A stretch of 64,000 nt of DNA from Schistosoma haematobium. Taxonomy: Eukaryota; Platyhelminthes; Trematoda; Strigeidida; Schistosomatidae. This document shows positions 1 to 64,000 of the stretch, one piece after another. Position 1 is the first letter of the stretch. Each line of letters starts with the position of its first letter. The stretch covers positions 56,090,465-56,154,464 of the forward strand of contig NC_067195.1 in the NCBI RefSeq assembly GCF_000699445.3, given 5' to 3'. The notes under the pieces are model-generated. The model was given only the letters and a program-made list of their open reading frames with translations. It had not been told where the DNA came from and ran no database searches. The translations under genes were made by a program, and so were the position numbers.

Positions 1-130
1 TGAGGTCATCGAAGGACTTAGGAAATCAATTCAAGTGTTCAGTTAGGAAACTTATCAGTATGTGAGTAATATTGTTTCCAATGAGAACCACATCAGACTT
101 TAATATTTCCATTATTCTGTTTAAAACTGC

Positions 131-1672
131 TCTACCTATCTGTGGAATATGGAGCCTATCCATCTGTATGGAAGACATGGCTCATCACCCCGAGATTCAA
201 AACAGGGTCACGCAGTGATATTGCTAAGTATAGGTTCACTAACTTGACATCCGTGCTATCTAGAACCATAAGAAATAACATCCACAAACAGCTACTGTCA
301 TTCTTGCTTTCGGCTAGTCTGATTAGCCTATCTCAACACGGGTTTATGACTAAACACTCATGCTCCACATTACACTTGGAATTTTCTGTTCAAATTACCC
401 AGAGAAGAGATGATGGTCAGTCAGTGATAATTCTGAACTTCAATTTTGGTAAGGCCTTCGACAGTCACGCAAACTTATTTTTCTAAAACTTTCTTCATTC
501 GGCATATGGAATCCCTTTTATCTTGGCTGAAATCTTTTTTAGTAGAACGTAGTCAAGTTGTTACCCTTGGATCTTGCTACTCCGAACCTGTGAATGTAGC
601 CAGCGGGGTTATACGAGGAAGTGTCACTGGCCCATTACCCTTTCTCATTTTTATCGATGACGTGTGTCCCCTCTTTCAGTATGGTGAACCTTTCCTTTTT
701 GTTGATGACCTAGAAGTGGTTTATTCATTCTCTTCTCCCACCAAAGGCTATATTTTAGCGGTAATCCAAGAAGAAATAAACGAGCTGTACAAATGGACTG
801 TTTCTTGGAACCTGTCACTGAATATTGAAAAATGTGGATTTATTTACATTGGCAGCAGCCCTAGCCTTAATCTGATCCTACACAAACACACAGTTAAACG
901 CCTCAACACTGATCGTGACTTAGGCTTGAGATATAGCAACAGTCTAAACTTTTCCGAGCTTATAACAACTTAAGTACCCAAAGCAAGAAAGCTCATCGGA
1001 TTAATGATGATAAACTTCAATAACATCGAATCAACATTATGATTATGTGAAATAATGTATCATACCCATCCTTCAATATACTGTTCTAGTTTACAGTAAT
1101 TGGAGGCATAATGATTTGAATGAAAACTGAAGGTGCTCAAAGAATATTCTCTAAAGACGTTTTAGGATATTATGACAACAAGTATTGCCACCAAAGATGT
1201 CAACAACTCAAGGTAGAACCTATCTGGATAAGGCGTATCAAATTAAACCTTGTCTTCATCTACCGGCTTATAAACGGTATTTCTTACTCTTCGGCATCCA
1301 CCCCTTCATACTCTATTATATTATCCCACAACCTACGCAATAAGAAAAATATCCTAGCGATTCCGAGAACCTACACAAACTTACGCCAAAATGTATTTCG
1401 TTATTCGCTATTCAACCATGTGGAACAGACTCCCGGTAAACCTTCGTTGCAGTGAAACTATAACTCGGTTCAAACGTCTCCTTAATGGCTTTTCCGAAAA
1501 TGGTTTATGTCACCCACAAAATGTCAGTGTGATTACCGATGATTTATACAAACAAGGTTCGCCAACTGTCAAACTGATTGCAAAGCAAAGTAGTACCTTT
1601 GAAATTTTGCTCGTTTATTTTATTTTCCTTCTAATCATTTTAATATCTGAAGTTCACCTACTGTGTTTACCA
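131..1672 (+). pseudogene. Decayed CR1-like non-LTR reverse transcriptase
   Basis: Three broken reading frames follow the order of a non-LTR reverse transcriptase. The first (142-486) holds the fingers and palm up to a motif-A-like KAFDS. The second (446-973) has the motif-B region and FVDD in place of the usual FADD catalytic box. The third (about 1120-1672) resembles the C-terminal tail of CR1-like elements, with RLINGISYSS and then WNRLPVNLR in another frame. Frameshifts near 450-490 and 1400, and stops at 974-1119, make it a pseudogene. No endonuclease domain is visible, so it is 5'-truncated or begins outside the window. The clade is inferred from the tail motif; the reverse transcriptase identity is firm. 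Confidence 0.8.
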
Positions 1673-1679
1673 ATTTAAA

Positions 1680-2200
1680 TGTGTGTGTGGTTACATGTAC
1701 ATTAGGAGGAGTAATCGTGATCTCAAAATTAGGGTATATGAACATGTACTTAAATGGTTGCAGAAACAAATAAAATCAAATGATCCTATAAGTGTAGATG
1801 ATACACATCCATCGTCGTCGCTTGCCAAACACAATTGAAACAGTTCATAAGATTGATCTGAACTAGGCTTTTGTGGTGTTGTACAAAGGTGTAAAAGGGC
1901 GTATAGTAAGGTTTATGGAAGCCTTAGCCATACAAAAATACAGGCCCTCTATATGTATTCAGAAAGTTTTAAAATGCCCATAGAATAATCGAAAATGAAG
2001 AATATTTGAGCGAACAATTGTTTTCAATAACTTTATCATCAGGCTCTACATTTATAAGTACATAATTATGATATTTTAAAAAGGTCAAAATGAGGCTAAC
2101 GTTTGTATCTGTCACGACGTATATACTTCATAATTGTTTTATTTGCAAATTAGAGAGGTCATTCAATAAAGGTCAGAATGATTTAGAGTAAAGTGTCCAG
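1680..2200. other. Unassigned AT-rich DNA
   Basis: I see no reading frame, repeat or RNA gene that I can support here. Confidence 0.4.
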
Positions 2201-2706
2201 TCACAATTGGTATAATAGTGATATAGCAAAAATGAAAATGCGAAAAATCGTATGAATAAAATGGATAGTAGGAGAATTCCATCTTGTCAACTTAGTATTG
2301 AAGTAGGATTTGACGGTAGAATAAGTGTTTGTAAAGTAACGGTTAGGAGTGATGTTACGAAATTCCCAAATAATTGCAGAGGGTTTCTTTACAATTCCGT
2401 TGACATGGATGTGGCCGAGATGCTGGCTGGATACACCTATGTTCAATATCCTAAATTTCCGTTGTTTGACACGATTGTCTTACCGATTGACAAATAGGCG
2501 TGTTTACTTTGAAGATGTTGATGAACTTGTTCGAGACAATGGGATACATCGCCCTCAAGTTCCGAATCTGGGCGTGTAGGCAGTGCGTTAGCGGCCGAGG
2601 AATTCACGTGTGCGATTAAGTTTTTAAGGTTCAATAGACTGTATATGTAACGTAAATAGAACGACGAAAATCCCTCCGCAACTTTTATGTTGGACAGTAC
2701 TGTCAT
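2201..2706 (-). pseudogene. Possible gypsy pol remnant (tentative)
   Basis: Two overlapping minus-strand frames (2443-2706 and 2201-2446) contain phrases that loosely recall the stretch after RNase H in Ty3/gypsy Pol: HVNSSAANALPTRPD, like the tether that ends in 'ADALSRPD', then HIHVNGIV, like the start of an integrase core. The order fits a minus-strand element. The resemblance is weak and both frames break, so this may be chance. Confidence 0.25.
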
Positions 2707-2709
2707 TTA

Positions 2710-4635
2710 TCTGTTTTTTCTTCCTGTCGTATATTTTAACCTTTGTTCAGATCTCGTTTAACTTAACCTTTCGTTCTTCAGTCTTCCTCGTATGAGCCTT
2801 TATTATGTTATTTTGATTAAAGACATATCTTTTGTTACCTAATTTTCTGTTGCACGTTGCCGGACTATTGACAGTAAGGTCGTCTTTGACTAAGCCAAAG
2901 GTCACGGCGTGGTTCAGTATGTGAGTCTCAACCATTGACTGTCTGCTTGGGAGGATTGTTGGAATCCCTGCAGGTAGATATTTGATCCCAACTTGTTGGG
3001 AATATTTTTAGTGATTCTCGGGTATCAAACCGTTTAGTATTAACTGTTTCTTTTATTGTTTAGCACGTTACTTTGCGTTGGAGAAACTTCTGACTGTATG
3101 GCACAGGCCGTACCGTTTGAGGTATTTTGTATTTTTGATATAATTTATCCCTTTTTCTAAATTAGAACCGTTTAAATTGAGCACAAAATTTGTGTTTTGA
3201 TATAATTTAATACGAGTGTCTCAAAAACGCTTGGAAAGCTATACAAAAGAACGTAGTCTGGCCTATTCGAATACATTTTGGTTCGTCAAACCGAATGCTA
3301 GCAGTTCGGTCGTTACAGTATACTATACTGCAGAAAATACCGTTGGTTACTTTAGACTTGAGTGCCAACATGAGGCAGCTACTGCTGAAGTCTGGTGAGC
3401 GTGAACATCGGCGGCAGTTCGATTACGGACTGTCAAGTCAGCAGCTGCCTTTGTTGTCTGAAGAGGAACTGGGAACGTTGGACACTTGTCTTCACCAAAA
3501 AGACATAAGAGACAAATTTGTAGGCCAACAGAATTAGAAGGATAATCTGTTTGTACTGCAGATGACTGGCGAATGATAAAGATAGAACATCTCTGCTCTA
3601 TATTTTGTCATACGTCATGACACCAGAAGTTGCCAGCCATTTCACACTAGTCGGCACCTCATCAAAACAGCACTTCAGAAGTGAGGTTTCACTGCTGCAT
3701 ATGAAGTAAGAAATGCATTGCATCGCGACACAAGGGTATTGTCATCACATGAGATAAAAAACACAAAAGCTTCATGGAAGTAAGCAAGAACATGTACGTA
3801 CTAATTTTAAGTGAATAGCAATTAGATATCTTTGTAAATTCTTGTGTTCATTAAATTTCAGAACACACAAGATAACTTTAATTCTCAGTAGCCCAACAGG
3901 CGTTACAAAAAGGCACTACCAGTGGAATATTTTTCATATTCAACTTCATTTTCAATAAACACATTTTTAAACATGCGCTTATTTTCTAACTTGCATGAGA
4001 AACCTTTTGAGTGAGTGTTCATTGGGCCTGTTTGATTTTAAATGCACTTGTAATTAGGTACACGTGCCTAATTAATAACACGTAACCACATGTTCTTTCT
4101 TTTGTAGATGTTTTCGAATTACAATGAGATTTGGCAATTAAAATTAAAGTAAATGACGATCGATCTAGCATCCGTCAACCGCTCATAATGTTGTACAATA
4201 TGACGTTTGTACTTTCTAATAAATTTCATCAAACATGGAACATTTTTAAAGTCGATTGCAGTTGTCGTGCGGTGTTTTATGGAAATAACGGCGAAGACAG
4301 GATGCGTTTGGCGTTAGGCCGAATTTGGACAAATTGGTGTGTATTTAGGCGAAAAGTAGACAAACCGGAGACATTTAAAACGTAAGACGTCATAAAGGGG
4401 AAAATCCACATTATGTTCCCCTCAAATGGGAAAAAGCAGACAATTAGGTGCGTTTCCCATTGTCTCCCCCCTATTTTCAGACATTTTTACACTTTTTTCT
4501 CTTGTTGTTTATTTACTCCGTTCATCGATTTTCAAGGTGAATTCTTTAAATCATTTTAACGTCGCTTCGATATGGTTTCGCCTCATTTGGACGATCACAT
4601 TGGTTATTTGTTAGGTGCGTTGTGAAGATGCAACA
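2710..4635. other. Unassigned DNA with two unrecognised short frames
   Basis: Two overlapping plus-strand frames lie at 3216-3398 and 3295-3537 (60 and 80 codons). I recognise neither, and neither has an obvious promoter, splice context or domain. The rest shows no clear repeat or gene. It may be decayed transposon, as on both sides. Confidence 0.3.
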
Positions 4636-5000
4636 GGTATTCGGCGTTTGACAACGCTTTAGCCAGTAACATCTTCTACTATGAATCGTACCCACCAAGT
4701 GAAATCAAAAGACAGAAGCGAGGAGGTTCGAAGATATAGTTGATAGGTTATCAATATAACGAGGATCGTCTGATCTAATCTGGCTAGCGATTGCAGTAGA
4801 TGTTGAGCACGACGTTCTCACTCATGATCTGGTGCGGATACATGACCGCGCGCCTTCAGCTAGGTGAGTCCATTAAAACTAATGTGGAAAGCATCCAATG
4901 TCGAAAACTGACAGAGCTATTTATTTTGGGGATTTATTTGCCGTTAAGTTGCACCTGTAAACTGTTTAATACGTATTTTCAGTGTTGTCAAGGCTATCCA
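4636..5000 (-). repeat. Left diverged LTR of fossil gypsy element
   Basis: Shares a long but imperfect alignment with 6957-7290. The best-conserved block is the 'gagtccattaaaactaatgt' stretch at about 4866 and 7179. An earlier block around 'tttgacaacgc' is also shared. The ends are not defined to the base. Confidence 0.6.
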
Positions 5001-5235
5001 TTGCTACAGATCAATGTCTTCTTTTTAACCCTGGAGTAGTTTAAGTTGATCCATTCCTTGGGAACTATTCATGGAAGGTTTATGAGAACAAAATGTCTGG
5101 AACTACACTGTTTGCCACAGGAGCGTGTTATATATATGATGTAAACTGTGAAATGTTGTTCTTTTTCAGAGACTCTCTAGGGGATGAACTAGGATATTGG
5201 GTAAGACGTTTGTGATCGCTGAATAGAGTGAGTTC

Positions 5236-5460
5236 TCAGTTTTTTACAGAGTGCTGAAAGTGCCGTACGGCACAACACATGACAAGGAATTTCCTACCGA
5301 AAGTGCTGTACCTCGATTCTGTGTTTAGTAACTGACTCGAGAAGAATGCCAAAGATTGTCGAATATGGATGACACATTGTTGAAAGACTCCTAAGGATGG
5401 CGAGACGGATGCGTCTGCGGCGGTATCAATTGGTGCGACGGTGTCCTGATGTGCGAGCAA
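5236..5460 (-). pseudogene. gypsy RNase H fragment
   Basis: A 74-codon frame reads like the RNase H domain of Ty3/gypsy Pol: a TAADAS-type motif with the first catalytic Asp, then QSLAFFSSQL, then ESRYSTFGRKFL with the conserved Glu/Tyr, then AVRHF. Only the N-terminal half of the domain is present. It lies between two diverged LTRs and downstream, in the element's sense, of a gag fragment, which supports the assignment. Confidence 0.75.
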
Positions 5461-6280
5461 CGTTACTGTAGGGAAAAATTTCCTACAGTTTTAATTCTGA
5501 GCTATTCTCTAGACCGTCGAATACAGAGTCTTGGTTTGGCGAAAGTCAGAACAAGCAAGCTATTTCGCTAGATAAACTTTATCTGTTTCTAAAACATAAA
5601 TTAACATCGTTATTGTACAAACAAACAGTACGGTCTATTAATACGCGAAAAAAAGAGACAAATAACATACCGAACAGTAGCCAGAGAATAGGAAAAATGA
5701 GTCAACAAGCAAATATTGTTTTACAATGAACATTAAACTGTGTTTGGTTAATAAAGAGATACAGACGTACAAGGTCAAAAGGAGTTAATGTGGTGGTGGG
5801 CGTTTCCCTTTATTATTGGTGGGTTCGTCTATCGATCACATTTTACAGTTACTTTAGTTATATGTTACGTAAATGTGAAGATTGCTTTCACCACGATATC
5901 GTTTAAATATCAAGTTTCGCATTTCCACGAAGTTCGTATAAAGGTCTCATAAAACACGCTCAATTATGTATGAATCGACCATTGAACTTGCGTAGCTGCC
6001 CGAATGATCCAGGATGGCCACTAGTTTGCTTTTGGAGCTCGGAAAGTAGTGGAGTTTTCTGCAATTTAGAGATTTGGCCTACTGATTATGATAACAACAC
6101 AAATCGGGGTTATCTGCCACTTGAATTCTAAAGACAGATCGTTTCCGTATAGAACTCCTTCGAGGAGTCTACGATCATGACGAATACCAAGGTAACGTGT
6201 CAGAGTATAACAAGGATCCGTAACGTCATTTCATGTCGTTTGATGTCTTTCTTTGAACTAAAAAACTTCGGCATTAGAAG

Positions 6281-6545
6281 TTATGGTGATTGCCAGAATT
6301 CAGTAGTCAGATGCAGTCGGCTCGTACACAGCGTTGTTTTGAAATGAAACAGGCACCGCGTGTACCTGTTGAGGAAGGTTAGACAGTAAACGTAGTTTAA
6401 CCAAGCGCTGGTCAAGAGCTCCTTTAACAATGACACCTCGCATTCGTAACAGCGTGCCTGTTGCTGAACCATGTTGTAGATCAGTGTTATTGAGGAGTTT
6501 ATCCAATCTTTGTCGATCGTTTAAATCACGTTCAAAAATAGCCAT
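6281..6545 (-). pseudogene. gypsy gag capsid fragment
   Basis: An 81-codon frame contains a capsid-like pattern seen in schistosome gypsy Gag: leucine-rich LDKLLNNTDL, then LLRMRGVI, then LRLLSNLPQQVHAV. The same DNA read in the next frame (6281-6472) is a shadow. No zinc knuckle remains. It sits near the right LTR, as gag should for a minus-strand element. Confidence 0.6.
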
Positions 6546-6956
6546 TTTTAGTTATTTAGGTTCTGAAACATAACTAGTGAACATACTAGGTGTGACGAAC
6601 CTGTTAATTTTGTAGTGTCTTCATTATCGCTTGTAATTATGTATGTAACTCGGTCACGTCGTGTTTGTAGAAGTCAGCCACTGCACAGCGTAACCAGGCT
6701 TCTATGTTGTCGAGCCAGGATGTCATTAGCTGAAATGAGGGTGACAAAAGAGTTTTGATCTTAGGAGTCTGTTCGGTCATTATAAATGCAAATATAGTGA
6801 GGAACGGGAAAAAAAATCCAAAAATATTGACGAAATAGCACGATATGTAAAAGTGAAATTAATAGGTTTAAATATAAAGTTCCAAAAAGGAACAGACTCA
6901 CAGCACACGAGTTGGTGCACGAGATTATGTTGTGCTCACCACTTAAGTTGCCATAA

Positions 6957-7290
6957 GTATCCAGAGTTTGACAACGCCTATGCATATAACATCTTTTATA
7001 GTAAAAATGTGCTAACCAAGTCGAATCTAAAGTCAATAGCGTGGAGAATCGAAAATACGTTTGATAGAAAATCGATATGTCGGGAAGTGACCATTCTAAT
7101 CTAGCTTGTAGTCGTGTGAAGCGTGGCGTACACTTTTTGTGATCTGAAGCAGGTGTGTGAACAAGCTCCTACAGCTAGATGAGTCCATTAAAACTAATGT
7201 CGTAAACATCAAATGTCAAAGAATTACAGAGTTATTGATTTTTGGATTTATTTACCGCCACAATGACCTTATAAATTCCTGTATTTCGTT
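6957..7290 (-). repeat. Right diverged LTR of fossil gypsy element
   Basis: Partner of 4636-5000, as described there. On the minus strand this would be the 5' LTR. Confidence 0.6.
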
Positions 7291-10190
7291 GCCGATCAAC
7301 TACTTCCCTTGGCGAAATCTCTAGTAGGATGTTAGGCAGTCGTCGGTGGGTCACACGTTTGGGTTTGTGTAGTGACGGTTGTCGTGACTGTCGTAAATTC
7401 ATCGACTGGATTGATGGGTGCCGAATTACTGAAGGTCTGTTGGCATCGGAAAGTGCTCCTGTTGAAGATGCTTTATGTATTAGAATACGCTTAGGTAATT
7501 ATTGTTTATTAAGGAAGTGATTAGCTACTATGGTATGACTGAACTGACGAAGAATTGCGATTGGTTAAAAGGATGGTGTTTACATCAAAAACTACCAAGA
7601 TCTGCATAGTTGCGTGCAGATGTGTTGGACGTTTTTACTAGGTAGCCAAACTGTTTGTAATTAGTTAAAGAAGGAAACATATGTCTGCGTGAATACCCGA
7701 GATCAGCGTCATTAGATCGTGCGATTCAGATAGACTTACAGTTTATGAGGCCACATTGGGTATCCCCAAACATGTTAACCGATATTTGAGTTCAGTCTAA
7801 ATTCTTTAATGATGATCCAAAAAGGTTTCAGTTTTGGATGAATCGCAAATAGTAATAAACGATGTTGAAGCGCTCAGCTTGTGGTTGGTTTCGTCTATAT
7901 CCGCAAGCTAGATATTAGGCAGTGAGAAGTTTTATTCAGGTACAGGTTGGAAATCTAGTGTCTTATAATGAGAATTGGTCAGTGTTTCAGTAGTCATATG
8001 TCATCGCGTTTAGTTACCGAGCGGGATGATTTGGCAGTGATACAGCGATAAGGTGTTTTCGTTGGTCTTGACACAATTTGTATCAACTAGACAGCGACCG
8101 ATGGAGCTCAACATCGTATATCAAAATTGATTGGAGGTAGGAGTTTATGAAATGTGCGTTTAGTAATGCATGCGATATTACACGTACTTTAATGAATGAA
8201 AGAATTGCACTGTGTGAAACGTAATGCACTAAGAGTACGAAGTTGAACGCTGGGGTATGGTCGAATTGATGAAATGAGTATTTAAATGGATTATTTTATG
8301 CTGACAAATACCGTGGACATCATGTGAAAAAAGAATGGGAGGAATTTTAAGACTTCCGGAGTCTAAGCAAGCAGTAAAAGATAGTTGTTCATAGTTCACC
8401 AACCTGTAGCAGTCTCGTCCACGTGTAAACAAAGTCAAACTCATGCCAGATTAAGGGAACGACTACTATATCATAGCGAACATGTCGAGCAGAACAATGT
8501 AATTTAGTTTTTCAGAAAGGTTCATCAATAAGATCTATGGATAACCGTCATAACTAAAAGTAGATTTCAGGACTTGAATTATGAATTGTGCCATATACAA
8601 TATAATCCCAAATCTCAAACCTGCACCCCGTTGTTGAAGACACGTGTTGGAACTACTGGCAATTAATTCGTCCACCATCCATGTCGAAGATGTCACAGAT
8701 ATTCAGTGCTTGACAAAGATATTTTATGTAGTTCAGGGATGCCACAGCGAGGCTAACCAGAAGTCAATAATTTAAGGGTTTTGAAGATATATTATGTAAA
8801 TGGTTGATTCATAGAGTATGCGATCAAGGCTGACTCGTTATTCTACTACATATACTGAACAACGCACGTAATTCTTACCTATTTTGTGTTTTTCTGAAAG
8901 CCTTAAGTCAGGGATGCATTCACTAAAGTTAACGAGGTAAGCATTATGATGGAATACTTTTAGAGCTAACTAATTTATGGATTTCATTACGGCCAAATTA
9001 TGATTTAATTGAGCGATCTGTAGACAAATTGATATTAGTTACGGAACCTTGACAGTTTATTCGGAAACTTCTGGTCCTGCCGCCATCAACTTTCACTAAA
9101 AAGATTTTTTTTGGTTACAGTCTACACTAAGTTAACAATTCCACAATTGCTGGAGAAAGGAATGCTTCTGTTTACTGAAATTCGAAGATGAGCTCACTGA
9201 TTCCTGTCATCGCCATTCACAATTATCAAACAAAAAATCTCTCTAGAAACTTGAATGCTGCAGGAAATTTTCTCCTGAACACTAATCAGGGAGCTTGGAA
9301 TAAGCATCGGTATATACTTTTCACAGTAAAATCTTTTCAAGTAGTCTGCCAAAAAATAAGTTGTAGCTAATTATCGAAGTGGAAGATTGTTCTTGTAACC
9401 AGAAATTATGTACCACTTTTAGTCTGTAATAAAATCAACGTACCTTAGTGGAAGAAGCAACGTGAACTACAAAGTTTCAAATTTCAATTTTAGCTGTGAC
9501 TGATTACGTGCTTACGTAAAGCATAAGTTGCTCCGGATACTCGTGATTTTTTCAACTTTTCAGTAACCACTAGTATATGTTAAATATTGATAGGGCCATT
9601 TATTCTGTTAATTTTTTTCCATCTTAATTCATCTATAACACATTCTAAAGCCATTTCAGGGTTCGCGTCGGTACGAAGCTCGTTTAAAGGAAGAGAATTT
9701 AGCATAGGGATAACAGCTCAATTCCATAGCGAAGAACCTTGCGACAGATAACCTGAAGTGTTATTTCAAATCAACCTTGGGACCTGGAGGATTTTCAAAC
9801 AAAAGACCTATGATGAAGACATATTTTTGAGCAATCAAGAGACTAATGTCACTTCCGAAAACCAGAGCAACAATTATTATGGATTGGAAATTTAATTTCA
9901 TCAAGGAATCAAAACAGGGTGTTGTCCCATTTGTAATCTATTAGAAAGCTTTAGTGTTCATCAAAAAGTAACTTCTATTGCATTCATAACCTTATTTCAC
10001 ATGCTTACTAGCCTCTATTTGTTTTTAAGTTCTGAATAAACCTAAACGAGCGTCACAACTGAGGCAAACCAAAACTTTGTCATAAAGCGTTAGAATCGAG
10101 AATTTAAATTGGACACAATATGTACTATAAATTTGCGTTACATGAAACGGTGGGACAAATAAACACCATACCTATTATCGATGTTATGTT
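7291..10190. other. Unassigned region upstream of MSH5
   Basis: Short frames occur at 7329-7520 (+), 8229-8444 (-) and 9188-9370 (+). None resembles a family I know, and none fits the MSH5 N-terminus. A promoter for MSH5 should lie in the right part, but I cannot point to one. Confidence 0.3.
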
Positions 10191-13100
10191 ATGAACCGCA
10201 AGTATCGTCATTTCTATAAGCTAATGAAGTGCATAGCACTACTTTTCAGTATGCATCGCACAAGGGAAGATAGGGTTAGTTCTCTGGAACCAATGTACGC
10301 ACATCTTGCACTACATGCCAGATTCACCGTTTAGTCTGGAAGATAAGTGGTTAAAACAAAGTAATGTATGAGGTATTTATTTCCCAGTTTTATTCAGAAA
10401 TGATCGAACAGTTATCATGACTACAGAACCCAGTCTAAAATTTATATCATTGGTTATGGGTGGGTAAGTAATATATCCTTGATATATAACAGGAACGGAC
10501 AAATGCCATATCGCTTCTGGACTACACACCGAAATAATTCCCCAGTCTTACTACAGTAATCCTGAATTTCACCCTTATTTTGCCTTAAGGTGAACAATTT
10601 TTGTTGGATTCTCACCAAATGATGAGCATTTCTTTTATGCCAAACACACTTGACGATTTTGGAAGAAAAACTTTCATTAGGTCTCTGTTTCCAGACAATT
10701 CAAAATTAGTAGTAATTCACTAAGTTCGATTTGACCCTAAAACAGTTTAAAGCTTTGGGTGGCTTGCTGTACAAGCTGACTCGCAACGCGGACGATTTAC
10801 GTTTAGCATTTAATCAGAATGTATTGAATATCGTTGACGTACAGTTATTACAAAGGTATTCGAAGTAACCATTCACGGTTAATGCACATAGACAAGATAT
10901 GCTATTCGTCGACAAGTCTGCGATGAAGTATCTACAAATTATCGACTTTCATGAAACATATAAAATAAACAGAGGAATACTTCCTTCTGAGGCAAATATC
11001 AGCCCTACATTATTCAGTAAGTTGAAGCTTATATAGTGCTAGAAATAATAAACCACTGTCTGACAATCCAAGGTGCCACAGAACTACAGAAATGGATGGG
11101 ATCACCTATAAGCAGCAAAGAGGTAATAACAGGAAGATTGGATGCAGTGGAGTTTTTTCTGGGAGGGAAGGGAACCCAGTTACTGTCAGAAATAAGAACG
11201 CTACTAAAGAAGGTTGGAAATATACAGGTATTTTTCATTATCATAACATTATAATCCTGATGAAATCCGTAATGTTGGTGTATTCGTCAATAAAAAAAAA
11301 CCTTGTGAGATTTTATGACGGTGTTTTATTAATTCCGTACCAGCTAATAATATGGAATGTTAGCACGCACTGGGGTACGCAAAATAAGCATCCTACATGC
11401 ACGATTTTTCAGTGGAGAAATAGTGAAAGATCATTTGACGGTTATAAAACGTAACCGCTAGAAATTGAGTCAAACCACTGGATATCATTTGGACTACTTT
11501 GCTTAGACAACAGGATAAAAACATCTACAGATAGTGCACACATACAAGTACATCTAGTAGATTGTTAGTAAAATCAAGAGACTTCGCGTTAACAATTGAT
11601 TAATTTTGTCAGAAATGGACTAAATATCTTCGTCCAAAATCCTGATATTAGTCTGCTATCTCGGCTATCCACAAACCAAACACACCATAAAAAGGAATCG
11701 AAAGACCTTGACGAGTTATCGTCAAACTATTATTTAGGTCATAAATTTTAACACGCAGTCTGATTTATGAGATCTGCCATTTACTAGGCTCGACTTCAAA
11801 AACGGCAAGTAGTAAAAACACCTACAAATTATATTAGAATACCAAGCAAATTTAAATTTATAATCTACCCTGTGTTTGCATAACTTAACATTTAAAAACT
11901 TTTCAACCCATAAAATAAAAATTCATTTTCAGAAAATTATTCTCAGAATGCAAACATCTTCAGCTATACCAAGTGACTGGAGAACAATAATACATGTAAG
12001 ACAAATATTGTGAAAAGTAATGACGAGTCAAAGACTTTAGATGCAATCGAAGCTCTTATCACTATGTGTAAACCATATTGTGAAAAATTATATCCTGTCC
12101 AAGAATTGCTTCTAACAAACTTCGACTCAGCAATCATAGGAAACGTCAAATCATGGCTAGTTCACGTAATTGACACGGAGAAGACGGAAAAAGAACAAAG
12201 ATTTGTTGTTCGACGTGGAGTCGACACTACTTTGGACAAATGTAAGTAGTGACCTATGTCTACTAAATACAGATTTCCTGAATAAATTTACATTAGTTAT
12301 TAAGGTGTTATAGGTATCATATCGAAAAACACAAAACCAAGAGTTCCTGCAAAAGGAATGTTACTAAAAAAATCTGGAATCGACTTGGAAAAATGATACA
12401 TCGAGTTAGATTTACTTTTACAAACACAATACAGTCTGATTCAGCAAATGTAGGAATTAGTAACAAATGTATCTGTCAATAACGAACAGTGACCAAGTTC
12501 ACACTAATATGTACTTTTAGTGAAACTTAAAAGTATCCACTGTTGGATGGCTAGACTGGACAACGTCTATATAAGCGGAACAATATTACACAGCTTATCT
12601 ACAACTTTGAATATTATGTGTACGTACCTGATATGAAGTTATAAATTGTGTAACTCGACTAATATAAATGAACGCGAAAACTACTACGTACCAGGGTGGA
12701 TTATGAGGAACTAGATGTTTAAATAAATTAATTGCAAGACATGGACGAACTGATGTGTCGCACTTACGTTAACGTAATAAATAATTTGACAATGTAACTA
12801 TGTTAATGCCATCTCTCTACATCAAATTCAGTGATATATTCTATTTAATGTTTAGGGAATGAAACATACGCTTGTCTTCCAGACTTGCTGTCACAGCTGG
12901 CAGAAGACGAACTTGGGAAATTACGAGAAAATATAAGAACGTGTGGACTAATTTACTTCCCTTTAGTAAGTAATTAGCCGGTTATTATCATATTTTGACA
13001 CTTAAGCAGAAACCATTAAAGTAAACTTCCTTTGATTTATTCAGGTGGGTTATCTGTTGAAAATTCCAAAAGTAGAAGTAGAAACTCCCGATATACAGTT

Positions 13101-16100
13101 AAGCGAGTTGGAATTCGCTGTAAGTTGTGAACTTTATTTTACTGACGTAACTGGTAAAAGACACATTTATCGGTTTCTCAATTTTGAATTTAGCATTTGA
13201 TGGATTAGTAGCACAAGGGCTAACATGTTAAATGAACTCATGTCTGTAATTTCGGTGACCAACAAGCTGGTCGATTAAGCTGAGCATGATTTTCTACAAA
13301 AAGCGATCGACAAAATTGTCGAGATTCTGTATTTATTAAACCTTACTGTCGACATCTTTAGAAGTTCCCATAGCTCTAGATGGGGAGTTTATGGTAGAAT
13401 AGTGATAGAATGTTTAAGATTTAGAAAACACTAAAACTAGTCATTCTGAAAAAGCTATAAATTGAATCCACTACGCAGATAAAATTGAAATAATGTAAGT
13501 TCAAAATGTCAAGGCTTAGTATTATTTTTACTGAATAAGACCCCTGTATATTCGTCATATAATAACACAGAACTTCAACTGTTTTGATCAGTTTACAGAT
13601 AACGAGATGGCATACTATCGAAACAAAACCACACGCAGTAAGTACTGTCCTATCTTATTAAAATACTTTTTTGTTTCAGTCCTGGATCAACGCTATGGTG
13701 ATGTAATGTATGCCATTGTTGGTAAGTGCGAAAAGCCATATAATTTAAACACAATCAAAATTTACGAATGAACAGTATTAGTTCTTTATATCAGCAAAGT
13801 AATGAACAGTTTGAAAACTACATAATAACAAAGTCACGACTTCCGCTTTCTTGAGACATTTTGATGTATGGACGAATTAATTCGAGATCTCAAGAAAATC
13901 TGAAGTGAAATTAACTAAGATTTACTCCTGTGGTTGTTCATTATCTAGTATTTTGGGAGCTACTGTGCATATCATCGCTCTTTGATGACAGTAAAGTTAG
14001 AATCCAGCAACACAACTGATGGATAAGAGCCAAGCCACTTCGTGGTGTAACATGAACACAACGGAACACACTCAACTAAACTTAGGATTTAGACAAACTT
14101 CACAAACGAGGTTAAGCGAGCAACATTCAACCATTACTGCTATACAGAAACATTTGGAGCGTATTCCCAACATCGTTTTTAAAGTAGAATTATGTGAATT
14201 TAGTATCAGACAGTAATTACTAATTTTTGATTCACTCTCGAGAACTTAAGTCATAGTTGATGTACAAACGCAGTGAATTGACAAAAATGAACCCATTACT
14301 GCAGATTTGATTTTCAATACAATAGGAAGCATGTATACTCTTTTGAAGAGATGTCTGCATAAATAAAGCGACAATCTCATTTAATATGGAGTTGAGATGC
14401 ACTCACACCAACTCGATCTAGATTGACAAATTATCTGGAACCTAATCAACATACCCCGATTTCGAAGCATAGATGGTCTTGACTGTCGAACACTCAGAGC
14501 ATAGCTGGTAATTCATTTGCGGTCCGGCTTACCTGTGTGCAAGACTATCGAGTCATGGGTACCTTGTGAGATGCTAGCCTAAAAATCAATCGTTTCGTAC
14601 CAATTATCTCTAGGACTTACCAGTCGGTACGTTATGTACTAGTTGTGTAGGGTTAAAACCACTGACAATGCCTGAGTGTCAGCCTACAGTACTTCTGATT
14701 ACCTTCGAGTTAACTTGACGTTTATTAAATCCACTAATAGTTAATAGGTGAGGCCCATATAATCCAATGCGGCGGATTAACTTTTGGGATGCTGGCTCTG
14801 AAGATGTCCATGTCCACCGACACTTTTTGTCCGTCTTACAGAAACTCTAGAATAAAGACCTCTACATAGTCCTACTAACTAACATGCTTTTCCTGAAATA
14901 CTCACTCGATGTTCGACTCATCAGGTAGTCACAGACATACATGTTCAAACTAATTTTGCAGTTCAAACGAACATTACAAACTGAAGCAGAACACTCCCCA
15001 TCATCTCTAACCGGGACCGACGATAGTTTATTTGAGCACACCGTCTATTTCGTCGCTTATCAGGTCTGACGGCACAACAGAAGTGATATACGTAGGATTA
15101 CTCAGCACTTGAAATGACCGCATCCATGTTTAGTGGGAACAAAACGCGTCAGAAATAAAGATGTCTTGATGTAACGCGACATGTATGCCACTGCAACTAA
15201 TATTTGGTTTAATCCTTAAGCATTTCTACAGCCAGTTTAATATGCTACTTGTCCACCTAATATTGGTTATAAGAACCTATTTTGCAAATGTGCTCTCGTC
15301 CTTCTAATTAACAATCATTATCAATGGAGTTGCTGACCGTCCGGAACTAAGTACATCGCTTCGGAGCAGTGGAAGACATTACTCTATAAATTCCAATCAT
15401 CCCTTTGGATTTTACCACTCGTCAAACTCCCTGGTGAGTTGGAACATTAAAAGGGACCTGGTAATTGTGAGCGTTATCCACCCACTGGCGTAGAAACGTC
15501 TATTACTAGTAGGGCGCTATCCTGGAGTAATTGTCATTAGTAAAACTTACTGTGACTATGTGGTAAAATGGAATGAACGCGACCATGCCCTTGAAAGTAC
15601 ATTTTAATGGTTGGTACCACCGTCCATCTTTGCAAATAATGCTTGTGACTTAAGGAAATATTAGGGCAATCCCCACAGAATGCACATATACCAATAAGAG
15701 GATGATCAGTTGCAGTCCTAAGCATCAACAGGAAGACTCAAACAACCAATACAAGGTGAACTTAACCTCACCGCATTGCAAAACCGAGTGACTATCTGAA
15801 CTCAATAGCAAAATGGACGACGCGATGACGTTCAAAGCGAACTGCACTGGGTCTGAGGCATGGAGTGAACATTAGCCCTGGGAAGCAGGTGTACCCAAGC
15901 GCAGAGCCTGAAGTAGGACGAAGAAACCCACTGCTGACTACCATCTATCTCTGCCTATAACTATACACAAGTTTGGAAGTATTAAACTAAGATGGCTCTC
16001 CTCGAATAACTGGATGGAACAGAAACCCACGTGTACTCACCAAAACCACGTCAGCCGCATTTGGCAAGTGATGCGATTGTGTGGGAACGGTTTTTGGGAC

Positions 16101-19100
16101 GCTCAAGTCATTCGGTTTTCAACTCAATCTAGAGAAAAAACATGACGCTATACGGGATCCGTCAATATGCAGTGAATTTAGTTGGACCACAGTAACTAAG
16201 TCTGACCTAAAAATATGCCAATCATTCGCTGTCTTACTTTGACACATTTTACTAGAAAAATGGGATGCGACCACGACATTCAAACAGTCATAGAAATAAT
16301 TACCACTTATTTAACTAGATAAATCTTTAGCCAATTCTATTTATAAAACTTTTAGATGCGGAAACCACGATCATGCATCATCTTCAAGATCGCTTACTAA
16401 TTCACACACAGAGCATACTTCAGGCATCCCAATTTGTTGCGGAGATAGATTGGTAAGTTGCTAATTAAATAGTACACAAGAAATAAATACTTCGTTTATA
16501 TATATAATTTCGAGACCTTCCCTACAACCAGACACTATAATTCAAGCAACTTCCCAGCTAAATGATCAACATATATAGGAAAGCACAACTTAAATAATAA
16601 ATTCTGTAAAGCCACAAAGCATAATACTTTTGCCGGAGATAGCCGTAACCACTAAGGCGATTTATGTTGGTGAATTACAATCCTACTTTGCACGCAATAT
16701 GTGTATATTTTGATGGGCTGAACACTGTAATCACCAAAGTGATCTATTTAGGCTGAGTACCTTAAAAATACAAAACTAGTAGAGGCCCAGACCAGTTGAG
16801 GATATTCCCTTCAGTCTAGCAAAGCATGAGGGTTACAATAATAAGCAAACGACAAAAGCAACCGTGACCTCGTAAGTTGATGTACTAACAAATAATATTT
16901 ATACTAGGAGAGCTCTTATTGTTTAAATAGATAACTGAGGGTGGATTTCCCTTAATCGTTGAAATTGTAGTATTACTTGTATTGCATTACTATTTCAGCT
17001 TATGTGCCTTCGCCATGGCTGCCAAGCATATGGAATGGACTCGACCGAAAATAGTGAACGAGAACTGTATACATATTTATAAAGGATGGTATCCTATCCA
17101 ACAAACAGTATCTACCAACATAATTAAAAACTCATTCTACTCTGATGGATCTAAGCATAAGATAACATTGCTGACTGGACCGAACGGAAGTGGAAAAAGC
17201 ATCTACATGAAAAGTGTAAGTAAATCTACGAGTGACTATGGACCTCGATTACATTCCTGAAACGTAGAATATGCCACCGAAAATAGAAAGTTCAATTAAG
17301 AATGTTGACTGCATTTTAACTTACTGTTTTCAATTTTCCCTAACAAAGTAATTCCCATAAGAAGTGAGGAGCTAATAATTGTGCTGCTGAAAGATACAGG
17401 GTCCCTGAGAAGTATGCCACAATTATTTTTAGTGTTGAGGTATCACCAGGTTGAGCCGTGAAGCTGACCATGCGACAGAATAACGTAAGTCATAAATGAT
17501 GAGCAAACTGGACTCTGTTCACGAAGCAACAGTTAAATGATTGTTTCAGTAACTCGACAAGTAATCCCTCGCGGTACTTGGTGCTCGATTGAGTAACATT
17601 CTGATATTAAACAAACTTCATTCGTGCCAAATGATACGCCATTGAAATCTTCATTACTCGGTGATGATTTTACAGGATTTGGATATGGATGTCCCTCTTA
17701 AAGTTACAGACATGAACCGACAGTGTAGTTGTAGTTTATCTCCGAACTTCCTATGCTTCGAATGAAATCTTTTAAAAATAACTAAATTAAAGAGTTTTGG
17801 ACCAAAATATCCCGAAATTTTGTGACGCGACCACAAACGTAACTAATTGCAATACGTGTTGGAGTATCAAATGAGACTTCTCGTGTATCAACGCTAGTTA
17901 TTATTAGATGTAATATAAGGTTGGGAATTACAAGTTCTCGTACCTTAATATCCTAGTGAGGACTTGAGCACTTATTTACCGAGGTGAAGTACACTGCTAG
18001 CAAATATATGGGCATAAAAATATACTTGCCTAGCATGTTTACGCTTTTTTGTTTACTTGTAGATCGCCTTAATAATTTACTTAACGCACATAGGAAGCTA
18101 TATTCCGGCTGAAGGGGCAACAATTTCTGCGTTTGATGCAATACATATACTCACAGGTACAAACTCTACTGAAAGAGATAACTGTTCGACCTATATGATG
18201 GCACTTCAAATGGCCTCAGTTGCTTTAAGAAACTTAACAAGCAAAACTTTGATAATAATGGACGAGTTTGCAAAGCCCGTAAATAAGGTAAGTCTAACAC
18301 CTAGAAACTACTACGGGAAGATGAGTTAGAGAAAGACAGGAATTATGTTTAACTAAAGTTTGGTAAAACTACTAATACAGGTTTGTTTGGTTATGGTGTA
18401 GTTAAGACGCCACACAAATGTTTACATCGATGCATATCGGAGTTCTAGTCCGGAATATGCAGTGATGTAAATTTAAACTATTAATATCAAACTCTTATAA
18501 ATCAAGAAACTTGACTACAATACCTAACAAACGGGGTGCTACGAAATCCACAAAATGCTATATATATATATATAGCGAATAAAAACGAGTATTCCCGATG
18601 TTTGACAAGAGCATAGCATAAGACGACCCATAGAACCATGTACGACAAATCTATTTATCAAGATATAATTACTGCTAAATACCTTAAACATGTAAAACTA
18701 CTATAACCACACATACTGTAACTAAATTTTCATTTTTTTCAGTTAGAGTTAGATGCGCTTACAATCGCTATGACAGAATTCCTATTGCTGAAAAATGAAT
18801 GTCCGTATACCATCATAGCTACCCACAACCATACAATACTAAGGCAACTCCAAATGTATGGACCGCAAGTGCAATACCTGGTAAGTTTTCAGCTTGAGAA
18901 ACATTTTGATGTCCTTAACACAAGACAATGAGAACAGTCCCTCATGAAGGAAGAGTGGTGTGTCTTTATGAAGCAGTCAATGGTTTGAACTTAAGAAGCG
19001 AGGCAATTAGTACAGCGCATGATACAGGACTCCCGAAGAAAATTACTGAAAGAGCATTAACTCTGAAGGATTTTTTGAGTACAATACCCACTCATCGTAT

Positions 19101-19263
19101 GAAGAACAGAAATAAAAAGTAGTTCTTTGCCTGACTTAACTTATTTTACAGGGTGAGGAAGGTCCTGAAGCTAGTTTATGGAACAGACACGGGTGGCAGT
19201 GCGATGACGCTAGACAAAATCTTTAACTCTGAATTTTATGAACTTTTAGAAAGTCTAGACTAG
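10191..19263 (+). CDS. MSH5: MutS homologue 5, meiotic crossover factor (spliced gene)
   Basis: MSH5 pairs with MSH4 to clamp recombination intermediates in meiotic nuclei. Inferred exons: 10191-10206 (start tentative), 10250-10360, 10388-10459, 10493-10589, 10627-10711, 10746-10855, 10892-11016, 11043-11227, 11933-11995, 12028-12241, 12856-12965, 13045-13119, 13592-13637, 13680-13721, 16356-16452, 16999-17215, 18063-18287, 18743-18880, 18925-19118, 19152-19263. All junctions are GT/AG and keep frame, giving about 777 residues (human MSH5: about 834, with a longer N-terminus). Landmarks along the protein: HYMPDSP, KALGGLL, LFKIINHC, IPSDWRTIIH, Walker A GPNGSGKS (about residue 540), Walker B IIMDEF (about 620), ATH H-loop, GLPKKITERA. 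The ABC signature and the residues after Walker B are unusual (see findings). The first exon has a weak GTCATT donor; everything from 10250 on is much firmer. Confidence 0.9.
10207..11042 (+). other. Cluster of micro-introns in the 5' part of MSH5
   Basis: Introns fitted by frame and protein alignment: 10207-10249 (43 nt, tentative), 10361-10387 (27), 10460-10492 (33), 10590-10626 (37), 10712-10745 (34), 10856-10891 (36), 11017-11042 (26). Others in the gene are 11996-12027 (32), 13638-13679 (42), 18881-18924 (44) and 19119-19151 (33). Each starts GT and ends AG, and removing it joins conserved MutS blocks without adding or losing residues. Confidence 0.75.
11228..11932 (+). other. MSH5 intron, 705 nt
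   Basis: Runs from the GTATTT donor after the NIQ codons to a TTTTCAG acceptor. No repeat or gene recognised inside. Confidence 0.7.
12242..12855 (+). other. MSH5 intron, 614 nt
   Basis: GTAAGT donor and TTTAG acceptor. Nothing else recognised inside. Confidence 0.7.
13120..13591 (+). other. MSH5 intron, 472 nt
   Basis: GTAAGT donor and ATCAG acceptor, between the LSELEFA and FTDNEMAYYR coding blocks. No feature recognised inside. Confidence 0.65.
13722..16355 (+). other. Largest MSH5 intron, 2.6 kb
   Basis: GTAAGT donor and TTTTAG acceptor. Two short frames (14019-14216 +, 15537-15728 -) are not recognisable. The GC content rises around 14.4-16.1 kb, which hints at an old inserted element, but I can assign no family. 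Confidence 0.6.
16453..16998 (+). other. MSH5 intron, 546 nt
   Basis: GTAAGT donor and TTTCAG acceptor, before the Walker A exon. No feature recognised inside. Confidence 0.7.
17216..18062 (+). other. MSH5 intron, 847 nt
   Basis: GTAAGT donor after the Walker A exon and TTGTAG acceptor before the Walker B exon. Minus-strand frames inside (17654-17836, 17953-18141) are not recognisable. Confidence 0.7.
18288..18742 (+). other. MSH5 intron, 455 nt
   Basis: GTAAGT donor and TTTTTTCAG acceptor. Contains a short TA run near 18560. No gene recognised. Confidence 0.7.
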
Positions 19264-19291
19264 TGTAAAAGTGGAGGTCGGGAACCAGATA

Positions 19292-19297
19292 AATAAA
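19292..19297 (+). terminator. MSH5 polyadenylation signal
   Basis: A canonical AATAAA lies 29 bases after the MSH5 stop codon and before the convergent kinase gene. Position and sequence fit a eukaryotic cleavage/polyadenylation signal. Confidence 0.65.
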
Positions 19298-19508
19298 GAC
19301 GTTTTGAAGAGATGATTGTTGTTATTTTTTCTGCTGTCGAATTTTAGAAAATACGAAAATAAAGCTTTCAAACCTTAACGAAGTAAGAAAAACCTGTAGT
19401 GCTACTGACGGCCGACATATGTATCCATTGCAAAGAAAACAAATATTCACAAAAATAACAATGATAATCATAGTCAGGGGGGATATTGTACAGGGGCAGT
19501 GAATAATT

Positions 19509-21219
19509 TCAACTATGAAACGAAAGAATAAAAGGATGCTCTAATGCTCTGGAACAGGTAATTCGTTCTGACGGAATGTACACCAACATCTCTTTTACAA
19601 GATCGAAAGCCAGGCGCTTGTAAAGGTCAGAATTAGAAAACCAGTAGTCACCAAGAGGTTTCAGAACTCTCCTAACGTAACGAGACTCTGAAGAAGCAGG
19701 AGACCAATCTAACCGACCATGGCGGAAATATCGTCGTCGACGGGACACCTTTGTCATACATTTTGGGAGAGTCCCTAGTAAACGTTCCATCATAGCTAGG
19801 TGCTCAAGGTTATCATGTGTCATGAATAAACATTGTCCTGTCACCAATTCATACAAAATACATCCTATAGACCATACATCAGCAGATCGATCCCATCCAA
19901 GCTCCATAACAACTTCAGGAGCACGATAGTGCCGTGTCTGTATGGTAGTCGAGTGGTGATCTTCATCGAAAGTGGCTGATCCGAAGTCTATAAGCTTTAT
20001 AGATGGATTACGGATTCGCCGTACTGTTCTGCCACGATGGTTGACATAAACTTCGTCGTAAGTACCATCAACAAATAAAATATTCTCAGGTTTTAAATCT
20101 GTGTGTGTGAGCTTATTTCGATGCAAAAAGGCAACAGCCTCACACAACTGTCGGATAATTATTGCACATTGTTCAATGGTGTACGGTTCGTACTCATTTT
20201 TTTCAAGAAATGTAAAAACACTTGGACCAAGTAGAGGAAATACAATATAGAAGTGTTCATGCCATTCGAAGAAATCTATAGATGATATGCAATGGGATCG
20301 ATCTTTGGCATCTAATCTTGCAATAGTTTCTAAAACATTAACCTCGTGACGCGCAGCATCACTATAATCACTCTGAGGTTTAAGAGCCTTGACAGCAGTC
20401 AACGAATTTGTGTACAAGTCAAAACATTCAAAAACTTGCCCATAGCTACCCTCTCCTAGTATCTTCTCCACTCGAAAGCGTCGCTTGATAGTGTCACCGA
20501 CCGGTACAATAGCAGATGGTTTGCGTTTGTGATGCTCATGACTAGCTTTCCTTCGTGCTTTTTCATCGCGACGCTTTTCTTCTCTCTTCCGACGTGCTAT
20601 TTGCTTGTCATCTCTGTCAGGGAGTCTCGGAGAACCAGGAAATTGCCCATTATGTAAGTGAACGCGCATTGGATGCCCATCATGGATTTCGATACTTGGA
20701 CTACGCTGCCGTTCTCGCTTAGTTGGATGGTGAGGCGGAGCTTTGGTAGCATGACTAGGAGCGATGCCACTGCAGGAGGAACTGTTAGAACGGTCTCGAG
20801 GACGGCCCTTATCACCAGAGATACGTACTGCCTTACATGTGCTCGTTGTATGATTGAAATTAGGAACTGATACATGGGAACTATGATTCCGCCTGAACCA
20901 ACGGGGATAAAAACAATCACAGACTCAGTGACACGAAAGAAATAAAAACAAGACTATTCAAAATCAAAAGTTTATATGTGTACCTTTTACTACGTTCTGA
21001 AACACGACGTCTTTTAGGGTCTGAACAACCATAACCAGAGGATGCTTTTTCGGATGTGCTGGACCGTTTCCGATGACCAGCTGATGAAGAAGAAGTGGAA
21101 CAAACCGAATCCGATACATATCTAGTTTCTTTGTTTCTAAACAGGGAATTGAAGCAGCAACGATGATTGCTTTTAGAACGCCAACCACGGCTAGTAGACT
21201 CTCCTCGTCTCAAGACCAT
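19509..21219 (-). CDS. CLK: LAMMER/CLK dual-specificity protein kinase
   Basis: CLK (LAMMER) kinases phosphorylate SR splicing factors in nuclei and so affect splicing. Two exons fit: 21219-20984 and 20892-19509, joined across a 91-nt GT/AG intron. Together they give 539 residues, close to the family's usual length. The first roughly 215 residues are basic and Ser/Arg-rich (GHRKRSSTSEK, DPKRRRVSERSKR, a KREEKRRDEK coil), typical of CLK N-termini. The kinase domain (about 218-536) has GEGSYGQV, AVKALK, LTHTDLKPEN, DFG in LIDFGSATFD, RAPEV, and the diagnostic EHLAMMERLLG helix. All catalytic residues are present. The start is the first ATG in the open frame; two codons upstream there is only a TTG. 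It converges with MSH5, the stop codons being about 245 bases apart. Which CLK paralogue it is cannot be told here. Confidence 0.95.
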
Positions 21220-21537
21220 TATCAATTAGGGCGCACTTCCACTTACTGCCAACAATATGGGTACCGTACTGATGTAAACAAACAGAGTAGAATCCTAAAC
21301 AGTTAGGACTATAAACTTTTTGAGAACCTTTGAAGCGTATCGGTCATTCTTATTTCAAAAATACAAACCTCACTAGACATTTTTCAAGAAAGGTTTGGGG
21401 ACAAAGTATAAGACTATATGATTAAAAGAATGAAAGAAGTTTTAGCGAGTGCGATACTATTTTATTTTGAAACAGTAAAGAAATGTAAGCCTAATATAGT
21501 TATATGAACTAGCGATTTATTCTGAAATATCTCCAAA
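21220..21537. other. Upstream flank of the CLK gene
   Basis: No coding sequence seen. It should contain the kinase promoter or 5' UTR, but no element stands out. Confidence 0.4.
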
Positions 21538-21856
21538 CAACCATCAGCAAGCGATTGTGGACGCTCCATCCCATCCCCACACCTAATCTTATCGTCATTT
21601 CAAGGTCTGTCAAGTATTCTGGATTCTCGAACTCTGTTATATGCTGATGAAATTAGTGTAAAGAAACTAGTACAAGAACCTTCGGGTATATTGACTGTGC
21701 AAGATAGCCTTAATATGACAGATGATTACGCAATCAGGTACTGTCTCCTTAATAATAACAGTATAAAGGGGATGAAAAAGTTAAACAGAAGTGATGCATC
21801 TACCTTGTACTCCCTGGATGATTCCAGTCTACAATTTACTCTAAGTGGGCTTGAGT
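21538..21856 (+). repeat. Left arm of a large inverted repeat
   Basis: Reverse complement of 22084-22403 over about 319 bases with only a few substitutions. The spacer is 21857-22083. Each arm encodes one retroelement-like frame, described under the right arm. Confidence 0.9.
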
Positions 21857-22083
21857 ATCACTTCGTCTGATTCCCTAGGTATTTATTTTCATCGATATTC
21901 TGCAGTCTATAAGAAATACTCAGTCACTGAGACTGGGTTCATTATACGATTTACAGAAAAACAGCTTAAAATGGAACTGAACTAAGGACTAAACCATACC
22001 ACCTGGAGATAATCCATTCATAATTTTTTCAACACGAAACAATATGTTTGGCGTTCGTCACGCTCGACACCAAATAAAGTAAC

Positions 22084-22403
22084 ACTCAAGCCCACTTAGA
22101 GTAAATTGTAGACTGGAATTATCCAGGGAGTACAAGGTAGATGCATCACTTCTGTTTAACTTTTTCATCCTCTTTATACTGTTATTATTAAGGAGACAGT
22201 ACCTGATTGCGTAATCATCTGTCATATTAAGGCTATCTTGCACAGTCAATATACCCGAAGGTTCTTGTACTAGTTTCTTTACACTAATTTCATCAGCATA
22301 TAACAGAGTTCGAGAATCCAGAATACTTGACAGACCTTGAAATGACGATAAGATTAGGTGTGGGGATGGGATGGAGCGTCCACAATCGCTTGATGATGGT
22401 TGC
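22084..22403 (-). repeat. Right arm of the inverted repeat, with RT-like frame
   Basis: The minus strand holds a 140-codon frame (22058-22480) extending slightly past both arm ends. Its middle, LLYADEISVKKLVQ followed later by LNRSDASTLYSL, resembles the YADD box and following segment of a CR1-like reverse transcriptase, with the second Asp changed to Glu. So each arm is probably a copy of one non-LTR fragment. The left arm reads the same frame on the plus strand. Confidence 0.6.
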
Positions 22404-22516
22404 CCCGAACCGTTTCGGTATAAAGTAAACCTCACTTTTAATGTGTAGATTCGTAGTCGAATTTTGATCTCATTGATCACTTAGCAACCACTCAGCTAAT
22501 AAATATCGTATATTTG

Positions 22517-22720
22517 TAGTGAACGGGAGCAAACGCGGGGAAAATCGAGTGTATTTGAACACAATATTACAAAATCTTATAGTAAAACCTGAGAACCTTA
22601 AAGTGAATACTTCGTTTGCAAATTATCAGTTAAGCGTGCTAGACTTCATTGTTCATTTCTTGTTTTCGTTCTCTTTTCTTTGATCTTCTCAACCTTCTGC
22701 CTCCAGGTATTTCACTTTTG
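22517..22720 (+). repeat. Diverged member of an LTR-like dispersed repeat
   Basis: Begins 'gtagtgaacgggagcaaacg' and follows, with many differences, the same path as 46786-47065 and 63196-63485. It is the oldest-looking of the three copies in the window. The repeat has no coding potential and may be an LTR fragment. Confidence 0.5.
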
Positions 22721-23587
22721 ATTGACGATACGCACTACTTACATCTATCGACGTCAGTAGCACACCGCACATACCAATCTGAAATTTGGAGTTAATGACA
22801 AATAACGGCACTGCTGACGTTCCAACTAGAGCCTTGTTTCAAAAAGCACAGAAGCCTGCGAAAACTAAAAACCATTTACTACAAAAAGTCTAAAGATAGT
22901 GATTTGAATACTTACTATTTCACTTATTTGATATACACTGAGCTGATAATAGTAACAGAGAGAGCTTTTACAAGCTGTTTAACCGTCGAAAACGTGTATC
23001 ATTTCAAGTAGATCCAGTAGCCGAACATCGTAGCTTGCCCCAGCGACTCATTACAAAAAACTCATATCCAGAATATATACCTCTCTTTTACCAGTAAAAG
23101 TGTTGCAGAATGCCATCTGATCAACGGTATTTTTGAAATTTGGTTTATGTGAGAGCGTATGTCTTTGAAAATTCGGTAAAGTGTGGTTCAAATTTAGGCC
23201 ATTATTGCTTACAAATCACGATACCAACAGATACAGCTACAATTCATACTGACACAACGTGTGTAGCAGAATTTGATGACAATTAGCAGGGGATTCAAAA
23301 CATTGTCAACCGGAAATATTACGTGTACTATTATACAAAGAGAAGAAAACCGTATTTATAGTTCAGCCGCAATAACACGTAAGAAGTTATCAGGAAGGTT
23401 GTAATTTGTTCTTGGAGTATGCTATACAATTATAAAACGTAGTTCTGCAGATATAACTATGTTTTTAAAAATATGAATTTTCACGTTGTTGGTACTGAGG
23501 ACTACAAATTTACAGTCTCTACTGACATTTATGGATTTTCTTTTGGTTATAAGTTTTATCAAGGTTGTATCGTACTATAATATTTCA
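22721..23587. other. Unassigned AT-rich DNA
   Basis: No frame, repeat or RNA gene I can support. Confidence 0.4.
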
Positions 23588-23745
23588 ATTATTTGAATTG
23601 TATTATGAACTAGGAATCCCAGAATTAACGCGATTGAATTAGGAAGTGAGACACAAGCACAAGCGAATATATTGTATTTGGAATTCGAAATCGAGCATTC
23701 AACAAGTACAAAAGAATCATTAGTTAATTCAAACACCACATCCGC
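23588..23745 (-). repeat. Flanking repeat, left copy (possible outer-element LTR piece)
   Basis: About 158 bases nearly identical to 40101-40257, and related to a third, more diverged copy at 40752-40905. The two close copies bracket the split gypsy gag and the BEL array, which suggests LTR pieces of the outer element. They abut coding sequence directly, however, so an independent repeat is possible. Confidence 0.55.
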
Positions 23746-23930
23746 CACAGCTTAATTAGGAGTATAAGTGTCTGTAATCGGTTGTACGTCTTCTTGTTAA
23801 GTTCATCCTGAGTTTGTCCGACATTGTATAATATAAAAACTTTGTAGTATCTGGAATTGTATACATTCAGCATGTCGATTTTGTACCGAAATCATTAATA
23901 TCTAGAATTAGAACCATAGATTTTTCAACA

Positions 23931-24510
23931 CTATCCTCCCCCACGAAATAATGTTGGATCTTTATATCCCCAAGTTATGAATAATGTGGCTTCATTTAAA
24001 ACATATTTCTCACATTGTTTAGAGTAAACATTAGAACTGTTTTTGTGATAAGGGTAAACAGCAGTTGATATGAAATCATCCGAAATGTAATCAAACTCGA
24101 GGTCACTTAGTACTCGTGCTTCGCATTGAGCAGGTTTTTCACAAGGATCAAATGCATTATGAAGATAGGTAATATATGATATCACATCAGGATTTGATTC
24201 TTCTGATATATTCTTATGAAATTCATTAGGACTGTCATTGCAGAGCGTAGGATCGTTAGAAAAATCAGCATCTATCCAAACCACATCAGGTTTTCGATCA
24301 TGATTAGGTTCATTTAACATATTTTCCTCAGAATTGCAAGTAATTTCATTAGAAACATGTGAATTATTAGGAAACGTCGTACCTGGTACAATAGCATGAG
24401 AATTCTGATAAATCGGTTGATTAGGAACCGTTGTCTCACAAGAATTCTGGGTTTCATTTAACTCTGAAATGCCATATGACTCTACACTGTCTTTTCAAAT
24501 CGTTGATAAA
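23931..24510 (-). pseudogene. Outer gypsy-like ORF, part downstream of the BEL insertion
   Basis: A minus-strand frame of 129 codons (23931-24320) continues upstream without a shift to the array boundary at 24510. It is acidic and Asn/Ser-rich and carries no domain I recognise. It continues the frame of the gag part at 39502-40104 if the array and one target duplication are ignored, with one in-frame TGA just after the join. I read it as the polymorphic part of a gypsy Gag/Gag-Pol. It ends in a stop at 23931 within a G-rich codon run. Confidence 0.55.
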
Positions 24511-24515
24511 GATAA
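24511..24515. repeat. Left target-site duplication of the BEL array
   Basis: GATAA directly precedes the terminal TGTTACG of the leftmost LTR. The same GATAA directly follows the terminal CGTATCA of the rightmost LTR at 39497-39501. Five bases suits BEL/Pao elements. Confidence 0.85.
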
Positions 24516-24922
24516 TGTTACGTCCAAGTTTTGCTCGTTCCAGTTATTGAAGTACGGACTATCCATCTACTTGCAAATTACGAACCCAAATTAACAACAG
24601 AACCAAGTTCCAATTTAGATACCAAATTTATTCGTAATTCACAAATAATCGACCAAATGTCGTTCTAACAACAATAATTATAACAATTACAAAACAAACC
24701 TTCAATTTTGTAGGTTCCCGGAGCAAAACTCTCAAATACCAAACCAAAGACAAAGAGAGCACCAAAATACCAAACCAAAGACAAACCAAAATGTTTGAAA
24801 TAATGATATAAACAAACAAGTTCAAAAGTTAGGTAAAACAATTACATCCAAAAAACACAGTAAATTATTAATGTACAATAAAAGGTTTTAATCCGCCAAA
24901 CGTCTTCAGTTCTCCCGTAACA
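24516..24922 (-). repeat. BEL LTR A (leftmost, 3' LTR of unit 1)
   Basis: 407 bases, from TGTTACG to CGTAACA, a perfect 7-base terminal inverted repeat with the TG...CA ends of LTRs. It shares four separate diagnostic variants with LTR D (near 24606, 24729, 24791 and 24828), not with B or C. Confidence 0.9.
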
Positions 24923-24931
24923 CTCCCGACC

Positions 24932-24951
24932 AAAAGAACCTTGGTTCTTTT
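24932..24951. repeat. Hairpin just inside the 3' LTR (one per unit)
   Basis: AAAAGAACC, two bases, GGTTCTTTT: a near-perfect 9-base inverted repeat lying next to the 3' LTR, where the polypurine tract is expected. The same sequence occurs next to LTRs B and C. Function unknown. Confidence 0.5.
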
Positions 24952-25079
24952 CACAGACAAATAAATAGACAACAAGAATCCAAGTATATGCATCACAAAC
25001 AATCAACAACAAACACTCAATATACCAACAATCTCGTGATCCCTAGGACTTACACCAGTACGCCTAGGGATCCGAGTAG

Positions 25080-25550
25080 CTACCTAATATCTACAACTTC
25101 TAGACGCAGTTTTCTAATATCTCTTGTCAAGATCCCTTCGCTTGTCCGCAACTCTATCGGTCTTAACCTATCACCATTAGGTATCACTTTCCTTACCAGA
25201 CCTAATAACCATTTGTCTTTCTCTAAAAACCCAGTACATGTCGTCACCAAGTTACTCTTTCCTATGTTCATCTCTGGTTGAGTCCATTTGTGTCTAAGTC
25301 GCAACAATGAAACATATTCCTTAGACAAACGTTTCCAAAATATTTGCGCCAACATAAACAACCGCAATATCAACCATACAACAAAATGCTTCATCCTCCA
25401 TAGAAGCTCATATACGCTAACGTAAACATGGATATATAAACACATATAGAGGACCAATCCATTAATTCCTTTATTTACCGCGAACTCTCTATTCTGATTC
25501 CAAATCGTAACACTGGACCCTTCTAGTTCTTTTAGAAAATGAATAACCAT
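25080..25550 (-). pseudogene. Unit 1 Pol C-terminal end (DUF5641-like)
   Basis: A 156-codon frame. Its C-terminal third (FWKRLSKEYVSLLRLRHKW, then GLVRKVIPNGDRLRPIELR) matches the conserved end of BEL/Pao polyproteins downstream of integrase. The N-terminal part is hydrophobic and unlike integrase. The frame is the same as the RNase H frame to its right, separated by a TAG stop. All three units share this structure. Confidence 0.7.
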
Positions 25551-25568
25551 AACACATGGCTTCAGGCA

Positions 25569-26084
25569 CTATTGCATATTCACACACAAACAACTACTTG
25601 AGTCCGCAGAACATAAAGCCCTTCTCCCAATCCTGACATCATCAATGTCAAACTTGACCCCTCTGGATGCAAAGTCTGCTATGCTTTCTTTAGAAGGTAC
25701 GAATCTCCATTGATCCACCTTAGTAAGACTGTGAATAGTCGAAATTCGATTTGCTATGAATGTTTTAAACTGGCTTTTCTCATTTCTAATATAGTGTAAG
25801 ACAATCATGGAATCCGTCCAAAAATTAACCTCTGCAAACTTAATATCTAATTCTGACTGCAGCTGGTATCCCATGCGAGCTGCTAAAACTGCTGCCGTAA
25901 GTTCCAAGCGCGGTATAGTTTGGACCTTCAAGGGGGCTACTCTTGCCTTAGCCGTAACAAGACGAGAACATATTTCAGTGTCAGAAATGTAAGAGCGAAC
26001 GTATGCTACTGCACCATATCCAGTTTCCGATGCATCACTGAAAATATGAAGTTCCAGGAGCGAACGATCTGATTGCAGAAACAA
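25569..26084 (-). pseudogene. Unit 1 RNase H domain
   Basis: A 171-codon frame with the BEL/Pao RNase H pattern: [17 protein letters not shown] (first Asp), [13 protein letters not shown] (Glu), [12 protein letters not shown] (Asp), ending at the [15 protein letters not shown] stretch. After that the sequence departs from the family and a TAG ends the frame. An in-frame TAG also separates it from the reverse transcriptase upstream. Both stops recur in units 2 and 3. Confidence 0.8.
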
Positions 26085-26269
26085 TACACAACGTGGAAAA
26101 CTAACGTTCTCAACACTCTGAAATCCATTTAAAATCTCTAACTAACGTTTGCTTTCCTCATTTGGAATCTCTTCGTCCCATCCTAGTCCCAATTTACCTA
26201 AACGTTGACGTAACTGCTTCATGGGAAGTACAAACGGTGCTACCAATCCCAGAGGATCGTAACGTGAGG

Positions 26270-27207
26270 CTACACTTGACAATATACTTCGCCTAGTGAG
26301 GGGCGTTTCGGTATGCGAACTTTAAATTCAAACGAATCAACCATAGTATTCCAAAATAATCCCAACGTGCGTTCCGTAGGAAGTCTTTCAAAGTCAATCT
26401 CTTCTGCTCTCTCTTCTGGATGAATTGATTCGAGAACTTGTAAACAGTTACTTATCCACTTGGTAAGTCTGAACCCACCTTTTCTGAGGAGAGAACCAAG
26501 GGCCTTTGCCAGCTCAATCGCATCCTGTACATTATTAATGGAGGCTAAATAGTCGTCGACATAGAAAATCTTATCTACGACATCCTGGATATCTTCATTA
26601 AATTCCTTACCGAATATATCTGCCGTCTTCTTAAGAGCGAAATTAGCGCAAAAGGGGAGGACACGGCTCCAAACGGATGAACTGTTAAACAATATTCCTT
26701 AGCCGTTCGTCGTATATCACCGTCTTCCCACCACAATAGACGAAATGCTCCCCTGTCTTGTCTCGGGATCATTACTTCAAGAAACATCTCTTCGATATCA
26801 GCAGCTAATGCTACGTTACCTAATCTGAATCGTAGAAGTACACCAATTAAACTATTTACAGTATTCGGTCCTCTCAAAAGCTGGTCATTAAGAGAACAAC
26901 CTTGATAGACAGCCGCACAATCAAAAACAATTCTCAATTTTCCAGGCTTTTCAGGGTTGATAACAGGATGATGAGGAATATACCAACAAACAGCATCATG
27001 GTCAAATCCCTCTTCACTAGCTTCAATGATGTAGCCCTTACTTAAATGTTTATTCATCACAACTTGATGTTTCTCCAAAAGACTGTTATCTTTCATAAAC
27101 CTCTTCCTTAAGCATTCTAGTCTGCGTTCAGCTAGTTCCAAATTATTCGGTAGCCTTGGCTTATCATACTTCCATGGTAGACCAACTTGGAAATGACCAC
27201 CCTCCAA
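26270..27207 (-). pseudogene. Unit 1 reverse transcriptase, frameshifted
   Basis: Two overlapping frames (26575-27207 and 26270-26692) together cover the palm: [18 protein letters not shown] (motif A), [10 protein letters not shown] (motif B region), [10 protein letters not shown] (catalytic YVDD). The break falls at a G run near 26655, which has one G fewer than in unit 2. A second break falls near 26300, where the RT3' frame meets a different frame at GRP/LTRR. Private changes include E-V-M in place of Q-V-K after motif A. Confidence 0.8.
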
Positions 27208-27230
27208 TCTAAACGAACTGCTAATTATTT

Positions 27231-28007
27231 CTAGAGCTTTTTATCTTCGACAGAATATCCATTACAAAACGTATCTGTATCCTCGAACTCATGATTATAT
27301 AGTCTTTCTAAATCTCGCAAAATATCATTAGTGGAACAATGACACCACTGAACTTGATGTAGAGACCTTGATACTCCCTTAGGACCTATAATCATCCAAC
27401 CAAGATGAGTACGCAGAGCAAACGGATGCTTCCTGTCCCCCAGATGTTGTTCCAGGATCCAATGTGCATCCGGAGCATCACACCCAATCAATATTCCTAC
27501 AAAATTACTTTGCAACCTCGGAAGGGTTATATCCTTTAGATGATTCCACCGTTTCAGTTGGAGTTCGTTTAAAGGTGTTGCATGATCGATCGGAAGTTTC
27601 TTGGTCGTGTAAACTTTGTTGATCCTTATAGAACCCCGTTCATCTAATGAAAATACCTCTAAATTTACCTCCAAACAATCACAATTGGTAGTTCCGTTCA
27701 CAGTCGCCACCCTTATCGAAGTCTCTTTACCTTTGATGCCCAACTGATTAATTAATTCTTCACATACAAGAGAAGTGTCAGAACCGCTATCTAGAAGTGC
27801 ATATGTTTCCAAACATCCTTTGGGACCGTATAGTCTGACTGGAACGATCCCAAAACAAACCTTTGAGGAGTTCCAATCCTTAGCCAGGGTCACCACATGG
27901 TTATCAATACTATCAATATGCAATAATGAATTATGCCTAACCTTGCAATTCTCAACGTCGCACTTGAAGCCTGAGCTGCATGTCATAGCTATGTGACCTT
28001 TCCTCAA
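27231..28007 (-). pseudogene. Unit 1 second zinc knuckle and aspartic protease
   Basis: A 258-codon frame starting inside the CX2CX4HX4C knuckle. A retropepsin-like YALLDSGSDTSLV with its catalytic Asp follows. It ends at EDKKL because a T run near 27240 is one base shorter than in unit 2. The same short run occurs in unit 3. Confidence 0.75.
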
Positions 28008-29228
28008 ACATAAGTAACATAGACCACGTTTTCTTACCTCCTGCCTCCTTTTTTACATTCATTTTTGCTAACCTTGGACAATTTGTCGCTTCATGATCAC
28101 CTACGCAGATTTCACAACGTGATACCTTGACTGAGTTATTTGAGTCTCGTCTAATTGCATGAAAGCGTGATCTCCTATCAGCTTGGCCTTCAGAATTCCT
28201 TTTACCGAACCTTGAGTTACACTGTACTAATCTACCATAACGGGTTCGGGCAATTTTGGCCCTCTCTTCTACAAAGACCACAAATTCTTCAAAGCTCGGC
28301 TCCTTCCCATGCATCATGATATTATCGGGGACTTCCACCCACTTATTCTGCAATTCTAGTGGTAGGCATGAAACTATTACCTCCAAATTAGCCGTAGAAT
28401 TAACGTCAGACATATATCCCATTTGCTTCAACGTTATACATACATTACGCAACTTAATCGCAAAGTCAGTTAATACGTCAGCCAATCCTCCGACAGGTTT
28501 ATGGTTTAATAACTCAATAATTAGTTCTCGTGCAACAAGATGTTCTTTACCAAATAAATCATACAAAATTCGTTTAGCCCTATCATAGCCCAAATCACTG
28601 GGCAAAGAAACGCAAGATTCAATTGCTGTTCTGGCCTTTCCCTTGCAATAATATAACAAATACGACAGCAATTGGCCCTTATCTGACAGTTTACTCTCTA
28701 TAAGGCTATTAAACTGACTAATGAAACGGTAATACTGACCCGGTTGCCCATCAAAGTACATCATATCGATCTTAGGTAAAACCATTTTACTAACCATTGT
28801 ATGTAACGTGTCCTTCAGCTCCCCAACCCAATCGACCTTTGAGATGTTACATACCTCCCTGAGTGATTATTACACCCAGTATCACAATCCAAATAATTTT
28901 CCACTTTAGCATTTATCCCACATTTATCTACGGGTAATCGTTCATCGTCCTCGATGGCCTTGCATTCTAGTTCAGCGATATCAACCTCTTCTTGTAGATC
29001 TAACATCTTAAGTTGCCGTTCTAATTCAAGTCTCTTCTCTAAATTCCTTTTCCTCAGTAATGCTTTATCTAACTTTAGTCTAGAAGTACTTAGCTGGCTA
29101 GAGGACATACTATTAAGACTAACGTCATCACATTTATCATCATTAACATCAGACATACCACAAACAGCTTTGGAAGTTTTACCATCCATTTCGTCATTTT
29201 CCTTCAGCCTTTTGCTCCGTGTTTCCAT
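27952..29228 (-). pseudogene. Unit 1 Gag, broken by a one-base deletion
   Basis: Two frames (28815-29228 and 27952-28797) correspond to one Gag. The N-terminal part is a charged coiled coil (KALLRKRNLEKRLELERQLK). The C-terminal part carries a DUF1759-like capsid segment (FDGQPGQYYRFISQFNSLI) and a zinc knuckle CEICVGDHEATNC. The break is a missing C near 28856, where units 2 and 3 have four. Confidence 0.8.
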
Positions 29229-29373
29229 CGTTATCGTTGTTCCAAATAATCAATTACCAAAAAATCTGAATTAATCCAAACGAAATCGACAATTAAGACC
29301 AGGAATTTGGATCCAAATTACTGACCAGACTGATCCAAGGTATAAACACAGAACCAATAATTGAAGAACTTTA

Positions 29374-29768
29374 TGTTACGTCCAAGTTTTGCTCGTTCCA
29401 GTTATTGAAGTACGGACTATCCATCTACTTGCAAATTACGAACCCAAATTAACAACAGAACCAATTTCCAATTTAGATACCAAATTTATTCGTAATTCAC
29501 AAATAATCGACCAAATGTCGTTCTAACAACAATAATTATAACAATTACAAAACAAACCTTCAATTTTGTAGGTTCCCGGAGCAAAACTCCCAAATACCAA
29601 ACCAAAGACAAAGAGAGCACCAAAATATCAAACCAAAATGTCCGAAATAATGATATAAACAAACAAGTTCAAAGGTTAAGTAAAACAATTACATCCAAAA
29701 ACACAGTAAATTATTAATGTACAATAAAAGGTTTTAATCCGCCAAACGTCTTCAGTTCTCCCGTAACA
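29374..29768 (-). repeat. BEL LTR B (shared by units 1 and 2)
   Basis: 395 bases, TGTTACG to CGTAACA. It lacks a 12-base copy of an AAACCAAAGAC-type repeat present in the other three. It shares diagnostic variants with LTR C, not with A or D. Confidence 0.9.
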
Positions 29769-29925
29769 CTCCCGACCAAAAGAACCTTGGTTCTTTTCAC
29801 AGACAAATAAATAGACAACAAGAATCCAAGTATATGCATCACAAACAATCAACAACAAACACTCAATATACCAACAATCTCGTGATCCCTAGGACTTACA
29901 CCAGTACGCCTAGGGATCCGAGTAG

Positions 29926-30930
29926 CTACCTAATATCTACAACTTCTAGACGCAGTTTTCTAATATCTCTTGTCAAGATCCCTTCGCTTGTCCGCAACTC
30001 TATCGGTCTTAACCTATCACCATTAGGTATCACTTTCCTTACCAGACCTAATAACCATTTGTCTTTCTCTAAAAACCCAGTACATGTCGTCACCAAGTTA
30101 CTCTTTCCTATGTTCATCTCTGGTTGAGTCCATTTGTGTCTAAGTCGCAACAATGAAACATATTCCTTAGACAAACGTTTCCAAAATATTTGCGCCAACA
30201 TAAACAACCGCAATATCAACCATACAACAAAATGCTTCATCCTCCATAGAAGCTCATATACGCTAACGTAAACATGGATATATAAACACATATAGAGGAC
30301 CAATCCATTAATTCCTTTATTTACCGCGAACTCTCTATTCTGATTCCAAATCGTAACACTGGACCCTTCTAGTTCTTTTAGAAAATGAATAACCATAACA
30401 CATGGCTTCAGGCACTATTGCATATTCACACACAAACAACTACTTGAGTCCGCAGAACATAAAGCCCTTCTCCCAATCCTGACATCATCAATGTCAAACT
30501 TGACCCCTCTGGATGCAAAGTCTGCTATGCTTTCTTTAGAAGGTACGAATCTCCATTGATCCACCTTAGTAAGACTGTGAATAGTCGAAATTCGATTTGC
30601 TATGAATGTTTTAAACTGGCTTTTCTCATTTCTAATATAGTGTAAGACAATCATGGAATCCGTCCAAAAATTAACCTCTGCAAACTTAATATCTAATTCT
30701 GACTGCAGCTGGTATCCCATGCGAGCTGCTAAAACTGCTGCCGTAAGTTCCAAGCGCGGTATAGTTTGGACCTTCAAGGGGGCTACTCTTGCCTTAGCCG
30801 TAACAAGACGAGAACATATTTCAGTGTCAGAAATGTAAGAGCGAACGTATGCTACTGCACCATATCCAGTTTCCGATGCATCACTGAAAATATGAAGTTC
30901 CAGGAGCGAACGATCTGATTGCAGAAACAA
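29926..30930 (-). pseudogene. Unit 2 RNase H and Pol C-terminal end
   Basis: RNase H frame 30415-30930 and C-terminal DUF5641-like frame 29926-30396, identical in the parts I compared to units 1 and 3. One frame is interrupted by the same TAG after the CLCVNMQ residues. No integrase catalytic core lies between them. Confidence 0.75.
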
Positions 30931-30987
30931 TACACAACGTGGAAAACTAACGTTCTCAACACTCTGAAATCCATTTAAAATCTCTAA

Positions 30988-31785
30988 CTAACGTTTGCTT
31001 TCCTCATTTGGAATCTCTTCGTCCCATCCTAGTCCCAATTTACCTAAACGTTGACGTAACTGCTTCATGGGAAGTACAAACGGTGCTACCAATCCCAGAG
31101 GATCGTAACGTGAGGCTACACTTGACAATATACTTCGCCTAGTGAGGGGGCGTTTCGGTATGCGAACTTTAAATTCAAACGAATCAACCATAGTATTCCA
31201 AAATAATCCCAACGTGCGTTCCGTAGGAAGTCTTTCAAAGTCAATCTCTTCTGCTCTCTCTTCTGGATGAGTTGATTCGAGAACTTGTAAACAGTTACTT
31301 ATCCACTTGGTAAGTCTGAACCCACCTTTTCTGAGGAGAGAACCAAGGGCCTTTGCCAGCTCAATCGCATCCTGTACATTATTAATGGAGGCTAAATAGT
31401 CGTCGACATAGAAAATCTTATCTACGACATCCTGGATATCTTCATTAAATTCCTTACCGAATATATCTTCCGTCTTCTTAAGAGCGAAATTAGCACAAAA
31501 GGGGGAGGACACGGCTCCAAACGGATGAACTGTTAAACAATATTCCTTAGCCGTTCGTCGTATATCACCGTCTTCCCACCACAATAGACGAAATGCTCCC
31601 CTGTCTTGTCTCGGAATCTTTACTTGAAGAAACATCTCTTCGATATCAGCAGCTAATGCTACGTTACCTAATCTGAATCGTAGAAGTACACCAATTAAAC
31701 TATTTACAGTATTCGGTCCTCTCAAAAGCTGGTCATTAAGAGAACAACCTTGATAGACAGCCGCACAATCAAAAACAATTCTCAA
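30988..31785 (-). pseudogene. Unit 2 reverse transcriptase
   Basis: A 265-codon frame covering the palm (motif [34 protein letters not shown]) and connection ([19 protein letters not shown]) of BEL/Pao Pol. It is open across the G run that breaks unit 1. It is cut from the protease part by a missing C near 31799 and ends at the shared TAG after EESKR. Confidence 0.8.
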
Positions 31786-32855
31786 TTTTCCAGGCTTTTA
31801 GGGTTGATAACAGGATGATGAGGAATATACCAACAAACAGCATCATGGTCAAATCCCTCTTCACTAGCTTCAATGATGTAGCCTTTACTTAAATGTTTAT
31901 TCATCACAACTTGATATTTCTCCAAAAGATTGTTATCTTTCATAAATCTCTTCCTTAAGCATTCTAGTCTGCGTTCAGCTAGTTCCAAATTATTCGGTAG
32001 CCTTGGTTTATCATACTTCCATGGTAGACCAACTTGGAAATGACCACCCTCCAATCTAAACGAACTGCTAACTGTTTCTAGAGCTTTTTTATCTTCGACA
32101 GAATATCCATTACGAAACGTATCTGTATCCTCGAACTCATGATTATATAGTCTTTCTAAATCTCGCAAAATATCATTAGTGGAACAATGACACCACTGAA
32201 CTTGATGTAGAGACCTTGATACTCCCTTAGGACCTATAATCATCCAACCAAGATGAGTACGCAGAGCAAACGGATGCTTCCTGTCCCCCAGATGTTGTTC
32301 CAGGATCCAATGTGCATCCGGAGCATCACACCCAATCAATATTCCTACAAAATTACTTTGCAACCTCGGAAGGGTTATGTCCTTTAGATGATTCCACCGT
32401 TTCAGTTGGAGTTCGGTTAAAGGTGTTGCATGATCGATCGGAAGTTTCTTGGTCATGTAAACTTTGTTGATCCTTATAGAACCCTGTTCATCTAATGAAA
32501 ATACCTCTAAATTTACCTCCAAACAATCACAATTGGTAGTTCCGTTCACAGTCGCCACCCTTATCGAAGTCTCTTTACCTTTGATACCCAACTGACTAAT
32601 TAATTCTTCACATACAAGAGAAGTGTCCGAACCACTACCTAGAAGTGCATATGTTTCCAAACATCCTTTGGGACCGTATAGTCTGACTGGAACGATCCCA
32701 AAACAAACCTTTGAGGAGTTCCAATCCTTAGCCAGGGTCACCACATGGTTATCAATACTATCAATATGCAATAATGAATTATGCCTAACCTTGCAATTCT
32801 CAACGTCGCACTTGAAGCCTGAGCTGCATGTCATAGCTATGTGACCTTTCCTCAA
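31782..32855 (-). pseudogene. Unit 2 protease and RT N-terminal part, active-site Asp lost
   Basis: A 357-codon frame with the second zinc knuckle, then a protease motif reading LLGSGSDTS where units 1 and 3 have LLDSGSDTS. The Asp-to-Gly change removes the retropepsin catalytic residue. The frame continues into the RT fingers because the T run near 32085 has six T, then stops at NPKSLEN through a one-base deletion. Confidence 0.8.
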
Positions 32856-34077
32856 ACATAAGTAACATAGACCACGTTTTCTTACCTCCTGCCTCCTTTT
32901 TTACATTCATTTTTGCTAACCTTGGACAATTTGTCGCTTCATGATCACCTACGCAGATTTCACAACGTGATACCTTGACTGAGTTATTTGAGTCTCGTCT
33001 AATTGCATGAAAGCGTGATCTCCTATCAGCTTGGCCTTCAGAATTCCTTTTACCGAACCTTGAGTTACACTGTACTAATCTACCATAACGGGTTCGGGCA
33101 ATTTTGGCCCTCTCTTCTACAAAGACCACAAATTCTTCAAAGCTCGGCTCCTTCCCATGCATCATGATATTATCGGGGACTTCCACCCACTTATTCTGCA
33201 ATTCTAGTGGTAGGCATGAAACTATTACCTCCAAATTAGCCGTAGAATTAACGTCAGACATATATCCCATTTGCTTCAACGTTATACATACATTACGCAA
33301 CTTAATCGCAAAGTCAGTTAATACGTCAGCCAATCCTCCGACAGGTTTATGGTTTAATAACTCAATAATTAGTTCTCGTGCAACAAGATGTTCTTTACCA
33401 AATAAATCATACAAAATTCGTTTAGCCCTATCATAGCCCAAATCACTGGGCAAAGAAACGCAAGATTCAATTGCTGTTCTGGCCTTTCCCTTGCAATAAT
33501 ATAACAAATACGACAGCAATTGGCCCTTATCTGACAGTTTACTCTCTATAAGGCTATTAAACTGACTAATGAAACGGTAATACTGACCCGGTTGCCCATC
33601 AAAGTACATCATATCGATCTTAGGTAAAACCATTTTACTAACCATTGTATGTAACGTGTCCTTCAGCTCCCCAACCCAATCGACCTTTGAGATGTTACAT
33701 ACCTCCCCTGAGTGATTATTACACCCAGTATCACAATCCAAATAATTTTCCACTTTAGCATTTATCCCACATTTATCTACGGGTAATCGTTCATCGTCCT
33801 CGATGGCCTTGCATTCTAGTTCAGCGATATCAACCTCTTCTTGTAGATCTAACATCTTAAGTTGCCGTTCTAATTCAAGTCTCTTCTCTAAATTCCTTTT
33901 CCTCAGTAATGCTTTATCTAACTTTAGTCTAGAAGTACTTAGCTGGCTAGAGGACATACTATTAAGACTAACGTCATCACATTTATCATCATTAACATCA
34001 GACATACCACAAACAGCTTTGGAAGTTTTACCATCCATTTCGTCATTTTCCTTCAGCCTTTTGCTCCGTGTTTCCAT
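32800..34077 (-). CDS. Unit 2 Gag, intact frame
   Basis: A 425-codon frame from METRSKRL. It has an acidic, coiled-coil N-terminus (about 50-95), a DUF1759-like capsid segment (about 160-330) and a CX2CX3HX4C knuckle (CEICVGDHEATNC). It ends in a read-through tail after an A6 run at the gag-pol junction, so the second knuckle is in another frame. It could be translated, but the element lacks integrase. Confidence 0.75.
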   Translation of the reverse strand: METRSKRLKENDEMDGKTSKAVCGMSDVNDDKCDDVSLNSMSSSQLSTSRLKLDKALLRKRNLEKRLELERQLKMLDLQEEVDIAELECKAIEDDERLPVDKCGINAKVENYLDCDTGCNNHSGEVCNISKVDWVGELKDTLHTMVSKMVLPKIDMMYFDGQPGQYYRFISQFNSLIESKLSDKGQLLSYLLYYCKGKARTAIESCVSLPSDLGYDRAKRILYDLFGKEHLVARELIIELLNHKPVGGLADVLTDFAIKLRNVCITLKQMGYMSDVNSTANLEVIVSCLPLELQNKWVEVPDNIMMHGKEPSFEEFVVFVEERAKIARTRYGRLVQCNSRFGKRNSEGQADRRSRFHAIRRDSNNSVKVSRCEICVGDHEATNCPRLAKMNVKKEAGGKKTWSMLLMFEERSHSYDMQLRLQVRR

Positions 34078-34223
34078 CGTTATCGTTGTTCCAAATAATC
34101 AATTACCAAAAAAATCTGAATTAATCCAAACGAAATCGACAATTAAGACCAGGAATTTGGATCCAAATTACTGACCAGACTGATCCAAGGTATAAACACA
34201 GAACCAATAATTGAAGAACTTTA

Positions 34224-34630
34224 TGTTACGTCCAAGTTTTGCTCGTTCCAGTTATTGAAGTACGGACTATCGATCTACTTGCAAATTACGAACCCAAATT
34301 AACAACAGAACCAATTTCCAATTTAGATACCAAATTTATTCGTAATTCACAAATAATCGACCAAATGTCGTTCTAACAACAATAATTATAACAATTACAA
34401 AACAAACCTTCCATTTTGTAGGTTCCCGGAGCAAAACTCCCAAATACCAAACCAAAGACAAAGAGAGCACCAAAATACCAAACCAAAGACAAACCAAAAT
34501 GTCCGAAATAATGATATAAACAAACAAGTTCAAAGGTTAAGTAAAACAATTACATCCAAAAAACACAGTAAATTATTAATGTACAATAAAAGGTTTTAAT
34601 CCGCCAAATGTCTTCAGTTCTCCCGTAACA
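34224..34630 (-). repeat. BEL LTR C (shared by units 2 and 3)
   Basis: 407 bases, TGTTACG to CGTAACA. Groups with LTR B at the four diagnostic positions and has private changes of its own (CCATTTTG near 34411, CCAAATG near 34605). Confidence 0.9.
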
Positions 34631-34787
34631 CTCCCGACCAAAAGAACCTTGGTTCTTTTCACAGACAAATAAATAGACAACAAGAATCCAAGTATATGCA
34701 TCACAAACAATCAACAACAAACACTCAATATACCAACAATCTCGTGATCCCTAGGACTTACACCAGTACGCCTAGGGATCCGAGTAG

Positions 34788-35258
34788 CTACCTAATATCT
34801 ACAACTTCTAGACGCAGTTTTCTAATATCTCTTGTCAAGATCCCTTCGCTTGTCCGCAACTCTATCGGTCTTAACCTATCACCATTAGGTATCACTTTCC
34901 TTACCAGACCTAATAACCATTTGTCTTTCTCTAAAAACCCAGTACATGTCGTCACCAAGTTACTCTTTCCTATGTTCATCTCTGGTTGAGTCCATTTGTG
35001 TCTAAGTCGCAACAATGAAACATATTCCTTAGACAAACGTTTCCAAAATATTTGCGCCAACATAAACAACCGCAATATCAACCATACAACAAAATGCTTC
35101 ATCCTCCATAGAAGCTCATATACGCTAACGTAAACATGGATATATAAACACATATAGAGGACCAATCCATTAATTCCTTTATTTACCGCGAACTCTCTAT
35201 TCTGATTCCAAATCGTAACACTGGACCCTTCTAGTTCTTTTAGAAAATGAATAACCAT
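34788..35258 (-). pseudogene. Unit 3 Pol C-terminal end (DUF5641-like)
   Basis: As unit 1: a 156-codon frame ending in the LRPIELR / LRLEVVDIR tail found at the end of BEL/Pao polyproteins, in frame with the RNase H part across a TAG. Confidence 0.7.
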
Positions 35259-35276
35259 AACACATGGCTTCAGGCA

Positions 35277-35792
35277 CTATTGCATATTCACACACAAACA
35301 ACTACTTGAGTCCGCAGAACATAAAGCCCTTCTCCCAATCCTGACATCATCAATGTCAAACTTGACCCCTCTGGATGCAAAGTCTGCTATGCTTTCTTTA
35401 GAAGGTACGAATCTCCATTGATCCACCTTAGTAAGACTGTGAATAGTCGAAATTCGATTTGCTATGAATGTTTTAAACTGGCTTTTCTCATTTCTAATAT
35501 AGTGTAAGACAATCATGGAATCCGTCCAAAAATTAACCTCTGCAAACTTAATATCTAATTCTGACTGCAGCTGGTATCCCATGCGAGCTGCTAAAACTGC
35601 TGCCGTAAGTTCCAAGCGCGGTATAGTTTGGACCTTCAAGGGGGCTACTCTTGCCTTAGCCGTAACAAGACGAGAACATATTTCAGTGTCAGAAATGTAA
35701 GAGCGAACGTATGCTACTGCACCATATCCAGTTTCCGATGCATCACTGAAAATATGAAGTTCCAGGAGCGAACGATCTGATTGCAGAAACAA
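35277..35792 (-). pseudogene. Unit 3 RNase H domain
   Basis: A 171-codon frame with the three acidic RNase H motifs ([26 protein letters not shown]). The domain's end and the whole integrase core are absent to its left. It is bounded upstream by the TAG shared with units 1 and 2. Confidence 0.8.
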
Positions 35793-35849
35793 TACACAAC
35801 GTGGAAAACTAACGTTCTCAACACTCTGAAATCCATTTAAAATCTCTAA

Positions 35850-36920
35850 CTAACGTTTGCTTTCCTCATTTGGAATCTCTTCGTCCCATCCTAGTCCCAA
35901 TTTACCTAAACGTTGACGTAACTGCTTCATGGGAAGTACAAACGGTGCTACCAATCCCAGAGGATCGTAACGTGAGGCTACACTTGACAATATACTTCGC
36001 CTAGTGAGGGGGCGTTTCGGTATGCGAACATTAAATTCAAACGAATCAACCATAGTATTCCAAAATAATCCCAACGTGCGTTCCGTAGGAAGTCTTTCAA
36101 AGTCAATCTCTTCTGCTCTCTCTTCTGGATGAGTTGATTCGAGAACTTGTAAACAGTTACTTATCCACTTGGTAAGTCTGAACCCACCTTTTCTGAGGAG
36201 AGAACCAAGGGCCTTTGCCAGCTCAATCGCATCCTGTACATTATTAATGGAGGCTAAATAGTCGTCGACATAGAAAATCTTATCTACGACATCCTGGATA
36301 TCTTCATTAAATTCCTTACCGAATATATCTTCCGTCTTCTTAAGAGCGAAATTAGCACAAAAGGGGGGGGGGGGCACGGCTCCAAACGGATGAACTGTTA
36401 AACAATATTCCTTAGCCGTTCGTCGTATATCACCGTCTTCCCACCACAATAGACGAAATGCTCCCCTGTCTTGTCTCGGAATCTTTACTTGAAGAAACAT
36501 CTCTTCGATATCAGCAGCTAATGCTACGTTACCTAATCTGAATCGTAGAAGTACACCAATTAAACTATTTCCAGTATTCGGTCCTCTCAAAAGCTGGTCA
36601 TTAAGAGAACAACCTTGATAGACAGCCGCACAATCAAAAACAATTCTCAATTTTCCAGGCTTTTCAGGGTTGATAACAGGATGATGAGGAATATACCAAC
36701 AAACAGCATCATGGTCAAATCCCTCTTCACTAGCTTCAATGATGTAGCCCTTACTTAAATGTTTATTCATCACAACTTGATGTTTCTCCAAAAGACTGTT
36801 ATCTTTCATAAACCTCTTCCTTAAGCATTCTAGTCTGCGTTCAGCTAGTTCCAAATTATTCGGTAGCCTTGGCTTATCATACTTCCATGGTAGACCAACT
36901 TGGAAATGACCACCCTCCAA
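35850..36920 (-). pseudogene. Unit 3 reverse transcriptase, with expanded G tract
   Basis: The longest RT frame of the array, 356 codons: fingers (GHFQVGLPWKYDKPRL), [13 protein letters not shown] box, and the PLGLVAPF connection. A run of 12 G at about 36363 replaces the GGGGGAGGA of unit 2. The net gain is three bases, so the frame survives and SSPF becomes PPPPF. The frame ends at the shared TAG. Confidence 0.8.
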
Positions 36921-36943
36921 TCTAAACGAACTGCTAATTATTT

Positions 36944-37795
36944 CTAGAGCTTTTTATCTTCGACAGAATATCCATTACAAAACGTATCTGTATCCTCGAA
37001 CTCATGATTATATAGTCTTTCTAAATCTCGCAAAATATCATTAGTGGAACAATGACACCACTGAACTTGATGTAGAGACCTTGATACTCCCTTAGGACCT
37101 ATAATCATCCAACCAAGATGAGTACGCAGAGCAAACGGATGCTTCCTGTCCCCCAGATGTTGTTCCAGGATCCAATGTGCATCCGGAGCATCACACCCAA
37201 TCAATATTCCTACAAAATTACTTTGCAACCTCGGAAGGGTTATGTCCTTTAGATGATTCCACCGTTTCAGTTGGAGTTCGGTTAAAGGTGTTGCATGATC
37301 GATCGGAAGTTTCTTGGTCATGTAAACTTTGTTGATCCTTATAGAACCCTGTTCATCTAATGAAAATACCTCTAAATTTACCTCCAAACATTCACAATTG
37401 GTAGTTCCGTTCACAGTCGCCACCTTTATCGAAGTCTCTTTACCTTTGATGCCCAACTGATTAATTAATTCTTCACATACAAGAGAAGTGTCAGAACCGC
37501 TATCTAGAAGTGCATATGTTTCCAAACATCCTTTGGGACCGTATAGTCTGACTGGAACGATCCCAAAACAAACCTTTGAGGAGTTCCAATCCTTAGCCAG
37601 GGTCACCACATGGTTATCAATACTATCAATATGCAATAATGAATTATGCCTAACCTTGCAATTCTCAACGTCGCACTTGAAGCCTGAGCTGCATGTCATA
37701 GCTATGTGACCTTTCCTCAAACATAAGTAACATAGACCACGTTTTCTTACCTCCTGCCTCCTTTTTTTACATTCATTTTTGCTAACCTTGGACAA
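36944..37795 (-). CDS. Unit 3 second zinc knuckle and aspartic protease
   Basis: A 283-codon frame with CYLCLRKGHIAMTC (CX2CX4HX4C) and YALLDSGSDTSLV (catalytic Asp intact). It overlaps the end of the Gag frame by 49 bases in the -1 frame, across an A7 run, so a -1 ribosomal shift could fuse it to Gag. It ends at EDKKL through a short T run shared with unit 1. Confidence 0.75.
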   Translation of the reverse strand: MSKVSKNECKKRRQEVRKRGLCYLCLRKGHIAMTCSSGFKCDVENCKVRHNSLLHIDSIDNHVVTLAKDWNSSKVCFGIVPVRLYGPKGCLETYALLDSGSDTSLVCEELINQLGIKGKETSIKVATVNGTTNCECLEVNLEVFSLDEQGSIRINKVYMTKKLPIDHATPLTELQLKRWNHLKDITLPRLQSNFVGILIGCDAPDAHWILEQHLGDRKHPFALRTHLGWMIIGPKGVSRSLHQVQWCHCSTNDILRDLERLYNHEFEDTDTFCNGYSVEDKKL

Positions 37796-38943
37796 TTTGT
37801 CGCTTCATGATCACCTACGCAGATTTCACAACGTGATACCTTGACTGAGTTATTTGAGTCTCGTCTAATTGCATGAAAGCGTGATCTCCTATCAGCTTGG
37901 CCTTCAGAATTCCTTTTACCGAACCTTGAGTTACACTGTACTAATCTACCATAACGGGTTCGGGCAATTTTGGCCCTCTCTTCTACAAAGACCACAAATT
38001 CTTCAAAGCTCGGCTCCTTCCCATGCATCATGATATTATCGGGGACTTCCACCCACTTATTCTGCAATTCTAGTGGTAGGCATGAAACTATTACCTCCAA
38101 ATTAGCCGTAGAATTAACGTCAGACATATATCCCATTTGCTTCAACGTTATACATACATTACGCAACTTAATCGCAAAGTCAGTTAATACGTCAGCCAAT
38201 CCTCCGACAGGTTTATGGTTTAATAACTCAATAATTAGTTCTCGTGCAACAAGATGTTCTTTACCAAATAAATCATACAAAATTCGTTTAGCCCTATCAT
38301 AGCCCAAATCACTGGGCAAAGAAACGCAAGATTCAATTGCTGTTCTGGCCTTTCCCTTGCAATAATATAACAAATACGACAGCAATTGGCCCTTATCTGA
38401 CAGTTTACTCTCTATAAGGCTATTAAACTGACTAATGAAACGGTAATACTGACCCGGTTGCCCATCAAAGTACATCATATCGATCTTAGGTAAAACCATG
38501 TTACTAACCATTGTATGTAACATGTCCTTCAGCTCCCCAACCCAATCGACTTTTGAGATGTTACATACCTCCCCTGAGTGATTATTACACCCAGTATCAC
38601 AATCCAAATAATTTTCCACTTTAGCATTTATCCCACATTTATCTACGGGTAATCGTTCATCGTCCTCGATGGCCTTGCATTCTAGTTCAGCGATATCAAC
38701 CTCTTCTTGTAGATCTAACATCTTAAGTTGCCGTTCTAATTCAAGTCTCTTCTCTAAATTTCTTTTCCTCAGTAATGCTTTATCTAACTTTAGTCTAGAA
38801 GTACTTAGCTGGCTAGAGGACATACTATTAAGACTAACATCATCACATTTATCATCATTAACATCAGACATACCACAAACAGCTTTGGAAGTTTTACCAT
38901 CCATTTCATCATTTTCCTTCAGCCTTTTGCTCCGTGTTTCCAT
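37747..38943 (-). CDS. Unit 3 Gag, intact frame
   Basis: A 398-codon frame from METRSKRL to NVKKGGRR. Its coiled-coil N-terminus, DUF1759-like capsid region and first zinc knuckle are as in unit 2. The stop comes five codons after the A7 run, unlike the longer tail of unit 2. As the first gene after LTR D, it would be expressed from the outer 5' LTR if that LTR is active. Confidence 0.75.
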   Translation of the reverse strand: METRSKRLKENDEMDGKTSKAVCGMSDVNDDKCDDVSLNSMSSSQLSTSRLKLDKALLRKRNLEKRLELERQLKMLDLQEEVDIAELECKAIEDDERLPVDKCGINAKVENYLDCDTGCNNHSGEVCNISKVDWVGELKDMLHTMVSNMVLPKIDMMYFDGQPGQYYRFISQFNSLIESKLSDKGQLLSYLLYYCKGKARTAIESCVSLPSDLGYDRAKRILYDLFGKEHLVARELIIELLNHKPVGGLADVLTDFAIKLRNVCITLKQMGYMSDVNSTANLEVIVSCLPLELQNKWVEVPDNIMMHGKEPSFEEFVVFVEERAKIARTRYGRLVQCNSRFGKRNSEGQADRRSRFHAIRRDSNNSVKVSRCEICVGDHEATNCPRLAKMNVKKGGRR

Positions 38944-39089
38944 CGTTATCGTTGTTCCAAATAATCAGTTACCAAAAAAATCTGAATTAATCCAAACGAA
39001 ATCGACAAATAAGACCAGGAATTTGGATCCAAATTACTGTCCAGACTGATCCAAGGTATAAACACAGAACCAATAATTGAAGAACTTTA

Positions 39090-39496
39090 TGTTGCGTCCA
39101 AGTTTTGCTCGTTCCAGTTATTGAAGTACGGACTATCCATCTACTTGCAAATTACGAACCCAAATTAACAACAGAACCAAGTTCCAATTTAGATACCAAA
39201 TTTATTCGTAATTCACAAATAATCGACCAAATGTCGTTCTAACAACAATAATTATAACAATTACAAAACAAACCTTCAATTTTGTAGGTTCCCGGAGCAA
39301 AACTCTCAAATACCAAACCAAAGACAAAGAGAGCACCAAAATACCAAACCAAAGACAAACCAAAATGTTTGAAATAATGATATAAACAAACAAGTTCAAA
39401 AGTTAGGTAAAACAATTACATCCAAAAAACACAGTAAATTATTAATGTACAATAAAAGGTTTTAATCCGCCAAACGTCTTCAGTTCTCCCGTATCA
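39090..39496 (-). repeat. BEL LTR D (rightmost, 5' LTR of the array)
   Basis: 407 bases. Its ends are TGTTGCG and CGTATCA, one change in each terminal repeat compared with A-C. It shares the four diagnostic variants with LTR A. Confidence 0.9.
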
Positions 39497-39501
39497 GATA
39501 A
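39497..39501. repeat. Right target-site duplication of the BEL array
   Basis: GATAA, matching 24511-24515. Confidence 0.85.
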
Positions 39502-40104
39502 ATGATCATCATGAATACTCGACTCAGTAGGATCAGAATTAGAAGACTTAATATTAGTTGCAGTAAGGTGAACATTAGCATTACAAACTGACTGAACTTG
39601 TCCAGTATCATGACATTTGAAGCACTTAGAATTATGAAATTGACATGAATTAGAAGAGTGAAACTTGCAACAGGACAAACACTGACCACACTTGTCCCCA
39701 TCCTCGTGAACTGCATCCAAACTCAATGAATTGTCTGCATAAGTTTGAGTATGCACTGGGTCAGGATGACGTAGTAATGTAGTGGTGTTTTTTATATCCT
39801 CATGAATCATTTTACGAGATCGTAATCCTTTACCGCATTCGAAATTTGTATACTGAACATAGTCTAGCAGCAGTTCCTTGAGAGTTGTATAAGGAAGCGA
39901 GATAGGCTTTTCCGGCATAGTCAGAATTCTTAATAAGCTGTATGCTTCTCTCCCAATGAATGTGAGGAAGTGTGCCACAATATTACCATCCTCATTATCT
40001 CCCTTGGTCATAGCCCAGATTTCGAACCTTTCAAAGTAATCTTCAAAAGCTTCCAAAGTTGAATGAATATCTAACTTTTCCATTACAGGCTTATAATGCT
40101 TCAA
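39502..40104 (-). pseudogene. Outer gypsy-like Gag, part upstream of the BEL insertion
   Basis: About 200 minus-strand codons up to the insertion, after which the frame reads into LTR D. The N-terminal part (EAFEDYFERFEIWAM, then FLTFIGREAYSLLRIL) is the capsid start typical of schistosome gypsy Gag. Later a Cys/His cluster includes CFKCHDTGQVQSVC, a CX2CX3GHX4C knuckle in which the His is Gln. The in-frame ATG is at about the eighth codon of the open stretch; upstream the frame runs into the flanking repeat. The rest of the ORF is at 23931-24510. Confidence 0.75.
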
Positions 40105-40257
40105 TTATTTGAATTGTATTATGAACTAGGAATCCCAGAATTAACGCGATTGAATTAAGAGGTGAGACACAAGCACAAGCGAATATATTGTATTTGGAAT
40201 TCGAAATCGAGCATTCAACAAGTACCAAAGAATCATTAGTTAATTCAAACACCACAC
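40101..40257 (-). repeat. Flanking repeat, right copy
   Basis: Nearly identical to 23588-23745 (a few substitutions and a one-base difference). It begins within the outer gag frame. Confidence 0.6.
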
Positions 40258-40751
40258 GTACCTAAATGTGCAACACTAAGTACGTGTTTAATCCTATTTT
40301 GGTCTGCTCAACCTCTCAACCTTGGCTCCCCTGAAGAAAAGCGATCAAGCCATGCTAGCCTACATTTTTATCAGCAAAAGTGAGCTAAGACATTCTGCTG
40401 AAATCAGGCACTGAAATTTCAAATGGTTGAATGTGTCAGCTTTACATAACAATGTACAGTACGTGAACTGAGGATTTCATCCTCAACTTCATATGGATGC
40501 TCATGGGGACTTCTTACTTCACACAATCTTATGTGCTACAAAGCAGTCTGTTAAGTTAATGGTCCTCGAAATCTACAAGCAACATACAGTCATCAATAAT
40601 CACACTTTTTGTTTGCTAAGCTGGGCGGGTTACAAATGAACTGGTAATGACAGCGCTTACAGTTAGATCAAATAAGTAAGAAATATATGCACTAAGGCAA
40701 TGAGAGAAGACAGGCTTCAGTATGATAATTTGGAGTATTTGGGTTATGGTA
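40258..40751. other. Unassigned DNA
   Basis: No coding or repeat feature that I can support between two copies of the flanking repeat. Confidence 0.4.
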
Positions 40752-40905
40752 TAAATTAGGAACCCCAGAAATAACGCAATTTTATCAAGAAGTACTAGAT
40801 AAGCACGAACGAATGTACTGTATTTGGAATTCTAAATTAAGCATTCAACAAGTACAAAGGAATCACTAGTTCATTCAAACACCACATTCAGCACCAGATA
40901 AAGCT
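40752..40905 (-). repeat. Third, diverged copy of the flanking repeat
   Basis: Follows 40101-40257 over its length with about one difference in six bases, and ends at the same CAAACACCACA stretch. Confidence 0.6.
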
Positions 40906-40939
40906 TGTTGATGCAGTGAACCTTCAAGCTACCGACAGG

Positions 40940-41800
40940 TAGAACGTCTCTCAATCCCCTCAAAGATTATGGAGTTCCTGATATTCGAATTTCAAAACGA
41001 TAACTTACTATGCATAAACTTCTTTTCAGCCCAACAGCACGGTTTGAGGAAAAGGAACTCTTGTGTTACCAACATGCTGACTGAGGTGGATAGATGGACA
41101 ACCGTCTTTGATCGCAAGGGTAAGTTTGATGTTATATACCTTGGCTTCTCAAAGGCTTTCGATAGGGTCAATCATATGTGCCTTATCAATAAGCTCAAAC
41201 GACTAGGTATCAAATCACTAATAATTGATCAACTGGATTCATATTTAAACAATCGAAATTTCAAGGACAGGGTTACATTTTGTTTTCCTCAGGCTAAGGA
41301 ATATCCTAGTGGGAGCCCCCAGAGTTCAGTACTAGGACCCATTATTTACTTGATTTATGTAATCGTTCTTCCACCGCAAGTATCATCAGACTTACTACTT
41401 TTACTGAAGATGTAAAACTTTGGTGAGAGATACACAATCAAAAAGATAAACTGGCACTTCAGGAGGATCTGATTCGACTTCAACGTTGGACAGATGACAC
41501 CGGACTTACCTTTAACACTTCAAAGTGTAAAGTAGTCCATCTGAGACATGTTAAAGACTACAGCTACAAATTAGGCAACTCCCCTCTAGAAGTAATCAAG
41601 TTGAAAAAGACTTAGGAGTGCTGGTACCCTACGATTTGAAGTTTTACGCTAACTGTCACAAAGATGCCTTTCGAGCGAACCTTGCAAAGATGACATTGAA
41701 GCGCATTTTTGGCTAGCTTGACGGAAGATCTTTCCACATAATCTTCAACAATTTTATTCGTCCCCATTTAGAGTACAAATATATTAGTTAGTATAGCCAA
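40940..41800 (+). pseudogene. CR1-like non-LTR reverse transcriptase fragment
   Basis: The frame 40969-41415 carries QHGLRKRNSCVTNML, GFSKAFDRVNH (motif A, first Asp missing) and SGSPQSSVLGP in place of the usual SGVPQGSVLGP. Downstream to about 41800 broken frames continue the thumb (LQEDLIRLQRWTDD, NTSKCKVVHL). Stops and frameshifts are frequent. No endonuclease is seen, so this is a 5'-truncated dead copy. Confidence 0.8.
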
Positions 41801-42274
41801 CTTTTACTATAATTGATTTTACACTGATCAAGGACAGCAAATTATCAAAATATCATGATATGAATCTGAACTACTAAGGAGTAGTATGGTGTTATAAGTG
41901 TCAATTACAATGGGTGATTCTTGAACTTTTCTTCATTTGGTACATTGTATTTTGTGCAAAATGAGTAGAACTTTGGGTTCTACATCTTATACGTCTCGTT
42001 TTAGTGAGAAAATGTTCATTTATTCTCTTTTAGTGGATTGAGAGTTTTACAGTTCTTACCAAAATAAAGGTAAGTAGCCAAATATTAGCTAGTGTTCCAA
42101 TCTCTGAATCACACAAACTTTTTGTATACTAAAATGAGATTTAAAGTAAATTAAATTGTAAATTGTCGACCACTTCAACCATTCACTTGAGATTGTGCAC
42201 GTCTAGTTTTTTGTCTTGGAAAATCAGAGTGGAAATATTCTAAGTGATATTATCATTGTTACTATAACTAAAAA

Positions 42275-42275
<1 letters not shown>

Positions 42276-42332
<57 letters not shown>
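42276..42332. repeat. (TA)n microsatellite, about 57 bases
   Basis: Uninterrupted TA dinucleotides. A frame reading Tyr-Ile repeats across it is an artefact. Confidence 0.95.
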
Positions 42333-42334
<2 letters not shown>

Positions 42335-42492
42335 TGTGAACACGTTTGGCTATATACATCTACATACATACAAGTACTTACTAGGTAAAATTCTGATGAA
42401 CTTTGATCAAATCTTGATCCAAAGCTATGTTTTTTACATTTCTAACATAATTCATATTCAGCAAATAGTAACAAAGGTTTCTGTATCTCGGT

Positions 42493-42575
42493 GACATAAG
42501 ACGAAACGGCCGTCCAGTGCTTCCAGGTTTTCCATGGTGGTCTAACTTCAATTGGATCATGATCTCAACTATTAC
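42493..42575 (+). repeat. SINE body fragment with partial hammerhead
   Basis: Contains GACGAAACGGCCGTCCAGTG followed by the SINE body 'ttccatggtggtctaac'. The 5' half of the ribozyme (CUGANGA arm) is missing or replaced. Confidence 0.65.
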
Positions 42576-42599
42576 AATTACTACAATATCCACGAAAAC

Positions 42600-43960
42600 C
42601 CCTTCTGATTTGGTAAATTAGTCTGCACAATCCCACTAATCATTTATTTCCGATGTATTTTTTTCAATAGTCCTAAATGTAACCTATCTTTTATTCCAGT
42701 AATTACCATCGTAACTTTTGTCGTTCATAAATTACAGTTTATTAACTATCAGTATGTTACTCAGTTTTGTGGCAGAAATGTATCCGTAGTGTACCTGTTA
42801 AAGTATGTTAACAATTGTTATGGTTTATACTCTTGTAAATTACCTACATAATCACGTGAAGTGAATTTAAATATGAATGACAAGTAGTTTTGAACATTTA
42901 CCTACACATCTTTTATGAATGATAGTTTGATAACTTGAATATTTGTGTGACATTCCAACTGTGATCTCAGAGTAAAAGTTATTTGATCGATGAAGGTCAT
43001 ATAAGGGATATTCAAAAAATTTGCTGATCATAATACTTAAATGAAGTAAAATTTGTCTGTGTTATTAGATTTATACTTAAATAATTAGGTAACTTTACAA
43101 TTATTCAAGTTATCTATAATCATCTCGGGTAATAACCTGAATATTTACATAGAAACAAGGCGATTTAATTGTAAGTCAAAGTTCACCATCACTTCATAAT
43201 ACTCTAAGCTGACAAACGCGATTCACGAAACTGTAGACATTTAACGAAGATGATTTGTGCAGCTTAGGATGTAGAAGCAAGCAATAATGTAACTTTTTAC
43301 CACAATTTAAACAATCCAATGAACTGAGATCATCAGCGTGGGAAAATTTACATTTGAAGGATACGATGAATTTATTGCGTTTCAGTGCTTTCTCTTGAAC
43401 TATATATAACCTTAAAAGTCTAATTATTTCAAAAAATTCGAAAATTTAAATTCATTAAAGAATAGGTAATTTGAAATAAAGATAAATTTAAGGAAGAACG
43501 TTTAAATAGGGTTTTTATGAGAGCTTAGAGTGACGGTTTTAGAATATGTGATGTAATTTTTAGCAAGTAATATAACATGTATGTAAAGAGTTTAAACATG
43601 AGATCTTTGAATTAAATTCACTAGGTTGAGATTACAATTAGTCAAAGAATAAAAGACGAGAAGATTTCAAAATGTTTAGCCTGCTTTCATTACCAAGATT
43701 GCTAAAGGTTACTTACTGATTATCACTAACTACAAAAGTCAAATTTAAGCCTCCTAATGTCTGTGACTAATAAAAGTTTTAGTAGGTCAGAGTTAAATTG
43801 TTTGTTGATCACTTTTAATTGATTCAATGAGTTCAATTAATATTCCATATATAGAAATTGGATCGTTATTGAACTGTGAAAACTATTTCATCCCTTGGAT
43901 CATTTGTTCCTGGGAATAAATTGGATAAGACAAGTAGTTGTACATCCTTTCCAACGAATA
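42600..43960. other. AT-rich DNA without recognised features
   Basis: No reading frame or repeat that I can support. Confidence 0.4.
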
Positions 43961-43964
43961 AGTA

Positions 43965-44125
43965 AGTTAGTATATCAATTGTCTTCGCTGGGCAAGTCTC
44001 TGTTCTGGGTTCGAACCCCGTATGAAGGATAGTGGATACGCACTTCCGAAGAACCCCATAATAGAACGAAACGGCCGTCTAGTGCTTCCAGGTTTTCAAT
44101 GGTGGTCTAACATTGATCAATTCGT
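43965..44125 (+). repeat. tRNA-derived SINE with degenerate hammerhead
   Basis: A box-B-like GGGTTCGAACCCC at 44008-44020 marks the tRNA-derived head; box A is poorly preserved. The body at 44040-44085 folds like a hammerhead (pairing arms GCACT and AGTGC, GAAAC core, GUC cleavage triplet), but the first core reads CCGAAGA instead of CUGANGA. Confidence 0.65.
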
Positions 44126-44129
44126 GATT

Positions 44130-45220
44130 TTAATGAGAATCAACAATTTACACAATCCCAAACTGTAAATTATGTCTTCTATTGAGCTTTGGTATTGTAT
44201 TCTGCTCTTGTTACTACTTATTTGGCTTTCGGTGTTCCAACTGAAGCTTTGAAAATTTAGGTATATATGTAACATATCGGTCTGCGTCAAGTAGTTAAAT
44301 TTATTGGTAATGGTTTAAGCGAAAACATAACAGACCAAACATTTGCAAACCAGCATTATAGACATAATTGATGTAGTTGACTGAATTTATAATAGTATCT
44401 TATTTTCACTAGTTGGCAACAAAATACACTAGGATACATCATGTTTCTCACTTTGTTTTAAAGTTTAAACTAGGGATCTCTAGAAAAAATAGAAAAAAAC
44501 TGTGATTAATAAATCATCAAGCTACAAATATTTTAAACTGTTTCACGACTATTTTGGAATTTATTTCAAATCCGTATTTTTAATGATATTCTAAAAGGAC
44601 AATAGATTTAGTATGTGTTTGCTTGTGTATGTGTTCTCTGTTAAACACTAATAAAAGAAATAGGAACAGACAAGATTCCTTATGAATGTTTTTTTTTAAG
44701 TCTGTAGGTTAGTTATTTAGCTTTATGAAAACGTTCAGTGACTATGGATCATAGCATTTCACACTATTCATGGTCACTAATTTATCGAACCTTGATCAGC
44801 TTTGTTCGGAAAGGAATCTGGATCAATATTTTTTATTCAACTATGTGAATCTTTCTTATGTAGAAAATTACTAGTTCTGTACTAAATGAAAAGTAAATGG
44901 TTCTGTATCACTTCTGTCAAACTTCTATATAAAGTTTCAGTCTTCGATTAACCGGATCAGTCCACTGATCCTAAAATCTTTCTAATTTACCCACCATCTA
45001 GTAAAAAATCCCAAGGAAATTGTGAAATACAAATAATCAATATTCCATCTGTATATACGTAAAGCCTTTGAAGATTACCCGCTACATAGTAAGTACTCCC
45101 ACTTACTTAAGAAGTTTGATTTCCTCAAATAAGTTACCTCAGATATTTTCATTGAATATAATAATTAATCATCCTAATGTACAAATTTAGCGTGCCTTCA
45201 TTCCAAAACAATAATGAATG
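44130..45220. other. AT-rich DNA without recognised features
   Basis: Nothing supported. Confidence 0.4.
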
Positions 45221-45224
45221 AAAC

Positions 45225-45682
45225 CATTTATTGAGATTAGATGGTGGTTGGAGGTAGTCGACAGGAAACCGTGGATCCGGGTTTCGTGCTATTTGGCACT
45301 CGTCAGCAAGGTGTACGTGTAATCTTGAGGGAACTGGTGTTCCCTGGCGGATTCGATCTCGTGTCACCCAGCTTCACAGTCAAAGACGTTACCACTGAGC
45401 TATCCGAGCCGCGACCGGCCAGACAGACATGACATTGATTGCCACCCAGTGATCAATCAATTGTGATTACATCTCAGTTCTACAGGAGGTCGGTCGCGGC
45501 CCGAATAGCCTAGTGTTAACGTCTTTGACTGTGAAGCTGGGTGACACGAGATCGAATCCGCCAGGGAACACCAGTTCCCTCAAGATTACACGTACACCTT
45601 GCTGACGAGTACCAAGTAGCACGAAACCCGGGTCCAGGGTTTCCTGTTGACTACCTCCAACCACCATCTAATCTCAATATAT
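45225..45682. repeat. Palindromic pair of tRNA-like SINEs
   Basis: Arms 45225-45424 and 45487-45682 are reverse complements with few mismatches around a spacer of about 60 bases. On the plus strand the right arm carries a tRNA-like head (TAGCCTAGTGTTAACG as box A, GATCGAATCC as box B). The left arm carries the same on the minus strand. Head-to-head SINE copies are the simplest reading. Confidence 0.7.
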
Positions 45683-45699
45683 AGTGTCCGCAGTGTCGA

Positions 45700-45815
45700 G
45701 TCACCTAGACTGGTGACCACATTGCAACATGATCGATAGCATTCGATCTGCACTAATAAGGACTAGATACGTATGACATTGATCACCACCCAGTGATCAA
45801 TCAATTGTGAAACCA
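45700..45815 (+). repeat. SINE tail fragment
   Basis: The block 'ccacccagtgatcaatcaat' and its flanks at 45788-45815 repeat the spacer of the neighbouring palindrome (45440-45470), so this is a further piece of the same SINE family. Confidence 0.5.
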
Positions 45816-45829
45816 TTCATTACTTATAT

Positions 45830-46785
45830 TGAAAATAAACCCCACTGATACTCTTATTAATATCAAGTCTGTATCTAAATTCTAAAAAAAATAATAAGAA
45901 ATTACATTCAAATTTTGTGCTAACCTACAGAAACAATTATCTATTGGTTATCCATTAGTGTTTTCTATAAAATGAAATTAATGTACTAGACTTTTTACAC
46001 CTTCCTTTTCTAAATAGTAACTTATTTAGTAATAATAGTTTCATTTGCCCTAGATCCAGTATAACTATGATTATATTTATGCTTATACAGATATGTCAAA
46101 TGATTATTTTATTGAAAATGAATAAATTTATTACAATGATACATTTAGATTAAATACTATTTAGTATAGTAATAGTTACTTATATATTAGTATGAATTAG
46201 ATATAAATATCTAAGAACGATTTATAAAACATTCGGATATTCATATTTGGATTAAAATGTGTAAGAATATTTAATTTAGTTTATTTAAACAAATTTATTA
46301 CATATTGAGTGAATTTATAGTGTAAAAATTATAACATATAAGTAGTATTTAATTGGTATATATGTAAAACAAAATACCCAGTTAAAAATGTTCATCAATG
46401 AGAGATCGTATAAGTGTATTTGCTAGGTTTGAAGTTATCACGAGTTCACTTAATCTGCGAACGAGAACAAGGACTCAGTGACCAAAGACCAGCAAGCTAG
46501 CTATTCATGCGTCCCATCCCCGTTAACTAGAGGGAGAAGACCAAGCTTGGAATGGGAAAGTATAATCTGCAAAACAACCAGAACGAGCGATCACACAGCG
46601 ATCCCACAAACACAATTCAAAACGTATACATATTAATTATATGTGTATAATCGATATTGCTATGGAAGTATTTTGAAACATTCAATCGATTAGAATGGTT
46701 CAGTTAATTAACAATTATATAGTATTGGTCCACAAATGGGTCCTAAGAATTACTACTCATTATTCTTATCGGGGCATAACAGTAG
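45830..46785. other. AT-rich DNA; possible repeat scrap at 46400-46620
   Basis: The 46400-46620 stretch is richer in GC than its surroundings and may be an inserted repeat, but I cannot name it. Nothing else seen. Confidence 0.35.
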
Positions 46786-47065
46786 TGAACAGAACACGAG
46801 TAGGGACAATCGAATGTATTTAACACAAAATTACAGGAATTGTTAATAAAATCTAACAATCATAAAGTAAATGCTTAATTTGCAAAATTTTCATCAATTG
46901 TTTCAAAATGACTCAGACTTCATTGTTCTTGCATTTTCATACAAATTGCATTCTGTTCCCATTCTTTACTATTTGATCCTCTTGTCTCTTTGCTGTCAGA
47001 CCTTCTGTTCACGACTAATATCATCTACTACTTATGTCATTATAAGTAGTACACATCATATAAGT
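46786..47065 (+). repeat. LTR-like dispersed repeat, copy 2
   Basis: About 280 bases close to 63196-63485, starting 'gtgaacagaacacg', and more distantly like 22517-22720. A short frame across it is not conserved as a protein between the copies. Confidence 0.7.
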
Positions 47066-47069
47066 ACTT

Positions 47070-47810
47070 ATTAAGGTAGATAAATTCATCAGAAATTTAT
47101 GTTTCATTAAATGAATGTTAAATGATTAAGTTAATTTACTGTCTTATTATTCAACATTATATATATACATGAAATTAAATATTATCATTAATGAATACAA
47201 TGTAGATGTAAGTCATGGAATAGATATGAAATAATTATGTTTCAATTTAGAAAGTTATTAATATATCCATGAAATAATATTTATCATGAATAAATCTATG
47301 CATAGATATAAGGCAGTAAAATAACATCAATATGAACTTTAAATCTATCGTTGTGATTTTGAAGGTTATCATCATAGTTGACCAAAAAAGAAATGTATTG
47401 TAGTTCCAAAGAACTCATTACAATATTCAGTTGATGGATTGAATGATTCTAAGCGTATTATTGGGCACAAATAATATATGAAATGAATGGTAATTTGATA
47501 AGATCAAACATTAAGAATTGGCTTAAATATAATAGACGACACATTTCGTCATATATACCTAAATTTAATTAAATCGATTTTTCTCATTTATTAATAAATG
47601 GTAAAGTCGTTCAAGATTTGATAGCATAGATCGTCAAGTTTTTTTTCATCAGTGTAATACGGTTCATTTTAAATCCTTTATGTACACAAAAATAATCTCT
47701 GTAATAATTTTCCAATATATCTAGTAATGTATATATTATTATTATCAGTTGCCGGTAATTTAGAAATGATAATAGATATTAATTTCATCCTGTTCACGCA
47801 TGAATGCACT
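47070..47810. other. AT-rich DNA without recognised features
   Basis: Nothing supported. Confidence 0.4.
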
Positions 47811-47814
47811 TACT

Positions 47815-48660
47815 TACTAACTTACCTATGCCTGTTGCACCCAATGGAGCACAGACCGCCGACCAGAATTCTCCAACCCACTCTGTCATGCGCCTTCCTT
47901 TCTAGTTCTATCCAATTTCTGTTCATTCTTCTCATGTATGTCTCCATTTCTCGGCGTAATGTGTTCTTTGGTTTACCACCCCTCCTTTAACCCTGGGGAT
48001 TCCACGTGAGGGCTTGCCCTGTGACGCAGTTGGGTGCTTTCCTCAATATGTGTCCTATCCACTTCCAGCGTTTCTTCCTGATTTCTTCCTCCACTGGGAT
48101 CTGGTTTGCTCTCTCTCGCAATAGGTTGTTACTGATAGTGTCTGGCTAACGGATTCGAAGTATTTTGCGTAGACAACTGTTAGTGAACACCTGTATCTTC
48201 TGGATGGTGGCTTTCGTAGTTCTCCAAATATCCACCTTATACAGTAGAACTGTCTTGACATTTGTATTGAGGATTCGGACCTTGGTGTTGATTAGCAGTT
48301 GTTTTGAGTTCCAGATGTTCTTCAGTTGTAAATACACTGCTCTTACTTTACCGATCCACGCTTTCACATCTGCATCAGATCCGCCATGTTCATTAATGAT
48401 GCTGCCCAAATATATAAAGGTTTCTACATCTTCCAAATCTTCGTCGATTGTGATTGGATTGGTGCATGCTGTGTTGTATCGGAGAATCTTGCTTTCCCGT
48501 TGTGTGTATTGAGACCTACTACTACTACTACGCTGGTCATCTTCTCTTGCATTTGTTGTTGCGTATGTGAAAGAAGAGCCAGATCATCTGCAAAGTCTAG
48601 ATCGTCCATCTGCATCCTAGCTGGCCACTGTATCCCATGCCTTCCCCCAGATGCCACGCA
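47815..48660 (-). pseudogene. SR2-like RTE element, 3' end
   Basis: Minus-strand frames in sequence (48424-48657, 48146-48436, then below 48150) match the C-terminal half of an RTE-clade reverse transcriptase of the schistosome SR2 type: DLDFADDLALLSHTQQQMQ (FADD catalytic box), FIYLGSIINEHGG, KIQVFTNSCLRKILRIR, then a [16 protein letters not shown] segment. Frameshifts near 48430 and 48150 break it. It runs into the 3' end near 47815 and lacks everything upstream of the catalytic box. Confidence 0.85.
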
Positions 48661-48669
48661 TGAATGATG

Positions 48670-49190
48670 CCTAAAATTTTCAAGCCCTTAGAAAATGCTT
48701 CAAAATACATGAAAGTATTCTAATTCGTTTCATACAGTTTTCTATTTATCTGATCTTTTTATTAAATCACTTCAAACAGTTAATGTATTTGTAGGTATCA
48801 TTACCAAGGTTTCATTTGATAATTGGAAGAATAAATTTATTCATATGTGAACTTGTAGTTTTCCTTGTAGCCTTTATTTGATAATAATGATAATAAAGTT
48901 TCTTAAGTCATTAAATTTATCTGCAAATACTGAAAATATCTAGACACATTATTACTAAATCATTATTCTACCTGTAATTATAATAATCATTATGAATGGT
49001 TGTTACGTAAACTGAATGAAGGTAACATTTCATTTTGCATAATGCTTTCAACAACAATAATAGTCTAAATGAATGAAATGGAAAAGAAATATCTGAGACT
49101 ATTAGACTTACTATATCTTTATTTAATGTAAGAATAATTACATCTTCAATACAAGACAAATTTTATTTGTTATTTTTATAAGGAACTCCT
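48670..49190. other. AT-rich DNA without recognised features
   Basis: Nothing supported. Confidence 0.4.
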
Positions 49191-49194
49191 CTTG

Positions 49195-49935
49195 TAGCTC
49201 ACCAAAAGTTACTGCGGGTCCCAAGCCCAGGTAAGGGAGGAGGGTTGGGTATGGGTTCGGCAACCCGATCCCATAGAAAAAAGTCTTGCTAAAATAACGC
49301 CAACCATATTAAACACTTTTATACGCAGTTAATAATATTTTTTTAGGAAGTCGAGAAAACAAACACGACGGAAATAAATAAATAGGACATCCAGTTAACT
49401 GAAAATTGTCTTCTTATGTCATAATGAATAAAAACTTTCCTTCAACTTGAAATAGTCTTGTCTAATAAACTAGATTGTGAAATATTAGCAAAAGGGTAAT
49501 ATTATATTTGGATGTTTATAGTGAAAGCTTAAAATGAGTGGCATTCCTGGACAAATTTGTTTAGAGCAAAATGCGATTACAGAGCTGAAACTTGGAGAAC
49601 TATCACAATCATCATCAAAAAAGTATAAGTATTTGTAAACAATTGTCTACGTAAGATACTCACTGTCCGTTGGCTATATAATAGAACAAACCAGTTTCCA
49701 GATGAAGAGGAAATTAGGAAAAGACGATGGAAGTGGATAGGACATGCGTTATAGAAATAATCAAACTGCATCATGAGGCAAGTGCTAACTTGGAATTCTA
49801 AAGGGAGACGGAAAAGAGGGAAACCAAAAAGCATATTGAGCCGGTAATCGTGTACATACATTAAAAAGACGAGTAATTACTGAGGACAACTGGCTAGGAT
49901 TAGTCAGGACAGAGCTTATGCTCCTTCATGAGGGA
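49195..49935 (+). pseudogene. SR2-like RTE scraps, 5' leader and 3' end
   Basis: 49195-49310 resembles the GC-rich leader I associate with schistosome RTE elements (GGGTCCCAAGCCCAGG, then GGTTCGGCAACCCGATCCC). 49570-49935 carries broken plus-strand codons like the SR2 Pol tail (NNCLRKIL, then [12 protein letters not shown]). The bulk of the element between them is absent. The minus-strand frame at 49577-49861 is a shadow. Confidence 0.6.
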
Positions 49936-49939
49936 TAAT

Positions 49940-50295
49940 AGGAGTACGTAAATAAATAACAAAATAGGATAAATTCAAGGATCAATTATCGATGAACCTC
50001 TAATGTAATTGACCTTTAGATCAATGATAAGAGGAAACAAAAAGGAAGTAGATCAAAGAAATCAATTATTTTGAAGTTCAATATCAAACTGATCAGCCTA
50101 GTTGAAAGTACTTCATGTGTCTGCGATTACTGGAAAGTAAACAAATTATAAACAAAGAACACTGTAATATATATAGCAAATTAAATTAAGTTATAAATGT
50201 GAGACAGTAAACACTAGTTGACTAGCTAAGTAATTCGGCAGTCGCAGCGAAACATAAATGTTTTTAAATTCACTTGGTATTTTTTACTTGAATCT
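49940..50295. other. AT-rich DNA without recognised features
   Basis: Nothing supported. Confidence 0.4.
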
Positions 50296-50344
50296 TCCAA
50301 ATTGATGATTAGGACTGAAATCGATCAGTCTTATATTGGCATAC

Positions 50345-50389
50345 ATCCAGTTGATGAGTCCCAAATAGGAAGAAACGCGCGTTCTGAAT
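50345..50389 (+). ncRNA. Hammerhead ribozyme of the schistosome Sm-alpha type, mutated
   Basis: Order of parts: stem I arm ATCCAG, core TTGATGAG, stem II GTCC-CAAATA-GGAA, core GAAAC, a very short GC stem III (GCGCG), cleavage triplet GTT, stem I arm CTGAAT. This is the layout of the Sm-alpha hammerhead. Changes from the active form: C to T in the first core, one stem II mismatch, one stem I mismatch, and GTT for GTC. Surrounding bases (about 50300-50410) are the rest of the repeat. Confidence 0.75.
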
Positions 50390-50572
50390 TCCACTATTCA
50401 TCTTTGCTTATAAAGGTTTTTAATTCGATTTCCAGTTGTATCGTTGTTACACTCTTTCAAAAATTCCTGACATAGAATGATATAGCTATACAATGCTTCT
50501 TATTTTCGAATAATTCTTTTACTAAAATTCATTTGTAATGCAAATTAAACAGAATCTATACAAAACAACTTA

Positions 50573-50585
50573 TATATATATATAT
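50573..50585. repeat. Short TA run
   Basis: TA dinucleotides, 13 bases. Confidence 0.8.
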
Positions 50586-50668
50586 ACATACATGTATACT
50601 GGTAGTTATAGTGAACAAAAGTCTAAGTGAAGATTAGAATGAATGATAGTTTTCCGCTTACCTGTTTT

Positions 50669-50671
<3 letters not shown>

Positions 50672-50709
<38 letters not shown>
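50672..50709. repeat. (TA)n microsatellite, about 38 bases
   Basis: Uninterrupted AT dinucleotides. Confidence 0.95.
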
Positions 50710-50713
<4 letters not shown>

Positions 50714-51216
50714 CTAAAATGGATCAATAAAACGACTTGACATTTAAGAGATGTAATACAACAACAACAACAAAAAAGAGAAGAACATATAAGGAACATA
50801 TTTCAAAAAAGAAAAAAAACTATGTATGTAATCAGAAAGAAACCAAGCAACATATAAATGGGATTTTGTTAGATAGAAAAAAAATGGTACCATCCAAGAT
50901 AAAACCATATATATTTAATAATTTTATATATTTATCTCTTGTCAACTAGGTGATACATTTACATTTATTATGTGAATGTATAAATGTATATTGTCATATA
51001 AAAATAATGATAGTTAAATATCTAAAAGTTCTTAGTTAATATTTTACTAAATGAAATGAAATTAGTAAAATTAGAAGAATATTTTTTCGAAATTTAACTT
51101 TATATTTTTCATGTATGATATTAGAATTAGTTAAGAAGTTCGTTTGAATTTATGTAATCAGTAGTGAATTTACAATTATATATTAATTTGTTATTTTGAA
51201 TTGTAGTTATATTTTC
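50710..51216. other. AT-rich DNA flanking the RTE array
   Basis: The Lys/Thr-rich frame at 50737-50949 is low-complexity A-rich sequence and not a credible gene. Confidence 0.5.
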
Positions 51217-51226
51217 ATATTACCAC
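51217..51226. repeat. Left target-site duplication of the RTE array
   Basis: ATATTACCAC, repeated at 58653-58662. The first eight bases also occur at every internal junction. Confidence 0.65.
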
Positions 51227-51705
51227 AGCGATCTGCTGGGATCACCGGGTCAGTAATAGTGAGGTTAGACGTAGGGTATTAGGGAATGATGGTAAATCAG
51301 TTGATGAGGTTGTGAATCTTCATCGACTGAGATGGTTGGGCTACGTTTTACGTATGCCTGAACACCGAATACCACGACATGCAATGCTAACCGGTGTTGG
51401 AGATGGTTGGAAGAAAGTTAGGGTCGGTCAAACCAAAACATGGCATTAGTGTTTGAAGTCACTAACTTCTAGTTTCAACCATGTTGGTAGATGCAGACTA
51501 CTTGGTTGGGGTCCGCATGACTATCCTAAGCAGTGGTTGGAGACTGTTGGACAAGGCTCAGAATCGACCAAAATGGCGTCGGTGTATACACTCTCTGTCT
51601 TCCCTTAAACTAAGAGATTAAAATCACTTCATATCTTTCTTTCTACGAACTAATTCTTTCTTCCTGTACTATATCCTTATTGCAATCTTTCTTTTATATA
51701 TTACC
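51227..51705 (+). mobile_element. RTE element, 3'-end partial copy
   Basis: From ATCTGCTGGG (51231) on, it is the same as the last 470 or so bases of each full unit, including the TAG that ends the RT frame and the pyrimidine-rich tail. It is a severely 5'-truncated copy at the head of the array. Confidence 0.9.
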
Positions 51706-54024
51706 CTTGGACTCCGACCACGCCCTAATACGGGCACGCATCTGCTTGCGCCTCACTGGACGCCAAAAAGCCACAGTAAAAAGACCCATTAGAACCGAAC
51801 TGAGTAGCGAGGAAACCAAAAGTAGGTTCCAGGAACAACTGAGGTCACGATTAGGTAGTTCTGAAAACGAGGTTGACCCAGTTGTTGCTTGGAAAGCCAT
51901 ACAAACAGCTGTGGAAACAGCAGTGACATCTATCAGTGATTTAAACCAAAGGGTTACAAAGAACCAATGGATTTCTTCAAAGTCTATCACACTGATGGGT
52001 TCTCGCAAACTCGTCCCATCAGGTTCCGAACATGATGAAGAGCGACAACAAATCAGATCTAGGTTAAGAAAAAGTCTAAGAAACGACCGTGAGCAGTGGT
52101 GGGCAATGAAAGCAAAATAGATGGAAAAGGCGGCAACTATAGGGAACACAAGACAGCTTTACAGACTAATAAAAGAAACTGGAATTAATAAGTCAAGTGT
52201 GAGATTATATCGGAAAAAGACGATACTTTCATCTGCTCCCAGTCCAGACGTTTAGAACGATGGGCGGAACATTTCAGAGAACAGTTCAACTGGTCTTCAG
52301 CTACTCTACAACTACCCTTCATTCCCAGACAGTGTGAATGGAACATTGAAGTAGGTCCCCCAACTCTTGCTGAAGTTCAAAAGGCTATAGTTAATCTGCA
52401 ACGAGGAAGGGCAGCTGGTCCAGATGGACTGGCTCCAGAGGTCTTTAAGGATGGTGGTCCAATTTTAGCGATTAGGTTGACTAATATTTTAGCTAGGATC
52501 TGGGAGTTAGACGTTATCCCATCTAACTGGTCACAATCACTTATCGTCCCAATATATAAGAAAGGGTCAAAATCATCCTGTGACAACCACAGAGGGATTA
52601 GTTTAACTAATATAATATCTAAAATACTAGCTTCGATAATTATCAGACGCCTAAGACTCGTGAACTGCAAACACGAAAGAATCAAGCTGGCTTCAGACCT
52701 GGTCGTGGCTGCATCGACCACATATTCACCATTCGTCAGATTCTAGAACACAGGCATACTTATCGACGTCCGACAATGGTGGTCTTTCTTGACTTAAAAG
52801 CAGCATTTGACTCGGTAGACCGCGAGATTCTGTGGCAGTGTCTGTCATTGAAAGGCGTACCTCAGAAGTACATAAATATTGTGAAGGCTCTTTACTCGAA
52901 CACTACTAGTCGAGTTAGAGCTTATGGCGAACTGTCATCTGCTTTTGCAACCTCAAGTGGTGTCCGTCAAGGCTGTCCACTTTCCCCATTTTTGTTTAAC
53001 TTCATCATACATCTACTGATGGAAATAACTTTCTCGTCGACTGAGTTCTCGGGTATTGATCTCCATCCAGGAGGTCCACTTATCGACTTAGAATACGCAG
53101 ATGACATAGTCCTGTTTGGTGAAGACGCTGACAAAATCCAGAGTCTTCTGGTAGCACTGAGCAACAATGCCAGAATGTTTGGAATGCGCTTCTCTCCCTC
53201 GAAATGCAAGTTGTTGCTTCAGGACTGGTCTGCGTCAACACCTGAACTAAGGATAGCTAGTGAAGTAGTCGAACGCGTCGACAACTTCATTTATCTTGGA
53301 AGTCTGATCAGCCCTAATGGGTTGGTGTCTGACGAAATCTCAGCACGGATTCGAAAAGCTCGCTTGGCTTTTGCCAACTTGCGTCACCTTTGGCGAAGGC
53401 GAGATATCCGTCTATCAGTAAAAGGACGGGTATACTGCACGGCAGTCCGTTCTGTTTTAATTTACGGTAGCGAAACATGGCCATTAAGAGTAGAAGACAC
53501 TCTTAAGCTATTAGTATTTGACTACAGATGCCTCAGAAATATTGCTGGCATCTGCTGGGATCACCGGGTCAGTAATAGTGAGGTTAGACGTAGGGTATTA
53601 GGGAATGATGGTAAATCAGTTGATGAGGTTGTGAATCTTCATCGACTGAGATGGTTGGGCTACGTTTTACGTATGCCTGAACACCGAATACCACGACATG
53701 CAATGCTAACCGGTGTTGGAGATGGTTGGAAGAAAGTTAGGGTCGGTCAAACCAAAACATGGCATTAGTGTTTGAAGTCACTAACTTCTAGTTTCAACCA
53801 TGTTGGTAGATGCAGACTACTTGGTTGGGGTCCGCATGACTATCCTAAGCAGTGGTTGGAGACTGTTGGACAAGGCTCAGAATCGACCAAAATGGCGTCG
53901 GTGTATACACTCTCTGTCTTCCCTTAAACTAAGAGATTAAAATCACTTCATATCTTTCTTTCTACGAACTAATTCTTTCTTCCTGTACTATATCCTTATT
54001 GCAATCTTTCTTTTATATATTACC
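51706..54024 (+). mobile_element. RTE element, tandem unit 1 (2319 bases)
   Basis: Starts in the last codons of the endonuclease (LDSDHALIRAR: the SDH motif) and runs to the 3' tail. Frames: linker region 51680-52120, RT fingers 52477-52746 (PIYKKGSKSSCDNHRGISL), RT palm and tail 52776-53768. Frameshifts near 52120 and 52690 and a TAG near 53766 make it dead. Most of the endonuclease is missing. Confidence 0.9.
52776..53768 (+). pseudogene. RTE reverse transcriptase, unit 1
   Basis: A 330-codon frame holding the catalytic core: motif A FLDLKAAFDSVDRE, motif B GVRQGCPLSPFLFN, catalytic LEYADDIVLFGED, FIYLGSLIS, and the RTE C-terminal pattern RCLRNIAGICWDHRVSN and LRWLGYVLRMPEHR. The catalytic residues are intact. 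It lacks its own N-terminus because of a frameshift near 52690, and an in-frame TAG after KTWH cuts the tail. This is the copy-and-insert enzyme of target-primed retrotransposition. Confidence 0.9.
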
Positions 54025-56342
54025 CTTGGACTCCGACCACGCCCTAATACGGGCACGCATCTGCTTGCGCCTCACTGGACGCCAAAAAGCCACAGTAAAA
54101 AGACCCATTAGAACCGAACTGAGTAGCGAGGAAACCAAAAGTAGGTTCCAGGAACAACTGAGGTCACGATTAGGTAGTTCTGAAAACGAGGTTGACCCAG
54201 TTGTTGCTTGGAAAGCCATACAAACAGCTGTGGAAACAGCAGTGACATCTATCAGTGATTTAAACCAAAGGGTTACAAAGAACCAATGGATTTCTTCAAA
54301 GTCTATCACACTGATGGGTTCTCGCAAACTCGTCCCATCAGGTTCCGAACATGATGAAGAGCGACAACAAATCAGATCTAGGTTAAGAAAAGTCTAAGAA
54401 ACGACCGTGAGCAGTGGTGGGCAATGAAAGCAAAATAGATGGAAAAGGCGGCAACTATAGGGAACACAAGACAGCTTTACAGACTAATAAAAGAAACTGG
54501 AATTAATAAGTCAAGTGTGAGATTATATCGGAAAAAGACGATACTTTCATCTGCTCCCAGTCCAGACGTTTAGAACGATGGGCGGAACATTTCAGAGAAC
54601 AGTTCAACTGGTCTTCAGCTACTCTACAACTACCCTTCATTCCCAGACAGTGTGAATGGAACATTGAAGTAGGTCCCCCAACTCTTGCTGAAGTTCAAAA
54701 GGCTATAGTTAATCTGCAACGAGGAAGGGCAGCTGGTCCAGATGGACTGGCTCCAGAGGTCTTTAAGGATGGTGGTCCAATTTTAGCGATTAGGTTGACT
54801 AATATTTTAGCTAGGATCTGGGAGTTAGACGTTATCCCATCTAACTGGTCACAATCACTTATCGTCCCAATATATAAGAAAGGGTCAAAATCATCCTGTG
54901 ACAACCACAGAGGGATTAGTTTAACTAATATAATATCTAAAATACTAGCTTCGATAATTATCAGACGCCTAAGACTCGTGAACTGCAAACACGAAAGAAT
55001 CAAGCTGGCTTCAGACCTGGTCGTGGCTGCATCGACCACATATTCACCATTCGTCAGATTCTAGAACACAGGCATACTTATCGACGTCCGACAATGGTGG
55101 TCTTTCTTGACTTAAAAGCAGCATTTGACTCGGTAGACCGCGAGATTCTGTGGCAGTGTCTGTCATTGAAAGGCGTACCTCAGAAGTACATAAATATTGT
55201 GAAGGCTCTTTACTCGAACACTACTAGTCGAGTTAGAGCTTATGGCGAACTGTCATCTGCTTTTGCAACCTCAAGTGGTGTCCGTCAAGGCTGTCCACTT
55301 TCCCCATTTTTGTTTAACTTCATCATACATCTACTGATGGAAATAACTTTCTCGTCGACTGAGTTCTCGGGTATTGATCTCCATCCAGGAGGTCCACTTA
55401 TCGACTTAGAATACGCAGATGACATAGTCCTGTTTGGTGAAGACGCTGACAAAATCCAGAGTCTTCTGGTAGCACTGAGCAACAATGCCAGAATGTTTGG
55501 AATGCGCTTCTCTCCCTCGAAATGCAAGTTGTTGCTTCAGGACTGGTCTGCGTCAACACCTGAACTAAGGATAGCTAGTGAAGTAGTCGAACGCGTCGAC
55601 AACTTCATTTATCTTGGAAGTCTGATCAGCCCTAATGGGTTGGTGTCTGACGAAATCTCAGCACGGATTCGAAAAGCTCGCTTGGCTTTTGCCAACTTGC
55701 GTCACCTTTGGCGAAGGCGAGATATCCGTCTATCAGTAAAAGGACGGGTATACTGCACGGCAGTCCGTTCTGTTTTAATTTACGGTAGCGAAACATGGCC
55801 ATTAAGAGTAGAAGACACTCTTAAGCTATTAGTATTTGACTACAGATGCCTCAGAAATATTGCTGGCATCTGCTGGGATCACCGGGTCAGTAATAGTGAG
55901 GTTAGACGTAGGGTATTAGGGAATGATGGTAAATCAGTTGATGAGGTTGTGAATCTTCATCGACTGAGATGGTTGGGCTACGTTTTACGTATGCCTGAAC
56001 ACCGAATACCACGACATGCAATGCTAACCGGTGTTGGAGATGGTTGGAAGAAAGTTAGGGTCGGTCAAACCAAAACATGGCATTAGTGTTTGAAGTCACT
56101 AACTTCTAGTTTCAACCATGTTGGTAGATGCAGACTACTTGGTTGGGGTCCGCATGACTATCCTAAGCAGTGGTTGGAGACTGTTGGACAAGGCTCAGAA
56201 TCGACCAAAATGGCGTCGGTGTATACACTCTCTGTCTTCCCTTAAACTAAGAGATTAAAATCACTTCATATCTTTCTTTCTACGAACTAATTCTTTCTTC
56301 CTGTACTATATCCTTATTGCAATCTTTCTTTTATATATTACC
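54025..56342 (+). mobile_element. RTE element, tandem unit 2 (2318 bases)
   Basis: Same start and end as unit 1. The one difference I can see is a run of four A instead of five at about 54390, which shifts the linker frame (53999-54397). Confidence 0.9.
55094..56086 (+). pseudogene. RTE reverse transcriptase, unit 2
   Basis: 330 codons with the same residues as unit 1, including the YADD box and the same terminal TAG. Confidence 0.9.
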
Positions 56343-58652
56343 CTTGGACTCCGACCACGCCCTAATACGGGCACGCATCTGCTTGCGCCTCACTGGACGC
56401 CAAAAAGCCACAGTAAAAAGACCCATTAGAACCGAACTGAGTAGCGAGGAAACCAAAAGTAGGTTCCAGGAACAACTGAGGTCACGATTAGGTAGTTCTG
56501 AAAACGAGGTTGACCCAGTTGTTGCTTGAAAGCCATACAAACAGCTGTGGAAACAGCAGTGACATCTATCAGTGATTTAAACCAAAGGGTTACAAAGAAC
56601 CAATGGATTTCTTCAAAGTCTATCACACTGATGGGTTCTCGCAAACTCGTCCCATCAGGTTCCGAACATGATGAAGAGCGACAACAAATCAGATCTAGGT
56701 TAAGAAAAAGTCTAAGAAACGACCGTGAGCAGTGGTGGGCAATGAAAGCAAAATAGATGGAAAAGGCGGCAACTATAGGGAACACAAGACAGCTTTACAG
56801 ACTAATAAAAGAAACTGGAATTAATAAGTCAAGTGTGAGATTATATCGGAAAAAGACGATACTTTCATCTGCTCCCAGTCCAGACGTTTAGAACGATGGG
56901 CGGAACATTTCAGAGAACAGTTCAACTGGTCTTCAGCTACTCTACAACTACCCTTCATTCCCAGACAGTGTGAATGGAACATTGAAGTAGGTCCCCCAAC
57001 TCTTGCTGAAGTTCAAAAGGCTATAGTTAATCTGCAACGAGGAAGGGCAGCTGGTCCAGATGGACTGGCTCCAGAGGTCTTTAAGGATGGTGGTCCAATT
57101 TTAGCGATTAGGTTGACTAATATTTTAGCTAGGATCTGGGAGTTAGACGTTATCCCATCTAACTGGTCACAATCACTTATCGTCCCAATATATAAGAAAG
57201 GGTCAAAATCATCCTGTGACAACCACAGAGGGATTAGTTTAACTAATATAATATCTAAAATACTAGCTTCGATAATTATCAGACGCCTAAGACTCGTGAA
57301 CTGCAAACACGAAAGAATCAAGCTGGCTTCAGACCTGGTCGTGGCTGCATCGACCACATATTCACCATTCGTCAGATTCTAGAACACAGGCATACTTATC
57401 GACGTCCGACAATGGTGGTCTTTCTTGACTTAAAAGCAGCATTTGACTCGGTAGACCGCGAGATTCTGTGGCAGTGTCTGTCATTGAAAGGCGTACCTCA
57501 GAAGTACATAAATATTGTGAAGGCTCTTTACTCGAACACTACTAGTCGAGTTAGAGCTTATGGCGAACTGTCATCTGCTTTTGCAACCTCAAGTGGTGTC
57601 CGTCAAGGCTGTCCACTTTCCCCATTTTTGTTTAACTTCATCATACATCTACTGATGGAAATAACTTTCTCGTCGACTGAGTTCTCGGGTATTGATCTCC
57701 ATCCAGGAGGTCCACTTATCGACTTAGAATACGCAGATGACATAGTCCTGTTTGGTGAAGACGCTGACAAAATCCAGAGTCTTCTGGTAGCACTGAGCAA
57801 CAATGCCAGAATGTTTGGAATGCGCTTCTCTCCCTCGAAATGCAAGTTGTTGCTTCAGGACTGGTCTGCGTCAACACCTGAACTAAGGATAGCTAGTGAA
57901 GTAGTCGAACGCGTCGACAACTTCATTTATCTTGGAAGTCTGATCAGCCCTAATGGGTTGGTGTCTGACGAAATCTCAGCACGGATTCGAAAAGCTCGCT
58001 TGGCTTTTGCCAACTTGCGTCACCTTTGGCGAAGGCGAGATATCCGTCTATCAGTAAAAGGACGGGTATACTGCACGGCAGTCCGTTCTGTTTTAATTTA
58101 CGGTAGCGAAACATGGCCATTAAGAGTAGAAGACACTCTTAAGCTATTAGTATTTGACTACAGATGCCTCAGAAATATTGCTGGCATCTGCTGGGATCAC
58201 CGGGTCAGTAATAGTGAGGTTAGACGTAGGGTATTAGGGAATGATGGTAAATCAGTTGATGAGGTTGTGAATCTTCATCGACTGAGATGGTTGGGCTACG
58301 TTTTACGTATGCCTGAACACCGAATACCACGACATGCAATGCTAACCGGTGTTGGAGATGGTTGGAAGAAAGTTAGGGTCGGTCAAACCAAAACATGGCA
58401 TTAGTGTTTGAAGTCACTAACTTCTAGTTTCAACCATGTTGGTAGATGCAGACTACTTGGTTGGGGTCCGCATGACTATCCTAAGCAGTGGTTGGAGACT
58501 GTTGGACAAGGCTCAGAATCGACCAAAATGGCGTCGGTGTATACACTCTCTGTCTTCCCTTAAACTAAGAGATTAAAATCACTTCATATCTTTCTTTCTA
58601 CGAACTAATTCTTTCTTCCTGTACTATATCCTTATTGCAATCTTTCTTTTAT
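56343..58652 (+). mobile_element. RTE element, tandem unit 3
   Basis: Same start as units 1 and 2. Its one visible difference is a missing G at about 56528 (GCTTGAAAG for GCTTGGAAAG), which breaks the linker frame. It ends in the tail directly before the right duplication; counted on the same register as the other units its length is 2318. Confidence 0.9.
57412..58404 (+). pseudogene. RTE reverse transcriptase, unit 3
   Basis: 330 codons with the same residues as units 1 and 2, and the same terminal TAG. Confidence 0.9.
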
Positions 58653-58662
58653 ATATTACCAC
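58653..58662. repeat. Right target-site duplication of the RTE array
   Basis: ATATTACCAC, matching 51217-51226. Confidence 0.65.
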
Positions 58663-59030
58663 CTTTGACCTAACCACTGCTGTGAATCCGGTGTTCATCT
58701 TGTTGTGCTGATGCGGTATGGTAACCTTGACCGATGCACATATGTGCCTGGTTCTACTCTGTAGCTGACTGATATTAACAATTATTTATTGATCTTTTAA
58801 ATAAGATATGATATTTATTAAGTGAGAAATGATATTTTTATACAATTGGTTTATTTAATAAACTTTTATAAAGGAAGAACAATGAGTAAGTATTTGTGGA
58901 ATATAAGATGAGTTTATTTCATTTTATACGCTTTAAGTTATCCTAACATCTAATGGTTTATATAAAATGTTACACATTAAAGAGTAAGAATGTATTTTAA
59001 GGGATTTTTTGGATATTATAGTAATTTCGA
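58663..59030. other. AT-rich flank
   Basis: No feature recognised. Confidence 0.4.
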
Positions 59031-59035
59031 TAATT

Positions 59036-59160
59036 GAGACCATGAGTCAATTGAAGCTAGACCATCGTGGAAAATCTAGAGGCACTGGACGGCCGTTTCA
59101 TCCTATTGTGGGACTCCTCAGCAGTGCGCATCCACGATCTCGTTGCTCAATTGTGTGGAG
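59036..59160 (-). repeat. SINE body, minus strand, with intact-looking hammerhead
   Basis: Reverse complement of the SINE body seen at 59280-59370. The tRNA head is missing or beyond recognition. The ribozyme part is listed separately. Confidence 0.75.
59082..59127 (-). ncRNA. Hammerhead ribozyme, apparently intact
   Basis: Read on the minus strand: stem I arm GCACTG, core CTGAGGAG, stem II (GTCC / GGAT with one G-T pair around a CACAATA loop), core GAAA, self-complementary stem III CGGCCG, triplet GTC, closing arm CAGTGC. All nucleotides of the CUGANGA and GAAA cores and the GUC site are present, so self-cleavage is plausible. Confidence 0.75.
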
Positions 59161-59189
59161 TGGTTAAAGTTAGACATTAACACCGTTGG

Positions 59190-59380
59190 ATACCGGCCGG
59201 CTCAGTGGTCTAGTGGTTAAGCGCCCGCGCGCGAGACTGATAGGTCCTGGGTTCGAATCTCGCGACGCAGGGTTGTGGATTTGCACTGTTGAAGAGTCCC
59301 ACAATAAGACGAAACGGCCTTCCAGTGTTTCCAGGTTTTCCATGGTGGTCTAGTTTCAACTGACTCATGATTTTAACCAT
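59190..59380 (+). repeat. tRNA-derived SINE, nearly complete
   Basis: The head (59193-59274) has pol III box A (TGGTCTAGTGGTTAAG) and box B (GGTTCGAATCTC) at tRNA-like spacing. The body continues through a hammerhead-like segment to 'ccatggtggtctag'. It is the best-preserved head among the SINE copies in the window. Confidence 0.8.
59283..59328 (+). ncRNA. Hammerhead-like motif within SINE, degenerate
   Basis: Same layout as 59082-59127 with GCACTG and CAGTGT arms. Its core reads TTGAAGA (first C changed) and the cleavage triplet TTC. Confidence 0.65.
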
Positions 59381-59387
59381 TGAAAGA

Positions 59388-59963
59388 ATTTATCTGTAAA
59401 ATCTCAGTGAAAGAATTTGAAATAAATCCAACGTTTCGCCTGGTAATCTGGTTCAAGCTTTTTCAAGCAAACGTGTAATCAAACATTGAAATGATCGAAT
59501 ATAAATAAGTCCATGGTTCTCCTGTTTACTATATACTGAATAAGTCATCCAATCAACGTTAACAATGTTTAAAGTAGGTATCTACATCAGCGTGTTAGAG
59601 ACACGTGGTGTGAAACGAAAAGTGTTAAGATAACAGATTGTGTGTATACGTAAATGAGAAGAGGATATTTCATTCACTATATATTGTCTTCGGTCGGTGA
59701 ATATTAAGAATACATATAATTTTTACATATGATATGAATCAAAAATGTCACAGCGTGCATAAAATGAAGAAGATAAATAAACAAGATAAAAGAATGAATT
59801 CAAAGAGTAAGAATATATTTGTAATTGAAAGTTTGTGTTATTTTTAATGTTTTAGTCAATTGTTTAACATATTCAGATAAGATAACTGGTTTGAACTGTT
59901 GAGTGCTAGACGAAACGTTGGATTTATTTCAAATTTTTTGCTGAGATTTTACAAATACATTCT
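59388..59963. repeat. Inverted repeat of about 56 bases, 460-base spacer
   Basis: The block at 59388-59443 (ending 'aaataaatccaacgtttcg') and that at 59906-59963 are reverse complements with a few mismatches. The spacer has no frame. It may be a fold-back or miniature element. Confidence 0.6.
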
Positions 59964-59984
59964 TCCTCTTTAATGTCTCATATT

Positions 59985-60150
59985 AACTCGGCGCCCGAAT
60001 AGTGTAAAACTATTCGAGCACAACCTCTAGATCACTGAGCTGGCATCCAACTTGCGGGATCGCGGATGCTTATTGCTGAGGAGTCCCATACTATGATAAA
60101 ACGGCCATACAGTGCTTTCAGGTTTTCAGTGGTGATCGTTTCATGAGTTC
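59985..60150 (+). repeat. Decayed SINE copy with hammerhead remnant
   Basis: The remnant at 60065-60115 keeps CTGAGGAG but has AAAA in place of GAAA and lost stem pairing. The head at 59993-60060 is tRNA-like but has no clear boxes. Confidence 0.55.
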
Positions 60151-60154
60151 ACTT

Positions 60155-61030
60155 AAATACTTATTCACCTGACATATGAAGAAGGAATAATAAATGTATG
60201 TACAGTTGATAGTAGCAGCTTTAAATGTAATTGTGAAAAGTTAGGAGAGATTGATGACAACCGAACAGTGAGTAAAATTACAACAACAACAGGACAAATT
60301 AGATTTAAATTGTGAAAATTAGAAGATTGTTGAAATCATGGTAAAATGAGAGACTACGTATGCTACTTTTAAACTAAGAATTTAAGCTTGATCGGTTCAA
60401 TTTCTAAAGCTTCAGCAGCGATTAATTCTCCAATCAGGCCCAGTTTCTCTATTTTTATCTTTTTATTTTTTAATAGGGTAATATGTTTGCTAAATAACCA
60501 TTAATATGTATCTATGGCTTTAGTAAATAATACAGTTTAAAATCAATTTTTCTTTAATGAATTGTCTTTATTTCTTCCTCAATGGCACAGTGAGTTTATT
60601 TCGTTATTGTTCAGTAATTGAATCCTTAAATCGAAGTTTCCTACTTGTTGATATTAATAAGCATATGAAATTTTAAAGGATTTTTTTCAATTGTTCTGAC
60701 AAATTGTTCTCTAACCTAATTGATTGAAGCATACTGTGAGTGAAACAAGTGTATTTGATGATATATGAATGACGGTCATGGCATACTGCAGATGAACTTA
60801 AGTTGAAAATACAGAACAGTAGGTACAAACTCAGTAGTCTAAATGTATTTTAATTTTTTTAGAAATGTAGAGTTCCTACGTCTGCTTATACATAGTAGTC
60901 TTGATTCTCCAAAGGGAAAAAACAAATTGGAATAATCCCTACACACCCCTCAAATAAACACAATCTTACTGAAGGATGATCATTGATTTACGCTTTTGGT
61001 AACTAAATTATTACATACAACATAAAACCT
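60155..61030. other. AT-rich DNA without recognised features
   Basis: Nothing supported. Confidence 0.4.
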
Positions 61031-61031
61031 T

Positions 61032-61164
61032 TGGTGGAGTTTTGTTCTCTGAGCTGGATGGTTTGGTCGTGGAGCTGTTATCGTTCTTCTGAACGACATC
61101 AACAACACAAAGTTTAGATACAAGTGAAGTGTTCAAATTTTTTCATATGCGTTTCACAGCTTGT
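61032..61164. repeat. Left terminal inverted repeat of the Penelope-like element
   Basis: Reverse complement of 62982-63112 with a few mismatches. The shared core includes 'tggatggtttggtcgtggag'. Confidence 0.8.
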
Positions 61165-61403
61165 TCTGTACATCTCGATGTTGATTGGTTCTTACTGACC
61201 TTAAATTTGTCATTGTTTACTACTTTGTTTTGGTTGTGTCTTCCATTCGTTTGATTTTTGTTCCTATATTTGTGCATAATTTTCCTGATTGGTTGAAAAA
61301 TTGGATCGATTTCAATGTGCTTGTTGATTGCTGATTGACCTAAGTGCCAGGCTTCTAAAAATTCCCTGATGTTTTTGGAATTTCCTCTGTTCAAGATTTT
61401 CAC
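61143..61403 (-). pseudogene. Penelope-like element, C-terminal piece
   Basis: An 86-codon frame (SKNIREFLEAWHLGQSAINKH) in the position of the element's C-terminus, after the endonuclease. EAWHL is common near the end of GIY-YIG proteins of this class. It is shifted from the GIY-YIG frame near 61415. Confidence 0.55.
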
Positions 61404-61427
61404 ATTTTTCCAATCGAATGAGTATCC

Positions 61428-61796
61428 TCAGTTGTCCACATGTATTGATATAAGTGAGGAAATATCATGGCGTTTGACTGCTAATTGATGTTCATTTAGG
61501 CGAAGGTGAAGGGGGCGTCCGCTTTGTCTGATGTAGTGTTTTTCGCAGTTGGCACAATTTATTTTGTAGACGATGTTTGATTTATCTTCCTTTGCTATTT
61601 CATCCTTTGGTTTGTGTGCCACACCTATCCCGAAGGTTTTTAGCAGTCTCGTTGTGGTTTCTGATATGCATTTTATGTATGGTAGGGCGATCCTTTTGTT
61701 GATTTCTGTGCTTGATTTGGGTTCTGATGCTGCGTGCGGTTGGCATTTTTTGATGAAGTTGATTGGGTAACCGTTCTTTTGAAATACGTCCTTCAA
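61428..61796 (-). pseudogene. GIY-YIG endonuclease domain of the Penelope-like element
   Basis: A 122-codon frame with YKINCANCEKHYIRQSGRP and LHLRLNEH: the second half of the GIY-YIG motif (here YIRQS for the usual YIGQS), the Cys pair, and the Arg/Asn/Glu-His that follow. This domain nicks the target DNA in Penelope-like retrotransposition. The Gly to Arg change may inactivate it. Confidence 0.8.
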
Positions 61797-62356
61797 GTAT
61801 TTCTCTTCATTTTTCGTGCTACCAGTGTGCAGCAGTGTATCCTCGCCCTTTTGAACAAAGTGTGTACACAGTTGATTTTGTGAGCTCTTGGGTTGTTGCT
61901 ATTGTAGTTGAGAATTTGATCTGTATGGGTCGGTTTCTTATACACTTGAGTTTCCAGTTTTCCTGTGTCGGTTCTAGTGATTAATGTTTCCAAGAATGAT
62001 AGTTTATTGTTTGACTCCTGTTCCATTGTGAACTTGATGTCATCGAAGACGCTGTTGATCAGCTTGTAAGTGTTTTCCAGCTCATTCTTTTTGACGAGGA
62101 CGAATGTGTCGTCTATACAGAGAATCCAAATTTTTGGCTTGATAACTGGTAATATGACGGCTTCTAGTCTTTGCATCACTGTTTCTGCGATCAGTCCTGA
62201 TATTGGTGATCCCATTGGTGTCTCTTTCGTTTGTTCGTAGATTTTTTTTGTTGAATTGAAAATATGTTGTCAGGCATAAATCGATGAGTTCTAGAAGACT
62301 TTGAATTTGAATCTTCGTGTACTTAGTGAGATTTATGTCGTTAGTGAGGAGCAGGG
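61793..62356 (-). pseudogene. Penelope-like reverse transcriptase, palm
   Basis: Two frames join here: 62372-62082, with LLELIDLCLTTYFQFN, and 62215-61793, with MGSPISGLIAE and the catalytic box as CIDDTFVLVKK (YVDD in active members). KLSFLETLITR and then YKKPTHTDQ follow. A shift near 62215 separates them. Motif A lies across the solo LTR at about 62860. Confidence 0.8.
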
Positions 62357-62834
62357 TGTTATGTCCCGACAAGAATAATGAATGGTAACTTTGGGATCCT
62401 TTTATGGGCCAATACTAAACGTATATTTTTATCGTATAATTGTTAAATAAATAAGCTATTCATATTCATCTTCCTCTTATTATAAGCTTTGTTTTGACCT
62501 ATAAACCATTATTATACGTTTTACCATTCTTGAATTATGCCCTGTCTATTAGTCACTGCCTTCCACATTCACAGCCACATTTGGCCAAATTTTGTACAAA
62601 TGTTATTTTCTATTTTATGCTATGTTGTGGTCTGTTTGATCAGTATATAAACTCAGTATGTTTGAAATATGATGATTTACATCGCAGAGGCTCGGATTGG
62701 TGTTCTGAACTTAACTGGCTGGGCTAGGCGGGAAGCAGGGCCAATCAGAAGTCTAGGCTGCTCATACGGGTTTGCGCGTCATCGATCCAATCGATAATTC
62801 ACTGCTCTCTAATCGGCGGTCACAGGTAATAACA
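62357..62834 (-). mobile_element. Solo LTR inserted in the Penelope-like RT
   Basis: 478 bases starting TGTTATGTCC and ending GGTAATAACA, so the ends are TGTTAT/ATAACA inverted. It splits RT coding that is otherwise continuous. Flanks CAGGG (62352-62356) and CAGAG (62835-62839) are a 5-base duplication with one change. There is no internal region. Its strand is not certain. Confidence 0.75.
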
Positions 62835-62965
62835 CAGAGATATAGTTTCTCTTGCTAACCTTGGTTTGATTTAGGTGAATAATACTGTTATATCGAAGGA
62901 TATCATCAGTTCTTCGTTGTTGATTTGAATGTCCTTAATTTGGTCCAGGAATTGTGTGGGGGATT
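62835..62965 (-). pseudogene. Penelope-like RT, motif A part
   Basis: Minus-strand codons give EELMISFDITVLFT, the SFDVTSLFT-like motif A of Penelope reverse transcriptases, then a TAA, then RLARETISL up to the solo LTR. Confidence 0.75.
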
Positions 62966-62981
62966 TGAGGTGTACATAACA

Positions 62982-63112
62982 AGCTGTGAAACGCATATGA
63001 AGAAATTCGAACACTTCACTTGTATCTAAACTTTGTGTTGTTGATGTCGTTCAGAAGAACGATGACAACTCCACGACCAAACCATCCAGCTCAGGGAACA
63101 AAACTTCATCAA
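62982..63112. repeat. Right terminal inverted repeat of the Penelope-like element
   Basis: Partner of 61032-61164. Confidence 0.8.
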
Positions 63113-63195
63113 AATCATCCACCTGTGCTACAAATCTTCTATACCATCTCAACATAAAACCTTATCACATATAATAGCCTAAAAATAAACTTTTA

Positions 63196-63485
63196 TAGTG
63201 AACAGAACACGGGCGGGGACGATCGAATGTATTTGACACAAAATTACAGGATTTGTTAATAAAATCTAACAATCAAATAGTAAATACATAATTTGCAAAA
63301 TGTTCATCAGTTGTCGCATAATGATTCAGACTTTAATATACTTGCATTTTCATACAAATTGCATTCTGTTCCCATTCTTTACTGTTTGATTATCTTGTCT
63401 CTTTGCTGTCAGACCTTCTGTTCACAACTAATATCATCTATTATTTATGTCAATATAAGTAGTACACACCACACTATCAGTACAG
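63196..63485 (+). repeat. LTR-like dispersed repeat, copy 3
   Basis: Close to 46786-47065 along about 280 bases, from 'gtgaacagaacacg' to 'aagtagtacaca'. Confidence 0.7.
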
Positions 63486-63489
63486 GATA

Positions 63490-64000
63490 AATACACATAA
63501 CATAGTTTTTATAATAGATTATACAAATAAATGAATTTACATTATTGTTTGAAGTATTTATCATTATTTAGCATGGAAAATTGTAACAATTTAATTTTAT
63601 TTAAAAACAAAAAATATACTTTTCAACCTTTTTTCCATAACTTATTAAAATTTATCTTCTAACAAACTATTGATTATTTGAATATTTATCACCATGGTTA
63701 TAATCATATTTACTTCATATTTCATCAATTGTATGTTGACAAAAAGAAAATGAATGTACTGATCGATACAATTTTTTTATTTATTATTTCGGTTATATTT
63801 TGTCAACTTATCTCAAATTCCTTTATTAAGAGGCGGAAAATTTATTATTTTTTTTTAAAGATGAAAAGAATATGGTAAAGTGATTTTTCTATTTTATTCT
63901 AATAATATGAATGTAAAGATTTGGTTGCGCCTTGAAAATATATTCTGTTTGATACTAACATAATGTGAACTTCTGTATTTTCAGTCTTATTCTGACAGTG
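63490..64000. other. AT-rich DNA to window end
   Basis: The frame at 63678-63878 is AT-rich and unrecognised. Nothing supported. Confidence 0.4.

Follow-up and report, generated by a model that had tools for sequence, protein, structure and literature searches.

A BEL/Pao array of four LTRs and three mosaic internal regions within one target-site duplication in Schistosoma haematobium

How did four long terminal repeats (LTRs) come to stand within a single target-site duplication (TSD), and which of them date from the original insertion? The question is raised by a stretch of 64,000 nucleotides of the Schistosoma haematobium genome (the window), whose minus strand carries an LTR-internal-LTR-internal-LTR-internal-LTR array at positions 24511-39501. 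The four LTRs (A to D) and the three internal regions (I1 to I3) are in register. GATAA is found only at the outer flanks, 5′ of LTR A and 3′ of LTR D in window coordinates, and the inner LTRs B and C are bordered by internal sequence in register, with no TSD of their own (Table 1). A preliminary description of the locus had given this layout, with one orientation and GATAA on the outer sides only, and proved exact to the base. The arrangement is that of a multi-LTR element, i.e., n LTRs and n-1 internal regions in register and in one orientation, enclosed by an outer TSD only. Nested insertion of a second element is ruled out, since the inner LTRs are in register and lack their own TSD. The LTR ends (TG...CA) and the 5-bp duplication are those of a BEL/Pao element. 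LTR B is 12 bp shorter in all, owing to a 1-bp gap and a gap of 11 columns adjoining a mismatch.

Table 1. Features of the array in window coordinates.
Feature	Position	Strand	Remarks
GATAA target-site duplication, left	24511..24515	.	
LTR A, outer; 3′ LTR in the element's sense	24516..24922	-	407 bp
Internal I1	24923..29373	-	4451 bp; odd one out at columns 1503-1727, 1850-1861, 2615-2721
LTR B, inner	29374..29768	-	395 bp; A/D-like at columns 49, 386; C-like at 92-317
Internal I2	29769..34223	-	4455 bp; foreign-looking tracts at columns 2120-2350, 2822-2874
DUF5641 C-terminal ORF of I2	29929..30414	-	
Peptidase_A17 (Pao) ORF of I2	30418..30987	-	in-frame stops at both borders
Reverse transcriptase ORF of I2 (RVT_1)	30991..31797	-	runs into Peptidase_A17
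Protease-region ORF of I2	31785..32900	-	aspartyl protease match below curated cutoff
gag ORF of I2, DUF1759	32803..34098	-	
LTR C, inner	34224..34630	-	407 bp; common family states at columns 49, 386
Internal I3	34631..39089	-	4459 bp; odd one out at columns 3871-4411
LTR D, outer; 5′ LTR in the element's sense	39090..39496	-	407 bp; private changes at columns 5, 405
GATAA target-site duplication, right	39497..39501	.	

The internal regions have the domain order gag (DUF1759), protease region, reverse transcriptase (RT), Peptidase_A17 and DUF5641, so that Gag DUF1759, RT and Peptidase_A17 follow one another on one strand as in BEL/Pao elements. The I3 counterpart of the protease-region ORF (E 4e-4) is likewise below the curated cutoff. 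In-frame stops stand at two matching places of pol in all three units, and I1 and I3 have additional frame breaks of their own relative to I2. Among the best 120 of 708 proteins matching one array ORF, the Schistosoma-named homologues showed 66-91% identity. No integrase zinc or core domain was found between Peptidase_A17 and DUF5641 of I2, none was detected at E values up to 1 in the five main I2 and three I3 ORFs, and none at E 0.001 in a wider set of array ORFs (I1 and 60-aa ORFs fell outside the E 1 scan); the ORFs scanned thus lack the zinc-binding and core domains of a BEL/Pao integrase. At the same place, a family copy (L049, C7) has a match to Integrase_H2C2 (E 5e-7) and one to rve (E 0.006, below cutoff), and the array units are about 1 kb shorter there. 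Another copy (L045/L046, C4) is short where the units are, with approximately 6 kb of extra sequence between its halves. Judged by their sequence, the array units are deletion derivatives of the family and not autonomous members. An insertion with a TSD but no integrase core would have used integrase supplied in trans, or the domain would have been lost after insertion; since the C4 copy has the same shortening, supply in trans appears likelier.

The LTRs were compared with each other and with 36 outside LTRs (40 were scored out of 412 first-look candidates, the window's four included). Pairwise substitutions number 2 for A-D, 4 for B-C (plus 2 indels), 7 for A-B, 9 for A-C, 9 for B-D and 11 for C-D. 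A+D and B+C are split at six columns (92, 217, 280, 281, 312, 317), all of which lie within four motifs that the preliminary description had named as common to A and D. Its statement that B and C share the alternative states holds at these six columns. At columns 49 and 386, A, B and D stand together against C. Among the 36 scored outside LTRs, the A/D states 217T, 280T, 281T and 317G occur in 0, 1, 0 and 0; B and C have the family-common state at these columns, and A/D are derived. The states shared by B and C at the two other columns were found in 2/36 (92T) and 0/36 (312G) of the same LTRs. Both 49C and 386C, common to A, B and D, occur in 0/36, and LTR C has G at column 49 like 35/36 and T at column 386 like 23/36. 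Since the derived state belongs to A/D, and the family-wide one to B and C, at four of the six split sites, mutation alone did not make B and C from A/D; a second template or a conversion donor is needed, in agreement with the second, related template proposed beforehand.

In a maximum-likelihood tree of the 40 LTRs, A and D were paired with 100/98 support (bootstrap not fully settled), and B and C had no resolved grouping, branching from one node together with L009, L011 and further LTRs. The grouping of A+D versus B+C, for which an LTR tree and alignment had been suggested as a test, is consequently upheld by the tree for A+D but not for B and C. The four array LTRs do not form a single clade in the best tree (2 changes) but do in 23% of 200 bootstrap trees, and may have a single origin. 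The A-D divergence of 2 falls within the range of six outside pairs taken as two-LTR elements by position (2, 0, 0, 0, 2, 2). L009 is the closest scored outside LTR to each array LTR, with 7 differences from A, 4 from B, 4 from C and 9 from D. Single outside copies with the B/C variants, for which a search had been proposed, did not appear: neither the B/C nor the A/D haplotype, nor any other locus with at least three LTRs by position, was found among the 36 outside LTRs scored (best 40 of 412 candidates). Nine of these 36 are solo LTRs with a 5-bp TSD (called by script, with a one-base offset allowed); LTR-LTR recombination happens in this family. An exact 20-base LTR pattern matched 0 stretches in viral contigs and 0 in GTDB contigs. 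The earlier view of A and D as the founding pair is supported by the one TSD, the 2 differences and the 100/98 pairing. The case for B and C as one unit, with two shared derived sites and no tree resolution, is weaker. On the simplest reading, the middle of B and C comes from another template and B is a hybrid.

The internal regions differ at 38 substitution sites (gapped columns, with 10 indel columns, excluded), at which the odd one out is I1 in 10, I2 in 13 and I3 in 15 cases. No pair wins in these counts, and duplication of a whole unit (I2 from I1 or I3) was rejected as a candidate. The odd-unit labels fall into 10 runs, compared with a mean of 26 after shuffling, and 0/20000 shuffles were as low; over columns 1-1399 and 2875-3870, there is no substitution among the three units. 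Twelve outside copies served to polarise the sites, of which 9 to 12 had data at each site except column 4411, where five did; other internal site tables used seven or six, with L048 omitted for having only 71 bp of internal sequence. Three pair-derived sites unite I2+I3 (columns 1503, 1727, 2691), five unite I1+I3 (2152, 2308, 2822, 2864, 2870) and three unite I1+I2 (3871, 4210, 4380); the remaining 27 comprise 16 with a state confined to the odd unit, 10 at which the outside copies show both states and 1 at which they show neither. Since these groupings conflict and lie in separate blocks, the units are mosaics. The conflicting shared-derived states in units and LTRs rule out an element that was merely duplicated and then changed by point mutation, and the preliminary description was right to reject simple duplication of the resident element. 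Protein-level polarisation with Schistosoma homologues, now superseded by the DNA copies, gave no site of opposite polarity; at four columns (1701, 2350, 2721, 2832), the related proteins favour one state and the DNA copies have neither or both. States common to all three units and absent outside make up 26/2883 agreeing columns in the invariant blocks versus 2/1529 in the variable blocks (P 0.0011, to be taken as descriptive), which suggests recent common ancestry in the former and separate ancestry in the latter.

The best single breakpoint lies between columns 2721 and 2762, with 4 of the 25 non-I2 sites contrary (descriptive P 0.004) and 10 if the order is reversed. Both P values are descriptive because blocks and breakpoint were picked after viewing the data and the sites are clustered. 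To the left, I1 is odd at 10/14 non-I2 sites, the four exceptions being states private to I3; to the right, I3 is odd at 11/11. The A-side of I1 and the D-side of I3 thus stand apart from the remaining internal sequence. Such an outline would be expected if homologous recombination within the internal region, near this breakpoint, had brought a related copy S into a resident element R. The latter would have supplied A, the A-side of I1, the D-side of I3 and D, and S, as an extrachromosomal circle or linear cDNA (a dimer, or a monomer duplicated later), the right of I1, B, I2, C and the left of I3. The second template that B and C require would be at hand, and the Tf2 element of S. pombe is described as entering its genome mostly via cDNA recombination with resident copies (PMC7175516). 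However, 49C and 386C (0/36 scored outside LTRs) are present in B and A/D but not in C, B and C differ by 4 substitutions and 2 indels, and the two I2 tracts with their five shared-derived sites of I1+I3 are left unexplained. Further, R and S would have no substitution across 1399 and 996 columns, and an S-type copy is absent among the 36 outside LTRs scored (40 of 412 candidates). We regard this origin as possible, though with a rather low probability. The preliminary description is supported in its second template, and the single-breakpoint arrangement agrees with it in outline; a circle or concatemer would leave the I2 tracts and the edges of B unexplained, and unequal exchange with gene conversion accounts for the same facts. 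A wider conjecture, that an integrase-deleted animal BEL/Pao lineage spreads by recombining template-switched cDNA or circles into resident copies, seems to us doubtful, and so does its corollary that one locus would gather mosaic units under this Tf2-like life cycle; a description of such a life cycle for BEL/Pao was not found in the open-licence literature searched.

An ancestor with three LTRs could also give the R/S pattern through unequal crossing-over: I2 would then unite the left of I3 with the right of I1, and B and C would both derive from the ancestor's middle LTR. As the I2 tracts and the A/D-like edges of B need added conversion either way, we favour exchange plus conversion over a circle or cDNA. 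Unequal exchange and gene conversion at one resident insertion is accordingly the origin to which we give about even chances, the weights of all four readings being judgements. The mosaic with its conflicting shared-derived states is observed; the physical event behind it we infer. At the start, one BEL/Pao element that lacked the integrase core, and whose mobilisation was presumably in trans, would have been inserted a single time; GATAA and the pair of similar LTRs, A and D, are the observed marks of this event. Later homologous exchange at this insertion would have given three in-register units with shared LTRs, multiplication being most simply pictured as unequal crossing-over between copies of the locus. 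Recombination or gene conversion with at least one related but distinct template would then have brought in foreign tracts, i.e., the middle of B/C and internal blocks in each unit. Against unequal exchange with conversion stand the approximately seven separate tracts required by our own count, the missing donor with B/C or odd-block haplotypes among the outside copies sampled, and the use of older short-read data in polishing the assembly (PMC8846543). In human LTRs, conversion tracts are reported to reach 450 bp (PMC4921805).

The one TSD that encloses the whole array might instead point to a single integration of a trimer, made by end-joining three recombinant sibling cDNAs that had arisen by template switching between two packaged RNAs. 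Yeast Ty multimers offer a likeness for trimer integration. The mosaic blocks look like template switching, the long substitution-free blocks imply close siblings, and concatenated cDNA via template switching has been discussed for Cassandra (PMC7215508). On the other hand, A and D would stem from separate molecules in spite of the six rare states that they have in common, and the match between LTRs and adjoining internal blocks is not predicted, which makes a trimer very improbable.

Unit number or patchwork could further be, wholly or partly, an artefact of assembly or polishing. The Shae.V3 assembly is described as built with Canu from ONT reads and polished by medaka, pilon and HyPo with earlier short-read libraries, with Hi-C DNA from 100 adults (PMC8846543). 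The variable blocks measure 53-542 columns, down to the scale of short reads, several differences are homopolymer indels, and short-read repeat polishing could have shifted tracts between units. Nevertheless, every unit has variants of its own and the TSD matches at both outer ends. None of the sampled outside copies with data has the 16 odd-private or the 11 pair-derived states, so that reads of those copies could not be their source. We therefore consider an artefact unlikely.

Within one insertion, the dating LTR pair (A/D) can thus be told from the non-dating LTRs (B/C), and the units of the array record exchange between copies. Adjacent LTR pairs may mislead when such elements are dated or counted. 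The array offers a specific locus for attempts to tell unequal exchange, gene conversion and cDNA recombination apart.

A comparable BEL/Pao array was not found described in the open-licence literature searched; related structures are known. Sinbad, a BEL/Pao element of S. mansoni, is described with 386-bp LTRs (TG...CA) and the order gag-PR-RT-RH, but has an integrase, a 5.5-kb internal region and two LTRs, whereas the array has 4.45-kb units, no integrase core found and four LTRs in tandem; this comparison is by description and not by sequence identity (PMC554778). Tf2 would be alike if cDNA had recombined into the resident copy, as a mechanistic parallel only, being a different element in a different host (PMC7175516). 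In plants, Wukong of maize has eight three-LTR and five four-LTR forms among 89 intact elements (PMC4528315), multi-LTR counts are given as 257 in pear, 14 in rice, 1 in Arabidopsis and 2 in Triticeae, complex pear elements including Cassandra and Pbr118 (PMC4668562), and at least 4600 three-LTR structures are cited for barley BARE1 (PMC7215508). Like the array, Wukong, Cassandra and Pbr118 have several LTRs in the same orientation with the inner ones shared, and most Wukong cases have a TSD; these three are described as miniature and geneless, in contrast to a gene-bearing animal BEL/Pao array with mosaic units. HERV-K108 in humans (7p22.1), for which provirus, solo, tandem and empty alleles are listed, is likewise a gene-bearing tandem at one site, with a single shared middle LTR, but has two units and three LTRs compared with three and four here (PMC4149278). 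Multi-LTR arrays are already known elsewhere, and the blood-fluke array adds another instance.

At some distance on each side of the four-LTR BEL/Pao array (BEL array) lies one copy of a direct repeat of 165 bp (97% identity), and a gag-like zinc-knuckle motif was guessed by eye in the sequence between them. Together, the repeats and the intervening sequence look like an older LTR element that later received the BEL insertion. Within the array, only two changes are private to LTR D, its outer 5′ LTR, namely at the fifth and the third-last base; consequently, the inverted termini are altered at both ends. Chance, integration or assembly may be the source, and none of the three is preferred.

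Six copies of the same family elsewhere in the genome (L047, L051, L052, L055, L057, L059) are about 400 bp longer than the array units at one place. Since this additional sequence falls between two matches overlapping by 14 bp (positions 697–710 of the internal region I2), the integrase region appears to have been lost stepwise through deletion between short direct repeats.

A second tandem array consists of three full units of 2318 bp and a partial one, with 99.9–100% identity among units and no mismatches. Every full unit contains a 330-aa ORF and, on the opposite strand, a match to mir-3492 (Rfam); the first of these ORFs matches RVT_1 and, below the cutoff, DUF6451. Either a fragment of a non-LTR element was duplicated in tandem very recently, or the repeat stems from the assembly. 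Five hammerhead type I ribozyme matches were found in the window, two as a pair within an inverted repeat at 45.2–45.7 kb, while the remaining three flank the second array on both sides.

Positions of the features in the window
Feature	Position	Strand	Source
CLK/LAMMER-type protein kinase ORF	19509-20669	minus	
165-bp direct repeat, copies	23576-23740; 40092-40256		
LTR D	39090-39496		
Hammerhead type I matches	45268-45640; 50345-50389; 59082-59328	both	Rfam
Second tandem array	51231-58660		

Separately, the protein kinase ORF runs for 386 codons without interruption; a protein cluster of 540 aa that bears the name Schistosoma rodhaini is 98% identical to it.
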